This document shows positions 1-64,000 of a stretch of 64,000 nt of DNA, piece after piece (the stretch's first letter is position 1; the number at the start of each line of letters is the position of its first letter). The translations under genes and the position numbers were made by a program. The stretch is from Olivibacter jilunii. GTDB lineage: Bacteria; Bacteroidota; Bacteroidia; Sphingobacteriales; Sphingobacteriaceae. Location: assembly GCF_900607235.1 (NCBI RefSeq), contig NZ_LR027855.1, forward strand, positions 211,821 to 275,820, in the 5' to 3' direction. The notes beneath the pieces were generated by a model, which worked only from the letters and a program-made list of their open reading frames with translations, made no database searches and was not told the origin of the DNA.

Positions 1-118
1 CTTACTTTACCAAAATGAATTGACAACGGCTATGCGATTAGGCTTTGGAGACCTCAACACGAATGAGCTCACAGAAGCAGTTCACATACTAAAGCAGTCG
101 GTGACGGAATCGCTATGA
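1..118 (+). CDS. 3' end of a PLP-dependent aminotransferase-fold protein (partial)
   Basis: Only the last 38 codons are present, read from base 2 to a TGA at 116-118. The tail contains RLGFGDL followed by an amphipathic stretch ending EAVHILKQSV. This resembles the C-terminus of fold-type I PLP enzymes, in particular MocR/PdxR-type GntR regulators, which often end with R-LGF-x(4)-E-L-x-x-A-V. The call rests on this short tail alone, so substrate and role cannot be given. The stop overlaps the stop of the convergent hydrolase gene by a few bases. Confidence 0.4.
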   Translation, partial: LLYQNELTTAMRLGFGDLNTNELTEAVHILKQSVTESL

Positions 119-979
119 TAACAAAAGTCTGTTCATTTGTTCAAGCAGTTCGTTAATTAGGGCTTCGCTCTTAACCATATGATGGTGACCGGTCCCATCA
201 TAGGCTTTATGTTTGATATCGCCATGTTTTTGCAGAAATCCCTGCATAAAGCTAAATGGTGAGATTTCGTCAAGACGATCGTAAAAAAGCAAGTGGTTTT
301 CACAGGCGTAATTGTAAAGGTTATTCAGGTTGAAATAACTAACCTCAATATCAAACGACTTTTTAAAATCGCGGAAAAATTGTCGCTGCACATCAATTGG
401 CACATTAGCTGTTGTCATTTGGGTGATAAAGTAGCTTTCGAGATCAATTAACGGAGCTAGGCTGACCAACAATGTTGGTTTTACGACGAAATCTTTGTAA
501 GCGATGATATTGGCCATTGCACCTAGAGAGTGACCAATTAAAACGCTTGGGATACCAAAATGCCTGGTTATTTTTCGAATACTTTCAACATATAATAAGA
601 GATTAGTCAACCTTCCTTGCGAAGAACCATTACCAGGAGCATCAAATGCGATTACTGTAAAGCGTGAACTGGACAAAAGACGTTCAATTAGATAATAGAA
701 ATCAGCTGCTTTAGAAGCCCAACCATGCGTTAGTAGTACAAGTTGATCACCATTTCCCCAAGCAAATGCATTAACCAAAAGCTCCTGATGATCAAAATAG
801 GAATCGAAAACCGAAAACTCGATTTGTCTGGAACGTGCCAATAGCTCCTGCTGACTTGAACGTAAGGGAAATTTCGGAGAATAAAACAAGTAATCAAACA
901 TATATTGACAAACTGCATCAAATACTTGCTCTTTCACCAATGCTTGTATTTCCGAGGTCATCTGTTTAACCTTCCTCAT
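113..979 (-). CDS. alpha/beta hydrolase family protein
   Basis: Single-domain alpha/beta hydrolase of about 288 residues. Visible hallmarks are LLTHGWASKAADF (oxyanion-hole region), FDAPGNGSS, the nucleophile elbow GHSLGAM (Ser within G-x-S-x-G) and a late GTGHHHM that supplies the catalytic His. No signal peptide is visible, so it is probably cytoplasmic. Substrate is unknown. The longest frame begins with TTG at 997, but a perfect -7 box (TATCTTTG, 1002-995) would put transcription start downstream of it, so the ATG at 979 or the ATG at 961 is more likely; the one at 961 has AGGAAGG eight bases upstream. It converges on the partial gene at the window start. Confidence 0.8.
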   Translation of the reverse strand: MRKVKQMTSEIQALVKEQVFDAVCQYMFDYLFYSPKFPLRSSQQELLARSRQIEFSVFDSYFDHQELLVNAFAWGNGDQLVLLTHGWASKAADFYYLIERLLSSSRFTVIAFDAPGNGSSQGRLTNLLLYVESIRKITRHFGIPSVLIGHSLGAMANIIAYKDFVVKPTLLVSLAPLIDLESYFITQMTTANVPIDVQRQFFRDFKKSFDIEVSYFNLNNLYNYACENHLLFYDRLDEISPFSFMQGFLQKHGDIKHKAYDGTGHHHMVKSEALINELLEQMNRLLLS

Positions 980-994
980 AGTGTGTTTATTAAA

Positions 995-1002
995 CAAAGA
1001 TA
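995..1002 (-). promoter_or_regulatory. -7 box for the alpha/beta hydrolase
   Basis: TATCTTTG on the minus strand matches the Bacteroidota housekeeping -7 consensus TAnnTTTG. No TTG is seen 19-21 bases upstream, so only the -7 half is supported. Confidence 0.4.
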
Positions 1003-1114
1003 AACTTTAACGGTTAGCGTATGTAATATCTGTGTCAAACAAAAGGCGCATTACAGCAGTAAGATATCAAAGGCATTTTATATCTTTATTTTCAGAATTC
1101 AGTAAAATCAATAT

Positions 1115-1621
1115 ATGAAAACATTAATTACGCAACTGGGCTTAGGCATCATTTCAGTAAGCATCTTTTTAACGGCATGTAACCAGGCACCTGAAGGAAA
1201 AAAACATGCTAATTGGGCCGACAGCAGTTTTCGGAGCGATACAACGGTTGTAGATACAAGTCATAGACCGACAGAACTATGTTTCTTCCGGTTAGAAGGG
1301 ACATCCTCAAAAGACTCAACGTTTATCAATCTGTCCATTTTAGGTAATAGGGTAACCGGAAAATACAGTTGGATTCCTTTTGAAAAAGACAGTAGAACGG
1401 GCACCCTCACCGGTATAAAACGTGGAGACACCGTAGATGTGGTCTGGCACTTTGCACAAGAAGGAATAAAGGACACGCTGCGTACGGTGTTTCTTTTGCA
1501 GGGTGAACAACTTAAACAGAAGCCATTTAGTGTAAACCAGCAAACAGGAAGGCAATTCACCGACGACAAGTCTGCTTTTTCAATTTCTTATCAGAAAACC
1601 GATTGCTCCCTGCAACGATAA
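1115..1621 (+). CDS. hypothetical lipoprotein
   Basis: 168 residues. The N-terminus has a basic start (MKT), a hydrophobic core and the lipobox LTAC with Cys at about residue 22, so it should be lipidated and exported. The rest is polar, predicted mostly beta, with no family recognised; two further Cys-containing spots are few and there is no catalytic motif. It stands alone between a divergent hydrolase and a downstream acyl-CoA ligase and is probably its own transcript. Coding capacity is well supported by the signal sequence and even codon use; function is unknown. Confidence 0.7.
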   Translation: MKTLITQLGLGIISVSIFLTACNQAPEGKKHANWADSSFRSDTTVVDTSHRPTELCFFRLEGTSSKDSTFINLSILGNRVTGKYSWIPFEKDSRTGTLTGIKRGDTVDVVWHFAQEGIKDTLRTVFLLQGEQLKQKPFSVNQQTGRQFTDDKSAFSISYQKTDCSLQR

Positions 1622-1688
1622 ATGGTCCCGATATTGCCCTTTTGAGCAAATTTTTCATTGCCTATGCGTGAATGACAAGCATTTTATC

Positions 1689-1696
1689 TATGTTTG
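1689..1696 (+). promoter_or_regulatory. -7 box for the acyl-CoA ligase
   Basis: TATGTTTG matches TAnnTTTG, 56 bases before the ATG at 1753. A TTG exists at 1658-1660 but the 28-base spacing is too long, so the -33 half is not supported. Confidence 0.35.
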
Positions 1697-1752
1697 CGTT
1701 TTGTTATAAACTTAGATAAGTTACATTTAGACACAATTATTCCGAAGAATAA

Positions 1753-3654
1753 ATGAATCCTATCACTAAAGATATGACGGTTCCGGGCTTGCTCAGAAAT
1801 GTAGTGGAGCATATTCATCCCGACACACAGACTTTTCTAATTCATCATGAAGACAATCAGTGGAAAGAAATCTCTTATCGAGCAGCTCTTGATCATATTC
1901 AGGCGGTATCAGCATACTTACTCTCTATCGGTCTTAAAAAGGGCGATCGGGCGGCTCTCTTACTTGAAAATGGTCCTGACTATGTCTATTTTGATCAAGG
2001 ATTACAACAAATTGGTGTTGTCAACGTATCGATATACCCCACGCTTCCCGAATCGGACACAGAATATATTTTGAATGACTCCGGCGCGCGTACGATTATC
2101 GTAAATACACCCTTTCTACTGAGAAAGATACTTAAGATTGCGAACAACTGTGAGGCATTAATTCGTATTATACCCACATTCGATGGCTACGAAAAGTATA
2201 CCGAAAACCTGACGCTCCAAGCAGGCGTAGTGCCTTTCGCCAAGATCCTTCACGACGGAGCACTTTTACGTACAGCTTATGAAAAAGATATTGCGAGTGC
2301 AAGAGAAGGTATTTTAATGTCGGACATCTCCACCTTGATTTATACCAGCGGCACCACGGGCACACCTAAAGGTGTGATGCTCACCCACTCAAACCTAACT
2401 AATAACGTGAGGGCTTGTTTGGATCAAATTTTGGAAGTAGACCAACATGATACATTTCTTTCTTTTCTTCCTTTATCTCATGTCTTTGAACGTACAGCTA
2501 CCTATCACGTGTGTCTAGCACTTGGAGCAAAAATAGCGTATGCCCAAAGCATTGATCTGTTGGCCAAAAACATGTATGAAGTAAAGCCGACAGTAATATG
2601 CGCCGTACCGAGGCTCTTGGAAAAAATACATGACAAAGCGATGAAAAATGGCACCCAAAGCGGAGGTGCTAAAGCAGCCATCTTTAAATGGGCATTGGGT
2701 ACAGGCAAGCAATATCGAGAAAAAAAAGAGTTAGGCAAAAAACCCGGACCGATTTTAACCACACAATATAATTTGGCCGAGCGGCTTGTCTTTAACAAAA
2801 TAAAAGAAAAAACAGGCGGAAGGCTAAAATTCATGATTTCCGGCGGAGGTGCATTGCCCCAGAATGTGGGCGAGTTCTTCGGAAACATAGGAATTAAGAT
2901 TCTAGAGGGATATGGTCTTACCGAAACCTCGCCGGTGGTAGCCGTCACGGAATTCCACAGGCAAGTTTACGGAACGGTTGGACGGGTGCTGCCCGGAATA
3001 GAAATCGCCATTCAGGACATTGAAAGCCTAAAGATACATACCGTACAAAGTCACGCTAGCTTTGATCCGAATCTTGAGACCGAAGAAGGCGAAATCATCA
3101 TTCGTGGTCATTGCATTATGAAAGGTTATTGGAATAAACCGGAAGAAACCAAACATGTTATCGATAGCGACGGATGGTTCCATACAGGTGATATTGGAAA
3201 ATTCTATAAAGGAAATTTAAAAATCACTGATAGGCTCAAGAATATGATTGTTAATGCCTACGGAAAAAATGTATATCCCACCCCGGTAGAGAATACGTAC
3301 CTGAAAAGTAAACGAATCGAGCAAATCTTTCTTATTGGTGACAACAGGGAATATTTAACCGCACTCATTGTTCCCAATCAAGAGTTATTGAAAGAGACCT
3401 TTAATCTTCGCGAAAGTTTTTTTAATCAAGAGGATCCATTCATTGAAGATATTGCTATTATCGATTGGATAGAACAGGATATCAAAAGACTATCCAATGA
3501 ACTGGCCAAATTTGAGCGTATTCGGTCATTTAAAGTAAAGAGGAAGCCTTTTAGTATTGATGCCGGTGAGCTTACACCAACACTGAAAGCTAAGCGAAAG
3601 GTCATTGAAAAAATATACGCAGAAAGTATTAATGAGCTGTATCAGACGAGCTAA
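1753..3654 (+). CDS. long-chain fatty acid--CoA ligase (AMP-binding)
   Basis: 633 residues, the usual length of FadD15-type bacterial long-chain acyl-CoA synthetases. It activates fatty acids to acyl-AMP and then acyl-CoA in the cytoplasm or at the inner membrane face. The P-loop-like adenylation motif YTSGTTGTPKG lies near residue 200, GYGLTETSP (A5 motif) near 388 and GWFHTGDIG (A7) near 474, followed by the C-terminal lid with KLTP-like segment GELTPTLKAKR. The exact chain-length preference cannot be read from sequence. It is monocistronic and ends at a bidirectional terminator shared with the convergent asnB. Confidence 0.93.
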   Translation: MNPITKDMTVPGLLRNVVEHIHPDTQTFLIHHEDNQWKEISYRAALDHIQAVSAYLLSIGLKKGDRAALLLENGPDYVYFDQGLQQIGVVNVSIYPTLPESDTEYILNDSGARTIIVNTPFLLRKILKIANNCEALIRIIPTFDGYEKYTENLTLQAGVVPFAKILHDGALLRTAYEKDIASAREGILMSDISTLIYTSGTTGTPKGVMLTHSNLTNNVRACLDQILEVDQHDTFLSFLPLSHVFERTATYHVCLALGAKIAYAQSIDLLAKNMYEVKPTVICAVPRLLEKIHDKAMKNGTQSGGAKAAIFKWALGTGKQYREKKELGKKPGPILTTQYNLAERLVFNKIKEKTGGRLKFMISGGGALPQNVGEFFGNIGIKILEGYGLTETSPVVAVTEFHRQVYGTVGRVLPGIEIAIQDIESLKIHTVQSHASFDPNLETEEGEIIIRGHCIMKGYWNKPEETKHVIDSDGWFHTGDIGKFYKGNLKITDRLKNMIVNAYGKNVYPTPVENTYLKSKRIEQIFLIGDNREYLTALIVPNQELLKETFNLRESFFNQEDPFIEDIAIIDWIEQDIKRLSNELAKFERIRSFKVKRKPFSIDAGELTPTLKAKRKVIEKIYAESINELYQTS

Positions 3655-3713
3655 GTTATTAATCGATACGAAAATTTTCACCTCATTTTTTGTTAGTATT
3701 GGCTTTTCATTTT

Positions 3714-3753
3714 AAAAAAAAGTAGTAATAGGCACCTATTACTACTTTTTTTT
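3714..3753. terminator. bidirectional intrinsic terminator
   Basis: Perfect 12-bp arms at 3721-3732 (AGTAGTAATAGG) and 3735-3746, flanked by A7 before and T7 after, so each strand has a stem followed by a U tract. It lies between the convergent acyl-CoA ligase and asnB genes and can serve both. Confidence 0.85.
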
Positions 3754-3775
3754 AAATGAATCTTACGATAAGCTG

Positions 3776-5461
3776 TTAAACAGCCGCCTTTTCTTTGTCA
3801 TAACTTTCGTTATGTACGCTTGACACCGCCCTACCCGATGGATCGTTCAAGTTTTGGAATGAGGCATCCCAAGCCAACGCCTCCGGCGTACTACAAGCTA
3901 CTGACTTCACCGATGGCACGCATGCGGCCGCCGAATCGGAAGGAAAATGCTCACTGAAAATACTTCTATAAAAATATTCTTCTTTAGACATCGGTGGGTT
4001 TATTGGAAAACGATATTTAGCATTCGCTAATTCTTCGTCAGACACCGCATTCATTGCTTGTTCTTTCAACGTATCAATCCAGCTATATCCCACCCCATCA
4101 GAGAATTGCTCTTTTTGGCGCCATGCAATACTTTCCGGCAAATAATCCTCGAAAGCTTTTCGCAATATCCATTTCTCCATCTTGCCATTTCCTGCCATTT
4201 TATCCGCTGGATTTAGGCGCATAGCAATGTCCATAAACTCTTTGTCAAGGAAAGGTACACGTCCTTCAATTCCCCATGCCGCTAGTGATTTATTGGCGCG
4301 AAGGCAATCGTATAAATGAAGTTTACCTAACTTACGGACTGTTTCCTCGTGAAATTCTTTTGCATTCGGTGCTTTATGAAAATACAAATAACCTCCAAAA
4401 AGCTCGTCAGATCCCTCTCCACTTAACACCATTTTAATGCCCATTGACTTGATCACCCGTGCCAATAAGTACATGGGAGTAGACGCCCTGATCGTGGTTA
4501 CATCATAAGTTTCCAGATGATAGATAACATCTCTTATGGCATCCAAGCCTTCTTGTATAGTAAAATGAATTTCGTGATGAATTGTACCGATATGCTCAGC
4601 CGCTTTTTGTGCAGCCGCTAGATCCGGAGAACCTTTTAATCCCACCGCAAAGGAATGCAACGAAGGATACCAGGCATTCTCCTTGTCGTCCGACTCAATT
4701 CGCTTGGACGCAAATTTTTTAGTGATAGCCGCTATAATGGATGAATCTAAACCGCCAGACAATAAGACGCCATAAGGTACGTCGGACATCATCTGCCGAT
4801 GAACGGCATCTTCCAATCCTTTTCGCAACGCGGCGATATCCGATTCATTATTTGCAACGCTTTCATAACTTTCCCAATCCCTTCTATACCAACGTTGTAA
4901 TTCTTGTCCCTGCGCACTGTAAATATAATGACCAGGTTTAAACTCCTGTATGCGGTTACAAATACCTTCTAAGGCCTTCAGCTCGGAAGACACGTAGAAA
5001 TTGCCGCTTTTATCCCAACCCATATAAAACGGGATGATACCGATATGATCTCGTGCTATCAAATAGACGTCTTTCTCTGTATCATACAAAGCAAAGGCAA
5101 AAATACCATTTAGATCTTCTAAGAAATCAACACCCTTTTCTTTATAAAGCGCTAAGATAACTTCACAGTCAGAATTTGTGGAAAAATTGTAATTTGGAAG
5201 CTGATCGCGAAGTAAACGGTGATTATAGATTTCACCATTAACTGCAAGAACAACTGTTCCGTCTTCACTATACAAAGGCTGCGTTCCTGATTTTGGATCT
5301 ACGATGGCTAATCGCTCATGGGCTAATATCGCTTTGTCTGAGCTGAATATGCCTGACCAATCAGGCCCCCGATGGCGAATCTTCTTCGACATCTCCAACA
5401 CTTGGGCACGCAAGTCCTGAGACTTTACTTTTAGGTCAAATGCACCAATAATTCCACACAT
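3776..5461 (-). CDS. asnB: asparagine synthase B (glutamine-hydrolysing)
   Basis: 561 residues, close to the 554 of E. coli AsnB. It makes asparagine from aspartate, ATP and glutamine. The protein begins MCGIIGA, so Cys2 is the N-terminal nucleophile of the class II glutaminase domain (about 2-190, with RGPD near 31 and NGEIYN near 75). The synthetase domain carries the ATP PP-loop SGGLDSS near 235-241 and VLSGEGSDELFGGY further on. The C-terminal 45 residues after the core are Ala/Ser-rich and less conserved. Single gene on the minus strand with a terminator downstream. Confidence 0.96.
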   Translation of the reverse strand: MCGIIGAFDLKVKSQDLRAQVLEMSKKIRHRGPDWSGIFSSDKAILAHERLAIVDPKSGTQPLYSEDGTVVLAVNGEIYNHRLLRDQLPNYNFSTNSDCEVILALYKEKGVDFLEDLNGIFAFALYDTEKDVYLIARDHIGIIPFYMGWDKSGNFYVSSELKALEGICNRIQEFKPGHYIYSAQGQELQRWYRRDWESYESVANNESDIAALRKGLEDAVHRQMMSDVPYGVLLSGGLDSSIIAAITKKFASKRIESDDKENAWYPSLHSFAVGLKGSPDLAAAQKAAEHIGTIHHEIHFTIQEGLDAIRDVIYHLETYDVTTIRASTPMYLLARVIKSMGIKMVLSGEGSDELFGGYLYFHKAPNAKEFHEETVRKLGKLHLYDCLRANKSLAAWGIEGRVPFLDKEFMDIAMRLNPADKMAGNGKMEKWILRKAFEDYLPESIAWRQKEQFSDGVGYSWIDTLKEQAMNAVSDEELANAKYRFPINPPMSKEEYFYRSIFSEHFPSDSAAACVPSVKSVACSTPEALAWDASFQNLNDPSGRAVSSVHNESYDKEKAAV

Positions 5462-5802
5462 AAATTTATTTTTTAATAGCTAAAATTAACAATTATAAAT
5501 GTTTACAAATTAAAGAAAAATTATTCAATATTTGCAACATTTTATACTTTTTTCGATAATTTTATCAACATATATTACATTTCATTGAAAAAACACACAA
5601 ACCAAGCTGAAAAATCCAAAAACAAAAGATACAAACACCTGTCGCTCAGCAACTAATAAAATCGTTTTAAGTACATTTAATACGGATAAGTTAAGATTTT
5701 GCAGGTATAAAAGCGGTTAGGCCTGCGGTCTTTTCGGTTAATAACAAAAGTTTTACAAAAGTGGAAGACTCCTTTTGAAGGCTTCACTTTAACAGACAGA
5801 TC
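5462..5802. other. intergenic region upstream of asnB, no gene seen
   Basis: About 340 AT-rich bases hold the asnB upstream region (minus strand). No ORF with coding character, no RNA gene and no strong promoter match was recognised. A near-match to the -7 box with one extra spacer base is present around 5624-5632 on the minus strand but is not convincing. Confidence 0.5.
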
Positions 5803-5837
5803 AAAAAAAAGCCGCAAGTATATTTACCTGCGGCTTT
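5803..5837 (-). terminator. intrinsic terminator of rplU-rpmA
   Basis: Arms 5808-5820 and 5825-5837 pair over 13 bp with one G-U pair (core AAAGCCGCA / TGCGGCTTT) around loop TATT. On the minus strand it is followed by a run of eight T (A8 at 5803-5810 on the plus strand). It sits 30 bases beyond the rpmA stop. Confidence 0.85.
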
Positions 5838-5866
5838 GTATATTTTAAAGCTAAAAGCGCAATGGC

Positions 5867-6139
5867 TTAAGCTTCTGCTTTAACTTCAGCTGGAATTACC
5901 GATACGTAAGATTTGTTATTTGCTTTTTTGGTAAAAACAACTTTACCATCTACTAAAGCAAATAAAGTGTGATCTTTACCCATTCCTACGTTCTTATCCG
6001 GATGGTGTTTGGTTCCTCTTTGACGAACAATAATATTTCCTGCGATCGCAGCTTGACCGCCAAAAATCTTTACACCTAATCTTTTGCTATGTGATTCGCG
6101 ACCGTTCTTCGAACTACCCGCACCTTTTTTATGAGCCAT
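5867..6139 (-). CDS. rpmA: 50S ribosomal protein L27
   Basis: 90 residues beginning [18 protein letters not shown], the conserved L27 N-terminus that reaches the peptidyl-transferase centre, followed by RLGVK and the G-x-I-x-V-R-Q-R-G-T segment. Length is typical. No Firmicutes-style cleavable N-terminal extension is present. It is the second gene of the rplU-rpmA operon, 46 bases downstream of rplU. Confidence 0.98.
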
Positions 6140-6185
6140 ATCTTATCTTTATTTATGACGGCCAAGCCGTCTATTTAAAAATCAA

Positions 6186-6497
6186 TTAAAGAGTAATATC
6201 TGTTATCTGGATTTTCGTAAATTGCTGACGGTGTCCGTTTTTCTTCTTGTATCCTTTACGGCGTTTCTTTTTGAAGACAATCACTTTATCTCCTTTTAAA
6301 TGCGACAAAATCTTAGCCGAAACTTTAGCACCAGCTACACTTGGAGTTCCAATTGTAAACTTGCCACCGTCTTCTGCTAACAATACATTGTCAAATTCAA
6401 TACTAGCGCCTTCATCCCCTTGTAAACGGTTTACAAAAAGATGCTGGTCTTTTGCAACCTTGAATTGCTGTCCGGCTATATTTACTATTGCGTACAT
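6186..6497 (-). CDS. rplU: 50S ribosomal protein L21
   Basis: 103 residues, [14 protein letters not shown] at the start and [16 protein letters not shown] in the C-terminal rRNA-binding part, both hallmarks of L21. The protein binds 23S rRNA. First gene of the operon with rpmA, directly behind a well-formed promoter (6542-6572). Confidence 0.98.
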
Positions 6498-6541
6498 TGT
6501 TAATTGTTTAGATATTAATATTTGTTTTAAATTTTGAAGCG

Positions 6542-6572
6542 CAAAGATATGCTTTATATTTCAAACTCGCAA
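6542..6572 (-). promoter_or_regulatory. rplU-rpmA promoter
   Basis: On the minus strand TTG (6572-6570), 20 bases, then TATCTTTG (6549-6542). This fits the Bacteroidota -33/-7 pattern with consensus spacing and predicts a leader of roughly 40 bases before the rplU ATG. Confidence 0.7.
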
Positions 6573-6577
6573 GAGAT

Positions 6578-6656
6578 TGTTGGTTATTAGTTATTAGTTG
6601 TTAGTTGCTAGTTGTTAGTTGTTGGTTATTGGTTGTTGGTTATTGGTTGTGGGTTG
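6578..6656. repeat. low-complexity tandem repeat (TTAGTTG / TTGGTTAT units)
   Basis: About ten imperfect 7-8 base units alternating TTAGTTG, TTGTTGG and TTATTGG fill this stretch. The apparent reading frames across it are repeat translations, not genes. Confidence 0.75.
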
Positions 6657-6683
6657 CGAGCCGTATCGAGTATGAAGTATCAA

Positions 6684-6715
6684 GACACCTGCCTACCGGC
6701 AGGCAGGCAAGTGTC
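6684..6715. repeat. palindromic intergenic repeat, copy 1
   Basis: Core TGCCTACCGGCAGGCA (6690-6705) is a near-perfect palindrome, enclosed by GACAC (6684-6688) and GTGTC (6711-6715). A frame through it reads CLPAGRQ, a peptide string that recurs in spurious ORFs from Bacteroidota genomes, which points to a dispersed intergenic repeat. Confidence 0.65.
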
Positions 6716-6719
6716 AAAA

Positions 6720-6757
6720 CCTATGTCTTATGTCCTATGTCTTATATCCTATGTTCA
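6720..6757. repeat. short tandem repeat (CCTATGTCTTAT units)
   Basis: Three to four degenerate copies of a 10-12 base unit CCTATGTCTTAT. It lies between the two palindromic repeat copies. Confidence 0.6.
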
Positions 6758-6819
6758 ACACTTTAAGCTTCCTGTCAACTTTCCACGCACAAAAAAAAAT
6801 TATTCATCGCTCATCACTC

Positions 6820-6841
6820 CTGCCTATCGGCGGGCAGGCAA
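6820..6841. repeat. palindromic intergenic repeat, copy 2
   Basis: TGCCTATCGGCGGGCAGGCA (6821-6840) resembles copy 1 in the TGCCT and GGCAGGCA arms with a changed centre. Its frame reads PAYRRAG, the variant of the same repeat. Confidence 0.55.
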
Positions 6842-6893
6842 CATTCATCACTAAAACTCTATTCAACAACCCGACTACCTATCCCCTCTCCTC

Positions 6894-6924
6894 TTGCTTT
6901 TTATCATACAATATTGTATAATTG
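6894..6924 (+). promoter_or_regulatory. hut operon promoter
   Basis: TTG (6894-6896), 20 bases, then TATAATTG (6917-6924): the same spacing as the rplU promoter, with one change from TAnnTTTG. The -7 box and predicted start site lie inside the palindromic operator sites at 6906-6941, as expected for repression by steric block. Confidence 0.55.
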
Positions 6925-6941
6925 TATAAGTACTTATACAA
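6906..6941. promoter_or_regulatory. tandem palindromic operators of the hut MarR regulator
   Basis: Two perfect palindromes: ATACAATATTGTAT (6906-6919) and TTGTATAAGTACTTATACAA (6922-6941), centred 19 bp apart and made of repeated TTGTATAA half-sites. The second ends seven bases before the regulator ATG. MarR proteins bind such dyads as dimers, usually autoregulating; that the adjacent MarR protein binds here is inference. Confidence 0.7.
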
Positions 6942-6948
6942 ATCAATT

Positions 6949-7440
6949 ATGGACTTTTACCGAACCCCTGGCTATCTCATATTTGGCAGCCGCTTACGAA
7001 GATTGAGTGAATATTATATCAGCGAATTAAACAGCGTTTATCAGCAGCTGGGAATTCCTTTTGACACAAGCTGGTTTTCTTTCTTTTATATTCTTTCGAA
7101 AACGGAAGACATTTCGTTGGTTGACCTCTCCAATCGTCTACAGATTTCGCATTCATCCGTTAGTCAGATGATCCACAATCTTCGCCGGAAAAAGTTGGTA
7201 AAAAGCGTACGTGACAAACAGGATGGGCGGAAACAGGTTGTCACTTTAACCAAACTCGGCCGGAAAATGTTAGACGACATAAAACCGGTCTGGAAAAGCA
7301 TCGAATCTATTATGTCGGCATTTGAAGCCGAAGAGGAAAGTCTTACCGGCTTTCTTGAACGCCTAAGCAAATTGGAAAACGCGTTGAAAGCGAAACCGCT
7401 TGGTGAATGCATACTGGCTGACATGCAACTTGCACATTAA
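6949..7440 (+). CDS. MarR family regulator of the hut operon
   Basis: 163 residues from the ATG at 6949; the longer frame starts at a TTG that lies within the operator palindrome and is rejected. The winged helix-turn-helix is visible in VDLSNRLQISHSSVSQMIHNLRRKKLV (read in pieces: LSNRLQISHSSV, recognition helix SQMIHNL) with the wing KQDGRKQVVTLT. It lies five bases upstream of hutH and heads the operon, so it probably replaces the GntR-type HutC found in proteobacteria and senses urocanate or a related effector. Effector and sign of control are inference. Confidence 0.85.
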   Translation: MDFYRTPGYLIFGSRLRRLSEYYISELNSVYQQLGIPFDTSWFSFFYILSKTEDISLVDLSNRLQISHSSVSQMIHNLRRKKLVKSVRDKQDGRKQVVTLTKLGRKMLDDIKPVWKSIESIMSAFEAEEESLTGFLERLSKLENALKAKPLGECILADMQLAH

Positions 7441-7445
7441 ATCTT

Positions 7446-9014
7446 ATGTTTATGGTATTTAAGTATGGAATTGATCGACTAACCGTTGCAAAAGCGTTAG
7501 CACTGGCTAATGGTAATCTGAAAGGTATTCTTACAAACGAGGCTATATCCAATATTACGCAAAGCTGCTCCTATGTAGACGAAATCGTAGATAAGAATAA
7601 AGTAGTGTATGGCATTAACACCGGTTTCGGTCCTTTGTGCGACACGTTAATATCAGCCTCAGACACGGCCAAACTGCAACACAATCTATTGATGAGCCAC
7701 GCTGTAGGTGTTGGCGAGTTCGTATCTACCGAAATTTCAAAGATCATGCTTATCATTAAATTACATGCGCTTTGTTTAGGCTATTCCGGTATCAGGTTGT
7801 CGACCATCGAACGGATACATTGGTTCATCGAAAAAGATATACTCCCTTGCGTACCCGCTCAGGGTTCTGTTGGCGCTTCCGGTGATCTGGCGCCACTTTC
7901 TCATCTATTCTTACCACTTATTGGTTTAGGTAACGTTTACTACAAGGGACGCATGAGCGATACAGGCGATGTATTAAGGCAAGAAAACATCGAACCCCTC
8001 CAGTTGGGCCCAAAGGAAGGTTTGGCACTTATCAATGGCACTCAATTTATTGCAGCCCATGCGGTTCATGCCTTAGCGCGTTTTCACAATGCCTTAGATG
8101 CCGCTGATCTTATCGGTGCTATGTCTTTAGAAGGGTTGATGGGTTCTTCGAAACCATTTGATCCGCGTCTTCATGAGCTCAGGCCCTTTCCGGGCAACCG
8201 TTTTGTCGCAAGTAGAATATGGGCTTTATTAGCGGAGTCGGAAATTATTCAATCACATGTCAATTGTGACCGAATACAGGATCCTTATTCACTCCGTTGT
8301 ATCCCTCAGGTGCATGGGGCATCGCGTACTGCTTGGCTTCACTTAAAACAATTAACAGAAATCGAATTAAATTCAGTTACAGACAATCCGGTAATTTTAG
8401 GTTCGTTGGATACAATAAGTGGTGGAAATTTTCACGGACAGCCTTTAGCAATTCCCTTAGATTATGCTACTGTAGCAGCAGCGGAATTGGGGAACATCTC
8501 GGATAGGAGAAGTTACCTGATTATCGAAGGCCGTTATGGACTGCCGAAGTTATTGATAAAGGATGCCGGGCTGAACTCAGGCTTCATGATTCCACAGTAC
8601 ACAACCGCAGCCCTGGTTTCCGAAAATAAAGGCTTGTGCTTTCCCGCCAGTGCCGACAGTATTCCCACTTCTTTAGGACAGGAAGACCATGTTTCAATGG
8701 GATCCATTAGCGGTAGAAAACTAAATAAGGTTATCGAGAATTTAGAATACATCTTGGCCATCGAACTGTTATATGCTACCCAAGCTTTGGATTTTAGGCA
8801 TCCTATTCGCTCAACCTCCGTGTTGGAAGCATGTCATAGCTTCGTGCGATCGCAGGTTGCTTATGCGGAGGAAGACCGGATCTTCTCAACGGATATACAA
8901 CACTTAAAAAACTTAATTGCCAGTGGCAAGTTTGTTGCTCGAGCGAACGAAGTGGCATTAAAATACCAAATAAACCTAAATGATAAAGATTATGAACAGT
9001 TCCAGCTTTCTTGA
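7446..9014 (+). CDS. hutH: histidine ammonia-lyase
   Basis: 522 residues. It deaminates histidine to trans-urocanate, the first step of histidine degradation. The Ala-Ser-Gly triad that cyclises to the MIO cofactor is in [15 protein letters not shown] near residue 143, matching the family position. NTGFGPL, SVTDNPV and QEDHVSMG are also conserved. Start could be the ATG at 7446 or the in-frame ATG at 7452. Its 3' end overlaps hutU by 23 bases, so translation is probably coupled. Confidence 0.96.
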
Positions 9015-10665
9015 AAAATATGCACAACATCCCTTTTACAAGGCCCCTGTTGGAAATCAGCTGCATGCCAAAAATTGGCAAGCCGAGGCGGCCTTACGCA
9101 TGTTGTTAAATAATCTAGACGCGGAAGTAGCCGAAAACCCTGAAGAACTCGTGGTATATGGAGGCATTGGACAAGCTGCCAGAAATAAAGAATCACTTCG
9201 CCAAATAATTACCCTTCTATTAGAGCTGGATGAACATCACTCGCTGCTTATTCAATCAGGCAAACCTGTTGGGGTCGTACGTACACATCCCGAAGCACCA
9301 AGAGTTTTAATTGCTAATAGCAATTTAGTTCCTGCTTGGGCGACCTGGGACCATTTCAATGAACTTCGGAGCCGGGGACTAATGATGTATGGTCAAATGA
9401 CGGCGGGTAGTTGGATTTATATAGGTACACAGGGCATTCTACAGGGCACTTACGAAACCTTTGTTTCCTGTGCTGCGCAATATTTCAATGCCAACCTATC
9501 GGGAAAATTATTAGTAAGCGCAGGACTTGGCGGTATGGGTGGAGCCCAACCTTTAGCAGCCACCATGGCGGGGGCTGTTTTCCTAGGAGCTGATGTAGAT
9601 CCTTCTCGGATTAAGAAAAGGATCGAGACCGGGTATATAGACCGAATGACGGATTCTTTTGAGGAGGCGGTTCATTGGACCCGAGCGGCTCAATCATCCA
9701 AAACACCGTTATCTGTAGGCTTAGTGAGTGACGCGGGAGATCTACTCCAACAACTATTGGATCACGGAATAATACCGGACATATTAACCGATCAAACCTC
9801 TGCCCACGATCCCATCAATGGCTATATTCCTCACAACCTTTCACTTTCAGAAGCACTTAAATTAAGAACGGCTAACCCATCACATTACAAGGAGTTGTCA
9901 ATTAAAAGTATGGTCAGACATGTAAGACTTATGCTGGCCTTGAAGGCAAAGGGGGCAATCACGTTCGATTATGGAAATAATTTACGTGAATTTGCTAGAC
10001 AAGGCGGGCTCACCAATGCGTTCGACCTCCCGGGCTTCACACCTGCTTTTATACGTCCTTTATTCTGTGAAGGCAAAGGCCCTTTCAGGTGGGTTGCCCT
10101 ATCGGGAGATCCGGAGGATATTTATACCACAGACGAAGCCCTGATAAAAACGTTTCCTGCAAATAAAGGTTTACGTAATTGGTTGTTGAAAGCCCGTGAA
10201 AAAGTAAAATTTCAAGGTCTGCCTGCTCGTATTTGTTGGCTGGGAATGGGTGAACGCGAGAAAGCGGGCTTGCTGTTTAACGACTTGGTACGTAGTGGTA
10301 AAGTAAAGGGGCCGATTGTTATTGGCCGGGACCATTTAGACTGTGGTTCAGTGGCGTCGCCAAATCGTGAGACAGAGGCAATGCTCGACGGATCGGACGC
10401 CGTGTCTGATTGGCCTTTATTAAACCTTATGAGCAACACCGCCGGTGGGGCTACCTGGGTTTCCTTTCATCATGGAGGAGGTGTGGGAATGGGCTACTCA
10501 CAGCACGCCGGTATGGTTGTTTTGGCGGACGGTACGGATCGGGCTGACGCTTGTTTAAGACGGGTATTGTTCAACGATCCGGCAATGGGCATATTCAGGC
10601 ACGTAGACGCAGGCTATGAGCGAGCTGAATTGTGCAATAGGAAGTTTAACTTGAAAAATTGGTGA
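8992..10665 (+). CDS. hutU: urocanate hydratase
   Basis: 557 residues. It hydrates urocanate to imidazolonepropionate using tightly bound NAD. Visible conserved parts are [23 protein letters not shown], the glycine-rich [12 protein letters not shown] and, near the C-terminus, [11 protein letters not shown] and the [17 protein letters not shown] block. ATG codons occur at 8980 and 8992; the second gives the usual short N-terminus before the conserved EKYAQHPF region. Overlaps hutH, and hutI follows after 14 bases. Confidence 0.95.
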
Positions 10666-10679
10666 GACAAAATATATTC

Positions 10680-11909
10680 ATGAAAATCATAGGTCCTTTC
10701 GCACAAATCGTAACAATGGCAGGTCTTCCAATTAAGGGTAGCTTAAAGGATGAACAACTGCAAATTCTGGAACAAGGAGGCGTTCTAATTAAAGGCGAAT
10801 ACATCGTTGCTGTTGACACCTTCAACAACCTTCGCCGCGCTTATCCCGATGTAGTGATAGAAGAAACGGATTCAGTGCTAACGCTTATACCGGGGTTCGT
10901 CGATTGTCACACCCATATCTGCTATGCAGGCAACAGGGCTCGCGACTATGCCATGCGCGTTGCAGGGAAAAGCTACCTTGAGATAGCGCAGGCAGGAGGT
11001 GGTATATGGGAAAGCGTCCAACATTGTCGATCATCTACCGAGCAGGTGCTGGTTGACGGTATAGTACGGCGATCGACGGAAGCTTTAAGCCGTGGAACAA
11101 CAACCATGGAAGTCAAAAGCGGATACGGCCTGAATAATGAAAACGAACTGAAGATGTTGAGGGCCATCAAGCAAGCAGATAAACTTATTCCGGTAGATTT
11201 AATACCAACCTGTTTGGCAGCACATACCCTCCCCCTTGATTTTGATGGCAGTCGGGACGAATATCTCAACAATATAGTAACGCAACTCCTTCCAATCATT
11301 GAGCAAGAGAAACTTAGTGCGCGCTTCGATATTTTTATTGAGCAATCTGCCTTTTCCCCTTTGGAAGCAAAAGAGTTCTTAAAGAAAGTAAAAGCTAAAG
11401 GTTTTGAGATTACGATTCATGCGGACCAATTCACCCCCGGGGGGGTACCGATAGCCGTTATGCTCGGGGCTCGATCAGCTGATCACTTGGAGCACAGTGG
11501 TGAAAAGGAAATAAGTTTGCTTGCTCAGTCGAACACTGTTGCCGTCTGTTTACCGGGAGCCTCGTTAGGACTTGGGATTCCTTTTAGCCCTGCCCGCAAA
11601 CTTTTGGATGAGGGGGCAGGTTTAGCGATCGCAAGCGACTGGAATCCCGGTTCAGCTCCGATGGGACAATTGCTGACGCAGGCCTCCATTTTAGGAACCT
11701 TTGAAAAGCTGACCATGGCAGAAACCCTAGCGGGGCTTACCTATCGCGCTGCTTATGCGCTGAACTTACTAAACCGGGGCAGGATTGCTGATCAACAGCT
11801 TGCCGATATGCAAGCTTATTCTACCTCAGATTATCGGGAGATATTGTATTATCAAGGAAGTATGAAATCGTCAAAAGTTTGGAAAAATGGAAAACTTATA
11901 TTACAATAA
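10680..11909 (+). CDS. hutI: imidazolonepropionase
   Basis: 409 residues from the ATG at 10680; the longer frame begins with a TTG inside the hutU end and is less likely. An amidohydrolase-superfamily enzyme that opens the imidazolone ring to N-formimidoyl-L-glutamate. Metal ligands are visible in DCHTHICY near residue 77, TIHADQFTPGG, SADHLEHSG and the late ASDWNPGSAP. Cytoplasmic. Third enzyme in order, matching the order of the pathway. Confidence 0.95.
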   Translation: MKIIGPFAQIVTMAGLPIKGSLKDEQLQILEQGGVLIKGEYIVAVDTFNNLRRAYPDVVIEETDSVLTLIPGFVDCHTHICYAGNRARDYAMRVAGKSYLEIAQAGGGIWESVQHCRSSTEQVLVDGIVRRSTEALSRGTTTMEVKSGYGLNNENELKMLRAIKQADKLIPVDLIPTCLAAHTLPLDFDGSRDEYLNNIVTQLLPIIEQEKLSARFDIFIEQSAFSPLEAKEFLKKVKAKGFEITIHADQFTPGGVPIAVMLGARSADHLEHSGEKEISLLAQSNTVAVCLPGASLGLGIPFSPARKLLDEGAGLAIASDWNPGSAPMGQLLTQASILGTFEKLTMAETLAGLTYRAAYALNLLNRGRIADQQLADMQAYSTSDYREILYYQGSMKSSKVWKNGKLILQ

Positions 11910-11913
11910 CACA

Positions 11914-12885
11914 ATGTATGACGAACCGCAACACAACTGGTGGCATGGACGCGTAGATGGTCTCGGTCCTAATCATTTAAGATGGCACCAATGTGTGAGA
12001 CTTCAATCGCTAAAGCAGGAAATACCCTTGACACCAAATGGTATCGCCCTGTTAGGTTTTGCTTGCGACGAAGGGGTAAGGAGGAACCGAGGCCGACAAG
12101 GTGCCGCTAAAGGCCCGGAGCATATAAGAAGGGCGCTTAGCAACCTGCCTTTGCAACCATCGATGCGCACTTTATATGATTTTGGTGACATAAAATGCCC
12201 GAATGGGGCACTGGAGACTACGCAAGATCTTTTAGCACACGCTGTCACCTCCCTTCTCGCATCCGGAAATTTTCCGATTCTTCTAGGTGGGGGGCATGAG
12301 CTGGCTCAACCACACTATCGTGGTATCCAAAAATTCGTGAACAACCCTTCCAAATCTATTGGAATTATCAATTTCGACGCACATTTTGATCTCCGAGAAC
12401 CGGACGAAAATGGTGTAAGCTCCGGTACCGGATTTTGGGAGATCGCACAAACCAACCGGATCGAAAACCAACCATTCCACTACTTGGCATTAGGCATTCA
12501 GAAGACGAGTAATACGGTGCATCTATTCAATATAGCGGAGCGGTTGGGAGTCCGGTATATAGAAGCTTCCGATTTTCATTATATGAATTATGGTTTTCTA
12601 CAAGAAATGCTGAACACGTTTATAGCGGAAAACGACTTCCTGTATTTAAGTATAGACATGGATGTGTTTGCTTCTGCATTTGCTCCAGGGGTGAGTGCGA
12701 CTTCCTATAATGGGATATACCCCGACTTCGTCTTTTCATCCTGTGTACAACAGATAGTAAATAGCAAAAAAGTATTAAGCATAGGTATAGCAGAGACAAA
12801 TCCGCTATACGATATAGATGATCGCACAGCCAAGCTGGCAGCCTCGATTCTCATGCAAGCTACAGAAACACTGAGCAACATTTAA
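11914..12885 (+). CDS. hutG: formimidoylglutamase (arginase/ureohydrolase family)
   Basis: 323 residues from the ATG at 11914, four bases after the hutI stop; a 27-base-earlier ATG at 11887 is possible. It should hydrolyse formimidoyl-glutamate to glutamate and formamide, the last step of the short Hut pathway. Manganese ligands of the ureohydrolase fold are visible: GGGHEL, NFDAHFDLR and SIDMDVFASAFAPG. Operon position distinguishes it from arginase or agmatinase. Its end overlaps the convergent small gene by four bases. Confidence 0.93.
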   Translation: MYDEPQHNWWHGRVDGLGPNHLRWHQCVRLQSLKQEIPLTPNGIALLGFACDEGVRRNRGRQGAAKGPEHIRRALSNLPLQPSMRTLYDFGDIKCPNGALETTQDLLAHAVTSLLASGNFPILLGGGHELAQPHYRGIQKFVNNPSKSIGIINFDAHFDLREPDENGVSSGTGFWEIAQTNRIENQPFHYLALGIQKTSNTVHLFNIAERLGVRYIEASDFHYMNYGFLQEMLNTFIAENDFLYLSIDMDVFASAFAPGVSATSYNGIYPDFVFSSCVQQIVNSKKVLSIGIAETNPLYDIDDRTAKLAASILMQATETLSNI

Positions 12886-13385
12886 TTTCTGTCTTCTGCA
12901 TCCGTTAGGATACGCCGCACTTCGCTTACCATAGTTTTGGCGGCCTCAGTAAGTTTAGGGTCCCCATCAAAATTAGAATCAAAAAGCATTTGCTTACTTT
13001 TCTCTTTGTAATTGAATTTCAGAAAAAATCGCACCACATTTTTGGTGGTATCCACACCTGCAGCTTTATTGGTCATGTCGTCCGGAAAGTTCCAAAAGCC
13101 ATATTCCGTTGCCTTTCGATGTAAATAAAGTAAATCATCTTTTCGTAGTTTCAGCGTACTCTTAACTAAAGAATCCCTCCGATTCATATATTGATATTCT
13201 TGGGTTTTGGAGTTGTACTTGTTTAGCATATGATCGGGTGTCCCATAATTGAATTCAACAGACTCAAAATCGGAAAATCGGAACGGGGCGTTTTTTATCA
13301 TATTACTATAATAGAAAATACAATAACCTAAAAAAGGCACAATAATACAGATATAAAGGAAGATTTTTTTAGAGCGTTCACTCAT
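12882..13385 (-). CDS. hypothetical single-pass membrane protein
   Basis: 167 residues. A charged start (MSERSKK) precedes one hydrophobic segment at about 8-28, giving an N-in membrane anchor or uncleaved signal. The remainder is soluble and charged, with no known motif. It converges on hutG with a four-base overlap and lies 49 bases downstream of the symporter gene on the same strand, so it may share that transcript. Function unknown. Confidence 0.65.
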   Translation of the reverse strand: MSERSKKIFLYICIIVPFLGYCIFYYSNMIKNAPFRFSDFESVEFNYGTPDHMLNKYNSKTQEYQYMNRRDSLVKSTLKLRKDDLLYLHRKATEYGFWNFPDDMTNKAAGVDTTKNVVRFFLKFNYKEKSKQMLFDSNFDGDPKLTEAAKTMVSEVRRILTDAEDRN

Positions 13386-13434
13386 GGTATATAGTTTTTA
13401 AAAGTATTGTTTTGTTCCTGATGTATAAAATTGA

Positions 13435-14841
13435 CTAGGGCTTTATTTCGTCGTGTGGTGAGATTTTGGTATCCATGATATCTTCATTTACGGCATTCGG
13501 ATTAAATTCGTTTTCCCATTTAGCTACTACCACAGCTGCTAAACAATTTCCGAGCACGTTAACTGAAGTTCGGGCCATATCCATTAATTCATCGATGCCC
13601 AGAATAATAAAAATGGGCCAAACAGGTAAACCAAAAGAGGCGGCCGTTCCCATCAAAATCACTAAAGACGCGCGAGGAATACCCGCAACACCTTTGCTGG
13701 TGATCATCAAAGTAAAAACCATCAGCAATTGTTCTCCAAAGGATAAATGAATCCCGGCAGCCTGGGCGACGAAGACGCTAGCCAAGGAAAGGTATAACGT
13801 AGTACCATCTAGATTAAAACTATACCCCGTAGGCATTACAAAGGCCACTATCTTACGCGGTACACCGATGCTTTCCATAGCTTCCATGGCCCTTGGCAAG
13901 GCCGCCTCTGAACTGGTAGTAGCAAAGGCAATAGATACCGGTTCGCCAACGGCTTTGATAAAACGTTTAATTGGTAAACCGATTATTAAACCAATAGGCA
14001 ATAATACCAACAAAATGAATGCGATAAGCGAAACATAGAGCGTGGCTAGTAATTGAAAAAGGTTGACCAGAACGCCAAGCCCCATGTGCCCCACCGTATA
14101 GGCCATAGCCGCCCCCACGCCGATGGGAGCAAAATACATGACAATATTGGTGAATTTGAACATGACTTCTGATAAACTTTCGGTAAAATTTACCATAGGC
14201 ATCCTCTTTTTTTCGGGTACCATAATTAAGGCTAAACCAAAAATCACACTGAAAATTACCACTTGCAATACTTCACCTTCCGCTACTGATTTTGCAATAT
14301 TTTCGGGAAAAATATGAAGAATAATATCGTTTACGGTTTGTGGCTTGACATCCGGCAACTCCTCATGCTGATTTGCGGGAGGAATAATTCCCATACCCGC
14401 TTTACTGATATTAATAGCAGCCAAGCCGATAAACAAAGCGATGGTGGTAACCAACTCAAAATACAACAAGGACTTCCAACCCATCCGACCAACTTGCTTT
14501 ATGTCAGAGTGTCCTGCGATACCATAAACCAAAGTTGCGAAGATCAAAGGCGACACAATGGTTTTAATTAACTTAAGAAATGCTTTACTTGCCACTTGTA
14601 AAGCCATCCCTACCTGCGGCCAATCATGTCCGATACTTGCGCCAATGACCAATGAAATCAAAATCCATGTCGTTAGCGTTCTCTTCCTAAATCCGTATAG
14701 TATTAAACCGATTATAGCAAGCCATCTAAAAAAAAACAATACCTGAGGGGGAATTACGTTAAAAATAAAATCGACAGCATATAATAAAGCGGCAATACTT
14801 ACAGTGATTAGGGTAAAAAATACGGCTGATTTTGACTTCAT
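13435..14841 (-). CDS. dicarboxylate/amino acid:cation symporter (DAACS/SDF family)
   Basis: 468 residues from the ATG at 14841 (MKSKSAVFF); the frame extends 50 codons further but that stretch lacks family character. Multi-pass inner-membrane protein with the signatures TTSSEAALPRAMEAME (hairpin 1, serine-rich) and FNLDGTTLYLSLASVFVAQ (TM7/TM8 substrate and sodium site). Family members move glutamate, aspartate or C4-dicarboxylates with H+ or Na+. Lying next to the hut operon, a glutamate role is attractive but not shown. Confidence 0.9.
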   Translation of the reverse strand: MKSKSAVFFTLITVSIAALLYAVDFIFNVIPPQVLFFFRWLAIIGLILYGFRKRTLTTWILISLVIGASIGHDWPQVGMALQVASKAFLKLIKTIVSPLIFATLVYGIAGHSDIKQVGRMGWKSLLYFELVTTIALFIGLAAINISKAGMGIIPPANQHEELPDVKPQTVNDIILHIFPENIAKSVAEGEVLQVVIFSVIFGLALIMVPEKKRMPMVNFTESLSEVMFKFTNIVMYFAPIGVGAAMAYTVGHMGLGVLVNLFQLLATLYVSLIAFILLVLLPIGLIIGLPIKRFIKAVGEPVSIAFATTSSEAALPRAMEAMESIGVPRKIVAFVMPTGYSFNLDGTTLYLSLASVFVAQAAGIHLSFGEQLLMVFTLMITSKGVAGIPRASLVILMGTAASFGLPVWPIFIILGIDELMDMARTSVNVLGNCLAAVVVAKWENEFNPNAVNEDIMDTKISPHDEIKP

Positions 14842-14970
14842 ATAATACATTAAGCAGTTCGCAATTCCACAAAAATAACCATTTAGCTTAAGCTTCCAAT
14901 AAATAGATGTAATTTTACCAACGATAAAAAATGATTGCCTAAAAAATCCAAGGTAAAAAAGACAAAAAAT

Positions 14971-15000
14971 TGTAACACGGACTAATTCCATTAGTCTAAA
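14971..15000 (+). promoter_or_regulatory. possible ECF-type promoter of the sigma factor gene
   Basis: TGTAAC (14971-14976), 17 bases, GTCTAA (14994-14999), 18 bases before the ATG. This resembles ECF sigma promoters (an AAC-containing -35 and GTC-containing -10) and would allow autoregulation. The spacer holds a dyad GACTAAT-TCC-ATTAGTC at 14980-14996. Confidence 0.4.
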
Positions 15001-15017
15001 CCTTAGTTGCTAAGAAA

Positions 15018-15515
15018 ATGACGCGAAAAGAGGCCCTATTTAAGGATATTTTTGACAAAAATAACAGAAAGGTGTATCACCTCTGTTATGGTTATACCGG
15101 AGATAGCGAGGCTGCAAATGATCTTATGCAAGAAACCTTTATCAAGGTTTGGCAAAATCTTGATAGATTTAGAAACCAATCTCAAATATCAACCTGGATT
15201 TATCGAATTGCCGTAAACACCTGCTTATCCTATCTGCGTGTTGAAAAGCGAAAAGCCACCGACGAAATTAACGAACGGATTATCGAAACCAAAGCCGATG
15301 ATGTTTCCGATAAGCAAGAGCAGGTAAATCAACTATACAAGTGTATATCACAACTAGAAGAAAATGAGAGAATTATTATCACAATGGTTTTAGATGAAAT
15401 GCCTTATCAGGAAATCGCCGAAATATCAGGTATCTCGGAGGGAAATCTGCGGGTAAAAATACATCGGATTAAGAGCAAGCTAACAGAAATATATAATCGC
15501 CATGAAAGATTTTAA
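15018..15515 (+). CDS. RNA polymerase ECF sigma factor
   Basis: 165 residues, the usual ECF size. Region 2 is seen in GDSEAANDLMQETFIKVW and the following FRNQSQISTWIYRIA (region 2.3-2.4), and region 4 in MPYQEIAEISGISEGN followed by RVKIHRIKSKL. It directs RNA polymerase to a set of extracytoplasmic-stress type promoters. The next gene overlaps its 3' end by 14 bases and encodes a membrane protein that could be its anti-sigma partner. No FecR or SusC gene is adjacent, so it is not a typical PUL sigma factor. Confidence 0.92.
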   Translation: MTRKEALFKDIFDKNNRKVYHLCYGYTGDSEAANDLMQETFIKVWQNLDRFRNQSQISTWIYRIAVNTCLSYLRVEKRKATDEINERIIETKADDVSDKQEQVNQLYKCISQLEENERIIITMVLDEMPYQEIAEISGISEGNLRVKIHRIKSKLTEIYNRHERF

Positions 15516-16098
15516 TGAATTAAAACAGCTTTGGCACGTGCAGCAGGAACATGATGGTGTTAGCTACGATGCTATCCTAAATACAGTTAAACAGACGAAA
15601 AACAAGTATACTGCTAAACTTTTAAGCCATGTTATTAGCATTGCGGTCATCGTTCTGATAACAATCTATATTTTTATTTCTTTCCGGTTCCACACGTGGA
15701 CGACTTTACTATCAATGTTCATTGTCATTACCTGTTTAGTATACTATATGTTAATCCAAATAAAGGATTATCGATCTATCAGCAGCAGCGAGAGTTTACT
15801 GAACAAGCCGGAAGCCTATATCGCTTATTTGCAAGCGTATAAACAGCACCGTTACCGATTGAACACCCGAAATTACACGATTTATACCATTAGTTTATCC
15901 ATTGCATTGGCTCTATACTTAATCGAAATGTCTTTTTACGTATCAACCTTTGCCCTCGTCTTATTTGTTATTGGTACCATTATCTGGTTTTTGATATGTT
16001 ATTTTGTGCTAATGAAAGTTTACATAAAAAAGGAAAGTGAGCGGCTGGAAGAGCTGATCAACAAGCTTAAAAAACTAGAGGAGCAGTTCAGGGATTAA
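15502..16098 (+). CDS. integral membrane protein, candidate anti-sigma partner
   Basis: 198 residues with four hydrophobic segments at about 42-62, 66-87, 124-145 and 148-172, and a charged C-terminal helix rich in Lys and Glu that may form a coiled coil. The N-terminal 35 residues are soluble and should be cytoplasmic. It overlaps the ECF sigma gene by 14 bases in another frame, which implies translational coupling. No zinc-binding ZAS motif (H-x3-C-x2-C) is present. The anti-sigma role is inferred from context only. Confidence 0.65.
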   Translation: MKDFNELKQLWHVQQEHDGVSYDAILNTVKQTKNKYTAKLLSHVISIAVIVLITIYIFISFRFHTWTTLLSMFIVITCLVYYMLIQIKDYRSISSSESLLNKPEAYIAYLQAYKQHRYRLNTRNYTIYTISLSIALALYLIEMSFYVSTFALVLFVIGTIIWFLICYFVLMKVYIKKESERLEELINKLKKLEEQFRD

Positions 16099-16108
16099 TT
16101 CTTTGTTT

Positions 16109-16147
16109 TTTTGTTTGAACGCCATTTCTTCCGACGGCCAAACAAAA
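16109..16147. terminator. possible hairpin after the sigma/membrane-protein pair
   Basis: TTTTGTTTG (16109-16117) pairs with CAAACAAAA (16139-16147), with an inner GCC/GGC pairing. No T tract follows on the plus strand, so a terminator role is uncertain. Confidence 0.3.
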
Positions 16148-16199
16148 CAGCGGTAAATTGCGTATCTTGATAAGCTTATTGCGATAAACAAAGACGCAC

Positions 16200-16643
16200 A
16201 TGTATAAGACAGCGTTAAACGAAGACGAACTCGTAAAATTACTAACCGGCGTTACTTATACTGCTTTAGCACGTCGCCTGCTAAAGAACTTTAAAAAGGC
16301 CGGTCTCCAAATTACCATAGAGCAATGGGCCATTTTAGATGTACTTTGGCGTGCTGATGGCTTAACGCAACAAGAACTAGCTTCTCAATCTTTCCGGGAT
16401 AAACCAAGTATAACACGACTGATTGACAATTTAGAGAAGCTCAACCTAGTAGTTCGTATTCCTGATAAATTTGACAAGAGGGTTAACCGTATTTTTCTTA
16501 CTCACAAAGGACAAATACTTCAAAATAAAACGAAGCAACAAGCGGAAAAAACCATGGACGAGGCACTGGTGAATATTACGCCTGACCAACTTGCCCTGTG
16601 CAATCAAGTATTAACGACTATTTTTAAGAACTTAGCTGAATGA
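16200..16643 (+). CDS. MarR family transcriptional regulator
   Basis: 147 residues with a complete winged helix-turn-helix: LTQQELASQSFRDKPSITRLI (read as LTQQELASQ then KPSITRLIDNLE) followed by the wing PDKFDKRVNRIFLT. Typical MarR dimerisation helices flank it. A short palindrome ATAAGCTTAT lies 20 bases before the start (16170-16179) and could be an autoregulatory site. RNase HI follows but has its own -7 box, so the regulon is not evident from neighbours. The two MarR proteins in the window are only distantly similar. Confidence 0.88.
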   Translation: MYKTALNEDELVKLLTGVTYTALARRLLKNFKKAGLQITIEQWAILDVLWRADGLTQQELASQSFRDKPSITRLIDNLEKLNLVVRIPDKFDKRVNRIFLTHKGQILQNKTKQQAEKTMDEALVNITPDQLALCNQVLTTIFKNLAE

Positions 16644-16661
16644 TATCCCCGATTCTATCCT

Positions 16662-16669
16662 TATCTTTG
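16662..16669 (+). promoter_or_regulatory. -7 box for rnhA
   Basis: TATCTTTG, an exact TAnnTTTG match, ends five bases before the rnhA ATG. Transcription would start at or next to the start codon, giving a leaderless or nearly leaderless mRNA. No TTG at the right distance upstream. Confidence 0.5.
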
Positions 16670-16674
16670 CCTCA

Positions 16675-17139
16675 ATGATTGAAATATTTACGGATGGGGC
16701 TTCCAGTGGAAATCCGGGACCGGGAGGTTATGGGGTAATTCTCAGGGCCGGACAATACTATAAAGAATTATCTGAAGGATTTAGAAAGACCACGAACAAC
16801 CGAATGGAATTGCTGGCGGTTATTGTTGGACTAGAAGCACTAAAGAAGCCGGGGCATCATGTCACCATTTATTCAGATTCAAAATACGTTATTGATGCTG
16901 TTGAAAAAAAATGGGTGTTTGGCTGGTTGAAAAAAGGCTTTGCGGGGAAAAAAAATATGGATTTGTGGTTACGGTTTCTACAGGTGTACAAACTTCATCA
17001 AATCAAATTCGTATGGGTAAAAGGACATGCCGGCCATCCCGAAAACGAACGCTGTGATCAATTGGCGGTGCAGGCAGGAAAAGACAAACAAAATCTTAAG
17101 ATTGACCGCGTTTTCGAAATGGAAAACGGGCCGGATTAA
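16675..17139 (+). CDS. rnhA: ribonuclease HI
   Basis: 154 residues, like E. coli RNase HI (155). It cuts the RNA strand of RNA-DNA hybrids. The catalytic acidic residues are visible as D7 in IFTDGAS, the Glu in NNRMELLA, the Asp in IYSDSKYV and the late Asp in RCDQLAVQAG, with the active-site His in VKGHAGHPENE. The basic handle region GWLKKGFAGKKN is present. Start fixed by the -7 box just upstream. Confidence 0.96.
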   Translation: MIEIFTDGASSGNPGPGGYGVILRAGQYYKELSEGFRKTTNNRMELLAVIVGLEALKKPGHHVTIYSDSKYVIDAVEKKWVFGWLKKGFAGKKNMDLWLRFLQVYKLHQIKFVWVKGHAGHPENERCDQLAVQAGKDKQNLKIDRVFEMENGPD

Positions 17140-17151
17140 TGTTCTAATCGA

Positions 17152-17787
17152 TTAGGATGCGAAATGAAGCTTGCCAAAAAAGGCCGGTAGATGAAAGTTT
17201 GGCTTAGGATGATCAATGGGCGCCCAAGACAAGAAATGCGGAATAGGCAGATCATCTCCACATTTATAGAAATTCGCTAGGCATTCGCGTGCCTTTAATG
17301 AGTTAATGCTATCTTCCTTAAAAACACTAAAAGGAATATTCGCCACTAGATCCCATTGCACGCCATTAGGTGTTGCATGGATATTGGTGTCTCGATAAAT
17401 ACTACCAATGCGATCTTGAGAAGCCAGTTGTCTTTTTTCCATGATTTGACTACCGTATGCCGACAACATCGTGCCAATACAATTGAATTCGAAATTATAA
17501 TAATTACTGCCATCAAAAGAAATAAAGAATTCGACACAGCTATCCCGATATACCGGTTCGTTATTATGGAGGTAGGCTGCACGGATATGTTTTTCGAACA
17601 CTTCATAATATAATAAAATGCTTTCATCCGTATAGGCGATTTTGAAGCTTACCTTTGGTACATAGTAATATTCTTTCCAGTTTAGGGATGCAATGGCATG
17701 TGCTTCTATCATTGAAAATACGGAACGAATGGCGTTTCCTGTAGCGGTGCTATCCAATGAAGGTATATAGGGAACTTCTAGACTCAT
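17152..17787 (-). CDS. carbohydrate-binding family 9-like protein
   Basis: 211 residues. The pattern of FKIAYTDESILLYYEV, YRDSCVEFFIS, YYNFEFNCIGTML and a late LSWAPIDHPKPNFHLP with FFGKLHF matches CBM9-like domains found as stand-alone proteins in Bacteroidota. No signal peptide is visible, which is unusual for a sugar-binding module and suggests a cytoplasmic role or a missed export route. The gene follows the NahK-like kinase after 13 bases on the same strand and is probably cotranscribed. Confidence 0.75.
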   Translation of the reverse strand: MSLEVPYIPSLDSTATGNAIRSVFSMIEAHAIASLNWKEYYYVPKVSFKIAYTDESILLYYEVFEKHIRAAYLHNNEPVYRDSCVEFFISFDGSNYYNFEFNCIGTMLSAYGSQIMEKRQLASQDRIGSIYRDTNIHATPNGVQWDLVANIPFSVFKEDSINSLKARECLANFYKCGDDLPIPHFLSWAPIDHPKPNFHLPAFFGKLHFAS

Positions 17788-17800
17788 GGCAGTTTTTAAT

Positions 17801-18931
17801 TTAGCTAAGGTAAACGTTTGCCTCTCTTTTCACAAGATCTCGCAACAATTCTTCATGCTTTTCGATCTCAATTACCAATCTCATCTGAGCCTTTGTCCGT
17901 TGCAAATTATGTGTAGGATGGCTTATTTTATAATAGGTATCTCCGTTAAGGTAATCCGTTAAAAACCGGATCATCTGCATATAAGGAAGCAATAACACAC
18001 CATCCACCAAAGACTTAATTTCCATTGGATATAAAAAGTGGTGCGCTGTTTCCAGGTATCCCTTCGTATAAGCTTCAAACAAAGGAATGTTCAGTTTTAT
18101 CCTATCAAGATCAGCCTCATCTTCCGCGGCTGAATTAATAATCGTTCGGATCGCGTCACCAAAGTCATACGCTACATAACCGGGCATAACGGTGTCCAAA
18201 TCGATTACGCATTGTGCTTTGTCCTCTTTATTCAAAAGCACATTGTTAAATTTAGTATCATTATGGGTAATTCTAAGCGGAATTTGGGATTTTGCTGCCA
18301 TATTTAAAATGGTATTCATCTTATTTTCCCGCTCCTGTATAAAATCGATTTCTGATCGAACTTCATCTACCCTACTAGCCATATTCTTGTTAATAGCGTC
18401 TCTAAAATCTCTTAACCTGCTGGCTATATTTAGAAAATTCGGTATAACCTCATGAACATCAAGCGGATTCAAATCAGACAACATTGCTTGAAAGTTCCCA
18501 AATGCACGTCCGCCTTCTCTCGCTTGCTGTATCGTTTCTACAATATCATACGATTTCGTGTTTTCTATAAGAATAAATATACGCCAGTAGTTATTCCTTT
18601 CATCTTTAAAAAAAAGATCGCCATTTTTTGTAGGAACAGGGGTAAGTACTTTTCCCTCGGCATCTTTCTCGTTTTGTCCGATCAATTTATGTTTGATATG
18701 ATTACATACCAACGCTATGTTCTGCATCAGGTGTTCAACGTTTTTAAAAACATGATTATTAATACGCTGTAGCATATAATTAGGTCCCTCTTCCAAGTCT
18801 GTGCATATTCTATAAGTATCGTTAATATGGCCCGAACCGAAAGGTTCTATATCAACGGCTTTACCTTTAATCGCAAAAAAATTCACAATAGGCAAAAATT
18901 CAGCGGCCTTGTTGTTTGGCATGTCTATCAT
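17801..18931 (-). CDS. phosphotransferase family protein, NahK-like sugar 1-kinase
   Basis: 376 residues of the aminoglycoside phosphotransferase/choline kinase fold. GSGHINDTYRI is the nucleotide-binding loop, LQRINNHVFKNVEHLMQNI (in pieces QRINNHVFKN, EHLMQNI) is typical of the NahK group, RITHNDTKFNNVLL holds the catalytic Asp and VIDLDTVMPGYVAYDFGDAIR the Mg-binding Asp. NahK phosphorylates GlcNAc or GalNAc at C1. The substrate here is inferred from the divergent GH109-type neighbour. Start at 18931; an alternative ATG lies at 18922. Confidence 0.82.
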   Translation of the reverse strand: MIDMPNNKAAEFLPIVNFFAIKGKAVDIEPFGSGHINDTYRICTDLEEGPNYMLQRINNHVFKNVEHLMQNIALVCNHIKHKLIGQNEKDAEGKVLTPVPTKNGDLFFKDERNNYWRIFILIENTKSYDIVETIQQAREGGRAFGNFQAMLSDLNPLDVHEVIPNFLNIASRLRDFRDAINKNMASRVDEVRSEIDFIQERENKMNTILNMAAKSQIPLRITHNDTKFNNVLLNKEDKAQCVIDLDTVMPGYVAYDFGDAIRTIINSAAEDEADLDRIKLNIPLFEAYTKGYLETAHHFLYPMEIKSLVDGVLLLPYMQMIRFLTDYLNGDTYYKISHPTHNLQRTKAQMRLVIEIEKHEELLRDLVKREANVYLS

Positions 18932-18971
18932 TAAGTGTATAAAAACTTGAAGTTGAAAATTAATATCGTCT

Positions 18972-19001
18972 TAAAACTAGTTTCTCTATAATTTGATGCA
19001 A
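18972..19001 (-). promoter_or_regulatory. candidate promoter of the kinase/CBM9 operon
   Basis: On the minus strand TTG (19001-18999), 19 bases, then TAGTTTTA (18979-18972), one mismatch from TAnnTTTG. It lies just beyond the LacI-type boxes at 19043-19084. Confidence 0.35.
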
Positions 19002-19042
19002 TATGCGAAAATGAAAAACAACTTCATACATAATTAAAAACA

Positions 19043-19084
19043 CAACCGATTGCGCAATTTTTTTGAAAATAGAGCAATCGGTTG
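19043..19084. promoter_or_regulatory. paired LacI-type operator boxes
   Basis: CAACCGATTGC (19043-19053) and its exact reverse complement GCAATCGGTTG (19074-19084). Each box has the LacI-family core (A)AnCGnTT-like CAAYCGRTTG; centres are 32 bp apart, about three helical turns. They lie between divergent promoters and could repress both sides, possibly through the LacI protein encoded at 27346-28383. Confidence 0.6.
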
Positions 19085-19111
19085 CATAGGATTTTATTAA
19101 AAATGTTTTTC

Positions 19112-19119
19112 TATGTTTG
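19112..19119 (+). promoter_or_regulatory. -7 box for the GH109-type gene
   Basis: TATGTTTG matches TAnnTTTG, 66 bases before the ATG. The corresponding -33 position (about 19089) has no TTG and directly abuts the second LacI-type box. Confidence 0.4.
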
Positions 19120-19185
19120 TTCAAGAGAGCGCATTCTAATTTATGAAGACGCCGAACAATATCCTAATAATCAAAAGAACACCTA

Positions 19186-20535
19186 ATGGATAGAAGAAAT
19201 TTCATAAAGTCAGGCTCCATTGCAGCGGCTGCAACAAGTATACTACCTGATACTCCGCTTTTTGCTCAAAATAATAAAAAAATACGCCTGGCCTTTATTG
19301 GCGTTGGATTAAGAGGAAGAAACCATGTGGCCCTGGCCTTAAGAAGGGAGGATATCGATGTAGTTGCCATCTGTGACATTCAAGAAGAATCACTGGCAAG
19401 TTGCAGAAAGCAATTCCAAAAGGCAAATAAAAAATTGCCGAAAGAATATACCGGTGGCGTGGATGCTTATAAAAAATTGCTTGAAAAAGAGAAATTAGAT
19501 GCCGTTGTGATAGCCACCCCTTGGCAATTTCATAAAGATCAGGCAGTGGACTCGATGAAGGCTGGGCTTTATGTAGGTTGTGAGGTTATTGCCGGCCTAA
19601 CTGTTGACGACCATTGGGAAGTTGTAAAAACGTCGGAACAGACCGGAAAGCCTTATATGACCTTGGAAAATGTTTGTTATCGACGAGATGTCATGGCGGT
19701 TCTTAATATGGTAAGGCAAAACCTTTTTGGTGAATTGATTCATTTAGAAGGTGGTTATCAGCATGACTTAAGGGAGGTCCTTTTTAACAATGGCAAGCAA
19801 CCCTATGGTGGAGGTGTGGAATATGGGGCCAAGGCAATGAGTGAGGCGCAATGGCGTACACAATTCAACATTGATCAAGATGGGGATCTCTATCCAACAC
19901 ATGGCTTGGGTCCTCTGATGCACTACGTCAACATTAACCACGGAAATCGAATGACCAATATGGTTTCCTTTTCGAGCAAGGCAAGAGGATTAGCAAATTA
20001 CGTACAAAAAACATCTCCCGGACATCCTAATGCAAAAATTCAATATAAAAATGGGGATGTAACGACAACGTTGATCAATTGTGCCAATGGCGAGACGCTG
20101 TTATTATCGCACGATGTTCATTTACCTCGCCCCTATTCAATTGGTTTTAGGGTTCAGGGTACGGAAGGTTTGTGGATGGATTTAAATAATGGCATATACA
20201 TCGAAGGTAAATCGGCAAAGGGACATGCGTGGGATGCAGCCGACGAGTGGTTAAAGAAATATGATCACCCTTTATGGGCTAAATATGCAAATGATGCTGC
20301 CGGCGCGGGGCATGGTGGAATGGACTGGTTTGTTTTTAATGCTTTTATTGAGTCGGTAAAACAAAACAGACAAACACCAATTGATGTCTACGATTCTGTT
20401 AGCATGAGTGTTATTACACCATTATCGACATTATCCTTAGCCGAAGGGAACAAATCAGTCGAAATACCTGATTTTACGAATGGAAAATGGAAAGAACGCA
20501 AAGTGGTGTTCGCTCTTGATGATAGTGGCTTTTAA
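19186..20535 (+). CDS. Gfo/Idh/MocA-fold protein, glycoside hydrolase family 109 type
   Basis: 449 residues. The start MDRRNFIKSGSIAAAATS is a Tat-type signal with twin arginines, so the folded, NAD-loaded protein is exported. The NAD-binding motif GVGLRGRNH is near residue 37 and WQFHKDQA, THGLGPLMHYVNI and GAGHGGMDWFV match GH109 alpha-N-acetylgalactosaminidases, which hydrolyse by an NAD-dependent oxidation/elimination route. Related oxidoreductases share the fold, so activity is inferred. Divergent NahK-like kinase would handle the released amino sugar. Confidence 0.8.
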   Translation: MDRRNFIKSGSIAAAATSILPDTPLFAQNNKKIRLAFIGVGLRGRNHVALALRREDIDVVAICDIQEESLASCRKQFQKANKKLPKEYTGGVDAYKKLLEKEKLDAVVIATPWQFHKDQAVDSMKAGLYVGCEVIAGLTVDDHWEVVKTSEQTGKPYMTLENVCYRRDVMAVLNMVRQNLFGELIHLEGGYQHDLREVLFNNGKQPYGGGVEYGAKAMSEAQWRTQFNIDQDGDLYPTHGLGPLMHYVNINHGNRMTNMVSFSSKARGLANYVQKTSPGHPNAKIQYKNGDVTTTLINCANGETLLLSHDVHLPRPYSIGFRVQGTEGLWMDLNNGIYIEGKSAKGHAWDAADEWLKKYDHPLWAKYANDAAGAGHGGMDWFVFNAFIESVKQNRQTPIDVYDSVSMSVITPLSTLSLAEGNKSVEIPDFTNGKWKERKVVFALDDSGF

Positions 20536-20559
20536 GCCATCGTGTTTGGATAATTGGTT

Positions 20560-20589
20560 GAGCTGTGGAGGGGACTCCACAGCTTTTTT
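20560..20589 (+). terminator. intrinsic terminator after the GH109-type gene
   Basis: AGCTGTGGAG (20561-20570) pairs perfectly with CTCCACAGCT (20575-20584) around GGGA, followed by T5. Located 25 bases after the stop. Confidence 0.88.
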
Positions 20590-20771
20590 ATTTACAGTTG
20601 GGCGTTTATATTAAGGAACGTTTTTCTTATTCAACCTTTTTCATCACTTGTTAATTCTTAATGGCATTCAAAATTCCCTAGGGGAAGATTTCTTGATAAA
20701 ATTTAGCAAACCAAAGAACATAGTGGCAAAAAACGTCCTTACAATGTGCTTTCCGTATAGATTACTAGGGG

Positions 20772-20805
20772 TTGACAAGCAACATGAAAAAAATAGTTAC
20801 CTTTG
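20772..20805 (+). promoter_or_regulatory. queE promoter
   Basis: TTGACA (20772-20777), 20 bases, TACCTTTG (20798-20805): exact -33/-7 match for the Bacteroidota housekeeping promoter. The -7 box ends seven bases before the ATG at 20813, so the transcript should be leaderless or nearly so. It also excludes the upstream extension of the reading frame to 20648. Confidence 0.8.
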
Positions 20806-20812
20806 CACCATT

Positions 20813-21436
20813 ATGTCAAAACAGGTTCCAGCAGACGGTACGCTTCTTCCGCTCATGGAAGAATTTTATACGATTCAGGGCGAGGGTTATCACACAGGAA
20901 AGGCAGCTTATTTTATACGTTTAGGGGGCTGTGATGTGGGTTGTCATTGGTGCGATGTCAAAGAAAGCTGGGATGCTGAACTACATCCTTTAACAAAAGC
21001 AGATGATATCATAAGAAACGCAGCGCGATATCCTGCCAAAACCGTGGTGATTACCGGGGGCGAACCGTTGATTTACAATTTGGACTACTTAACCAGGGGA
21101 TTACAAGATGCGGGCATTAAAACCTTCATTGAAACCTCCGGTGCTTACCCATTAAGTGGTCATTGGGACTGGGTTTGTTTATCTCCCAAGAAATTTAAGG
21201 CACCACTCCCCGACGTTATTGAGGCTGCCGGCGAGCTAAAAGTAATCGTTTTTAACAAAAGTGATTTTGAATGGGCTGAACGATATGCTGCCCAAATTCC
21301 CGTCGGCAGGAAGTTATACCTACAGCCTGAGTGGTCTAAAGCGGCTCAGATGACGCCCCTTATTATTGACTATGTAAAGGAAAACCCCAAGTGGGAAATT
21401 TCTTTGCAAACCCATAAGTATCTTAATATCCCCTAG
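20813..21436 (+). CDS. queE: 7-carboxy-7-deazaguanine synthase (radical SAM)
   Basis: 207 residues from the ATG at 20813, chosen because a strong promoter overlaps the longer frame. QueE converts carboxy-tetrahydropterin to 7-carboxy-7-deazaguanine in queuosine biosynthesis. MEEFYTIQGEGYHTGK is the family N-terminal signature; the radical SAM cluster ligands are in CDVGCHWCDV, a CX3CX2C spacing; VITGGEPL is the SAM-binding GGE motif. The family is short and this length fits. No other que genes are adjacent. Confidence 0.92.
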   Translation: MSKQVPADGTLLPLMEEFYTIQGEGYHTGKAAYFIRLGGCDVGCHWCDVKESWDAELHPLTKADDIIRNAARYPAKTVVITGGEPLIYNLDYLTRGLQDAGIKTFIETSGAYPLSGHWDWVCLSPKKFKAPLPDVIEAAGELKVIVFNKSDFEWAERYAAQIPVGRKLYLQPEWSKAAQMTPLIIDYVKENPKWEISLQTHKYLNIP

Positions 21437-21489
21437 CAAAAAACAAAAAAGGCATAAAATATTATATCTTAGTGTAAGATTTGGAGCCT

Positions 21490-23442
21490 ATGCTAAGATA
21501 TCTTCACTGTATGCGCCTATTTTTTTTATTTTGCCTATTTTATAACAGCTTATCCTTTTTTTGCTCCAAACTGGGTGCCCAGCAGCTGAATCCTTCAACA
21601 AGCAAGTCAAAAAAACTTTTTGAAGAAGCCGCGAGATTTTTGAGCAGAAATGATTTTACCAATGCCACTATACGTTTGGAACAGCTTCTGAACGACGATA
21701 GTCTTTTCATTACTGCACGCCAGCAATTAGCGGATATATATCTGCGTCAAAAAGAGTTTGAACAAGCTGCCAAACATTATGAGATGGTTTCCAAACTAGC
21801 TTCGGATTTAACACCCTCCACTTGGTTTGGACTAGGCGAAAGTTTGCTGAACTTAGGCGCTTATGCGGCATCCAAACAAGCTTTGACAACTTACCTCAGC
21901 AAGGTATCAACACAGACTAATCAACGGAAGGCTATTGCGCAAAAATATTTAGCGGATTGCAATTTCAGTTTAAGCGAGCGCAAAAACACTCAGCTGCTAA
22001 ATATTCACAACATGGGTGCTTCAATTAATTCAGCGGATGATGAATATTTTCCTATGCTGACGGCCGACCGCTCTTCTATTATTTTTACGCGTCAAAAAAA
22101 GGGCGGTTTAGAATATATTTATGTCAGTCAATATCAAGATAGCGCATGGAAACAGGCCCTTCCCATTCCGGGAAAAGTTAATACCGAGTCATACAGTGAA
22201 GGAGCGCATTGTATTTCTCCCGACGGACGGTATTTGTTTTTTACGGGCTGCAATAAACCCGACGGTAAGGGAAGTTGTGACATTTACATATCCCATTGGG
22301 AAGGCAGTGCCTGGGGCATCCCTCATAATTTAGGTTCACCAATTAATACCGGTTCTTGGGAGGCACAGCCAGCAATTAGTCCGGACGGAAACACACTGTA
22401 TTTCGTTAGCAACCGCAAAGGAGGATTTGGAGGAAACGATATCTGGTATAGCACCCTTCAGCAAGATGGCTCTTGGGGAGTACCGCAAAACATGGGTGAC
22501 AAGGTCAATACATCGTTTGACGAAAGCACACCCTTTATCCATGCTGATAACGAAACACTTTATTTTGCCTCTAACGGATGGCCGGGCTTCGGTAATAAAG
22601 ACCTTTTTATCAGTAAGCTTGATCATGAAGGGAATAGACTATCTCCGGTCAATATGGGTACACCTATTAATGATCACCTGGAGCAACGTGCGCTCACTGT
22701 TAGTTTAGATGGCTCAACCGCTTACTTCGCAGCTGAAAGACCGGGTGGCAAAGGCGGACTTGACATATATACATGCCTCCTGACTGAGCATCTAAGACCT
22801 ACTGCTGTTGCCTATGTTAAAGGACGCGTATTTGATAAAACAACCGGTAATGCCGTAAAAGCAGCGGTCAAGCTGACCGATTTAAAGAACAAGAAGCGAA
22901 CATTCTATTCAGAAGTGGATTACCTCGATGGTACTTTTCTAGTACCGCTCCCGGTAGGAAGTGAATATGCGTTGCACGTATTGCATCCTGAATATCTATT
23001 TTACAGTCAACATTTCGCTTTAGCAGACACGCTCACAGAAAAAGACATTTATGCTGTCAAAGTCGGTCTAGAACGAATTAGTTCAGGACGATCCGCCATT
23101 TTAAATAATATTTTCTTTCCTACCAACGGTTATGAGCTTCTTCCTACATCAGAAAGCGACCTAATGGAGTTATTTCAGTTACTACAACATAACAAACATA
23201 TCCGGATAGAGATAACAGGTCATACCGATAATACAGGCTCCGCACAAGCCAATCAGGTACTTTCGGAAAAACGGGCGCTTGCTGTTTACGCTTATTTACT
23301 GAGTAAAGGTATAGACAAAACCCGGTTGGCGTATAAAGGCTACGGACAGAATAATCCGATTGCCGACAACACGACGGAAAAGGGTAAACAGCAAAACAGA
23401 AGAACAGAATTTAAGATTATCGCAACAGATTATGGCAAATGA
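21490..23442 (+). CDS. OmpA family protein with TPR and PD40 beta-propeller repeats
   Basis: About 650 residues. A signal peptide precedes TPR-like helices (about 30-145), then WD40-like PD40 repeats (about 180-400; several S-P-D-G-x-x-L-Y/F-F units such as ISPDGRYLFF and ISPDGNTLYF), a carboxypeptidase-regulatory-like fold (about 430-500) and a C-terminal OmpA/Pal domain (about 525-650) with ITGHTDNTGS and RRTEF for peptidoglycan binding. Such proteins anchor outer-membrane assemblies in Bacteroidota. Frame begins with TTG at 21481; ATGs at 21490 and 21511 are both possible. Overlaps the next gene by 11 bases. Confidence 0.88.
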   Translation: MLRYLHCMRLFFLFCLFYNSLSFFCSKLGAQQLNPSTSKSKKLFEEAARFLSRNDFTNATIRLEQLLNDDSLFITARQQLADIYLRQKEFEQAAKHYEMVSKLASDLTPSTWFGLGESLLNLGAYAASKQALTTYLSKVSTQTNQRKAIAQKYLADCNFSLSERKNTQLLNIHNMGASINSADDEYFPMLTADRSSIIFTRQKKGGLEYIYVSQYQDSAWKQALPIPGKVNTESYSEGAHCISPDGRYLFFTGCNKPDGKGSCDIYISHWEGSAWGIPHNLGSPINTGSWEAQPAISPDGNTLYFVSNRKGGFGGNDIWYSTLQQDGSWGVPQNMGDKVNTSFDESTPFIHADNETLYFASNGWPGFGNKDLFISKLDHEGNRLSPVNMGTPINDHLEQRALTVSLDGSTAYFAAERPGGKGGLDIYTCLLTEHLRPTAVAYVKGRVFDKTTGNAVKAAVKLTDLKNKKRTFYSEVDYLDGTFLVPLPVGSEYALHVLHPEYLFYSQHFALADTLTEKDIYAVKVGLERISSGRSAILNNIFFPTNGYELLPTSESDLMELFQLLQHNKHIRIEITGHTDNTGSAQANQVLSEKRALAVYAYLLSKGIDKTRLAYKGYGQNNPIADNTTEKGKQQNRRTEFKIIATDYGK

Positions 23443-24007
23443 TCAAGCATTAAGAGAAAAGATGATGCATTTAGGATTGCTTGAACCCTCTTTAAGCTTA
23501 TTTTGCAACGAGTTGGAAGAAGTAGATTATGAGAAAGGTTCGAGCATCATAAAAGCCGGCCGCACAGCACCGTATCTATATTTTATTTTGCAAGGGATAG
23601 CACGTGTATATATACAAACCGAAGAGAAAGAAACCGTGTTCTGCTTTTGCTTAGAAACCGATGTGCTGTTGTCTTATAACAGCTTTTTTAATGAAAGTCC
23701 GGGATACGAAACCATCGAGCTATTAGAAAACAGCACACTATTAAGAATAAGCCATCGTAACGTAAAAACACTTTGCGAAAATAATTTAGATATCGCCAAT
23801 TTTTTTAATCGGCTGATTGGCTCAGAACTGGTAAAAACGGAAGAGCGGCTGATAGGCACCCAATCGAAAACCGCAACCGAGCGCTATAATGAACTGATTA
23901 CGTTATCTCCTTCTATTGTTCAACGGGTACAATTGGGCTATATTGCGTCTTACTTAGGCGTCAGTCAGGTTACATTGAGCAGAATCAGGCGTAAAATGAA
24001 TCGGTAA
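23432..24007 (+). CDS. Crp/Fnr family transcriptional regulator
   Basis: 191 residues from the ATG at 23432; the frame is open 72 bases further up but that part copies the OmpA coding region in another frame. An N-terminal cyclic-nucleotide-binding-type domain (EKGSSIIKAGRTAPYLYFI in parts, with LQGIARVY) is followed by a C-terminal helix-turn-helix, LGYIASYLGVSQVTLSRIRR. The cAMP-binding PRSE-type pocket is not evident, so it may sense something else. Translation is coupled to the upstream OmpA gene by overlap; an SMR exporter follows after 85 bases. Confidence 0.88.
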   Translation: MANDQALREKMMHLGLLEPSLSLFCNELEEVDYEKGSSIIKAGRTAPYLYFILQGIARVYIQTEEKETVFCFCLETDVLLSYNSFFNESPGYETIELLENSTLLRISHRNVKTLCENNLDIANFFNRLIGSELVKTEERLIGTQSKTATERYNELITLSPSIVQRVQLGYIASYLGVSQVTLSRIRRKMNR

Positions 24008-24092
24008 CTTTCGATTGAATTATTTTTTAACATATGTAAAAAAAGCGCTGTATCCTATTACGGATATTTGCCAACACAAAAAACAAAATACT

Positions 24093-24410
24093 ATGGCTTG
24101 GTTTTATCTAATTATTGCGGGTCTATTTGAAGTAGGCTTTACTTCCTGTTTAAAGTTATCAAATAACTTTACCAACATTAAATGGTCCATCGGTTTTTTC
24201 ATTTGTATCACGCTGAGCTTTCTTCTTCTTAACAAAGCGATTCAGGATATTCCGATTGGCACGGGTTATGCTGTATGGACGGGTATTGGAGCTGTAGGAA
24301 CGGTTATTATGGGGATCATCCTATATAAAGAACCCTCTGATTTTTGGCGTCTATTTTTTATTTTCACCCTAATCGCTTCAATTATCGGTTTAAAAATGGT
24401 GTCGAAATAG
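24093..24410 (+). CDS. small multidrug resistance (SMR) family transporter, SugE/Gdx-like
   Basis: 105 residues, four predicted transmembrane helices, the standard SMR size. The essential membrane-embedded Glu is in IAGLFEVGF (about residue 14). GYAVWTGIGAVGT is the conserved TM3 motif. The AWFYLI-AGLFEV start resembles SugE/Gdx guanidinium exporters more than EmrE, but the two cannot be separated with certainty. Start moved from a TTG at 24015 to the ATG at 24093. No guanidine riboswitch was recognised in the short upstream gap. Confidence 0.87.
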   Translation: MAWFYLIIAGLFEVGFTSCLKLSNNFTNIKWSIGFFICITLSFLLLNKAIQDIPIGTGYAVWTGIGAVGTVIMGIILYKEPSDFWRLFFIFTLIASIIGLKMVSK

Positions 24411-24429
24411 AACAAAATATAGATATATG

Positions 24430-24455
24430 ACAAAAGGCGCCTAAGCGCCTTTTGT
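24430..24455. terminator. bidirectional intrinsic terminator
   Basis: ACAAAAGGCGC (24430-24440) pairs perfectly with GCGCCTTTTGT (24445-24455) around CTAA. It lies between the SMR gene and convergent trxB and provides a stem with A/T-rich flanks on both strands. Confidence 0.8.
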
Positions 24456-24475
24456 CTATAGCAAAATAAACTTTA

Positions 24476-25441
24476 TTAATCAGCAGTTTCTATAATGGCA
24501 TGCTCTTTAGCTGCTAAATATCGCTCGGCTTCCAACGCAGCCATACAGCCACTACCTGCAGCCGTTACCGCTTGCCGATAGATATGGTCTTGAACATCAC
24601 CTGCGGCAAAAACTCCCTCAACATTCGTTTGGGTACTATCAGCTTTTGTAATTAAATAACCCGATTCATCCATATCCAGCCATCCTTTGAAAATATCAGT
24701 GTTCGGTTTGTGGCCTATTGCTACGAAGAAACCTGTTATATCCAATACTTGATGTTCCTTTGTTTGATTATTGATGATTCGCAATCCATTAACAGTTTTA
24801 CCGTCTCCCAAAATCTCTTCTGCCTCTGTATTATAATGTATCTCTATATTTGGCGTATTGAAAACGCGATGTTGCATTGCTTTAGAAGCCCGAAACTCGT
24901 CTCTTCTAACCAACATATGTACTTTTCTACACAATTTAGCAAGGTAAGTAGCCTCTTCTGCTGCCGTATCTCCTGCTCCGACAATAGCCACATCTTGACC
25001 TTTGAAGAAAAATCCGTCACATACCGCACAAGCTGAAACACCAAATCCGTTGTACTTTTGCTCGCTATCTAAACCTAACCATTTTGCTGTAGCACCAGTT
25101 GCTATAATTACCGTATCGGCCGTTATTGTTTTGATTTCATCAATGACAACTTTATGAACCGGCCCTGAAAAATCTACACCGGTAGCATAACCAAACCGTA
25201 TATCGGTACCAAAACGTTCCGCTTGCTTTCTAAAATCTTCCATCATTTCCGGACCCATGATACCCGCCGGATAACCTGGAAAATTTTCAACATCCGTAGT
25301 TTGCGTTAGCTGTCCACCCGGAACAATACCTGTATACATAACGGGTTTTAAGTCAGCGCGCGCTGCATAAATAGCGGCCGTATATCCTGCTGGTCCCGAA
25401 CCTATAATTAAGCACTTAACGTGTTCTATTTCTTCAGTCAT
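24476..25441 (-). CDS. trxB: thioredoxin-disulfide reductase
   Basis: 321 residues from the ATG at 25441 (MTEEIEHVK); the frame opens with GTG at 25465 but a -7 box overlaps it. A flavoenzyme that reduces thioredoxin with NADPH. The FAD site GSGPAGYTAA is near residue 16, the redox-active pair is CAVC near 135-138, the NADPH loop is GAGDTAAEEA, and the second FAD contact is GVFAAGDVQDH. Single gene facing the SMR gene. Confidence 0.95.
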   Translation of the reverse strand: MTEEIEHVKCLIIGSGPAGYTAAIYAARADLKPVMYTGIVPGGQLTQTTDVENFPGYPAGIMGPEMMEDFRKQAERFGTDIRFGYATGVDFSGPVHKVVIDEIKTITADTVIIATGATAKWLGLDSEQKYNGFGVSACAVCDGFFFKGQDVAIVGAGDTAAEEATYLAKLCRKVHMLVRRDEFRASKAMQHRVFNTPNIEIHYNTEAEEILGDGKTVNGLRIINNQTKEHQVLDITGFFVAIGHKPNTDIFKGWLDMDESGYLITKADSTQTNVEGVFAAGDVQDHIYRQAVTAAGSGCMAALEAERYLAAKEHAIIETAD

Positions 25442-25464
25442 GTAAATTCTATTTTTTCTCGACA

Positions 25465-25472
25465 CAAAGATA
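25465..25472 (-). promoter_or_regulatory. -7 box for trxB
   Basis: TATCTTTG on the minus strand, 23 bases before the trxB ATG at 25441. TTG copies upstream are at 10 and 15 bases, not the expected 19-21. Confidence 0.4.
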
Positions 25473-25551
25473 CTGATTACATCAAAGCAATCCGTTTTCC
25501 TTTTGTAAATTTCTTATCTGCTGTTATCCGTAGACGTTAAGCGTCATTGCT

Positions 25552-25614
25552 TACACCCTACACCTCAAACCTCAACCTTCCATCTCCCACCTAAACCCGA
25601 TACCTCACACCTGC
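25552..25614. repeat. degenerate C-rich tandem repeat (ACCTCAA units)
   Basis: Around eight imperfect 6-8 base units such as CACCTCAAA, CCTCAACC and CCCACCTAAA fill the gap between trxB upstream DNA and the carboxylase stop, running a few codons into the carboxylase 3' end. Confidence 0.6.
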
Positions 25615-27233
25615 ATAACCCCCACGTTAAAAGCTTTCGTAATTGGACTCTGATTAGCGGCCTCGATCCCCATCGATATAACTTTTCTTGTGTCTAGCGG
25701 ATCAATAATCCCATCTATCCATAGACGCGCGGCTGCGTAGTAGGGAGTAGTCTGTCGATTATATCTAGCCGTAATTTCACCTAGGAGATCAGCCTCCGCT
25801 TGGTCACTTAAATTTTGCCCTTTTGCTTTCAGTGTTGCTTTTTGAATTTGCAACAAGGTTTTTGCTGCCTGCTCACCTCCCATCACAGCAATTTTTGCCG
25901 ATGGCCAGGCGTATATTAAGCGGGGATCGTAAGCTTTACCACACATGGCGTAATTTCCGGCCCCATAGGAATTTCCAATCACAACGGTAAATTTTGGCAC
26001 GACCGAATTTGCGACTGCATTCACCATTTTTGCTCCATCCTTAATGATTCCATCTTGTTCGGATTTACTGCCAACCATAAATCCGGTTACATCCTGTAAA
26101 AAAACAAGTGGTATTTTCTTCTGATTACAATTCATAATAAACCGTGCCGCTTTATCAGCCGCGTCTGAATAAATAACCCCTCCTATCTGCATTTCGCCCT
26201 TCTTATTTTTTATTACTTTCCGTTGATTGGCCACAATCCCTACTGCCCAGCCGTCAACCCTAGCCAAACCACATAAAATACTTTTTCCATATAAAGCCTT
26301 ATATTCATCAAATTCCGAATTGTCTACCAAGCGCTGTATGATTTCGGCCATGTCATAAGGTTTTTCTCGCAAGTTCGGAAGTAAACCATAAATTTCTTTT
26401 GAATCAAGTGCAGGAAGTACGGGCTTTATCCGGTTAAATCCGCTATTTAAAGGAGCGCTTAGTTTTTCAATAATACGTCGGATACTGTCCAAACAGCTTT
26501 TATCGTCCGGATGCTTATAGTCCGTCACCCCGGATATTTCACAGTGTGTCGTTGCACCGCCAAGTGTTTCGTTGTCCACCTCTTCACCGATAGCCGATTT
26601 TACCAAATAGGATCCCGCAAGAAAAACGGAGCCGGTACCATCTACAATCATCGCTTCGTCGCTCATCACCGGCAAATAAGCTCCACCGGCTACGCAAGAT
26701 CCCATAATAGCCGCTATTTGTACAATACCCTCGCTACTCATGCGCGCGTTGTTTCGAAAAATGCGTCCAAAGTGTTCTTTATCGGGAAATATTTCATCCT
26801 GCATGGGTAAGTAAACGCCCGCTGAGTCTACCAGGTAAATAATGGGCAATCGATTTTCCATAGCAATCTCCTGTGCGCGAAGATTTTTCTTGGCAGTTAA
26901 AGGGAACCAGGCACCAGCCTTGACGGTAGCATCGTTTGCTACCACGACACACTGCCTATTGGCAATATAACCCACCACTACCACTACACCGGCTGAGGGG
27001 CAGCCTCCCTGTTCCTCATAGAGGTTGTCTGCCGCCAGCGCCCCTATTTCCAACGAAGGTCGATCCTTATCGAGCAAATATTCAATCCGCTCTCTAGCCA
27101 ACATTTTACCCTTTTCATGCTGCTTTTTGCTTGCCGTCTCTCCGCCACCTAAAAAAACTTTTTTTAATCGACTTTTCAGTTCGTAAACAGCCTGCTTGTT
27201 AACATCTTCGTTTATATTAAAATCGAGGTTCAT
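25605..27233 (-). CDS. acyl-CoA carboxylase beta subunit (methylcrotonyl-CoA carboxylase type)
   Basis: 542 residues from the ATG at 27233. Carboxyltransferase subunit of a biotin-dependent acyl-CoA carboxylase. GKMLARERIEYLLD, EQGGCPSAGVVVV, VDSAGVYLPMQ, MGSCVAGGAYLP and FLQDVTGFMVGSKSEQDG follow methylcrotonyl-CoA carboxylase beta subunits (leucine degradation) closely; propionyl- or geranyl-CoA enzymes are less likely. The biotin-carrying alpha subunit is not in this window, so the partner must be encoded elsewhere. Confidence 0.9.
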   Translation of the reverse strand: MNLDFNINEDVNKQAVYELKSRLKKVFLGGGETASKKQHEKGKMLARERIEYLLDKDRPSLEIGALAADNLYEEQGGCPSAGVVVVVGYIANRQCVVVANDATVKAGAWFPLTAKKNLRAQEIAMENRLPIIYLVDSAGVYLPMQDEIFPDKEHFGRIFRNNARMSSEGIVQIAAIMGSCVAGGAYLPVMSDEAMIVDGTGSVFLAGSYLVKSAIGEEVDNETLGGATTHCEISGVTDYKHPDDKSCLDSIRRIIEKLSAPLNSGFNRIKPVLPALDSKEIYGLLPNLREKPYDMAEIIQRLVDNSEFDEYKALYGKSILCGLARVDGWAVGIVANQRKVIKNKKGEMQIGGVIYSDAADKAARFIMNCNQKKIPLVFLQDVTGFMVGSKSEQDGIIKDGAKMVNAVANSVVPKFTVVIGNSYGAGNYAMCGKAYDPRLIYAWPSAKIAVMGGEQAAKTLLQIQKATLKAKGQNLSDQAEADLLGEITARYNRQTTPYYAAARLWIDGIIDPLDTRKVISMGIEAANQSPITKAFNVGVMQV

Positions 27234-27345
27234 AAGTTTAGCGTTTATGGTTAGCAATTAGCTATAGCTTTCTTTCATTCGAAGATAATTCATTCTCGAA
27301 TATCAACGTTTTGGCTCTGATTATACAATAACCCGGAACGTAGCG

Positions 27346-28383
27346 CTATACATGCTGGTTTACCAGCTTTGATTCCAATACTATTTTCCGACCCTGTTTA
27401 ATGCCTGAATCATCGGCGTTCTCTTCGGTATCTCTGTCTATCAATTCGAATAACATTTCAGCTGCAAGCGCTCCCTGTTTTCCCGGTAATTGCTCAATGG
27501 AAGCCATGGGTGGGTTTTCCATATATTTCCATATGGGGTAGTTCGCATAACTGATAAAAAATATATCTTGGTTAACCGTCAATCCTTTGCTACGCACCGC
27601 ATTCATCGCATCCAAGGTAACATAGTCGTTAAACGAAACGACAGCGGAGGGTCTCTCACTTAAGTTAATCAATTGCAGTGTTGCATCGGTATTTCCCTTT
27701 TCCGACAAATCGGTATAAACAATATAATCGCGATTTAAGGGAATACCGTTATTAACCAACGCATCAATAAATGCCTCCTCTCTTTCTTTGCTTGCGGGTA
27801 AATGGGCCGGTCCATTGATAAAGGCGATCCCCCGATGCCCACAGGAGGCAAATGTATCAATGGCCTCCTTCATTCCTGTTTTCAGATTACTAACAATAGC
27901 GTTAATCTGCACCAAATCGGGTACGCAATCGAAAAAAACAACCGGAATGCCTGCATTTCTCAATATTTCAATATACTCAAATTCGCGTGTGTTTTTGGCG
28001 GAAGAAAGGATAATTCCGTCTACACGATGCACTTTCATGGTATTGATAATTTTCAGCTCTCTTTCGGGATCATCCAATGATTGGCCAAGAATGACTGTGT
28101 AATTGCGGCTATTCGCAAAATTCTCAATTTCACTTATGGCCGCAGAAAAGAAAGCTTCGGATAAACTTGGCAAAATAACGCCTATAGTGAATGTTTTTCG
28201 CTGTTTGAAAAATATTGCGGTTCTGTTCGGCTCGTAGTTCAATTCCTCAGCTAATTTCTTTACTCGCATCGTGGTAATTAACCCGATGCTGGGATGATCA
28301 TTAAGCGCACGGGAAACAGTTGAGGTGGATATCTTTAACCGTTTGGCGATTTCCTTAATCGTTGGTTGTTTGCCTTTATTCAT
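27346..28383 (-). CDS. LacI family transcriptional regulator
   Basis: 345 residues. The N-terminal helix-turn-helix is clear (TIKEIAKRLKISTSTVSRAL) with the hinge VKKLAEELNYEPNRTA, followed by a periplasmic-binding-protein-like effector domain (about 60-335). It represses sugar genes in most family members. A perfect dyad lies 39 bases upstream of its start. Candidate targets in the window are the paired LacI-type boxes at 19043-19084; the link is by site type only. Downstream is the carboxylase gene, upstream a HAD-like gene on the same strand. Confidence 0.92.
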   Translation of the reverse strand: MNKGKQPTIKEIAKRLKISTSTVSRALNDHPSIGLITTMRVKKLAEELNYEPNRTAIFFKQRKTFTIGVILPSLSEAFFSAAISEIENFANSRNYTVILGQSLDDPERELKIINTMKVHRVDGIILSSAKNTREFEYIEILRNAGIPVVFFDCVPDLVQINAIVSNLKTGMKEAIDTFASCGHRGIAFINGPAHLPASKEREEAFIDALVNNGIPLNRDYIVYTDLSEKGNTDATLQLINLSERPSAVVSFNDYVTLDAMNAVRSKGLTVNQDIFFISYANYPIWKYMENPPMASIEQLPGKQGALAAEMLFELIDRDTEENADDSGIKQGRKIVLESKLVNQHV

Positions 28384-28421
28384 AAAATACCAGAATTAAA
28401 AGCCTTCTTGTAGGCGGATCA

Positions 28422-28441
28422 GTAATCGTTTAGACGATTAC
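28422..28441. promoter_or_regulatory. dyad operator upstream of the LacI gene
   Basis: GTAATCGT-TTAG-ACGATTAC, 8-bp perfect arms. Located 39-58 bases upstream of the LacI ATG (minus strand) and downstream of the HAD-like gene stop. Likely an autoregulatory site. Confidence 0.5.
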
Positions 28442-28477
28442 CTGAAATTAGCTGCAATGTACAAAATCTTTTGATCA

Positions 28478-29107
28478 TTAGTGCCGGTCGGTCTTCAACA
28501 ATGACTCGACCGGAAGATAATCAATTCCTGCTTTAAGAATCTCTTCAGTAGGCTCCCGGTTCCGACTAATGATAAGCACGTCCTCCAAACGAAGATGATT
28601 ATCACGAAGAAGATACTCAAGCGGATCGGTAACTCCCTGTAAGGCAAGCTCATCATAAAAGTACATCTTTATATAGCTACTTAAGGGGCCCCAATCAATT
28701 TGCTTTAATTTATTCAGTTGCATCAACGGATTTCCCTTCGTTAAAACAAAAATTCTCTTTTCGTCCTTCGTGATTTCCAATAGTAAATGTTTTACCTCTT
28801 CGAAGAGTAATAATTTTAGCGGCAATTGAGCATTTACGTGGATTCTTTTAAAATTTTCAAGATACTTTGCGTCGATTCCAAACACAGCTGCTGCCCGTTG
28901 AAAAATTTCTTCTTTCCCGTGATGCTCATATACTTTTTTCATGAAAGCAGTTAAATCGTTCGCCGGTGGCACTGTTTCCGTATATTCCAATAAATGAGCG
29001 AACAGATAATATACCTGCAAGAGATAATCCTTTTCCGGATAGAGCACATCATCTACCTCGAAAATAAAGGCCTTTTTGTTCTGATCTAGATCTTTATACG
29101 TAAGCAT
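28478..29107 (-). CDS. HAD-superfamily-like protein with degenerate active site
   Basis: 209 residues with HAD phosphatase layout: motif I region FEVDDVLYPEKDY at about 15, an alpha-helical cap, motif II VLTKGN near 122, then VLIISRNREPTEEILKAG in the motif IV position. In active HAD enzymes motif I is D-x-D-x-T/V; here the nucleophile position holds Glu (E-V-D-D-V) and the acidic pair of motif IV (GD-x-x-D) is absent. It is probably not a working phosphatase by the standard mechanism. Lies 29 bases after the Rossmann-like gene and likely cotranscribed with it. Confidence 0.7.
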   Translation of the reverse strand: MLTYKDLDQNKKAFIFEVDDVLYPEKDYLLQVYYLFAHLLEYTETVPPANDLTAFMKKVYEHHGKEEIFQRAAAVFGIDAKYLENFKRIHVNAQLPLKLLLFEEVKHLLLEITKDEKRIFVLTKGNPLMQLNKLKQIDWGPLSSYIKMYFYDELALQGVTDPLEYLLRDNHLRLEDVLIISRNREPTEEILKAGIDYLPVESLLKTDRH

Positions 29108-29136
29108 TTTTCAGTTACAGAATAAGCCATCCCTGG

Positions 29137-29616
29137 CTATGCCAAACAACAAAAAAAGAGTTCCTCCCCACCGTCTGAGACTACGCATACGCCCGACTCG
29201 TTTTCCAAGCTTTCAATCGGTTCTCCTTGACCTGCTATTTTGCCTTTGAGTAAAACCGTTGTGTTCAGATCTTTGCCCGGGTTGACAATAAATTCAACGA
29301 TCTCTAAAAGTCGGTGCGACGGTACTGCCAATTGTATTCCGTATTCTGCAAACAAATCTTTACATGCAGCAAGCTGTACGATTTCGTCCTTTCTCAAAGG
29401 AATTATAAGGTCTGATTCGTTGCTGATACCCACCTTTAATAGTTCGTGATTAAACGATGCGCTGCTGCCGGATGGTATTACTACATACCTTCCTCCTGCA
29501 ATTAACAAATCAGGGATAGCTACATTATCACCGAATATCACCTTATCCTCCGCAGAAAATACACGTGCAAGTTTCTGTGCGAGCGCACTCATCCCTCCAG
29601 TAATCAAAATATTCAT
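29137..29616 (-). CDS. Rossmann-like protein, possible pre-ATP-grasp domain
   Basis: 159 residues from the ATG at 29616. Begins MNILITGGMSALAQKLARVF, a beta strand-Gly loop-helix that resembles the nucleotide-sensing start of pre-ATP-grasp or NAD(P)-binding domains, followed by NESDLIIPLRKDEI and a late strand/loop pattern. In ATP-grasp ligases such a domain precedes the catalytic part, which is missing here, so it is a stand-alone domain of unknown job. Neighbours on the same strand are the degenerate HAD gene and a LolD-type ATPase. Confidence 0.55.
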   Translation of the reverse strand: MNILITGGMSALAQKLARVFSAEDKVIFGDNVAIPDLLIAGGRYVVIPSGSSASFNHELLKVGISNESDLIIPLRKDEIVQLAACKDLFAEYGIQLAVPSHRLLEIVEFIVNPGKDLNTTVLLKGKIAGQGEPIESLENESGVCVVSDGGEELFFCCLA

Positions 29617-29665
29617 CAAAATCAGTTTAGCATAAATTTAAGGATACCTTCGTCCGTCTATAACT

Positions 29666-30316
29666 TTAAACAATCAAACCATCCTTCATGTGCACAGTAC
29701 GATCCGAAATATCAGCCAGGTGTTCATTATGCGTTACTATAACGAAAGTTTGTTGCAATTCATTCCTCAATTGTACGAAAAGATGGTGCAAGGCCTCGGC
29801 ATTTTCCGAATCCAAATTGCCCGACGGCTCATCGGCTAAAATAATGGATGGATTATTCATCAGGGCGCGTGCTACGGATACTCGCTGTTGTTCGCCACCG
29901 GATAAAGCATTGGGTTTATGGTCTGCTCGGGCTCCTACCTGAAGGATATCTAACAATTGTTTTGCTCTTTTTTCACTCTCAGATTTTCCTTTCCCGGCAA
30001 TGAATGCAGGTATGCAAATGTTCTCCAAGGCAGTAAACTCAGGAAGCAAATGATGAAATTGAAAAATAAAACCTATATGTTTATTCCGAAAGGCGCTTAA
30101 TTTATTGGGAGAAAGTTTGGGCAACTCAGTTCCATTCAGCACCACCTCACCCCCATCCGGCATATCTAATGATCCAAGAATATGCAGGAAAGTACTCTTG
30201 CCCGCTCCGGAGGCTCCTACGATGCTAACAATCTCACCCTTTCTGACCTCCAGGTCAACGCCTTTTAAAATTTGGAGGTTACCGTATGCCTTTTTTATAC
30301 CTCGAGCGCTCAACAT
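29666..30316 (-). CDS. ABC transporter ATP-binding protein, LolD type
   Basis: 216 residues from the ATG at 30316 (MLSARGIKK). Complete ABC ATPase: Walker [11 protein letters not shown]-loop [10 protein letters not shown], signature [15 protein letters not shown], Walker [13 protein letters not shown] and the switch His in VTHNEH. The [15 protein letters not shown] segment is typical of LolD, the ATPase for lipoprotein release from the inner membrane. The LolC/E-type permease is not adjacent, as is common in this phylum. 22 bases separate it from the upstream importer ATPase gene. Confidence 0.88.
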
Positions 30317-30338
30317 AGGGCGAATATACAAGTTTTAT

Positions 30339-31094
30339 TCAATCCTCATTAAACCATTCATATAAATCTTGCGGCTTTAACCGGTGTTTCTCCTCGTTCG
30401 ACAAATCTCGCTTGATTCGACCATGCGATAGCTGTACCAAGCGATTGCCATAGCTAAGAGCTTCTCTCATGTTATGGGTTATAAATAGTACTGCAAGTTG
30501 ATAATCTGCGATTAGCTTGCTCGCCAACTCCATAACGCGAGCGGCAGATCGTGGGTCGAGCGCAGCGGTGGGTTCATCCAAAAGCAGCAATTTAACATCG
30601 CTCATAACTGTCATCAGCAAAGTTAAAGCCTGCCGCTGCCCACCACTTAGTAAACCCATTGGTTGATGTATTTTGTTTTCCAAGCCCATATCGAGTAACC
30701 GCACCTGCTCCCTCACCCGCTCCTTAAAAGCGGTATTGACGCCAATAGTAAGTTTTTTCGCTTTTCCACGCAGGGAAGCCAATCTAAAATTGTCCAAGAT
30801 GCTCAATTCCGGAGCAGTACCTTGCAATGGGTTCTGAAAAACCCGTGCTATCCATCGGCTCCGCCGGTAATCTGCCATTTGATTTAGCAATTCATCATTT
30901 AATCTAATTTCGCCATTGTCAGCCCAGATCGTACCGGCAATTAGATTTTGCAGCGTACTTTTACCAGATCCATTTGCGCCTACTACGGACACAAATTCCC
31001 CCGAGGACACGGTAAAAGACAAACGGTCCAGCGCACGGATCTCATTCGGCCGATTAGGGAAAAAAGTTTTACTTACATTATTGAGAACCAGCAT
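30339..31094 (-). CDS. ABC transporter ATP-binding protein (COG1101 type)
   Basis: 251 residues from the ATG at 31094; the frame's TTG at 31100 overlaps the permease stop. Walker A GANGSGKST, signature LSGGQRQALTLLM, Walker B LLLLDEPTAALD and H-loop ITHNM are all present. The relaxed signature and the permease and binding protein directly upstream identify the three-gene importer known from TrpXYZ-type (COG2984/COG4120/COG1101) systems, for which tryptophan or tyrosine uptake has been proposed. Confidence 0.9.
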   Translation of the reverse strand: MLVLNNVSKTFFPNRPNEIRALDRLSFTVSSGEFVSVVGANGSGKSTLQNLIAGTIWADNGEIRLNDELLNQMADYRRSRWIARVFQNPLQGTAPELSILDNFRLASLRGKAKKLTIGVNTAFKERVREQVRLLDMGLENKIHQPMGLLSGGQRQALTLLMTVMSDVKLLLLDEPTAALDPRSAARVMELASKLIADYQLAVLFITHNMREALSYGNRLVQLSHGRIKRDLSNEEKHRLKPQDLYEWFNED

Positions 31095-31096
31095 AA

Positions 31097-31972
31097 TCAA
31101 CGTTTTAGCGAACCTTTCAGAAAATTACCTTGAGGCAAAGCAACAATTAGTAACACAAAACAAGAGGTAAACAGTTTGAGAAGAGAAGAATCTATACCCA
31201 GACTTAATGTAAAGGCTAGTACTAACTGAAAAATAACCACACCAATGATGACCATGCCGAGATTAATCCATACTTTATCTGTGGGCAGCAATTTGATAAT
31301 AGTTTCCGCAATCATTACGGAACCTAAACCACTGATAACAATCCCAATGCCCATGTTGATGTCAGTAAAACCCTGAAACTGGGCAATCAACGAACCGCTA
31401 AAAGCAACCAATGCATTCGTAATCGCCAAGCCAATCCATTTTATTTTGAAGGTGTTTACCCCCAGCGATCTCACCATGATTTCATTATTCCCTGTGGCTC
31501 GCATCGCAATGCCGAAGTCAGTCCGCAATAAATAGTTGAGTATAACGACTAGTATGACAACCACCGTACCGGCAATCAGGAACGTATTGGAATTAGCATC
31601 TTGCACCAGTGTGATGGAAAAAAGATTCTTGTAGCTTAAGAGCGGAATGTTGGAACGTCCCAACAGGGTAAGATTAACAGAATATAAAGCGGTCATTACC
31701 AAAATACCCGCCAATAAGGCATTAATTTTTAGCTTCGTATGAATAAGTGCCGTGCAACTACCCGCAATGGCACCTGCCAGTAGAATAAGCGGGACTAGTA
31801 TAAAAAGGGATAGCTGATGGCTTATACCCAACGCGCATATTACTGCGCCCAGCGTATAACTCCCATCGGTAGTGATATCAGGAAAATTGAAAATCTTCAT
31901 CGTTAGATAGATCCCCAACCCCATGGGTACAAAACATAGACCTTGTAGTATAGCAGCGAAATAAAAATCCAT
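31097..31972 (-). CDS. ABC transporter permease (COG4120 type)
   Basis: 291 residues, eight or nine hydrophobic segments, no signal peptide. Belongs to the branched-chain-amino-acid-permease-like fold; LAGILVMTALYSVNL and AMRATGNNEIMVRSLGVN are characteristic of the group, the latter being the likely ATPase-contact loop. Inner-membrane channel of the importer. The stop is two bases before the ATPase start, and the binding-protein gene ends 15 bases upstream. Confidence 0.88.
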   Translation of the reverse strand: MDFYFAAILQGLCFVPMGLGIYLTMKIFNFPDITTDGSYTLGAVICALGISHQLSLFILVPLILLAGAIAGSCTALIHTKLKINALLAGILVMTALYSVNLTLLGRSNIPLLSYKNLFSITLVQDANSNTFLIAGTVVVILVVILNYLLRTDFGIAMRATGNNEIMVRSLGVNTFKIKWIGLAITNALVAFSGSLIAQFQGFTDINMGIGIVISGLGSVMIAETIIKLLPTDKVWINLGMVIIGVVIFQLVLAFTLSLGIDSSLLKLFTSCFVLLIVALPQGNFLKGSLKR

Positions 31973-31987
31973 GCAGTTGAAGAAAAT

Positions 31988-32962
31988 TTATAGCTTTTCG
32001 AAATTTTCCGAGAATGTTAGTCCGAATCGAGTCGCTGCGGCTCCATTATATACCCTTCTTCTTATCTTGACTTTTTCAACCGTTAACTTATCTGTTTTCT
32101 TTGACTTCAGAAATTTAGCGGCTTCTTGCCCTGCCTGGTATCCCCATTGATAGATATCGGCACCATAAGCAGCTACAGCCCCTCTTTTTACCAGTCCGAC
32201 TTCACTTGTAAAAACCGGAATTCCACGCTCATTACAATTATTTAAGATAGTTTCGAAAGCTGCGAAAACAGTATTGTCGGGGTTAGCGAAAAAAGCATCT
32301 ATTTTTCTTTTCAAGAGTGCACGCACGACTAGCTGAGCATCAGCGGAAGTGTTTAGCGGTAAGGCGATTAGTTCAACCTGCTTTTGCTTCGCCAACTTAT
32401 CCAGTCGGTTAAAGGCGTCAACTGACTGCTGTTCAGCTTGGTTATAGATCATACCAATGCGTAGATTATCCTTTTTTTTTGGTTTGACGACTTGTTGAAT
32501 AATAGCAAAGGATGTGTCGATATAATTCAGATCTTCGCCGACACCAAAAAGATTATCAGGCCCTTTTTTCTTTTCATTTATCAGTCCCAATATTTGCGGC
32601 ATAGCGGTAACGCACATGAATATCGGGATGTTTTTTATTCGCTGCACAGTAGCCAAGGTTGACATGGTTGTACTGGTTCCAATACAATCCACCTCTTCCG
32701 ACTGCATATAACTTACTATTTGGTTCATGGCTCCCATATCGCCCTGCGCGTTCTTTGCGATGATTTCTACTGTCTTATTTTGTTCGCTAAAACCACTTGC
32801 TGCCAGGGCTTCTATAAAACCTTTGCGGGCATCGCCAATAGTAGCATCTTCGAAGGCTTCGATAAATCCAACTCGGGGAACACCTCCTTGCTTTTTTGGA
32901 TTATTACAAGAAATGAACCCGATGGCAAACAATAATAAGATCAAAAATCTGTTATATTTCAT
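31988..32962 (-). CDS. ABC transporter substrate-binding lipoprotein (COG2984 type)
   Basis: 324 residues. A short signal peptide ends in the lipobox FISC (Cys at about 19), so it should be tethered to a membrane facing the periplasm. The mature part has two Rossmann-like lobes with VPRVGFIEAFEDATIGDARKGF (parts VGFIEAF, RKGFIEAL), LRIGMIYNQAEQQSV and PVFTSEVGLVKRGAVAAYG as in COG2984 proteins. First gene of the importer operon. Ligand not known. Confidence 0.88.
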   Translation of the reverse strand: MKYNRFLILLLFAIGFISCNNPKKQGGVPRVGFIEAFEDATIGDARKGFIEALAASGFSEQNKTVEIIAKNAQGDMGAMNQIVSYMQSEEVDCIGTSTTMSTLATVQRIKNIPIFMCVTAMPQILGLINEKKKGPDNLFGVGEDLNYIDTSFAIIQQVVKPKKKDNLRIGMIYNQAEQQSVDAFNRLDKLAKQKQVELIALPLNTSADAQLVVRALLKRKIDAFFANPDNTVFAAFETILNNCNERGIPVFTSEVGLVKRGAVAAYGADIYQWGYQAGQEAAKFLKSKKTDKLTVEKVKIRRRVYNGAAATRFGLTFSENFEKL

Positions 32963-33286
32963 ATGTAAATAATCTGTTTTTTATGGCCATATGGAATATC
33001 CACTTTATTTTTATCTGCATCCGTGTTTGAATAGCCTGTAATACATGGATATTTTATTCGTATATAAAATTTGTTCCTTTGTGTTACTACAACAATGAGC
33101 TTACACAGTTTCTGCCATAAACGTTACATGGCATACTTAGGACGTTGCAATTTACAAGAATATACTGTACACTTGACTTATTTTGTTGAGAAAATAGCGT
33201 TCTCGGATAAACAATGTCATCTTTAACCAGTAACAACTAATTTAAAAAAAAGTTAAACAAAACAAACAAACTTGAATCACATCCTT
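32963..33286. other. divergent intergenic region, no gene seen
   Basis: 324 AT-rich bases between the importer operon (minus) and the aminotransferase (plus). It must hold both promoters. A plus-strand TTCCTTTG near 33073 is one base off a -7 box. No hairpin, repeat or RNA gene recognised. Confidence 0.45.
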
Positions 33287-34435
33287 ATGATCAACGTTCT
33301 ATCTAAACTTCCTAACGTAAGCAATTCTATTTTCAGCACGATGACTGCCTTAGCCAATGAGCATGGAGCAATCAATCTCTCGCAGGGTTTTCCTGATTTT
33401 GACTGCTCCCCTAAGCTTATTGATTTAACCCAAACTTATATGAAAAAGGGACTGAATCAATACGCTCCTATGCCAGGGGTTTTGCAGCTACGTGAAAAAA
33501 TAGCCGAGATGGTGGAAAAGCAACAGCATGCGATTTATCATCCAGACAAGGAAATCACCATTACAGCAGGTGCAACGCAAGCCATATTTACCGCTATTGC
33601 CAGTATTATTCGACCGGATGACGAGGTGATTTGTTTTGATCCCTGTTACGATAGTTACGCGCCTGCAATCGATTTATGTGGAGGAATGGTAAAAACTGTT
33701 TCTTTATTGCCTAACAGCTTTAATATCAATTGGGACGATGTCAAGAAGGTCTTTTCACATAAGACAAAGCTTATTATTATCAATACACCGCATAATCCTA
33801 CCTCGGCTACGCTAACTGACGCCGATATGAAACAATTGATAAAACTTACACAGGGAACGGATATATTTATCATTAGCGATGAAGTTTATGACAAGGTTGT
33901 ATTTGATGGCAAGAAACATATTAGTGTAGCAAGTTATCCCGAACTACGGGAACGCAGCTTCGTAATCTCTTCTTTTGGAAAAATGTTTCACATAACCGGC
34001 TGGAAAATTGGGTATTGTCTTGCTCCTGAAAAACTGACCGTTGAATTTCGGAAGGTTCACCAATATTTGGTATTCAGCGTAAATACCCCCGTTCAATATG
34101 CCTTGGCCGATTTCTTGATGGACGAAAGTGAATACCTCTTACTTAGCAAATTCTTCCAGGAGAAGAGGGACTTTTTCGTCAATGCGCTCCGTTCAACGCC
34201 TTTTGAGATACTTCCTGCATCGGGATCTTACTTTTTGTTAGCCAATTACGATAAAATAAGCGACAAAGGTGATCTTGACTTTACAAAGGAACTGACGGTC
34301 AACTATGGCGTCGCAACTATTCCATTATCCGTGTTTTACAAAAACCGATTGGACAGACACTATATAAGATTTTGTTTTGCAAAAAAACACGAAACCTTGG
34401 AAAAAGCCGTTGAAAATTTAGCACGAATTAAATAA
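33287..34435 (+). CDS. methionine aminotransferase-type PLP enzyme
   Basis: 382 residues from the ATG at 33287; the frame begins at a TTG 15 bases earlier. Fold-type I aminotransferase resembling E. coli YbdL and glutamine transaminase K. NLSQGFPDFD at the substrate gate, YAPMPGVLQLREKIA, NTPHNPTSA, ISDEVYDKVVF and SSFGKMFHITGWKIGY with the PLP Lys near residue 231 are visible. These enzymes transaminate methionine and aromatic amino acids with glutamine or 2-oxo acids. The omega-amidase gene that follows supports a glutamine-linked role. Confidence 0.9.
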   Translation: MINVLSKLPNVSNSIFSTMTALANEHGAINLSQGFPDFDCSPKLIDLTQTYMKKGLNQYAPMPGVLQLREKIAEMVEKQQHAIYHPDKEITITAGATQAIFTAIASIIRPDDEVICFDPCYDSYAPAIDLCGGMVKTVSLLPNSFNINWDDVKKVFSHKTKLIIINTPHNPTSATLTDADMKQLIKLTQGTDIFIISDEVYDKVVFDGKKHISVASYPELRERSFVISSFGKMFHITGWKIGYCLAPEKLTVEFRKVHQYLVFSVNTPVQYALADFLMDESEYLLLSKFFQEKRDFFVNALRSTPFEILPASGSYFLLANYDKISDKGDLDFTKELTVNYGVATIPLSVFYKNRLDRHYIRFCFAKKHETLEKAVENLARIK

Positions 34436-34640
34436 CACGCTTTTTTTGGCTTTGATGGCGTTTCAGTATCATACACTAAATAGTGAACAAAAAGATTAAT
34501 TGAGAAATTAAGATATTTACAAACTTTCGTTAATTTAGTATATTACGGTGCATCGTTAGTACTAAAGACATCCGACTATCACTAACCTATTCATTAGACG
34601 ATAAAGGATATCCTTAACGAAAAATGAATAATTACTTTAA

Positions 34641-35423
34641 ATGAAACCATTAAAAATAACAATATTTCAGGCCTATCTTTTTTGGGAGAACACAGAGAAA
34701 AACCTATCCAATTTGGCATTACGTCTTTCCTCATTGAAGGAAAAAACCGACTTGATTATTTTGCCGGAGATGTTCAATACCGGATTCACCATGAATGTTG
34801 AGAAATGTGCGGAAAGAATGGACGGCCAAACAATCTATTGGATGTTAGAACAGGCAAAAAAGTACAATTGCGTTGTAGCAGGTAGCCTCATTATAGAAGA
34901 CGGCGGCAAATATTACAATCGTTTTATTTGGATGAAGCCCGATGGTTCATTCCATAAATATGATAAAAGACATTTATTTTCGATGGCTGGTGAAGAAAAG
35001 GTTTTCACAGCGGGCAAAAAGCGCGTCATTGTAGAAATAAATGGTTGGCGTGTATGTTTGCAAACCTGTTATGATCTCCGTTTTCCGGCATTTAGCAGAA
35101 ATCTTAACAACGTATATGATATCCTACTATATATAGCAAGTTGGCCGGACATGCGGATAGGACATTGGAGAGCCCTTATTCCTGCTCGTGCGATTGAAAA
35201 CCAATGCTACGTAATTGGCGTAAATCGTGTAGGTTACGATGGAAATCAGGTTTATCATTCAGGAGCCTCTACCTGTGTTGCACCTGACGGTGGGGTTGTT
35301 TATTATAAACCGGAGGACGAGGACCTCTATACCTTCACGCTTTATCCGGACGATTTAAAACGGATTAGAGAGAAACTACCTTTTTTACAAGACGCTGATC
35401 AGTTTGTTTTAGTGGATCCATAG
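34641..35423 (+). CDS. omega-amidase-type nitrilase superfamily protein
   Basis: 260 residues, close to E. coli YafV (256). The Glu-Lys-Cys triad is visible: Glu near 43 in LPEMFNTGF, Lys near 109 in YDKRHLFS and Cys near 143 in LQTCYDLRFP. Omega-amidase hydrolyses 2-oxoglutaramate or 2-oxosuccinamate to 2-oxo acid and ammonia, pulling glutamine-dependent transamination forward. Lies 205 bases after the aminotransferase; a 12-bp palindrome AAGGATATCCTT (34604-34615) lies just upstream. Confidence 0.9.
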   Translation: MKPLKITIFQAYLFWENTEKNLSNLALRLSSLKEKTDLIILPEMFNTGFTMNVEKCAERMDGQTIYWMLEQAKKYNCVVAGSLIIEDGGKYYNRFIWMKPDGSFHKYDKRHLFSMAGEEKVFTAGKKRVIVEINGWRVCLQTCYDLRFPAFSRNLNNVYDILLYIASWPDMRIGHWRALIPARAIENQCYVIGVNRVGYDGNQVYHSGASTCVAPDGGVVYYKPEDEDLYTFTLYPDDLKRIREKLPFLQDADQFVLVDP

Positions 35424-35497
35424 GTTTTTGAGTTGTAAGTTCTAAGAACTAAGTTTTAAGTTTTTAACTATCTTCATTAGAACAAAAACTTATTGCT

Positions 35498-35526
35498 GGC
35501 GCACGAAGATTTATTCGTGTGCCTTT
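35498..35526. terminator. possible terminator hairpin
   Basis: GGCGCACGAA (35498-35507) pairs with TTCGTGTGCC (35514-35523) with one G-U, loop GATTTA, then only TTT on the plus strand. It lies between the convergent omega-amidase and small membrane protein genes. Confidence 0.5.
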
Positions 35527-35535
35527 AGTATGTCA

Positions 35536-35952
35536 CTAATACCTCGGTCTATTCAAAATAGCGGATTTAATAACGGCATCCCTTAAATCGAAATCCCCAT
35601 AGGGATTGGTTTCCTCGCTGCCGGCATCTATTTTATAAGGTTCCAAACGCTTGTATGCATGTTCGTGTTTCTTATGAATTTCTTTCGCCCTTTTCACTTC
35701 TTCTACCTCTAAAACCCCGGAGTAATCCTCAAAAGTGATGTGTTTTTCAGATTTGGGATGGATCAGCTCCGGCTCCGACAGTGGCTCACGTTGAAGTATT
35801 TCACGCTGCAATGGTTTATACGGTGTTTCATCTACTTGTGGACGATGCGACGGTTTTCGTTTTTTGGCCTTCTCCTGCTCTTTTTTGAAATTAGCATATA
35901 TTTGATAGCCAAAAACAATTGCAGCGATGATAAAGGGTAGAATGGTTTCCAT
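35536..35952 (-). CDS. hypothetical small membrane-anchored protein
   Basis: 138 residues. One N-terminal hydrophobic segment (about 4-20, LPFIIAAIVFGYQIY) is followed by a strongly basic stretch (KKEQEKAKKRK) and a charged, probably disordered, proline- and glutamate-rich tail. This is an N-terminal anchor with a cytoplasmic tail. No family recognised. It diverges from smc, with a long hairpin between them. Such small anchored proteins of this phylum are usually of unknown function. Confidence 0.65.
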   Translation of the reverse strand: METILPFIIAAIVFGYQIYANFKKEQEKAKKRKPSHRPQVDETPYKPLQREILQREPLSEPELIHPKSEKHITFEDYSGVLEVEEVKRAKEIHKKHEHAYKRLEPYKIDAGSEETNPYGDFDLRDAVIKSAILNRPRY

Positions 35953-35972
35953 GGATTAAAGATAGAAAATAA

Positions 35973-36014
35973 TTTTCGTCTACTTTCTTCACTTTGAAAG
36001 AAAGTAGACGAAAA
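35973..36014. repeat. 17-bp perfect inverted repeat upstream of smc
   Basis: TTTTCGTCTACTTTCTT (35973-35989) is the exact reverse complement of 35998-36014, around an 8-base loop. It lies in the divergent gap between the small membrane protein and smc, about 110 bases before the smc start. Could be a dispersed hairpin repeat or a regulatory structure. Confidence 0.7.
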
Positions 36015-36121
36015 CACTTAAATAGACAGAAAAAATCGAAAGCGAATAGAAAAGATAGCAGAAAATTAGATAAATTGGTTCAATTCATTAAATTCGCAGC
36101 CTCAAATTTTGGACAAAATAC

Positions 36122-39100
36122 ATGCAACTTACGCGTTTAGAGATTAAAGGATTTAAAAGCTTTGGCGATAAAATCACTATCAATTTCAATGAAGGTGTTA
36201 CGGCAATTGTCGGTCCGAACGGCTGTGGAAAATCCAATGTGGTTGATGCGATTCGTTGGGTACTGGGCGAACAACGCACCAAGAACCTCCGTTCTGAAAA
36301 AATGGAAAACATCATCTTCAATGGCACTAAAACGCGCAAAGCGGCTAATTTAGCTGAAGTTTCACTTTCTTTTGACAATACCAAAAACATCCTTCCAACA
36401 GAGTTCTCTCAGGTTACCATTACCCGTAAATTATATCGGACAGGCGAGAGTGAATATCGTTTAAATGATGTACAATGCCGATTAAAAGATATCACTGACT
36501 TGTTTTTGGATACCGGAATTGGAAACGACTCTTACTCCATCATTGAACTGAAAATGATCGATGAGATTATTAACAACAAAGAGAATTCCAGAAGGGCACT
36601 TTTTGAAGAGGCTTCCGGTATATCGAAATATAAGGTTAGGAAAAAACAAACACTTAATAAACTAAAGGACACCGAAGCAGATCTAAGTCGTGTAGAAGAT
36701 CTCCTTTTTGAGATTGAAAAAAACTTAAAAACCTTAGAAAATCAGGCAAAAAAAGCAGAACGCTATTATAAACTCAAAGACCAATATAAAGAACTGAGCG
36801 TATCGTTGGCATCATTTAGGATCAGTAACTTTCGCGAAGCACTTGAGCGCCTAGATGAACAACACAGTGCTCAAGAAGACGAACGGAACCTTATTGTCAC
36901 GCAATTGGACACACTTGAGGCCGAACTCCAAAAACTCAAACAGGAAAGCTTAGTGGAAGAGAAAAATCTTTCGGTTCAACAAAAAGCGGCCAATGAGTAC
37001 ACCTCCAAGATAAGAGCTTATGAAAGCGAAAAGAAGGTCAAAAATGAACAGCTAAAGAACTTAAACGATAAGGAGCAACGTTTGAGTAAAGAGCTGGCCA
37101 ACGACAGACAGCAAATCAATCACGTTCTTTATAATATTAAGCGTTTAAACGAAGAGCAGCTACTTGAGCAACAAAAATTAGATGAAATCAAGATTTCACT
37201 TGATGAACAGAAACAGGAAGTGGACGAGCTGAGGGGGCAACAGCAAACCGCCAAGACTAAACTAGATGCTTTTGTACATGAAAACAATCAACTTCAGAAC
37301 AACATCTATAAATTAGAAAAAGAAATTGCCGTTCTGCACATCCAAAAAGACGCGCTAAGCCAGGAAAGCGAACGAAATATCGTTGATACAGAAGCTAAAG
37401 AAAGTGAGCTAAACGAATTTTCTAAGGTAGTTGATGAACTAGAGGGACGTGTTGACGCTTTGCAGGAGGAATATGATGGTACATTAGCCTATGAAGAAGA
37501 GCTGCAACAGCAAATAGCTAATAAAGAAGTCCTTATCCAATCCTATAAAGAGGCCGTAATAAAGGATAACCGCACATTAGATGCGAAACAAAATGAGTAC
37601 AACCTAACCAAATCACTAGTCGATAATTTGGAAGGTTTTCCGGAGTCTATCCGATTCTTAAGAAAGAATGCGGGCTGGGCAAAACCTTACCCACTCCTAT
37701 CTGATGTGCTCTTCTGTAAAGAAGAATATCGAGTGGCTATTGAAAACTTTCTCGAACCTGTAATGAACCATTATGTGGTTAATGAACGTCAAGAGGCCGT
37801 TAAAGCTATTAAATTATTAGGGAGCGCATCACGCGGTCGTGCCGGCTTTTTCGTTTTGGAAGCTATTACACAGCCGGACATTCGCAATGGATTAGACCTC
37901 CTATCAGATGAACGGTTTATCCCTGCTTTATCTGTTGTTGATACAGAAGAGCGCTATCTTCCACTGATCAAGTTACTATTACACGATGTATATATTCTAA
38001 AAACGGAAGATGAAAGCGATTTAGAGACACCGTTACCCGATACGCAATTAACCATCCTGCACAAAACCGGTAAGTTTGCAAAATTTCGACTGGGGATGAG
38101 TGGTGGATCGGTAGGGTTGTTTGAGGGCAAGCGTATCGGTAGAGCGAAGAACCTCGATAACTTAAGTAAGGAAATCAAGCAGCTCACGACGCATCTCGAA
38201 AAAATCCAATTGGATATTGTTAATGAGACGGCTTTATTGAACGATCTGAAGGCAAACACCAAAAAAAGTCAGCTTGAAGAGACCAAGCTACAACTCAACC
38301 GCCTGAGCAATGAATTAATCTCTGTAAAAACGAAGCAAGAGCAGTACCTCTCTTTCATACAAAATAGCCAGAATAGAAAACAGGATATCGAAGAAAAAAT
38401 CCGCACGATCCAAGCTGAACTTGCACAAGCAGAGCCGGCTTTGGCATCCTTAACAGCGAGCAAAATAGATAAGGCAAACGAGCTAACTGCATTTCAGGAA
38501 AATTTTAATGAAATTTCAGAACGACTTACCACCATATCGTCAGCCTATAATCAAGAAAATATACGCTACCATCAACAACAAAATAAAGTTGCCGGTATCA
38601 ATAAAGATTTAGAATACCGAGAGAGCCAGCATGAAAATCTAGAAAAGCGTATTACCCAATATAGTACGGAATACGAAGCGGTAAAGGAGGCCATTAAAGA
38701 TACTTTACAGCATGTGGATCATTCTGATGAGGATCTAATCGCCATGTATGCGCAGAAAGAGGCTTTGGAAAAGGGCTTACAAGAAGCGGAACAGCAGTAC
38801 TATACCATGCGCGCCAATATCAATAAAAAAGAAGAAGAAATCGGGGGGTTCCGTAAACGGAAAGATCAAATAGAGCTGCTAACCAACGAATTAAAAGACA
38901 AGAAGAACAGTCTAAAGCTCGATTTGAACGCACTAAAGGAACGATTGGCCGTTGAATTTGAAATCGATATCAACGAGTTACTGGATAACGAGCTGCCCGA
39001 TCATATTGAAAGCGAAGAAGAGTTGAGGAATCGGACCGAAAAACTGAAAAAACAGCTGGAAGAATTTGGCGCCATTAACTCGATGGCTATGGAAGCCTAT

Positions 39101-39667
39101 CAAGAGATGAACGAGCGGTATACGTTTATTCAAAAAGAGCGTAAAGATCTCTTCGATGCTAAAACATCTTTATTGGATACCATTAAGGAAATAGATGATA
39201 CCGCTCGTGATAAATTTATGGAGTCTTTCACTCAGGTGCGTGAACATTTTATTACCGTCTTCCGCTCCTTATTTAATGAAGAAGATTCCTGTGATTTAGT
39301 GTTGAGTAATCCTGATTTACCCCTTGAATCCGATATAGAAATTATGGCACGTCCAAAAGGGAAACGTCCTTTATCCATCAACCAGCTTTCAGGTGGTGAA
39401 AAAACGCTTACCTCGACGGCCCTTCTATTTTCCTTATATCTGCTCAAGCCAGCTCCTTTTTGCATTTTCGACGAGGTAGATGCTCCTTTGGATGACACGA
39501 ACATCGATAAGTTCAATAATATTATCCGGAAATTCTCCAATCAGTCGCAGTTTATTATTGTATCACATAACAAGCGGACTATTGCCAGTACGGATATTAT
39601 ATATGGAGTAACCATGGTGGAACAAGGCGTATCCCGTGTGGTAGCAGTGGACATGCGAGAAGTGTGA
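36122..39667 (+). CDS. smc: chromosome segregation protein SMC
   Basis: 1181 residues, standard SMC length. Head domain with Walker A GPNGCGKSN near residue 32, a long coiled coil (about 170-500), a hinge (about 505-650, with SIRFLRKNAGWAKPY and SASRGRAGFFV), a return coil and the C-terminal head with signature INQLSGGEKTL and Walker B FCIFDEVDAPLDD. It organises the chromosome together with ScpA and ScpB, which are not nearby. Start ATG at 36122 matches the family start MQLTRLEIKGFKSFGD. Confidence 0.96.
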   Translation: MQLTRLEIKGFKSFGDKITINFNEGVTAIVGPNGCGKSNVVDAIRWVLGEQRTKNLRSEKMENIIFNGTKTRKAANLAEVSLSFDNTKNILPTEFSQVTITRKLYRTGESEYRLNDVQCRLKDITDLFLDTGIGNDSYSIIELKMIDEIINNKENSRRALFEEASGISKYKVRKKQTLNKLKDTEADLSRVEDLLFEIEKNLKTLENQAKKAERYYKLKDQYKELSVSLASFRISNFREALERLDEQHSAQEDERNLIVTQLDTLEAELQKLKQESLVEEKNLSVQQKAANEYTSKIRAYESEKKVKNEQLKNLNDKEQRLSKELANDRQQINHVLYNIKRLNEEQLLEQQKLDEIKISLDEQKQEVDELRGQQQTAKTKLDAFVHENNQLQNNIYKLEKEIAVLHIQKDALSQESERNIVDTEAKESELNEFSKVVDELEGRVDALQEEYDGTLAYEEELQQQIANKEVLIQSYKEAVIKDNRTLDAKQNEYNLTKSLVDNLEGFPESIRFLRKNAGWAKPYPLLSDVLFCKEEYRVAIENFLEPVMNHYVVNERQEAVKAIKLLGSASRGRAGFFVLEAITQPDIRNGLDLLSDERFIPALSVVDTEERYLPLIKLLLHDVYILKTEDESDLETPLPDTQLTILHKTGKFAKFRLGMSGGSVGLFEGKRIGRAKNLDNLSKEIKQLTTHLEKIQLDIVNETALLNDLKANTKKSQLEETKLQLNRLSNELISVKTKQEQYLSFIQNSQNRKQDIEEKIRTIQAELAQAEPALASLTASKIDKANELTAFQENFNEISERLTTISSAYNQENIRYHQQQNKVAGINKDLEYRESQHENLEKRITQYSTEYEAVKEAIKDTLQHVDHSDEDLIAMYAQKEALEKGLQEAEQQYYTMRANINKKEEEIGGFRKRKDQIELLTNELKDKKNSLKLDLNALKERLAVEFEIDINELLDNELPDHIESEEELRNRTEKLKKQLEEFGAINSMAMEAYQEMNERYTFIQKERKDLFDAKTSLLDTIKEIDDTARDKFMESFTQVREHFITVFRSLFNEEDSCDLVLSNPDLPLESDIEIMARPKGKRPLSINQLSGGEKTLTSTALLFSLYLLKPAPFCIFDEVDAPLDDTNIDKFNNIIRKFSNQSQFIIVSHNKRTIASTDIIYGVTMVEQGVSRVVAVDMREV

Positions 39668-39756
39668 TAAGCACTAAGTTTAAGCGGCGATTTTATTCAC
39701 TACTTCATTATTTTCAAAGGTGTTCATGAACTCCCTACGGTCGGCTCTTTGCTTCT

Positions 39757-39777
39757 TTTCTTTCGCGGAGAAAGAAG
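39757..39777. repeat. hairpin in the smc-peptidase gap
   Basis: TTTCTTTC pairs with GAAAGAAG (one G-U) around GCGGA at 39757-39777. A GAAAGAA-type arm also occurs in the 35973-36014 hairpin, suggesting related intergenic repeats on both sides of smc. Confidence 0.4.
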
Positions 39778-39828
39778 TTAAAATAAACCCTCCTTTTATA
39801 CTTTGGGTGTCCCTTAAGAACTATTTCG

Positions 39829-39836
39829 TATGTTTG
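39829..39836 (+). promoter_or_regulatory. -7 box for the M28 peptidase
   Basis: TATGTTTG, exact TAnnTTTG, 19 bases before the ATG at 39856. A TTTG at 39802-39805 is 23 bases upstream, slightly far for a -33 element. Confidence 0.45.
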
Positions 39837-39855
39837 TAATAAAACATGCATCAAT

Positions 39856-40806
39856 ATGCTTACTATTCTTCATCGATTTTCCTTTTTGATACTATTTTTT
39901 TGTGTTAGCTGCTGTGCAAGTGTTAAAGAAAATGCAGAACGACAAGATGCACAAGTATTGAAAGACCTAAAAGTATTGTCGTCCGACGAATATGAGGGCA
40001 GAAAAACGGGGACAGCAGGTGCGGAAAAGGCGGCGGCTTTTATTGCCGACCGATTTAAAAGCCTAGGTTTGGAACATTTCCCACAAGGTGAAGATTATAT
40101 ACAAACTTTTCAATTTGATGATAAAGAGGGGACGTCTTATAGCGGGAAAAATATAATAGGTTATATTCCAGGCAAACTGAAAGAGGTTCTTGTCATATCA
40201 GCACATTACGACCATTTGGGTAAAGTAGGTGATTCCATTTATAATGGCGCAGACGACAATGCATCGGGTATAGCCGCCTTATTACAGTTCGCTGCTTATT
40301 TCAGTGAAAATAAACCCAATTTTACGATTGTGTTTGCAGCCTTTGATGCAGAGGAAATGGGCTTACGCGGGGCCAAGGCTTTTGTTGAAAACCCACCTAT
40401 TCGGTTAGATCAAATAAAGCTCAATATCAACATGGATATGATTTCGCATAATGATAAAAACGAGCTATATGTCTGTGGTACATACAAATATCCTCAATTA
40501 AGGAGATATGTAGAAGATATAAAGGATGAAGTAAAAGTAAAGCTTCTGCTAGGACATGACGATCCTAACACAGGGCACGACGATTGGACTAACCAAAGCG
40601 ATCAAGGGGCTTTTAACGCCAAAGATATCCCTTTCTTATATTTCGGTGTAGAAGATCATAAAGATTATCATCAACCGAGCGATACGTATGAAAACATTAA
40701 TCCGAAATTTTATGTAGAGGCGGTAGATGCTATATTGAATGTGATACGAAATATTGACAATAAGTTCTCAAGCCAGATTCAGATAGATAAAAATAAAGTT
40801 ATGTAA
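39856..40806 (+). CDS. M28 family metallopeptidase (lipoprotein)
   Basis: 316 residues. A hydrophobic signal with VSCCAS gives a lipobox, so the enzyme is exported and lipidated. Zinc ligands of M28 aminopeptidases are visible: His in SAHYDHLG, Asp in NGADDNASG, Glu-Glu in DAEEMGLRG, Asp in NMDMISHN and His in DYHQPSDTYENI. It probably removes N-terminal amino acids from peptides in the periplasm or at the surface. Convergent with the S41 gene. Confidence 0.9.
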   Translation: MLTILHRFSFLILFFCVSCCASVKENAERQDAQVLKDLKVLSSDEYEGRKTGTAGAEKAAAFIADRFKSLGLEHFPQGEDYIQTFQFDDKEGTSYSGKNIIGYIPGKLKEVLVISAHYDHLGKVGDSIYNGADDNASGIAALLQFAAYFSENKPNFTIVFAAFDAEEMGLRGAKAFVENPPIRLDQIKLNINMDMISHNDKNELYVCGTYKYPQLRRYVEDIKDEVKVKLLLGHDDPNTGHDDWTNQSDQGAFNAKDIPFLYFGVEDHKDYHQPSDTYENINPKFYVEAVDAILNVIRNIDNKFSSQIQIDKNKVM

Positions 40807-40843
40807 ACACCTATTTTATTTAGAACAAAGAGCTCCTACAATT

Positions 40844-42463
40844 TTATCTCACACGCGTCTCTATCATACCTTTAAATTCTTTACTAGAACGTTTATTTTT
40901 CATCAGGTTCTGAGTGGTATTATTCGATTGTTTGGAGCGAATATTCATTAAAGGACCACTACTAGTCGTGCTTGCAGTTACTCCCAATTGATTCAGAGCC
41001 TCTGCCAGGTAAAGCTCTTTAGGATCCCCAAAATCATACTCACTAAAGCTATCTAAATCCTGTCCAAGATTATCAAGCATTTCCTTTCCGGGTATATCGG
41101 TTCCTGGTTTGAAGCCATTATAATAATCCCCTTCCCCCTTTGCATTCTTTGAAGAAAAACTTGGCAGATATAGATCATACACACTCTCTAGCCGGACCGG
41201 GAAGAATCCTACAGGCTTTCCATAAGTTGTTGTTCCAACCAGCTTTATATTTAAAGAGCTTAAACCACGCAGCGAATTAATCAATAACTCACTGGCGGAA
41301 GCAGTATTGTTAGTAACAAGAAAAACAATATTTTTCACGTTACTAAGATTTCCCGCTTTTTTAAAATTAACAGTGTTGCCCGTTGCTTCCGGCTTATAAC
41401 TGTAACTAGCATAGGTATCTGTCCCTATTATTTCTCCATTAGAATTACGTACGCGTTGATTTTTGAGTATAGTCGCTTTCCCTTCTTGCATCAATTGATT
41501 ATAATACTCAACAAACATAACCCCCGTTGTACCGCTAGGGGCTATTAGATTAGCCAAATGTTCGGCAGTAGCAACATAACCGCCTCCGTTGTAACGTAAG
41601 TCGATGACTAAGTCTTCAACATTCTTTGTTGCAAAATCCGAAAAGATATTATCAAGAACATCAAAGGAATTTTCCTCATCCGAAAAGCGAGCATAAGCAA
41701 CATAGCCTATGTTTTTATTGTTGATAGTGAGTACCGTGTCTTTATAGACGGGGCTACTATTATAAGTCTGCTTACTCAATGAAATGGAATAAGAGCTACC
41801 GCTCAGTTTTTGTCCCTCTAAGCGAATAGAAAAAGGATCACCCAGTAACCGCGATATGTAACTATAATCACGATCCCAATCATCCCCGATTGTTTCTCCA
41901 TCAATTTTAGTGATAGAAGCGCCTCTAGTCAAGCCACTTCTGGCGGCAGGAGATCCGGGATAAACAGCGCGGATGAACACTTTAAAATCCGTATCACTCC
42001 CATAGGCTGCAATATCATAAATACCGACATCGTTTCCTTGCCCTGTTAAATTAACACTATTGGTTAAGTTTCTCACGCCAGCGGTGACGCCACTGTTACC
42101 TGATACATCTTCGATATAAGAGAATTTTGTATAGTCTGTATTGTTGACCGTAAGTATGTCGTATTTTGACGTGGAATATTGAGCTATTGACAACAAATTA
42201 GCTTCGTAATTTTTTAATTTATCAGCATTGGAAGTATATTGCCTTGGGTTAAAAACATCATAGGTTGGCAAATTTTGATTCCAATAATAAATTTCCTTCG
42301 CATACAGAAAAATAGAGTCGTTGGTTAGCGCGACGCGATCATCTGTGGGTGTCTGTGTAGAATTACCTTGATTTGTGTCCGGATTATCCTTTTTGCAGGC
42401 ACTTATAAATAATGACAATCCGATAAAAAGCCCTAAAAATCTGTGAAGTACGTGTGTGTCCAT
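40844..42463 (-). CDS. S41 family C-terminal processing peptidase-like lipoprotein
   Basis: 539 residues. Signal peptide with lipobox ISAC, then a Lys/Asn/Thr-rich linker. A PDZ-like segment is visible in GSPAARSGLTRGASITKIDG (about 167-186). The S41 catalytic core has DLRYNGGGY (oxyanion region), NTASASELLINSL with the nucleophile Ser near residue 390, and GTTTYGKPVG carrying the general-base Lys. Related to the tail-specific proteases of Bacteroidota that act in the periplasm. Target proteins unknown. Confidence 0.87.
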   Translation of the reverse strand: MDTHVLHRFLGLFIGLSLFISACKKDNPDTNQGNSTQTPTDDRVALTNDSIFLYAKEIYYWNQNLPTYDVFNPRQYTSNADKLKNYEANLLSIAQYSTSKYDILTVNNTDYTKFSYIEDVSGNSGVTAGVRNLTNSVNLTGQGNDVGIYDIAAYGSDTDFKVFIRAVYPGSPAARSGLTRGASITKIDGETIGDDWDRDYSYISRLLGDPFSIRLEGQKLSGSSYSISLSKQTYNSSPVYKDTVLTINNKNIGYVAYARFSDEENSFDVLDNIFSDFATKNVEDLVIDLRYNGGGYVATAEHLANLIAPSGTTGVMFVEYYNQLMQEGKATILKNQRVRNSNGEIIGTDTYASYSYKPEATGNTVNFKKAGNLSNVKNIVFLVTNNTASASELLINSLRGLSSLNIKLVGTTTYGKPVGFFPVRLESVYDLYLPSFSSKNAKGEGDYYNGFKPGTDIPGKEMLDNLGQDLDSFSEYDFGDPKELYLAEALNQLGVTASTTSSGPLMNIRSKQSNNTTQNLMKNKRSSKEFKGMIETRVR

Positions 42464-42609
42464 CTTCTACCGCCAATATTTGGTCGCAATATACGACAAG
42501 TCTCTCTCTTTTTTTTCGAAGAAGAAAATTTTAACACTAATTGACAATCTTACTGAGAAACTATGTGATAAAGGTAGGAATATAAAAAACACAGGTTAGC
42601 TAGTGTAGC

Positions 42610-42655
42610 TATATATAAGAAACAAACCGGAAAGACCATTTGCTTCTTATATATA
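42610..42655. repeat. inverted repeat, possible terminator of the small unknown gene
   Basis: TATATATAAGAA (42610-42621) is the perfect reverse complement of TTCTTATATATA (42644-42655), separated by 22 bases. It lies 12 bases past the stop of the minus-strand gene. The loop is long and there is no T tract, so termination is uncertain. Confidence 0.35.
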
Positions 42656-42666
42656 TAATAACCGTA

Positions 42667-42942
42667 CTAATAATCGAGGTCTAATAAGCTACTGAGTGGG
42701 ATCATGATTCCGTTTTTCAATTGCAAATAACTATCAGTTAACATCCATACGGTAGTTTCTACTCTTTTTGGCCCACTGGTAGTATTAAAAGTAATGACCG
42801 ATTTCGATTTAAATTCATTTCCTAATCTTACAGCACTTTGCAATTTATAACGCAATTCACTTACGTGGCTCTCGGGTGCATCGATTATTTTATAGTTCCG
42901 AATATCCTCCTTATTGATTAACTCTGCAATAACGGTACTCAT
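42667..42942 (-). CDS. hypothetical protein
   Basis: 91 residues from the ATG at 42942 (MSTVIAELINKED); the longer frame starts with TTG at 42975. No signal peptide or membrane segment. Predicted mixed alpha/beta, with an N-terminal helix, then beta strands around SKSVITFNTTSG and VETTVWMLTDSYLQL, ending IPLSSLLDLDY. It is similar in layout to small conserved proteins of this phylum, but I do not recognise a family. Isolated between an S41 and a DeoR gene. Confidence 0.6.
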   Translation of the reverse strand: MSTVIAELINKEDIRNYKIIDAPESHVSELRYKLQSAVRLGNEFKSKSVITFNTTSGPKRVETTVWMLTDSYLQLKNGIMIPLSSLLDLDY

Positions 42943-43094
42943 AGCAATTTGTTTTAGTTTGGTTTGGTATAACAATATTAGTCAAATGGCTGCACAAGTT
43001 CAAAAAATGTGAGAAATAAAGACGTTACATTGACTTTTGTTACACTAAACTACCTAAAACGGATTAAAAATGGATTAAAGTAACATTAGAATAG

Positions 43095-43838
43095 CTAAAT
43101 TACCTTTACTATTTGCGAAAATCGACTTAAGCTTTCATGTTTAGGATCCAAATCGGTCACTAAGTAATCGATGGCATTCACATTGCAGACTTTCATTTTC
43201 TGTACTGAATTCAATTTTTCAGCAATGCTTAGAATACCTGTTTTTTGTGAACAGCGGAGCATCGCTTTCTTAATTTGAACAACTTCCCAATCCGAATCCG
43301 TAACACCATCTTCAACCGATAGGCTGTTAGTTCCCAATAAACAAAGATCAACCCTGATTTCCGATAGCTGATTAATCACTTGAGAACCAATCGTTACATT
43401 GGTGCTTCTGGCTAGTTTACCTCCTATTAATATCACATCATCGCCTGACCGTTCTGCCAGCTCCAAAGCGACGAGGGGGCTGATCGTAAAAAAGGTGCAT
43501 TGCATTTTTTCGGGTAAAGTTCTCGCTAGTTCCAACATCGTAGTCCCCCCTCCCAGCAGTACGGCCATGCCATCCTGAATAAGGGTTATTGCTTTTTGAG
43601 CAATTGTCTTTTTTGACTCCCGCGCATAAACCTCGTTATCCTGAAACGGATACTGAAAGGACTTAGATAGGGCTCCGCCATATACTTTTAGTACTTTCCC
43701 ATTTTCAGCCAATTCATTTAAGTCTCTTCTTATGGTATCCTCTGATACATTCAGTTGAACGCTGAGGTCGGATGATAGAACCTTATTGTGCAGGTTTACT
43801 TCGCGCATTATAAAAGCCTGTCTTTCTTCTTTTAGCAT
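43095..43838 (-). CDS. DeoR/GlpR family transcriptional regulator
   Basis: 247 residues. The N-terminal helix-turn-helix is SSDLSVQLNVSEDTIRRDL with the family signature RRDLNELAENGKVLKVYGGA (in pieces RRDLNELAE, KVYGGA). The C-terminal sugar-phosphate-sensing fold shows GGGTTMLELARTL and ILIGGKLARSTNV. DeoR regulators usually respond to phosphorylated sugars. It diverges from the first SusC gene, which makes it the best local candidate for control of the three SusCD operons, though no direct site is proven. Confidence 0.92.
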   Translation of the reverse strand: MLKEERQAFIMREVNLHNKVLSSDLSVQLNVSEDTIRRDLNELAENGKVLKVYGGALSKSFQYPFQDNEVYARESKKTIAQKAITLIQDGMAVLLGGGTTMLELARTLPEKMQCTFFTISPLVALELAERSGDDVILIGGKLARSTNVTIGSQVINQLSEIRVDLCLLGTNSLSVEDGVTDSDWEVVQIKKAMLRCSQKTGILSIAEKLNSVQKMKVCNVNAIDYLVTDLDPKHESLSRFSQIVKVI

Positions 43839-44235
43839 GTTGGTTAATTTTTTCCTTAAGACTTGTAAATATATATTTTTATCACAAAATAATAATGCGA
43901 TGATGTTAATCAGCAGGGTTTCAATTTAAAACAGTAACCAACTATTTTATGGTAAGATTCAGCTATCGGCAGCAAGCTATCGGTTTCGTTCCTGTTTCAG
44001 CGGATCAAAAATTCGATCTCCGAAGACTAGTTTTCTGAGAGCAGGATATCTTTTTCCATTTAGTGTATCCATTTTGCATCCTTATCAGTCGAAAGACACC
44101 TTATTCCCAAAATACGAAAAAAAAACGCCTCCACATTTCATTGAGATAGAATGCCAATAACACTTCGATATCAATGATGGCAATCAGGTACCTCTATAGC
44201 CTAAATGCATGTTTATACATATAAATATTAAAAAA
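43839..44235. other. DeoR-SusC1 divergent gap
   Basis: No gene. It contains a 9-base direct repeat AGCTATCGG at 43961-43969 and 43975-43983 (14-base period), a possible DeoR site, and otherwise AT-rich DNA leading to the SusC1 promoter at 44236. Confidence 0.45.
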
Positions 44236-44275
44236 ACGCAAAACATTGCATAACTATTTTTTTTTCTTATACTTG
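44236..44275 (+). promoter_or_regulatory. SusC1 promoter with conserved upstream element
   Basis: ACGCA (44236-44240), 5 bases, TTGCAT (44246-44251), then TATACTTG (44268-44275). TTG to -7 box spacing is 19. Same layout occurs before the two other SusC genes. Confidence 0.7.
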
Positions 44276-44387
44276 TATATCCAATAAGCTTAAATACAGC
44301 TAGTAACACCTAATAAACTGCGGGATAAAAATTCAAGAACATAACTATGCAAGCAACAATCCCAATCAACCGATTCACAAACATTTA

Positions 44388-47300
44388 ATGATTCATTTTA
44401 TGACCAAATCAATCAAATTACTGTTTTTTATCTACCTTTTTTTCATCCAAGCCATTTATGCACAGCAATCCGTTATAGCTGGGCGTGTAGTGGATGAAGC
44501 AAGCAAGCAACCGTTAGCAGGGGTTTCTGTCAAAATCAGAAATTCAACTATAGGAACTTCCACGGATCCGGAAGGTAAGTATTCTTTGAACGTTGACAAT
44601 CTGAACGGTCAACAATCTATTGTTTTTAGTTATACAGGATACAAGAGTGAAACGAAGACAATAGCGTTAAAAACCGGCAAAAACCTGTTAAATTGCGGCT
44701 TATCTTCTGATCTTGTTGGGCTAGACGAAGTCATTATCACCGGTACCTCAGCGGGAACGACACGAAAACAATTGGGAAGTTACATCAGTTCCGTAAAAGG
44801 CGATGATCTTACGAAGGGCAGAAGCGGAAATGTCTTATCGTCGCTGCAGGGAAAAACGGCAGGCGCTCAGATTTCTCAGAACTCCGGCGACCCTGCAGGC
44901 GGAATCTCGGTACGACTAAGAGGAATCAGCTCTGTCAATTCCTCATCTGAACCACTTTATATTGTTGATGGTATTATTGTCAATAATAATACGACCCGTG
45001 TAACCAATACGCAAACCGGTTACGATGGCGGCAATTTTGTCGGAACGATCGGTCAAAATCGACTAGTAGATATTAACCCAGCCGATATTGAGCGAATCGA
45101 GGTACTGAACGGTGCTGCGGCTGCAGCAATCTATGGTTCGAGAGCGAATGCAGGCGTTGTACAAATCTTCACCAAAAGAGGTTCGCTAGGTAAGCCCGTG
45201 GTGACTTTTTCTTCCAGCTATTCCAACAGTAACTTACGAAAAAAAGTCCCTGTAAATCAGTCATCCGTCAAATTTGGCGGATCCGTCGATACGGAAACTC
45301 AAGACGTTCTGAATACCGCACTTATAACCACTTCTCCGGTTAACCGTTATGATTATCAGGACTACATTTTCAGAAATGCAAGCGGTACCGACAACAACCT
45401 TTCTGTAGCCGGTGGGAAAGACGACACGAAATATTATGTATCAGCCTCCTACTTTAATAACCAAGGCATTGTTAAGAACACAAACTTTAGACGGTTCAGT
45501 CTGCGAACTAACATCGATCAAAAGTTAGCCGATTGGATTTCCTTTAGTGCAGGATTAAACTATATAAATAGTGGAGCGGACGAAAAACCAGATGGAAATT
45601 CGTTTTACTCCCCTTTGAACTCTATCAACATTATTGCCAACTACCACGATCTATTCACAAGAGATGTTGATGGAAACTTAAAGTCGGTTGGAGAAAGAGG
45701 TCGAGTAAATCCCGTTTCAGTTATTGAGGACATTAAGCAACGTCAGGAAGTGAACCGCATTTTAGGCAATTTAAACCTAAAACTTACGCCCGTCGAAGGT
45801 CTTTCGATCGACTACACCCTAGGCGTGGACCACACCGGACAAAATGGAAAAACATATATACCACCGTATACATACAACGTTAATCCCGATTATTGGGGAG
45901 GTGGAAGCAACTTGAACCCAACTCAGAACGGCTATGCCAGTGTCGCTAGCAATTCAGCTTTTTTGATCAATCAGGAACTTAATGCGACTTATAACGCCAC
46001 GTTTTCTGATGTACTAACATCAACTTCTCAATTGGGCTTTTCTTATCAATATGAAAAATCCAACTATAACATGCTTAATGGGCGAGGTTTAGCACCGTTT
46101 ATCGAAACGGTTAACGCCGCCAGCACAATTTTGCCCGGCATGGATATTAGAAGCGAATACTCCGTAAGCGGGGCTTACTTTCAACAAAATTTCAAATATA
46201 AAGATCATCTATTTTTAACCGGTGCCGTCCGCGTAGATGAATCTTCCGTGTTTGGTGAGGACAATCGCAGGCAAGTATACATAAAAGGTAGTGGCAGCTA
46301 TGTGTTATCGTCTGCAGATTATTGGAAAAACACATCGCTAAGCAATTGGTGGAATTTATTCAAGTTGCGTGCGGCTTACGGCCAATCAGGAAATCTAACC
46401 GGCATTGGGGCCTACGACCGATACAATGCCTATTCCTCTCAAACTTTTTTAAGCAGGGTTTCCCTCTTTTCGAGCGCCACTCTCGCAAATGAGAACATTA
46501 AACCCGAGCGTCAGGCTGAATTGGAATTAGGTGCCGATCTATCCTTCTTTAACAATCGATTGGGTGCTAGCTTTAACTGGTACAACAAAAAGGTGACGGA
46601 TTTATTAATATCCCGAGTGGAAGCTCCGACCACCGGATTTTCAAGTTTTCTCGATAATGTTGGTTCCTTACAAAATCGAGGGATCGAATTGGTACTGAAT
46701 GGCGCGCCCATTAAAAACACCAACTTTGAATGGAATACTTCTGTCATTTACAACCGGAACCGAAACAAAGCACTGGATGTTGGCGGCCTACGGTTATTCA
46801 GCACTAACCCCGGAGCACCTGTAGCCATTATTGACGGTCAACCTATCGGTGTCTTTTACGGCACCTTTTTCGCTAGAAATCCTGATGGCAGTCTATTATT
46901 GAACGACAAAGGGATTCCGCTAATTGAACGAGGCATCCAAAATGGAACAGAATATACGCCCCAACGCGACGCGAACGGCTTACCTATGGGCACTCCTTTA
47001 CGTAAAGTTATAGGTGATCCGAACCCGGATTATACACTTACTTTTGTAAACGATTTTACCTACAAGAAGCTATCCTTACATATGCAATTTGATGCCGTAC
47101 AGGGTGTAGATGTCTGGAATGCTGATTGGCGAACCAGACAAGGTGTAGGCAGCGGCGAAATAGCAGAACAGGAACAAATGGGTGAGCTACCAAGAGGTTA
47201 TATAGCCGGTGTTTATGCAGTCGAAGAATGGAGAATTGACAACGGTAATTACATCAAATTGAGAGAAATTTCACTAAGCTACAATTTGGGTAAAGTAAAG

Positions 47301-47477
47301 TTTTTTAAGGATTTTACTATTAGTGCGAGCGGTAGAAACTTGTTCTCTATTGACAAATACAAAGGTTATGATCCAGAGGTCAATGCCGGTGGGCAATCCA
47401 CCATATTACGTGGTATCGATTTCGGAGCTATTCCGATCCCCCGAACGTTTACGTTAGGTGTACAGGTAAAATTATAA
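44388..47477 (+). CDS. SusC/RagA family TonB-dependent outer membrane protein 1
   Basis: 1029 residues. Signal peptide (to about YAQQ, residue 27), then a CarboxypepD-regulatory-like domain with VIAGRVVDEASKQPLAGV, a TonB-box-like LDEVIITG near 115, a plug domain (GKTAGAQISQN, VRLRGISSVN, PLYIVDGI, DIERIEVLNGAAAAAIYGSRA in pieces) and a 22-strand barrel. It imports an oligosaccharide or other ligand together with the SusD protein downstream. An in-frame ATG at 44400 is an alternative start. First of three such pairs. Confidence 0.94.
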   Translation: MIHFMTKSIKLLFFIYLFFIQAIYAQQSVIAGRVVDEASKQPLAGVSVKIRNSTIGTSTDPEGKYSLNVDNLNGQQSIVFSYTGYKSETKTIALKTGKNLLNCGLSSDLVGLDEVIITGTSAGTTRKQLGSYISSVKGDDLTKGRSGNVLSSLQGKTAGAQISQNSGDPAGGISVRLRGISSVNSSSEPLYIVDGIIVNNNTTRVTNTQTGYDGGNFVGTIGQNRLVDINPADIERIEVLNGAAAAAIYGSRANAGVVQIFTKRGSLGKPVVTFSSSYSNSNLRKKVPVNQSSVKFGGSVDTETQDVLNTALITTSPVNRYDYQDYIFRNASGTDNNLSVAGGKDDTKYYVSASYFNNQGIVKNTNFRRFSLRTNIDQKLADWISFSAGLNYINSGADEKPDGNSFYSPLNSINIIANYHDLFTRDVDGNLKSVGERGRVNPVSVIEDIKQRQEVNRILGNLNLKLTPVEGLSIDYTLGVDHTGQNGKTYIPPYTYNVNPDYWGGGSNLNPTQNGYASVASNSAFLINQELNATYNATFSDVLTSTSQLGFSYQYEKSNYNMLNGRGLAPFIETVNAASTILPGMDIRSEYSVSGAYFQQNFKYKDHLFLTGAVRVDESSVFGEDNRRQVYIKGSGSYVLSSADYWKNTSLSNWWNLFKLRAAYGQSGNLTGIGAYDRYNAYSSQTFLSRVSLFSSATLANENIKPERQAELELGADLSFFNNRLGASFNWYNKKVTDLLISRVEAPTTGFSSFLDNVGSLQNRGIELVLNGAPIKNTNFEWNTSVIYNRNRNKALDVGGLRLFSTNPGAPVAIIDGQPIGVFYGTFFARNPDGSLLLNDKGIPLIERGIQNGTEYTPQRDANGLPMGTPLRKVIGDPNPDYTLTFVNDFTYKKLSLHMQFDAVQGVDVWNADWRTRQGVGSGEIAEQEQMGELPRGYIAGVYAVEEWRIDNGNYIKLREISLSYNLGKVKFFKDFTISASGRNLFSIDKYKGYDPEVNAGGQSTILRGIDFGAIPIPRTFTLGVQVKL

Positions 47478-47505
47478 ACTCCATCAATAGCAGTATTTAA
47501 TCAGT

Positions 47506-48831
47506 ATGAATATCGACATGAAAAAAAACAACAGCATATGCATGCGTCTTTTCTATTATGGATATGGATTAGCGCTAATTTTCACACTCTCATCGTGTAC
47601 CAAAGATTATATCGATCCCTCGAGAGCATTAAACGAAGAAGCCCTATCGTCATCCCAAGCTTTAACAGATATCAGTATCGGCTTGCAACGTACTTACAGT
47701 TACCTAAGGACAAGCAATATCTATAATAAAGTAACAGCTAACGGCTTCGTTACAAACGAACTTTTACTTAGAAATGAAGGAAACATTCCTGAATTGCAGT
47801 TAAGCACCGGGGGTTCTACAGTAGATGGAACGAACACCGTGCTTGCAGGTCTATGGACAAGCAGTAATAAAATCATATATGATGCCAATCTCGTCATACA
47901 AAACGCGAGAAAGTTAGCTGATAAAAATCGAGCTAGTGGCATCATCGCTTACACAACGGTTTTGAAGGCCCTCTCATTAGGGGACTTGGCGATGAATTGG
48001 GAACAGGTACCGGCAACTGTGGGACGCAACGCTTCGTTTGTCGACCGAATGGAAGGTTATAGAATGGCAATTAGCAGTGTTGATAGCGCCTTGCTTTTCA
48101 CAGAGACGGACTCGATCAGTAATGCATTTTTGCAGGACATTCCCGCAGCGAGTATCGATATAAAAAATACACTTTATGCACTAAAAGCTCGTTATTCATT
48201 GTATATAGGTGATTATGAAGAAGCATTGAGCGCGGCCAGTCAGGTGGACCTAAAAAAGGTGTCGGTATTTGCCTATGACAATGTTTCTCCGAACCCGATT
48301 TACACATTTGCTACGTCCACAAACAATGTCTTTCAACCAAAGGACGAACATTTAGGGCTACCGGAGGCTCTCTATCCAGATCCCAACGATCAGCGCGTAT
48401 TATTTTATATTGAAAACGCCAATCCCGCACCGCCGGCTGTACGCATTAAAGGATTTTGGTTCACCAATGAATCACCAATACCGGTCTATTTACCGGGCGA
48501 AATGCTTTTGATTAAGGCCGAAGCCTATGCCCGGACTTCTAGGCTTGATTTAGCTTTGATAGAGCTAAACAAGGTGATCACAAAAAGGCCAAACGATGAT
48601 GTTTATGGACTTGGCGCCGCGATGCCTGGCTTAACAGGCCCTTATAGTGAAGAAGAGCTCTTGACACTAATCTATAAGCATCGATGTATCGAGCTTTTTA
48701 TGTCAGGTTTAAAATTGGAAGATATGAGAAGGTTTAACCGTCCACAAACAGAAATGAAAAGAAACTTCTTTCCCTATCCGTTTGTTGAACGGGACAACAA
48801 CGCTAATACCCCCGCAGACCCAGCATTTTAG
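47506..48831 (+). CDS. RagB/SusD family nutrient-uptake lipoprotein 1
   Basis: 441 residues, shorter than the other two SusD proteins here. Lipobox LSSC near residue 30 marks a surface lipoprotein. TPR-like helical pairs are visible (KALSLGDLAMNWEQVP, LYALKARYSLYIGDYEEAL in part) and the C-terminus has the SusD-type IELFMSGLKLEDMRR segment. It should cap the SusC1 barrel and bind the same ligand. Follows SusC1 after 28 bases. Confidence 0.88.
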   Translation: MNIDMKKNNSICMRLFYYGYGLALIFTLSSCTKDYIDPSRALNEEALSSSQALTDISIGLQRTYSYLRTSNIYNKVTANGFVTNELLLRNEGNIPELQLSTGGSTVDGTNTVLAGLWTSSNKIIYDANLVIQNARKLADKNRASGIIAYTTVLKALSLGDLAMNWEQVPATVGRNASFVDRMEGYRMAISSVDSALLFTETDSISNAFLQDIPAASIDIKNTLYALKARYSLYIGDYEEALSAASQVDLKKVSVFAYDNVSPNPIYTFATSTNNVFQPKDEHLGLPEALYPDPNDQRVLFYIENANPAPPAVRIKGFWFTNESPIPVYLPGEMLLIKAEAYARTSRLDLALIELNKVITKRPNDDVYGLGAAMPGLTGPYSEEELLTLIYKHRCIELFMSGLKLEDMRRFNRPQTEMKRNFFPYPFVERDNNANTPADPAF

Positions 48832-48868
48832 AATAAAGTGCCCATGGTAATGGGCACCTTATTTTTTG
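48832..48868 (+). terminator. intrinsic terminator after SusD1
   Basis: GTGCCCAT (48838-48845) pairs with ATGGGCAC (48850-48857), extended by AATAA/TTATT over one mismatch, followed by a T6 tract. Directly after the SusD1 stop. Confidence 0.85.
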
Positions 48869-49003
48869 TCACCTATTCCATACATCCCAACGCACTAAAT
48901 ACCGCTTTACTTTACAAAGTACTTATAAAGTAGTAGCTATTTGCAAACAACCGAATCATACATGCTCTTTTTTTGCGCTTTTATATAAGTAATAAAAAAA
49001 ATA

Positions 49004-49044
49004 ACGCATAAATTTGCATTACATAGAAATTCTCAATATTCTTG
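49004..49044 (+). promoter_or_regulatory. SusC2 promoter with conserved upstream element
   Basis: ACGCA (49004-49008), 5 bases, TTGCAT (49014-49019), then TATTCTTG (49037-49044), TTG to -7 spacing 20. Leader to the SusC2 ATG at 49203 is about 150 bases. Confidence 0.7.
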
Positions 49045-49202
49045 TACTGAAAACGGCTTTCATCCGCAACATTTATAAAACCAATAAACTGTAAGGGAAT
49101 AATAGAGATATAGCGTGCAAGCTGGGACTTGCTTCGTAAGTGCACTATTTACCGGTAACTAGATTATTATTAATCCATATATCGACCACTAATTATCAAA
49201 AC

Positions 49203-52200
49203 ATGAAAAGAAAACTACTCCTCTTTATGCTGGGATTGTTTTTTGTTTCTGCCCACCTACTGGCGCAACAAAAAACCATTACCGGAAAGGTAACAGACTC
49301 TCAAGGGCAACCACTTCCAGGGGTTACTGTGAGCGTAAAAGGTACGAGCACGAGAACTCAAACGAATAGTGAAGGATTATATAGTATTGAAACAAGTTTG
49401 GGTCAAATTTTGCATTTCACTTATATCGGTTTCCAAGCACAGGAGACAGCAGTAGGCACAAGCAATGTAATCAGTGTATCGCTACAATCAACCAGTTCTG
49501 ATCTTAATGAAGTGGTTGTGACGGCTATGGGAATCAAACGTGAAGTCCGAAGTTTAGGTTATGCCGCACAAGACATCAAATCCGAAGAGTTGCTTAAAAA
49601 TAAAGATCCCAACATCATAAACTCACTCAACGGTAAAATTGCTGGTGTGAACATCACCAATTCAAGCGGAGCACCCGGAGCTTCCTCATCCATTGTATTA
49701 AGAGGCGGAACTTCGCTAGAACGGGATAATCAGCCATTATTTGTTATTGATGGAATGCCTATGGACAATTCGACAGGACAGGGAGACAATAGTGCATTTG
49801 ATGGATCTGTAAATATCTCAACTACAAATAGTAATCGGGCAATGGACATCAATCCGGAAGATATTGAATCTATCTCTGTATTAAAAGGTCCGGCCGCAGC
49901 GGCACTGTATGGATTAAGAGCTGCGGCAGGCGCCATCATCATCACGACAAAAAAAGGACAAGAAGGTTCTACTACCGCTTCCGTCACTTCACGATTTATG
50001 ACGAACTGGGTTAATCGTTTACCCGAGCAGCAAAAACTGTACAAACAGGGTTCGTATTATAGCGGTGAATTTTCAGACCAAACGGCCTTGTCTTGGGGCG
50101 ATAAGTTTACAACCGGTGAAACAATCTATGATAATCTTGGCAATTTCTTCGAAACGGCTAGAGCGTATGATAACAGCTTTAATGTTTCCGGAGGCAGCGC
50201 TAAAGGAAATTTCTTTCTTTCCGCTTCTAATTTAGACCAATCAGGGGTTGTTCCAACTACCAACTTCAAGCGTTCTACCGTACGTTTTAATGGCGAACAA
50301 AAGTTAGGCATTTTCACTTTTGGTATTAACGCCTCTTACGCCGTAAGTAAGTCACAGAAAACGCTTACGGGGAGTGGTCTTTGGGGATCCAGTGGTGGTG
50401 GGTATATGGAAAGTGTGCTATCATGGCCATTAAATGCCAACATGAAAGACTGGATAAATCCGGATGGCTCTAATAAATTGCTTCTTCCTGACGTGAAGCT
50501 TGAAGATAACACGGACAACCCATATTGGATTATCAATAAGAATCCACAAAATGACCGTAACAACCGTCTTATTGCCACTGCCTATACACAGGTTAAAATC
50601 ACTGACTGGTTCGACGCAACTTATCGATTGGGGATTGACAATTACACTACTAACTTTAGAAGCCTTATTGCTCCCGGATCTAGTGTAAAACTTGCTTGGC
50701 AAGACGGGATGCTGTCGGAAACAGATCGGGCTTATAATTACATCAACTCAAATTTAATGTTGAATTTTCATAGAACGTTTTTTGAGAATTGGGACGCGAG
50801 TTTGGTTTTAGGAACGACTACAGAAGACACCAAGCTTACCTCCAATTCAAGGAGAGCGGAACAATTCGAAATTCCAAGCTTCGTGGATATCAATAACGCT
50901 TCCAACGAAAACAAATATTATACTCAAAGTATCAATCGAAAGCGATTGGTTGGTGTTTATGGTGATTTCAGGCTGTCTTATAAGAATATGGTTTATTTGG
51001 GCTTCACAGGCAGGAACGATTGGTCATCAACTCTTCCTTTACAAAACAGATCATTCTTTTATCCTGCTATAAGTGGAAGCTTTGTTTTCACAGAGCTACT
51101 CCCACAAAATCGTTTTTTATCTTTTGGAAAAGTACGTGCTTCTTATGCACAAGTGGGCAAAGACGCTGCTGCTTATCAAACCGCAACGTATCTCTTCGGA
51201 CCTGAATTAACAATAGGAGGTGGTTATAGAAATTATTGGTCTCGAGGAAACGATTTGTTAAAACCAGAAACAACCAAGTCGGTCGAATTTGGGACAGATT
51301 TACGATTTCTGGGCGATCGACTCGGCTTCGACTTCACGTATTATAAAAACAAAAGTGTTGATCAGATCTTAACGCCGCGTGTGAGTAATGCAACCGGGTA
51401 TATCTTAAGTTCAGTGAATACCGGTATTTTAGAAAATAAGGGGATCGAAATCACGTTAAACGCTACACCAATAAAGCGAGAAAACTTCAAATGGGATGCT
51501 ACCATTAACTTCTCACACAACAATGGTGTTGTAAAAGAACTACCCGGTTCGCTACCTATTTTATATGTAACTGATGTACAGGTAGGAAACGGCAAAGCGG
51601 CTTCTTTCGGAAATGGTGATTTCATGGGGATAAGTGGTTCTAAATGGCAAACAGACGCTAACGGCAACCTATTACTCGACTGGAACACAGGATATCCACT
51701 AACTAGTAATTCTACCACTACATATATCGGCAATCGTGAACCCGATTTTATTGGAGGTTTTAATAATAGTTTTACCTTCAGAAACTGGAGCTTCTCTTTC
51801 CTATTTGATTTCCGTAGAGGTGGGGACATTTACAATGCTACCGAGTACTTATTAACAGTAAACGGCATGAGCAAACTGACCGAAAATCGTGGTAATACGG
51901 TCACTTTTACCGGTCAATCGCTAAATCCGCAAACCGGGCAATATGAAGCCGTAACGCGCGAAGTTGTTGCAAACGAAAAATATTACCGCGACATTTATGC
52001 CAATAACGTACCCTTTTTCATAGAAAACGTGAACTGGCTTCGTCTCCGCTCTATTGCGCTGGCATATTCTTTACCTGCAACCCTTTTGAAAAAAGCATCA
52101 TGGATAAAAGGTGCAACAATTACAGCTACAGGAACGAATCTCTTATTATTTACCAATTATTCAGGTATGGACCCGGAAACAAGCGCTGCAGGCGCAGGAG

Positions 52201-52286
52201 TGGTAGGCTCGGGCTCGGTAGGAATTGATTATGCCGGAGTTCCTGCCACCGCGGGATTTGCACTCGGTTTGAACGTAAGATTTTAA
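49203..52286 (+). CDS. SusC/RagA family TonB-dependent outer membrane protein 2
   Basis: 1027 residues from the ATG at 49203, where a signal peptide MKRKLLLFMLGLFF...LAQQ begins; 21 upstream codons of the frame are not signal-like. Domains: CarboxypepD-regulatory-like (ITGKVTDSQGQPLPGV), TonB box region LNEVVVTAMG, plug with PLFVIDGMPMDN and SVLKGPAAAALYGLRAA, then barrel. The leader peptide is nearly the same as that of SusC3, pointing to duplication. Imports a ligand with SusD2. Confidence 0.94.
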   Translation: MKRKLLLFMLGLFFVSAHLLAQQKTITGKVTDSQGQPLPGVTVSVKGTSTRTQTNSEGLYSIETSLGQILHFTYIGFQAQETAVGTSNVISVSLQSTSSDLNEVVVTAMGIKREVRSLGYAAQDIKSEELLKNKDPNIINSLNGKIAGVNITNSSGAPGASSSIVLRGGTSLERDNQPLFVIDGMPMDNSTGQGDNSAFDGSVNISTTNSNRAMDINPEDIESISVLKGPAAAALYGLRAAAGAIIITTKKGQEGSTTASVTSRFMTNWVNRLPEQQKLYKQGSYYSGEFSDQTALSWGDKFTTGETIYDNLGNFFETARAYDNSFNVSGGSAKGNFFLSASNLDQSGVVPTTNFKRSTVRFNGEQKLGIFTFGINASYAVSKSQKTLTGSGLWGSSGGGYMESVLSWPLNANMKDWINPDGSNKLLLPDVKLEDNTDNPYWIINKNPQNDRNNRLIATAYTQVKITDWFDATYRLGIDNYTTNFRSLIAPGSSVKLAWQDGMLSETDRAYNYINSNLMLNFHRTFFENWDASLVLGTTTEDTKLTSNSRRAEQFEIPSFVDINNASNENKYYTQSINRKRLVGVYGDFRLSYKNMVYLGFTGRNDWSSTLPLQNRSFFYPAISGSFVFTELLPQNRFLSFGKVRASYAQVGKDAAAYQTATYLFGPELTIGGGYRNYWSRGNDLLKPETTKSVEFGTDLRFLGDRLGFDFTYYKNKSVDQILTPRVSNATGYILSSVNTGILENKGIEITLNATPIKRENFKWDATINFSHNNGVVKELPGSLPILYVTDVQVGNGKAASFGNGDFMGISGSKWQTDANGNLLLDWNTGYPLTSNSTTTYIGNREPDFIGGFNNSFTFRNWSFSFLFDFRRGGDIYNATEYLLTVNGMSKLTENRGNTVTFTGQSLNPQTGQYEAVTREVVANEKYYRDIYANNVPFFIENVNWLRLRSIALAYSLPATLLKKASWIKGATITATGTNLLLFTNYSGMDPETSAAGAGVVGSGSVGIDYAGVPATAGFALGLNVRF

Positions 52287-52297
52287 AATCAAAAAAA

Positions 52298-53932
52298 ATG
52301 AAAAAGTCTGTATATATTCTGCTTTTGTCAATCGTTTTTACCTCCTGTAAGAAATGGTTGGATATAAATGAAAATCCAAGTAGCCCTAATTCCACCGTAC
52401 CCGCTCCGGAACAACGGTTACCACCCATCATTGCACAATTCGCTGATGGTTACGAGAGCGCCGGTACACGGGTTGCATTTTTAGCACAGCAGCTGGCTGT
52501 TACCTACGCAAACAACAATAACTGGAATCTGACGAGATGGTACTCGAACGTCTCCAGTGCTAATTGGCCTTGGCAATCGTGGTACGTAAACACAGCGGTA
52601 AATATACAACCGCTCATTGAAGCATCAGAGAAAGTAGGCGCTTATCATTATATAGGTGCCGCCAAAATCATGAAAGCTTGGGGCTTTGGATACTTAGCCG
52701 ATTTTTACGGCATGTTACCCTATGATGAATTCGACATACCAGGCAATTTAACCCCGAGGTTTGATGATGGTGCCTATGTGCAAGGGAAAGTAATCGCTCT
52801 GCTAGACGAAGCGATAGCAGATCTTCAAAAATCGCAGGAAATTACGGCTCCTGATTTAGCCGAAGGAGATATATTAAATGGCGGCAAAGTGGAGAATTGG
52901 ATTCGCTTAGCTTATGGCTTGAAAGCTCGCTTTTTAAACCACCTCACAAAAAAAGCGGACTACAATCCGCAAGCAGTTCTAGATGCTTTAGCCTCCGCTC
53001 CCCAGTCGGATGAGCAGAGTTCTATTATGCAGTATGTAGACGAAGAGGGTGTTGCAGACAATAGCAAAGCAGCTTTACAATATGTAAATATTGGTTCTAC
53101 CGGCCGCATAACAAAGCTTTACTATGACTATCTTTCAAATAACTATACAGGAGCACCTACAGGCAACAATAACATGGAGGATCCGCGAATGGATCTGCTC
53201 ATCCCTCGAATGGAAAATCGAGAAGGCCAATTAGTACGTACTCAATTCGTCGACATGTCATCTGATCTGCCAAAAGCCGGTCCTTCGAGCTATAATTACT
53301 CCGCATCAAGTGACAGGTTTTCCAACAAAGATTCAGTATACGTTCAACTTCGGATGGATCCTGCTAAGCCGCAGGCGGGACAACGTATACTGTCAACCGG
53401 TTCATGGTATACCCAACGAGGAGGTAAAGGGCTTCTTTTGACTAATGCTGAAATGCGTTTCATTGAAGCCGAAGTACGACTTCGGCTAGGCCAATCGGCG
53501 GAAGCCCTTACGGCTTACAAAGCAGGTATTCGTTCCCATATGTCAATCATGGGAATTACGCCAACAGTTATTGAACAATTTTTAAGTAGTTCATCAGTTA
53601 TCCAAAATGCCGGCGACCTTACCATGAGCCACATTATGATTCAAAAATATATTGCCTTGTCTTACTCTCCGGAGGTATGGTGTGATTTGAGACGAATGAA
53701 TTATTGTACAGATGCATCAGGAAGTTATAACGAAACAGTTGGTATCTATAAAGGCTTCAAAAGACCTTCCCATGTGTTTATAGAAGCCTACCCTAGTCCT
53801 ACTGACTGGCCGCGACGATTTGCCGTGCCAAGTTATGAGATCAACTTTAACATTGAGCAAGTAAGAAAAGCAAATCCAAATGCGGAAAGCCCCACTTATC
53901 TAAACGAACCGGTTTGGTGGGATCAACCATAG
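52298..53932 (+). CDS. SusD/RagB-type outer membrane lipoprotein 2
   Basis: 544 residues. Lipobox FTSC near residue 17, then KKWLDINENPSSPN, the usual start of the SusD-like 2 (PF12771) subgroup. MKAWGFGYLADFYGMLPYDE is the family's conserved central motif (here in the form WGFGYLADFYG). The protein caps SusC2 and binds its ligand at the cell surface. Follows SusC2 after 11 bases. A terminator follows. Confidence 0.9.
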   Translation: MKKSVYILLLSIVFTSCKKWLDINENPSSPNSTVPAPEQRLPPIIAQFADGYESAGTRVAFLAQQLAVTYANNNNWNLTRWYSNVSSANWPWQSWYVNTAVNIQPLIEASEKVGAYHYIGAAKIMKAWGFGYLADFYGMLPYDEFDIPGNLTPRFDDGAYVQGKVIALLDEAIADLQKSQEITAPDLAEGDILNGGKVENWIRLAYGLKARFLNHLTKKADYNPQAVLDALASAPQSDEQSSIMQYVDEEGVADNSKAALQYVNIGSTGRITKLYYDYLSNNYTGAPTGNNNMEDPRMDLLIPRMENREGQLVRTQFVDMSSDLPKAGPSSYNYSASSDRFSNKDSVYVQLRMDPAKPQAGQRILSTGSWYTQRGGKGLLLTNAEMRFIEAEVRLRLGQSAEALTAYKAGIRSHMSIMGITPTVIEQFLSSSSVIQNAGDLTMSHIMIQKYIALSYSPEVWCDLRRMNYCTDASGSYNETVGIYKGFKRPSHVFIEAYPSPTDWPRRFAVPSYEINFNIEQVRKANPNAESPTYLNEPVWWDQP

Positions 53933-53950
53933 GTTGTTTCAAATAATGAT

Positions 53951-53979
53951 AAAGGGCATGCAATAGCATGCCCTTTTTT
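53951..53979 (+). terminator. intrinsic terminator after SusD2
   Basis: AAAGGGCATGC (53951-53961) pairs perfectly with GCATGCCCTTT (53966-53976), loop AATA, then T run. Nineteen bases past the stop. Confidence 0.92.
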
Positions 53980-54174
53980 GTTGATATGCTTCCTGTCTTC
54001 TATTATTGAAAAGCTTTTTGGAACCTCTCTATTCTGTCTATTCCAAAATAATGCACAAATCCGCAAATGTTAACACTTCAATAACCTAAAAGACACATAA
54101 ACAAAATAAAAAAAGCTCATTATTGCATAAAACACATATATAAATGCACTTTTATGTAAAAACTATTAAAGAAT

Positions 54175-54215
54175 ACGCATAATGTTGCATATGTTATTTT
54201 TATTTTGTAATCTTG
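54175..54215 (+). promoter_or_regulatory. SusC3 promoter with conserved upstream element
   Basis: ACGCA (54175-54179), 5 bases, TTGCAT (54185-54190), then TAATCTTG (54208-54215), TTG to -7 spacing 20. Further TGCAT-like words at 54124-54129 may be extra half-sites. No gene is seen in the 390 bases between the SusD2 terminator and SusC3. Confidence 0.7.
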
Positions 54216-54364
54216 TAATGTTAACCAAAAGGGAGGACGAACTTATTACTCCTTAGCAGAACCAATTAAGCTGAATCGGAAGATTGAAATAATGTGTAAA
54301 CCAAACCAGTATAGCTTGAAAAAACTCAAATAATCAACATAATTGACCATTAAAAGCAACCAAA

Positions 54365-57300
54365 ATGAAACGAAAACTACTTTTATTTTTCGTAGGGCTA
54401 TTCTTTGTGCCAGCCCTCCTCTTGGCACAGGAAAAAACCATCACGGGAAAGGTCACGTCGAAGGTCGACAAACTACCGCTTCCTGGTGTGTCTGTTCTTA
54501 TTAAAGAGACTAACCAAGGGACTAAAACGGATGAAAATGGCCGCTATGCTATCAGTGTTTCAAAAGGGCAAACCCTAATATTCTCTTATATCGGGTTCAC
54601 CCCTCAAGAGATCGCGGTTGGTGATGGCAGCTTAATTGATGTGGTCTTCCAATCGGGCGAAACCTCCTTGGATGAAGTCGTCGTAGTAGGATACGGAACC
54701 CAAAAACGTGCCAACTTGACGGGAGCTGTATCAACCATTGACGTTGAGAAAACAATTGGTCAACGTCCAGTTTCGGATGTCGGTCGGGCTCTTCAGGGCG
54801 CGGCACCAGGCTTAACTGTAACAACTGCGAGCGGTGATCTCGGAAGAAATCCGAAAATACGCTTGCGGGGACTTTCAGGATCGCTGAACGGAGAAGGCGC
54901 CCAACCATTGATTCTAGTGGACAATGTGGAGGTTCAAAACTTACAGATGGTCAATCCGGAAGATATTGAGAATATATCTGTATTGAAAGACGCTGCTTCC
55001 GCTTCTATTTATGGAGCTAGAGGTGCATGGGGTGTAATTTTAATAACCACGAAATCGGGAAAAAAGAACACACCGAACCGTATAACTTACAACAACAATT
55101 TCGGTTGGCAAACCCCTACGCAAACACCCGAGATCGCGGGAGCTGTGGAAGGAGCGGAAATGGTCTTACAGGCCATGCGTCGACAGGCAAACAACCCAAA
55201 TATCAATCAATTTACCGTTCTTGGTATGTCCTACGATGAATTGGGCATACAGAAAATCAGGGATTGGGTCAGCGCGTACGGGGATGGAAAAGGTCTTGAT
55301 GACGAAATGGTAATGGGAAGGGACTTCGAAGTTCGGGACAATAAACTATTCTTTTACCGTCCGTGGGATGTTAATGAGCGATATATGAAAACTTGGACAC
55401 CTCAACAAAGACATAATATAGGCTTTACGGGAGGCGGAGAAAACACTAGTTATAACCTAAATTTAGGCTACCAAAACCAAGATGGGGTTTTGAAAGTTAA
55501 ACCAGATAAATTTGACAGATACAATTTTTCAGTGGGGGTAAACTCAAAAATCAATGATTGGGTAGACGCAAGAGGAAAGGTATTATTCACCAGTACAAAT
55601 ATCGAAACCCCCTTCAGCTTTTCTTCCGCAACCTATGGCCCTTGGTATTATTTGTATAGATGGCCAGCTACGTATCCTTATGGAACTTATGAAGGTAAAC
55701 CATTTAGAAGTGCTTTAACGGAAACAGAGCAGGGGCAAATGAATGAAGACAAAGAACAATTTGCGAGAATTTCAGCAGGCTTAACATTACACCCTTTTGA
55801 AGGCTTTACCATTGATTTCGACTACACATACTCCTCTACTAACCAACATCTAAAGTATATCGGTGGTGGTACATCAGCAATAGATTTCTGGTCCGGAACG
55901 CTTAACTATTTGGAAAACTACCAGTCGCCCGCTTACGATTATGTCCAGTACAACGCTAACTGGAACAATATGAATACTGGAAAGCTATTCGCAACCTACA
56001 ACAAGCAAATAAATGATCACAATTTCAAATTTATAGTCGGTGGTGACGTGGAGTCATTCAAAGAGCAGGAACAACTGTCAAAACGAATGGGAATAGTGGA
56101 TCCTAATTTACCTGAACTCGGATACGCAACGGGCGATCAATTTGCCAATGGAGTCAATCGTCATTGGTCAACCTTAGGTGTGTTTGGTCGAATTAACTAT
56201 GCCTATAAAGACAAATATCTTTTGGAATTAAATGGAAGATACGACGGATCTTCCCGGTTTCCGCTAAATGATCAATACGGCTTTTTCCCCTCTTTATCGG
56301 CAGGATACGTACTTTCAGAAGAGGAATTTTTCAAGCCACTTGCGCCTTATTTCACGTTCTTAAAACTTCGTGGATCTTATGGGTCAATCGGCAACCAAGC
56401 TGTTGTAAGAAGCAGTGATCCCAGTTCATTTTACCCCTTCTTACCTTTAATGACCCCTGCTACTTCAGGATGGTGGATGGGAGATCAAAATATGTTAACA
56501 GTAGGCACCCCATCCCTTGTATCACAAACTCTCACATGGGAAACTGTTACTACGATGGATTTTGGTATCGATTCACGCTTTTTTGATAATAGTCTCGGAT
56601 TCTCTTTCGATTGGTACAAGCGGACAACCAGTGACATGTTAAGCGCTGGTATCACGGTTCCAAGTACACTGGGAGCGGGCGCACCTCGACGGAACTATGG
56701 TGAACTCCAAACAACTGGCTGGGAGCTGGCTATTGACTGGAGTCATACGTTCAGCAATGGTTTACAATTAAATTTAAGCGGAAATTTATCCGATTTTCAG
56801 GAGAAAATTACCAAATTTGCCAACACCACAAATGGGATAAACTCGAACTATCAAGGAAAAACTATTGGCGAAATTTGGGGCTTAGAAACCGATCGTTATT
56901 TTAATGAAGGCGACTTTAACGGTCAAGACGAAAACGGAAAATGGGTATTAAAGGAAGGAATTCCTACACAAGGTCCCTTAAATAGTGTCGAAGATAATGC
57001 CACGTCTTGGTTCCAATTTGGGCCTGGCGATATAAAATATAAAGATTTAAATGGTGACGGCAAAATTGACTTTGGCTCATCCACGCTAGACGATCATGGT
57101 GATTTGAAAGTAATCGGTAATACCACTCCCAGGTACCAATATGGGTTTCGCATTGGTGCTAACTGGAAAGGTTTCGATTTTGATGCTTTCTTTCAGGGAG
57201 TTGGCAAACGTGATTTCTGGGCTTCGGGTCCATTATTCATACCAGGCTATCGCATAGAAGCCTTCTATGCTCACCAAACTGATTACTGGACCCCTGAAAA

Positions 57301-57634
57301 CACGGACGCCTTCTATCCTCGGATTGTGAACACACAACAAAGCAATAATTCATTCAATTTCCGCACACAAACCAAATACCTGCTAGACCTTTCTTATCTT
57401 AGAATGAAGAATATAACCTTCGGGTATACTTTACCCAAAAGCTTAGTACAAAAAATCAAGCTGCAAAATGTAAGAATTTACTTTAGCGGCGAAAATTTAT
57501 TTGAGTTTTCTAATGTAGGAATGCCTATCGATCCCGAAGTTGATTATACCGACGAGCAAACCGATCAAACTTCATTCGGCCGGGTATATCCCTATCGTCG
57601 GACAATTTCTTTTGGGCTACAAGTCACATTATAA
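54365..57634 (+). CDS. SusC/RagA family TonB-dependent outer membrane protein 3
   Basis: 1089 residues. Signal peptide MKRKLLLFFVGLFF...LAQE, CarboxypepD-regulatory-like domain (ITGKVTSKVDKLPLPGV), TonB box region LDEVVVVGYGTQKR, plug with GRALQGAAPGL, VRLRGL-like KIRLRGLSGS, PLILVDNVEVQN and SVLKDAASASIYGARG, then barrel. VVGYGTQ and the SVLKDA-type plug differ from SusC2, so it is not a simple copy. Downstream SusD3 begins 10 bases after its stop. Confidence 0.94.
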   Translation: MKRKLLLFFVGLFFVPALLLAQEKTITGKVTSKVDKLPLPGVSVLIKETNQGTKTDENGRYAISVSKGQTLIFSYIGFTPQEIAVGDGSLIDVVFQSGETSLDEVVVVGYGTQKRANLTGAVSTIDVEKTIGQRPVSDVGRALQGAAPGLTVTTASGDLGRNPKIRLRGLSGSLNGEGAQPLILVDNVEVQNLQMVNPEDIENISVLKDAASASIYGARGAWGVILITTKSGKKNTPNRITYNNNFGWQTPTQTPEIAGAVEGAEMVLQAMRRQANNPNINQFTVLGMSYDELGIQKIRDWVSAYGDGKGLDDEMVMGRDFEVRDNKLFFYRPWDVNERYMKTWTPQQRHNIGFTGGGENTSYNLNLGYQNQDGVLKVKPDKFDRYNFSVGVNSKINDWVDARGKVLFTSTNIETPFSFSSATYGPWYYLYRWPATYPYGTYEGKPFRSALTETEQGQMNEDKEQFARISAGLTLHPFEGFTIDFDYTYSSTNQHLKYIGGGTSAIDFWSGTLNYLENYQSPAYDYVQYNANWNNMNTGKLFATYNKQINDHNFKFIVGGDVESFKEQEQLSKRMGIVDPNLPELGYATGDQFANGVNRHWSTLGVFGRINYAYKDKYLLELNGRYDGSSRFPLNDQYGFFPSLSAGYVLSEEEFFKPLAPYFTFLKLRGSYGSIGNQAVVRSSDPSSFYPFLPLMTPATSGWWMGDQNMLTVGTPSLVSQTLTWETVTTMDFGIDSRFFDNSLGFSFDWYKRTTSDMLSAGITVPSTLGAGAPRRNYGELQTTGWELAIDWSHTFSNGLQLNLSGNLSDFQEKITKFANTTNGINSNYQGKTIGEIWGLETDRYFNEGDFNGQDENGKWVLKEGIPTQGPLNSVEDNATSWFQFGPGDIKYKDLNGDGKIDFGSSTLDDHGDLKVIGNTTPRYQYGFRIGANWKGFDFDAFFQGVGKRDFWASGPLFIPGYRIEAFYAHQTDYWTPENTDAFYPRIVNTQQSNNSFNFRTQTKYLLDLSYLRMKNITFGYTLPKSLVQKIKLQNVRIYFSGENLFEFSNVGMPIDPEVDYTDEQTDQTSFGRVYPYRRTISFGLQVTL

Positions 57635-57644
57635 TCGAAAAGAC

Positions 57645-59351
57645 ATGAAAAAGCACTTATATTTTATTTTATTTCTCCTAACCCTGGGAAGTTGCAAAAA
57701 AGACTTTTTAGAAAAGCTTCCCCTTGACACAGCTACAGACGAAACTTTCTGGACAAGTGAAAGTAATGTAAGACTATTCACTTGGGGCTTTTATCCTTTA
57801 TATTTTAAAGGATACGCAAGTGGTTTCGATTTAAGCTGGGGAGGATATTTCTCGGGTCAATCATTAAATGACGATTTTGCACCGACTAATCCGGCCACAT
57901 TTACCTCAGTAGTGCCACCTAGTGGTGGTGGTTGGTCTTTTGTCAACGTGAGAAAAGCAAATATTCTGATTGATCGTATAAAACGAGTTCCAATGCCTGA
58001 GGAAGCAATAAATCATTGGACGGGTGTGGGTCGATTTTTCCGTGGACTGGAATACGCTAACTTGGTCAAAGCATTTGGCGATGTGCCCTGGTATGATCAG
58101 CCGTTGGATGAAAATGCAGCTGAACTCTATAAACCCAGAGATTCCAGAGTGTTAGTAATGGATAACGTTTTAGCCGATTTTAAGTTTGCGGCTGAACATG
58201 TGCGAACCGAAGATGGAAGTACGGGAGAAAAAGGCTTAATAGTAAATAAAGACGTAGTTTTGGCTTTTATGTCGAGGGTGTTTTTATTCGAAGGCACTTT
58301 TCTCAAATATCACAACATTGATCAGTCTAAAGCGGCCGAATATTTAGAAGCGTCAAAATGGGCTGCCTATGAGCTTATTAATAGCGGAAGATACTCCGTT
58401 AATACAAATTACCGTAATTTGTTTAGTTCGGTAAGTTTGGCAGGAAATCCCGAAATTATACTTTACCGTCAATATGATAAAGCTCAGATAACCCATAGTT
58501 TGATGAGTTATGTTAACAGAGAATCTCAAACGGGCGTTTCAAAGGATTTGATTGAAAGTTATCTGATGAATGACGGTCTACCTATAACACAGTCTTCTAA
58601 GTATAAAGGTGATCAGACCATTCAAAATGTCATGGCCGATCGGGATCCGAGAATCAACGAAACCTTTGCCACACAAATTCGACTAAACGGCGATCCCGCA
58701 TTGAAATATGCAAACTATTCTACGTCTGGCTACATAGTTCACAAGTTTTTAAACGAGTCGCTAAAGGACGCAAACGAAGGCCTCTCTAGTTCAAATATTA
58801 CAGATGCTCCTGTTATACGATATGGCGAGGTTTTGATGAATTATGTTGAAGCATCTGCTGAACTAGGTTCGCTGACTCAAAACGATTTAGACATTTCAAT
58901 TAACGTACTTCGGGACAGACCAGGCATTAATCTTCCACACTTGCAGGTTATAGGAAATTCTCCTGCAGTAAATGGTATCGTGTATGATGATCCCAAACGA
59001 GATCCACAGGTCAGTGGCATATTATGGGAAATAAGGAGAGAGAGACGCATAGAGCTGGCAATGGAAGGCTTTAGGTTAAGCGATTTAAGGCGCTGGAAAA
59101 AACTCGAATATACAGATAATTTCAACAGACCGGACATCAATAGAGGTGCTTGGATCCGCAAAACGGATTATGCGAACCTCTCAAATGTGGTTATTGAGAA
59201 TGGTGCTGAAGAAGGTTATATAATACCTGCGGCAAGACAAGCTTATCGAGCGTTCAACAATGACAAGGTTTATCTCGATCCCATTCCATTGGATCAAATT
59301 AAACTATACGCAGATCAAGGTGTAGAGCTTAAACAAAATCCCGGCTGGTAA
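57645..59351 (+). CDS. RagB/SusD family nutrient-uptake lipoprotein 3
   Basis: 568 residues from the ATG at 57645; the longer frame runs back through the SusC3 end and is not signal-like. Lipobox LGSC near residue 16. TDETFWTSESNVRLF, RGLEYANLVKAFGDVPWYDQ and the C-terminal REIR-type RRERRIELAMEGFRLSDLRRW (in pieces RRIELAMEGF, RLSDLRRW) are SusD hallmarks. It is followed by a hairpin and then the enzyme genes. Confidence 0.92.
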   Translation: MKKHLYFILFLLTLGSCKKDFLEKLPLDTATDETFWTSESNVRLFTWGFYPLYFKGYASGFDLSWGGYFSGQSLNDDFAPTNPATFTSVVPPSGGGWSFVNVRKANILIDRIKRVPMPEEAINHWTGVGRFFRGLEYANLVKAFGDVPWYDQPLDENAAELYKPRDSRVLVMDNVLADFKFAAEHVRTEDGSTGEKGLIVNKDVVLAFMSRVFLFEGTFLKYHNIDQSKAAEYLEASKWAAYELINSGRYSVNTNYRNLFSSVSLAGNPEIILYRQYDKAQITHSLMSYVNRESQTGVSKDLIESYLMNDGLPITQSSKYKGDQTIQNVMADRDPRINETFATQIRLNGDPALKYANYSTSGYIVHKFLNESLKDANEGLSSSNITDAPVIRYGEVLMNYVEASAELGSLTQNDLDISINVLRDRPGINLPHLQVIGNSPAVNGIVYDDPKRDPQVSGILWEIRRERRIELAMEGFRLSDLRRWKKLEYTDNFNRPDINRGAWIRKTDYANLSNVVIENGAEEGYIIPAARQAYRAFNNDKVYLDPIPLDQIKLYADQGVELKQNPGW

Positions 59352-59382
59352 TCGTTAAGCCGATTCCATTTATATAGGCACC

Positions 59383-59423
59383 ATTTCGGCAAAAGATAAA
59401 ATATTTATATCTTTTGCCGAAAT
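59383..59423. terminator. strong hairpin between SusD3 and the enzyme genes
   Basis: ATTTCGGCAAAAGATA (59383-59398) pairs perfectly over 16 bp with 59408-59423 around a 9-base A/T loop. No T tract follows, so it may be a partial terminator, an mRNA processing or stability structure rather than a full stop. Confidence 0.6.
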
Positions 59424-59456
59424 ACCATAAACAGTCCTTAATTAAGAAAAACGTCT

Positions 59457-60704
59457 ATGAAACGCATACAACTTCTCCCCTTTATATTCTCCTTCCTCGC
59501 TCTTTTACATGCATCTTGCACGCAAGGTTCGCAAGGCAAGCGGGATACTAGACAAAAAGAAAGTCGCCAAGCCATTACGAAGGATGAAATTCTTACCGGC
59601 GCTGATCAGCTTGGAGCTTATTTACCATTGCTAAAAGGAAAAAAAGTCGGACTAATGGGCAATCAAACCTCAGTGGTTGGGCCGGATAAAAAGCATCTGG
59701 TAGATGTGCTATTAGAAAACAAGATCGATCTTCGATTTGCATTTGCACCGGAACATGGTTTTAGGGGCAGTATTGAACGTGGTGAGAAGGTCTCCAATGA
59801 GGTAGACGAAAAAACAGGTTTGCCATTATACAGTTTATACGGAAAAAACAAAAAAGCTGACTCCATCGTTAACTCCATCGATATCATGTTATTCGATCTA
59901 CAAGATGTGGGGGCTCGGTTCTATACCTATATTGCATCTATGCATCAGGTTATGCAATTGTGTGCAAACCATGGAAAGAAAATAATCATTTTGGATCGTC
60001 CAAATCCAAATGGAGATCAAGTAGACGGCCCGGTAAGAAAGGATGATAAATTTAAGTCTAATATCAGTTTTCACAAAATAGCAATGATTCATGGCTTGAC
60101 GATCGGTGAATTGGCTCAAATGATCAATGGCGAAGGATGGTTGGACAAAGGAAAAAAATGCGATTTGACCGTTATATCCTTGAAAAACTGGGATCATAAA
60201 ACACCTTACTCATTACCCATAATCCCCTCCCCCAGTCTACCGAACGATGTCTCGGTTCGTTTGTATATGTCTCTTTGCCTCTTTGAGGCTACAGACGTGA
60301 GTGTAGGAAGAGGCACAGATTGGCCCTTTCAGGTATTGGGTTACCCGGATCCTTCCTTCGGCAAATTCACTTTCACTCCGGGCTCCAAGCCTGGTATGAG
60401 TGCCCACGTTGAACAGCAGGATAAAACATGCTATGGACTTGATTTGCGCGATATAGACCCCAAAAGTTCAACTTTTACGCTTAAATACGTATTGGATTTT
60501 TACAAGCTATTTAAAAAAGCAGGTATTGCTGACCAATTTTTCGCTCGCCCCGAATTCTTCAATAAACTGGCAGGCAATGATAAACTCATACAACAAATTA
60601 AGGCCGGTATGACGGAAGATGAGATCAAGGAAAGCTGGAAACCGGAGCTTGAAATCTATAAAAAAATGAGAAAGAAATATCTGCTATATCCGGATTTCGA
60701 ATAG
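59457..60704 (+). CDS. DUF1343 protein, NamZ-type exo-beta-N-acetylmuramidase (GH171) lipoprotein
   Basis: 415 residues. Signal with lipobox HASC near residue 21. The DUF1343 motifs are all visible: GLMGNQTSV, FAPEHGFRG, FDLQDVGARFYTYIA, LDRPNPNGDQVDGP and DVSVGRGTDWPF. DUF1343 includes NamZ, which removes N-acetylmuramic acid from the non-reducing end of peptidoglycan fragments. Activity is inferred from family. Lies 105 bases after SusD3, on the same strand as the downstream phosphoesterase and GH9 genes. Confidence 0.88.
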   Translation: MKRIQLLPFIFSFLALLHASCTQGSQGKRDTRQKESRQAITKDEILTGADQLGAYLPLLKGKKVGLMGNQTSVVGPDKKHLVDVLLENKIDLRFAFAPEHGFRGSIERGEKVSNEVDEKTGLPLYSLYGKNKKADSIVNSIDIMLFDLQDVGARFYTYIASMHQVMQLCANHGKKIIILDRPNPNGDQVDGPVRKDDKFKSNISFHKIAMIHGLTIGELAQMINGEGWLDKGKKCDLTVISLKNWDHKTPYSLPIIPSPSLPNDVSVRLYMSLCLFEATDVSVGRGTDWPFQVLGYPDPSFGKFTFTPGSKPGMSAHVEQQDKTCYGLDLRDIDPKSSTFTLKYVLDFYKLFKKAGIADQFFARPEFFNKLAGNDKLIQQIKAGMTEDEIKESWKPELEIYKKMRKKYLLYPDFE

Positions 60705-60767
60705 CCCCTGTATTAATCGCTCATCATACCCGATGACGTCATCCGGGTGCAAAAACAACTATAAGTG

Positions 60768-62609
60768 ATGAAAAAAATACTCATCCTTCTTTTACTCCTT
60801 TTTGTTGAAAAGACCTATGCACAGGATTTTCATTTTGCACATGTTACCGACACACATGTTGGGAGCGAAACCGGTGCGGAAGATTTAAGAAAAACTGTTG
60901 CAGATATCAATAAAAATAAAGACTTAAAATTTGTAATTGTTTCGGGTGATATTACCGAATTCGGAGCGGATCATGAACTTAAGCTTGCCAAACAGATACT
61001 GGACAGCATAGATATTCCTTATTACGTTGTTCCCGGCAATCACGATGCGAACTGGTCAGAAAGTGGCGGCAATAGCTTCAGGCAGGTTTTCGGTTCAGAA
61101 ACCTTTTATTTCACCCATGGAGGTTATCGATTTGCCGGCACCAATTCGGGACCAAATATGCGCATGGGACCCGGGCAGATACCTAGAGAAAACCTAGTCT
61201 GGCTAGATTCCGTATTAAAACTGAATGACGATTTACCACTGATCTACGTCAATCATTATCCACAGGATTCTTCCCTCAATAACTGGTACGAGGCGATAGA
61301 CCGTATCAAAAAACATAATGTACAACTTTTTCTTTGTGGGCACGGCCACGTCAATAAAGCTTATGATTTCGAAGGTATTCCAGGTGTAATGGGACGTTCG
61401 AACCTACGGGCAAAAAGAAGCACCGGTGGTTATAATATAGTACGCATATCATCCGGCAAAGCTATTTACCAAGAACGAAATCCAGACAGTCTTACTCAAT
61501 CACCCTGGTTAACTATCCTCTTGAAAAACCACCACTTTGAAAGGGACATTGATGTATATCCTCGACCTTCCTATGCTGTGAATGAGAAATTTAAACAGAT
61601 ACAGGAAGTATGGGGTTTCCAAGACCGGAGCGATATAGGCTCAGGGCTTGCCTTGGCTAAAAAAAAGCTGATTACCGGGAATACATCTGGCGAAATATAT
61701 GCCTTAGACGTAAACAGTGGAAAGAAGCTCTGGTCTTTTCAAACGCAGGGAAAAATATACGCCACACCGACCATTTGGAAAGACATGGTAATTGCTGCCT
61801 CATCCGACAGTTATATTTACGGTATCGACTTACGAAACGGGGTGCAAAAATGGAAAATCAAAACAGGTAAAGCCGTGCTAGGATCTCCCGTGGTCCACAA
61901 AGGCATTGCTTATATCGGTGGGTCGGACGGCACTTTCAGAGCCATCAATATCCGCTCGGGTAAAATAAAGTGGTCATTTGAAGGATTAAAAGGCTATATA
62001 TCTGCTAAACCGCTGATTTATCAAAACAAAATTTATTTCGGCACTTGGGGAAATGAGTTTTATGCATTGGATCTAAAAACGGGAAAAACGTGCTGGCATT
62101 GGAGCAATGGAGCCTCAAACAGAATGCTGTCGCCAGCTGCCTGCTATCCTGTAGGCGCCAATAACCGCATCTTTATTGTCGCTCCCGATCGTTATATGAC
62201 AGCGCTCGACGCAACTAAGGGAACAGTAATCTGGAGAAAAAAAATGGATAATTACCGTGTCCGTGAAAGCATTGGACTTTCGGCAGATCGTTCAATGGTA
62301 TATGCCAAGACAATGGACGGGCAGCTCATCGGTGTATCGACAAAGGCTCATGATTTGCGAATCGTTTGGCAATCGTCCCTTCAATTACCTTACGAGTTGG
62401 CCCCTACAGCTATTGAGGAGTCGAATAATATCGTCTGGGTTCCAAGCAACTCCGGATTGTTAACGGCCATTAAACGCCAAGATGGAAAACTTATTTGGCA
62501 GCATAAAATTTCCAATTGTTTGATAAATCCTTTGTTGCCGTTAGACAAAAAACATATCGTAGTCAGTACAATGGACGGAAAAATTGTAAAATTAAGCGTT
62601 AGAAGATGA
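60768..62609 (+). CDS. secreted metallophosphoesterase fused to a PQQ-like beta-propeller
   Basis: 613 residues. Signal peptide (to about YAQD, residue 20). The N-terminal half is a calcineurin-like phosphoesterase with metal motifs VTDTHVG, SGDITEFG, PGNHDAN, NHYPQDS and CGHGHVNKAY (about 25-210). From about 270 to the end are PQQ/WD-like repeats, each with an A-L-D/I-x-x-x-G-K-x-x-W core (YALDVNSGKKLW, YGIDLRNGVQKW, YALDLKTGKTCW). Substrate unknown. It overlaps the GH9 gene by four bases (ATGA), and starts at the ATG after a GTG. Confidence 0.88.
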   Translation: MKKILILLLLLFVEKTYAQDFHFAHVTDTHVGSETGAEDLRKTVADINKNKDLKFVIVSGDITEFGADHELKLAKQILDSIDIPYYVVPGNHDANWSESGGNSFRQVFGSETFYFTHGGYRFAGTNSGPNMRMGPGQIPRENLVWLDSVLKLNDDLPLIYVNHYPQDSSLNNWYEAIDRIKKHNVQLFLCGHGHVNKAYDFEGIPGVMGRSNLRAKRSTGGYNIVRISSGKAIYQERNPDSLTQSPWLTILLKNHHFERDIDVYPRPSYAVNEKFKQIQEVWGFQDRSDIGSGLALAKKKLITGNTSGEIYALDVNSGKKLWSFQTQGKIYATPTIWKDMVIAASSDSYIYGIDLRNGVQKWKIKTGKAVLGSPVVHKGIAYIGGSDGTFRAINIRSGKIKWSFEGLKGYISAKPLIYQNKIYFGTWGNEFYALDLKTGKTCWHWSNGASNRMLSPAACYPVGANNRIFIVAPDRYMTALDATKGTVIWRKKMDNYRVRESIGLSADRSMVYAKTMDGQLIGVSTKAHDLRIVWQSSLQLPYELAPTAIEESNNIVWVPSNSGLLTAIKRQDGKLIWQHKISNCLINPLLPLDKKHIVVSTMDGKIVKLSVRR

Positions 62610-64000
62610 AAAAGCTTATCTTTTATTGCGCCATCTTTGGCTTTTGCTTTGCTTGCGCATCAAAAAAAATACGGCAAAATCAGCATACCGTGATTCGCAT
62701 CAATCAATTGGGATATAGTCCAGAAAGTATAAAAGTAGCCGTTTGGGGCTCTTTAAATCAAGAAAGTATTGATTCTTTTAGTTTGATAGACGCCCGCAGT
62801 AAACGAAGCGTATTCACATCCGATGTAGGCAGAGACTATGGCGCATACGGTCCATTTAAGCAGAGCTATCGGCTAAACTTCTCTAACTTTGCGGATACGG
62901 GAAGCTTTTACATTGTAGCAGGTTCAGGAAAGTCACCGGTCTTTCGGGTAGCGCCCGATGTATATAAAGGAACGGCTGATTTTGTGCTTCGCTATATGCG
63001 TCAGCAGCGGACGCTATTCAATCCATTTCTAAAAGACAGTTGCCACACACATGACGGCTTTACCTTATATGCCGCCAAAGCGGGTCTACCTGATAGCACG
63101 AAGATTGATGTTGGAGGGGGCTGGCACGACGCGTCAGACTACCTACAATACTCCACTACGTCAGCTAATGCGATCTATCACTTGTTAGCTGCATATCGGG
63201 ATTTTCCGGGTGTTTTTATCGATGAAAAACGAGCGAACGGGCTCAGCGGTCCCAATGGCATTGCGGATGTATTGGATGAAGCAAAATGGGGATTAGATTG
63301 GTTGCTCAAAATGCATCCCGAACCACATCTCATGTTCAACCAAATTGCAGATGATCGCGACCATGCCGGTATGCGGATGCCGGCTGAAGATCCTTTTTAC
63401 GGCCGTGGCTATGAGCGACCCGTTTATTTCATTGATGGACAAGCCCAACAAAGAGGAAAATTTCTAAACAATACAACCGGCACCAGCTCGACGGCTGCTA
63501 AATTTACGAGTGCTTTCAATCTCGGCAGTTTATTATTTACACATGTAGATGAAAGCTACGCTTATAAATTAAGAAATAAAGCCGAAAGCGCATATGATTT
63601 CGCAAAAATAAAGCCGGGAGTAACACAGACCGTTTCTGTAAAATCACCCTATATTTATGCCGAAGACAATTGGGTAGATGATATGGAATTAGCTGCGGCA
63701 AGTAATTTACAAGTAACAGGTGATATTAAATTTAAGAACGAAGCGCTACAATACGCGAGGCAAGAGAAAATAACGCCATGGCTTGAAACCGACACAGCCT
63801 CACATTACCAATGGTATCCATTTATCAATCTAGGCCATTATGAACTGGCAAAACAATTGAATGGAAAAGATCGGGAAGAGCTAATTTCCTACTATCGGCA
63901 AGGTATCGAGAAAGTTTGGACGAGAGCAAAACAAAACGCTTTTTTTCGAGGAGTCCCTTTTATATGGTGCAGTAATAACTTAACGGTTTCTTTTGCTATC
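62606..64000 (+). CDS. glycoside hydrolase family 9-type enzyme (lipoprotein, 3' end beyond window)
   Basis: The first 465 codons of an open frame that runs off the window end. Short signal with FCFACAS lipobox, then a CelD-type Ig-like N-terminal domain (VIRINQLGYSPESIKVAVW, in parts) and the (alpha/alpha)6 catalytic core. GGWHDASDYLQY near residue 171-182 carries the GH9 catalytic base Asp pair. GH9 enzymes are mostly beta-1,4-glucanases, but some act on glucosaminides, which would fit the NamZ neighbour. Starts ATGA-overlapped with the phosphoesterase. Confidence 0.82.
   Translation, partial: MKKLIFYCAIFGFCFACASKKIRQNQHTVIRINQLGYSPESIKVAVWGSLNQESIDSFSLIDARSKRSVFTSDVGRDYGAYGPFKQSYRLNFSNFADTGSFYIVAGSGKSPVFRVAPDVYKGTADFVLRYMRQQRTLFNPFLKDSCHTHDGFTLYAAKAGLPDSTKIDVGGGWHDASDYLQYSTTSANAIYHLLAAYRDFPGVFIDEKRANGLSGPNGIADVLDEAKWGLDWLLKMHPEPHLMFNQIADDRDHAGMRMPAEDPFYGRGYERPVYFIDGQAQQRGKFLNNTTGTSSTAAKFTSAFNLGSLLFTHVDESYAYKLRNKAESAYDFAKIKPGVTQTVSVKSPYIYAEDNWVDDMELAAASNLQVTGDIKFKNEALQYARQEKITPWLETDTASHYQWYPFINLGHYELAKQLNGKDREELISYYRQGIEKVWTRAKQNAFFRGVPFIWCSNNLTVSFAI

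Follow-up and report, generated by a model that had tools for sequence, protein, structure and literature searches.

In Escherichia coli, MurNAc catabolism (murQP) is repressed by MurR, a regulator of the RpiR family, and the repression is relieved by its sugar phosphate. SusC-SusD operons are usually controlled by ECF sigma/anti-sigma pairs or by SusR-like or hybrid two-component regulators. MurNAc uptake and catabolism in Bacteroidota have been described for murTKQ of Tannerella forsythia, with MurQ and the sodium symporter superfamily transporter MurT; the main text of that paper describes no regulator, and neither "DeoR" nor "regulator" occurs in it (PMC5790795). In the comparative-genomic account of rhamnose catabolism, the predicted motifs of the DeoR-family regulator RhaR are two imperfect direct repeats with a period of 10–11 bp (PMC3870299). 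In PMC8579813, the DeoR sites of C. bescii, positioned over promoters or within 5' UTRs, are read as sites of repression. Among the matches listed in a search of open-licence PMC articles (titles and abstract starts), none tied a DeoR-type regulator to MurNAc or SusC in Bacteroidota.

In this study, three SusC-SusD operons in a 64,000-nucleotide stretch of Olivibacter jilunii DNA (the window) were analyzed together with the DeoR-family gene beside them. The proposed regulator would serve the same purpose as MurR, although the two protein families are unrelated (RpiR in E. coli, DeoR here). Expression would be substrate-induced, as in the usual control of SusC-SusD genes, but through a proposed cytoplasmic DeoR-type repressor on primary-sigma-like promoters. 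The gene set resembles T. forsythia murTKQ as presented in PMC5790795; unlike there, it extends to several SusC-SusD pairs, NamZ, and GH9. As in the RhaR regulons of PMC3870299, a sugar-catabolic regulator of the DeoR family with 10-bp-type direct repeats is predicted by comparative genomics. The differences from RhaR are the half-site (AAAnnYGCAT), the likely MurNAc/peptidoglycan substrate, an added inverted half-site 30–32 bp away, and the SusC-SusD targets.

Gene content of the locus

The DeoR-family gene is located at 43095–43838 on the reverse strand. Its product has an N-terminal HTH_DeoR domain (PF08220, 2.4e-14) and a C-terminal DeoRC sensor domain (PF00455, 9e-40), both above the Pfam cut-off for the family. 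The following genes are all on the forward strand. SusC1 (44388–47477; Pfam CarbopepD_reg_2 and Plug), a TonB-dependent outer-membrane transporter, is followed by SusD1 (47506–48831; SusD_RagB, 7.2e-06). SusC2 (49203–52286; Plug, 5.9e-18), whose start was set at an internal ATG of an ORF listed from a GTG at 49140, is followed by SusD2 (52298–53932; SusD-like_2, 3e-30). SusC3 (54365–57634; Pfam, and TIGR04056 above cut-off) is followed by SusD3 (57540–59351; SusD_RagB, 2.7e-39), given as the listed ORF, although an internal ATG is the more probable start. Downstream are NamZ of the exo-beta-N-acetylmuramidase family (59457–60704; NamZ_N, 5.6e-71; NamZ_C, 6.7e-31), a calcineurin-like phosphoesterase fused to a PQQ/BamB-like propeller (60765–62609; Metallophos, PQQ_2), and a GH9 family glycoside hydrolase (62606–64000; Glyco_hydro_9, 1.5e-70) that runs past the window end.

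Beyond GH9, stretch L004 holds a polysaccharide deacetylase gene (Polysacc_deac_1), murQ with its own operator, a sodium symporter gene (SSF) and, past it on the other strand, an HGSNAT-like gene (HGSNAT_cat). The MurQ of the locus, assigned from its sequence and its homologs, carries an in-frame stop in this genome. NamZ suggests a peptidoglycan substrate, and NamZ, murQ, and the sodium symporter with SusC-SusD make this, by gene content, a predicted MurNAc/peptidoglycan-scavenging locus.

Most proteins between position 36 kb and the locus end were scanned, and apart from a sigma-70 gene (L004:8032-8892) these included no DNA-binding regulator other than DeoR. Two congeners share the sigma-70 gene at 100% identity, and it appears to be the primary sigma factor. 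The scanned proteins of the locus likewise included no ECF sigma/anti-sigma, SusR-like, or hybrid two-component regulator; about 16 kb away, at 27346–28383, there is a LacI-family gene. The genome has no second close copy of the DeoR gene, its five paralogs being at most 33% identical. The helix-turn-helix of DeoR was nearly invariant across 80 loci.

Promoter modules and the predicted composite operator

The original prediction placed one promoter module ahead of each SusC gene, and all three were present in the sequence: ACGCAAAACATTGCAT at 44236 followed by TATACTTG (SusC1), ACGCATAAATTTGCAT at 49004 followed by TATTCTTG (SusC2), and ACGCATAATGTTGCAT at 54175 followed by TAATCTTG (SusC3). 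The GCA-to-GCA distance was 10 bp in all three and the TTG-to-TA spacing was 19, 20, and 20, as had been claimed. The genome scan set as a check agreed with the prediction. The full pattern ACGCA-N5-TTGCAT-N16/17-TANNCTTG had exactly three matches in the 6.7-Mb genome, each ahead of one SusC gene, with a chance expectation of about 0.005 estimated from base composition. When the spacer was widened to N14-18, three forward, no reverse, and no control matches were obtained in the 6,704,054 bases of the whole genome. The relaxed form RYGCA-N6-TGCAT-N14..18-TANNYTTG gave the same three matches only, against one control match. The core ACGCA-N5-TTGCAT alone, with up to two mismatches, showed no enrichment in the window, with 24 occurrences against an expected 20.3; therefore, the specificity is a property of the full pattern. 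At least 56 SusC-type genes above the TIGR04056 cut-off were listed for the genome (56 of 206 first-look candidates scored), a count that includes only SusC3 of the three in the window, so the module marks a small subset of SusC genes. The Rfam search matched no RNA element in the window, and a reading of the module as an RNA element was rejected.

The putative promoters consist of a TTG at -33 and a -7 box: TTG-N19-TATACTTG for SusC1 (44246–44275), TTG-N20-TATTCTTG for SusC2 (49014–49044), and TTG-N20-TAATCTTG for SusC3 (54185–54215), all on the forward strand. Bacteroidota primary-sigma promoters carry TTG or TTTG at -33, about 19–20 bp from TAnnTTTG at -7. The -7 boxes of the three read TAnnCTTG, one base (the fifth) off the Bacteroidota consensus TAnnTTTG given in PMC7366714, and the TTG and the 19–20 bp spacing are present. 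The predicted common -7 variant held for all three window promoters and was not strictly conserved beyond them, since congeners carry TAnnCTTG or an A replacing the C. The base before TGCA was T in 14 SusC-associated matrix sites, which supports the proposed overlap of a half-site with the -33 element at SusC promoters, and A in four murQ sites. No murQ site had a TAnnnTTG box at the SusC distance.

The predicted operator was larger than first described. It consists of two direct half-sites AAAnnYGCAT with a 10-bp period and an inverted half-site 30–32 bp upstream. Of 16 primary Olivibacter sites, 14 carried the inverted half-site at -30 to -32 (no more than two coincident in 500 shuffles), and all three window SusC promoters had it 31 bp upstream. 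On the forward strand, the composite operators comprise inverted TGCATGTT (SusC1, 44206–44251), TGCGCTTT (SusC2, 48974–49019), or TGCACTTT (SusC3, 54145–54190), then direct ACGCA and TTGCA, 10 bp apart, as located by pattern scans. Comparison with congeners revealed a degraded second copy, AAGCTCATTATTGCAT (54108–54128, forward strand), 62 bp upstream of the SusC3 site, with fuller counterparts 63–64 bp upstream in three congeners. The direct pair of the original description stood. That description had missed the inverted half-site, further copies beyond the window on the 5' side of murQ and the HGSNAT-like gene, the additional targets in relatives (NamZ, AnmK, and the phosphoesterase gene), and the likely MurNAc/peptidoglycan substrate.

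Searched as one pattern in five Olivibacter genomes, the composite gave 14 matches and no control match, 13 of them preceding SusC, AnmK-SusC, or murQ. The 14th was directly ahead of another DeoR gene, a paralog divergent from another gene. A matrix score above 11 was unspecific, with 45 matches in 1.5 Mb of reversed sequence. No operator was found in the upstream region of deoR itself, and autoregulation was rejected.

Conservation of the motif and its association with DeoR

In 77 DeoR loci outside Olivibacter, the half-site spacing peaked at 10 bp, with 13 pairs against one in the reversed control. This agrees with the 10–11 bp direct-repeat operators of the DeoR family, DeoR being the predicted binder. 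A second peak was observed at 12 bp (10 against two), and a slightly looser half-site form gave 15 forward and three reversed matches. The half-site expression was shaped on the Olivibacter sites and an earlier matrix scan of the same loci, so the spacing count depends on that scan. Of the pairs at 10-bp spacing, 12 of 13 precede AnmK-SusC, NamZ, murQ, or phosphoesterase genes. None of the 77 loci contained the strict Olivibacter core with a -7 box; it is the looser half-site that connects the genera. In three of four Parapedobacter genomes examined, SusC/NamZ/murQ loci carry the motif although DeoR is on a different contig.

A family-wide promoter pattern matched 20 places in 19 of 151 genomes (two control matches). 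Several of these matches, located ahead of an xseA-like gene or in coding sequence, were left out of the support, and the Parapedobacter and Olivibacter matches alone were followed up. In several Sphingobacterium-group genomes, an xseA-like gene has such tandem sites ahead of it, a point against the DeoR model.

The association between DeoR and the motif was compared in sets chosen by the authors: 40 stretches (one of them, L177, lacking murQ) from 39 of 87 DeoR-positive genomes and 20 of 64 DeoR-negative genomes. The motif occurred in the murQ regions of 22/40 DeoR-positive stretches, with none in the other 18, and of 2/20 DeoR-negative stretches. In four of the 22, the motif was solely inside one conserved coding gene; with these loci removed, the counts were 18/40 and 2/20 (p 0.008, by statistics that ignore relatedness). 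Outside ORFs of at least 150 aa, matches were found in 16/40 and 1/20, respectively. Within 300 bp 5' of murQ, the motif was present in 9/39 DeoR-positive and 0/20 DeoR-negative stretches (p 0.022). The near-DeoR set gave 0/19 at this distance; its stretches L174, L190, and L191 overlap earlier-seen loci (L061, L085, and L082), and those of G084 and G096 lack DeoR. A cleaner test comes from the far set of 20 loci, which were new apart from parts of G058, G098, and G007. For the most part, the scavenging genes are also missing from DeoR-negative genomes, so the clean comparison rests on four genomes (G086, G020, G111, and G116), and G111 has one tandem match elsewhere in its region.

In at least 23 genomes, picked by hand, DeoR and murQ are no more than 30 kb apart. 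In the Sphingobacterium group, it is 39–102 kb from murQ or on another contig. Among all 18 sampled genomes of this group, including one matched to Rhinopithecimicrobium, a rearranged composite site was found 5' of murQ in 13/16 DeoR-positive genomes, with no murQ site in the other three, and in 0/2 DeoR-negative genomes (p 0.065 within the group alone). None of the 20 DeoR-negative genomes covered, from a sample of 64, had the rearranged site. The comparisons supported the adjacent DeoR gene, the local candidate of the original prediction, as the probable regulator.

Proposed regulation and alternative explanations

The sites, their geometry, the genes downstream, and the co-occurrence with DeoR are directly observed, and DeoR binding, repression, and a MurNAc-derived inducer are the most likely explanation. 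We consider it quite probable that the adjacent DeoR-family protein has its operator in this module, and that one MurNAc/peptidoglycan-scavenging regulon unites the three SusC-SusD operons with murQ, the symporter gene, and the HGSNAT-like gene, under repression by DeoR that a MurNAc-derived sugar phosphate would release. The DeoR protein would read the half-sites AAAnnYGCAT. Two head-to-tail half-sites 10 bp apart and an inverted one 30–32 bp away would lie near one helix face, which would suit an oligomer. At SusC genes half-site 2 overlaps the -33 element, and bound DeoR would therefore block RNA polymerase. From the DeoR family and the gene context, we infer that MurNAc-6-phosphate or GlcNAc-6-phosphate from MurNAc catabolism may release DeoR from the operator.

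Site placement favours a repressor over an activator, a choice that the original prediction had left undecided. If DeoR instead recruited RNA polymerase from a position at or upstream of -33 when MurNAc-derived sugar is present, the near-constant 19–20 bp from the half-site 2 TTG to the -7 box at the three window SusC promoters would fit, and -7 boxes off TAnnTTTG at the fifth base could be accounted for. However, the distance from TGCAT to ATG is 44 bp at murQ (G000) and 136–183 bp at the three SusC genes, and the murQ sites lack the -7 box at the SusC distance. Blocking suits such variable placement better than activation, and the C. bescii DeoR-family regulators are read as repressors in PMC8579813. 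Activation by DeoR is thus unlikely.

A reading in which the module belongs to some other regulator (AraC-type, hybrid two-component, LacI-type, or CRP/FNR-like), with DeoR merely travelling with the locus, is slightly less likely still. The LacI-family gene is about 16 kb away, and AraC-type regulators also use direct repeats, although with a 21-bp period according to PMC3870299. The Olivibacter core can be read as a palindrome, ATGCA-N6-TGCAT, with the inverted 5-bp arms and 6-bp spacer of a CRP/FNR-like site. This geometry is not conserved: in other genera the units run in the same direction (YGCA...YGCA, as in CGCA...CGCA), with the 10-bp spacing peak, so the direct-repeat reading is favoured, the palindrome was rejected, and the predicted half-sites one helical turn apart are supported. 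DeoR is also the sole DNA-binding regulator among the scanned proteins, the sigma-70 gene aside, and site presence tracks DeoR even when DeoR is far away. Duplication of a SusC operon, leaving shared promoter words without a common regulator, would fit the signal-peptide region common to SusC2 and SusC3 and the short AATAAACTG stretch common to the 5' leaders of SusC1 and SusC2. It is very improbable, as murQ and the HGSNAT-like gene, though unrelated, also have this composite element ahead of them, and its geometry is kept in congeners although neighbouring bases differ.

Beyond Olivibacter, the scavenging of exogenous peptidoglycan/MurNAc in Sphingobacteriaceae and Pontibacter is more likely than not to be under a DeoR-family protein as master repressor. 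Its operator would be symmetric, with four positions at about 0, 10, 31, and 41 bp for two inverted and two direct half-sites; most promoters would retain at least three of them. This arrangement would co-ordinate expression of outer-membrane SusC-SusD, NamZ, cytoplasmic MurQ, and the transporter from ordinary promoters, not by ECF or hybrid two-component signalling. With one operator tying the three SusC-SusD pairs to murQ, a single substrate class is predicted for all three. SusC-SusD loci are otherwise hard to assign to substrates and regulators, and for a large Bacteroidota group the analysis names a candidate regulator and operator of peptidoglycan scavenging, with a list of the genes concerned.

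Putative promoter modules and composite operators in Olivibacter

The module ACGCA-N5-TTGCAT-N16/17-TAnnCTTG was read in the sequence before SusC1, SusC2 and SusC3 (44236, 49004 and 54175), all three as first described. In a pattern scan of the 6.70-Mb Olivibacter jilunii genome, the full module had 3 matches, with 0 in control sequence and 0.005 expected genome-wide from base composition. A relaxed pattern found the same 3 places only, with 1 control match. Thus, random occurrence without enrichment at SusC genes was not seen. Since at least 56 SusC-type genes exceeded the family cut-off (206 candidates, 56 scored), the module marks a small subset. The word AATAAACTG was common to the SusC1 and SusC2 leaders (44300-44330 and 49070-49100), 3' of the putative start sites, and similar words were present in the SusC2 leaders of loci L006 and L007.

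The proposed pair of direct half-sites was supported, and the predicted operator was larger, with an added inverted half-site. Nineteen sites from five Olivibacter genomes, selected by YGCA words at 0 and +10, were tabulated: 16 primary sites and 3 second copies located 63-64 bp farther upstream of SusC3. The inverted half-site stood at -30 to -32 in 14 of the 16 primary sites, the exceptions being SusC3 of genomes G001 and G003; when the upstream sequence was shuffled 500 times, no pair of adjacent positions jointly exceeded 2. The second copies at SusC3 in three congeners were fuller, and 54051-54128, 5' of SusC3 in O. jilunii, held more weak half-site pairs (matrix scores 16.4 and 14.5).

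As a single pattern, the composite operator matched 14 places in the five whole genomes and 0 in the control. Thirteen of these preceded SusC, AnmK-SusC or murQ; one O. sitiensis match was about 650 bp from a SusC reading frame. The 14th was directly 5' of a different DeoR-family gene (32% identical), whose divergent neighbour we take to be HAD-like. The region between these two genes (G000:C8:104705-104750, L242:1501) contained several TTGCA half-sites spaced, as in the composite operator, at 10 and 31 bp, and is probably the operator of the DeoR paralog there. The composite element lay 5' of murQ in all five genomes, with CGTA as the first word instead of YGCA in O. sitiensis. Among three genomes examined, O. 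jilunii and G001 had a variant before the HGSNAT-like gene, two of its half-sites being inverted and the third direct; no such site was visible in G003. In O. sitiensis (L105), an operator was followed by a presumably AnmK-like gene and a SusC1-like pair, which suggests use of anhydro-MurNAc.

Gene content of the O. jilunii locus

By Pfam, the locus comprises DeoR (43095-43838, minus strand) and three SusC-SusD pairs, after which come NamZ, a phosphoesterase/propeller protein, GH9, a polysaccharide deacetylase, a sodium symporter and, on the opposite strand, an HGSNAT-like gene. Between deacetylase and symporter, outside the window, lies a gene taken as murQ from its own sequence and also from homologs (L004:4035-4840, G000:C8:277034-277831). 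It carries a single in-frame TAA at codon 57, absent from the copies of four congeners, which may reflect a real pseudogene or an assembly error. NamZ, MurQ and the symporter point to MurNAc from peptidoglycan as the likely substrate. Similarly, Tannerella forsythia MurT belongs to the sodium symporter superfamily and shares one operon with murQ (PMC5790795).

Operators and DeoR across the family

Eighty loci were gathered by DeoR similarity alone, 77 of them non-Olivibacter. The DNA-binding domain was almost invariant across all 80, and the operator is therefore expected to be kept. The strict Olivibacter core with its -7 box occurred in none of the 77. A looser half-site gave a 10-bp peak of same-direction pairs (13 vs 1 reversed), and 12 of the 13 were in loci with peptidoglycan genes next to DeoR. 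They preceded AnmK-SusC-SusD in Pedobacter (L069, L081), NamZ or phosphoesterase in Desertivirga (L082) and Pedobacter (L085), and murQ or phosphoesterase in Pontibacter (L040, L047, L049); the locus of the 13th (L013) matched a SusC fragment only. Pairs at 12 bp were likewise over-represented (10 vs 2 reversed). No 10-bp pair was found at the Sphingobacterium DeoR loci among the 77. In Sphingobacterium and Parapedobacter, the operator was located elsewhere in the genome than DeoR. In Parapedobacter, it was at loci with SusC plus NamZ or murQ in three of four genomes examined (G058, G098, G007) and beside SusC-SusD only in G047, DeoR being on a separate contig.

DeoR matched in 87 of 151 family genomes at 1e-45 (68 at 1e-90) and MurQ in 148; at least 23 genomes, hand-picked from match lists, had DeoR no more than 30 kb from murQ. 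For comparison, 39 of the 87 genomes with DeoR supplied 40 murQ stretches, and 20 of the 64 without it supplied one stretch each. The tandem motif occurred in 22/40 vs 2/20 (Fisher 0.0008, shared ancestry ignored), a comparison limited by most DeoR-negative genomes also being without scavenging genes. Without four loci matched only inside one conserved coding gene, the counts were 18/40 vs 2/20 (p 0.008, shared ancestry ignored), and outside ORFs of at least 150 aa, 16/40 vs 1/20. Pairs at 10 bp numbered 31 forward vs 5 reversed in DeoR-positive stretches and 2 vs 0 in DeoR-negative ones. A site within 300 bp 5' of murQ was present in 9/20 stretches with DeoR distant from murQ, 0/19 with DeoR close and 0/20 without DeoR. 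Four DeoR-negative genomes (G086, G020, G111, G116) retained murQ and symporter; none had a site 5' of murQ, the one tandem match in G111 being away from that region.

Five genomes were added for the group called Sphingobacterium, covering all 18 sampled. TGCR-N6-TGCR-N15..17-YGCA preceded murQ in 13/16 DeoR-positive vs 0/2 DeoR-negative genomes (p 0.065, shared ancestry ignored); of the three DeoR-positive genomes without the site, G106 had an apparent degenerate form. In six genomes of this group (L132, L133, L135-L138), tandem sites of the AAAACGCACAAAC type also stood 5' of a TAnnnTTG box. Where the locus was read (L136-L138), the sites preceded a gene resembling that of the exonuclease VII large subunit, which may reflect regulon membership or coincidence.

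Predicted action of DeoR

The half-sites lay at distances close to whole helical turns, in two groups facing each other, as would be expected of an oligomeric protein on one DNA face. Sites of the DeoR-family RhaR are described as direct repeats of 10-11 bp, resembling the 10-bp pairs here (PMC3870299). At the putative SusC promoters, the second half-site falls on -33. The TGCAT-to-start distance was 44 bp at the O. jilunii murQ operator vs 136-183 bp at SusC1-3, and murQ operators had no TAnnnTTG box at the SusC distance. The geometry was kept while placement relative to genes varied, which suits steric repression, and bound DeoR would repress in this way. In Caldicellulosiruptor bescii, DeoR-family sites in or near promoters have been taken to indicate repression (PMC8579813).

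Binding, sign and inducer are predictions, the first from comparison and the last from gene content. The comparative evidence supports the suggested DeoR control of the module set and enlarges it beyond three SusC operons, to a predicted regulon in which DeoR would govern the scavenging of peptidoglycan sugars.
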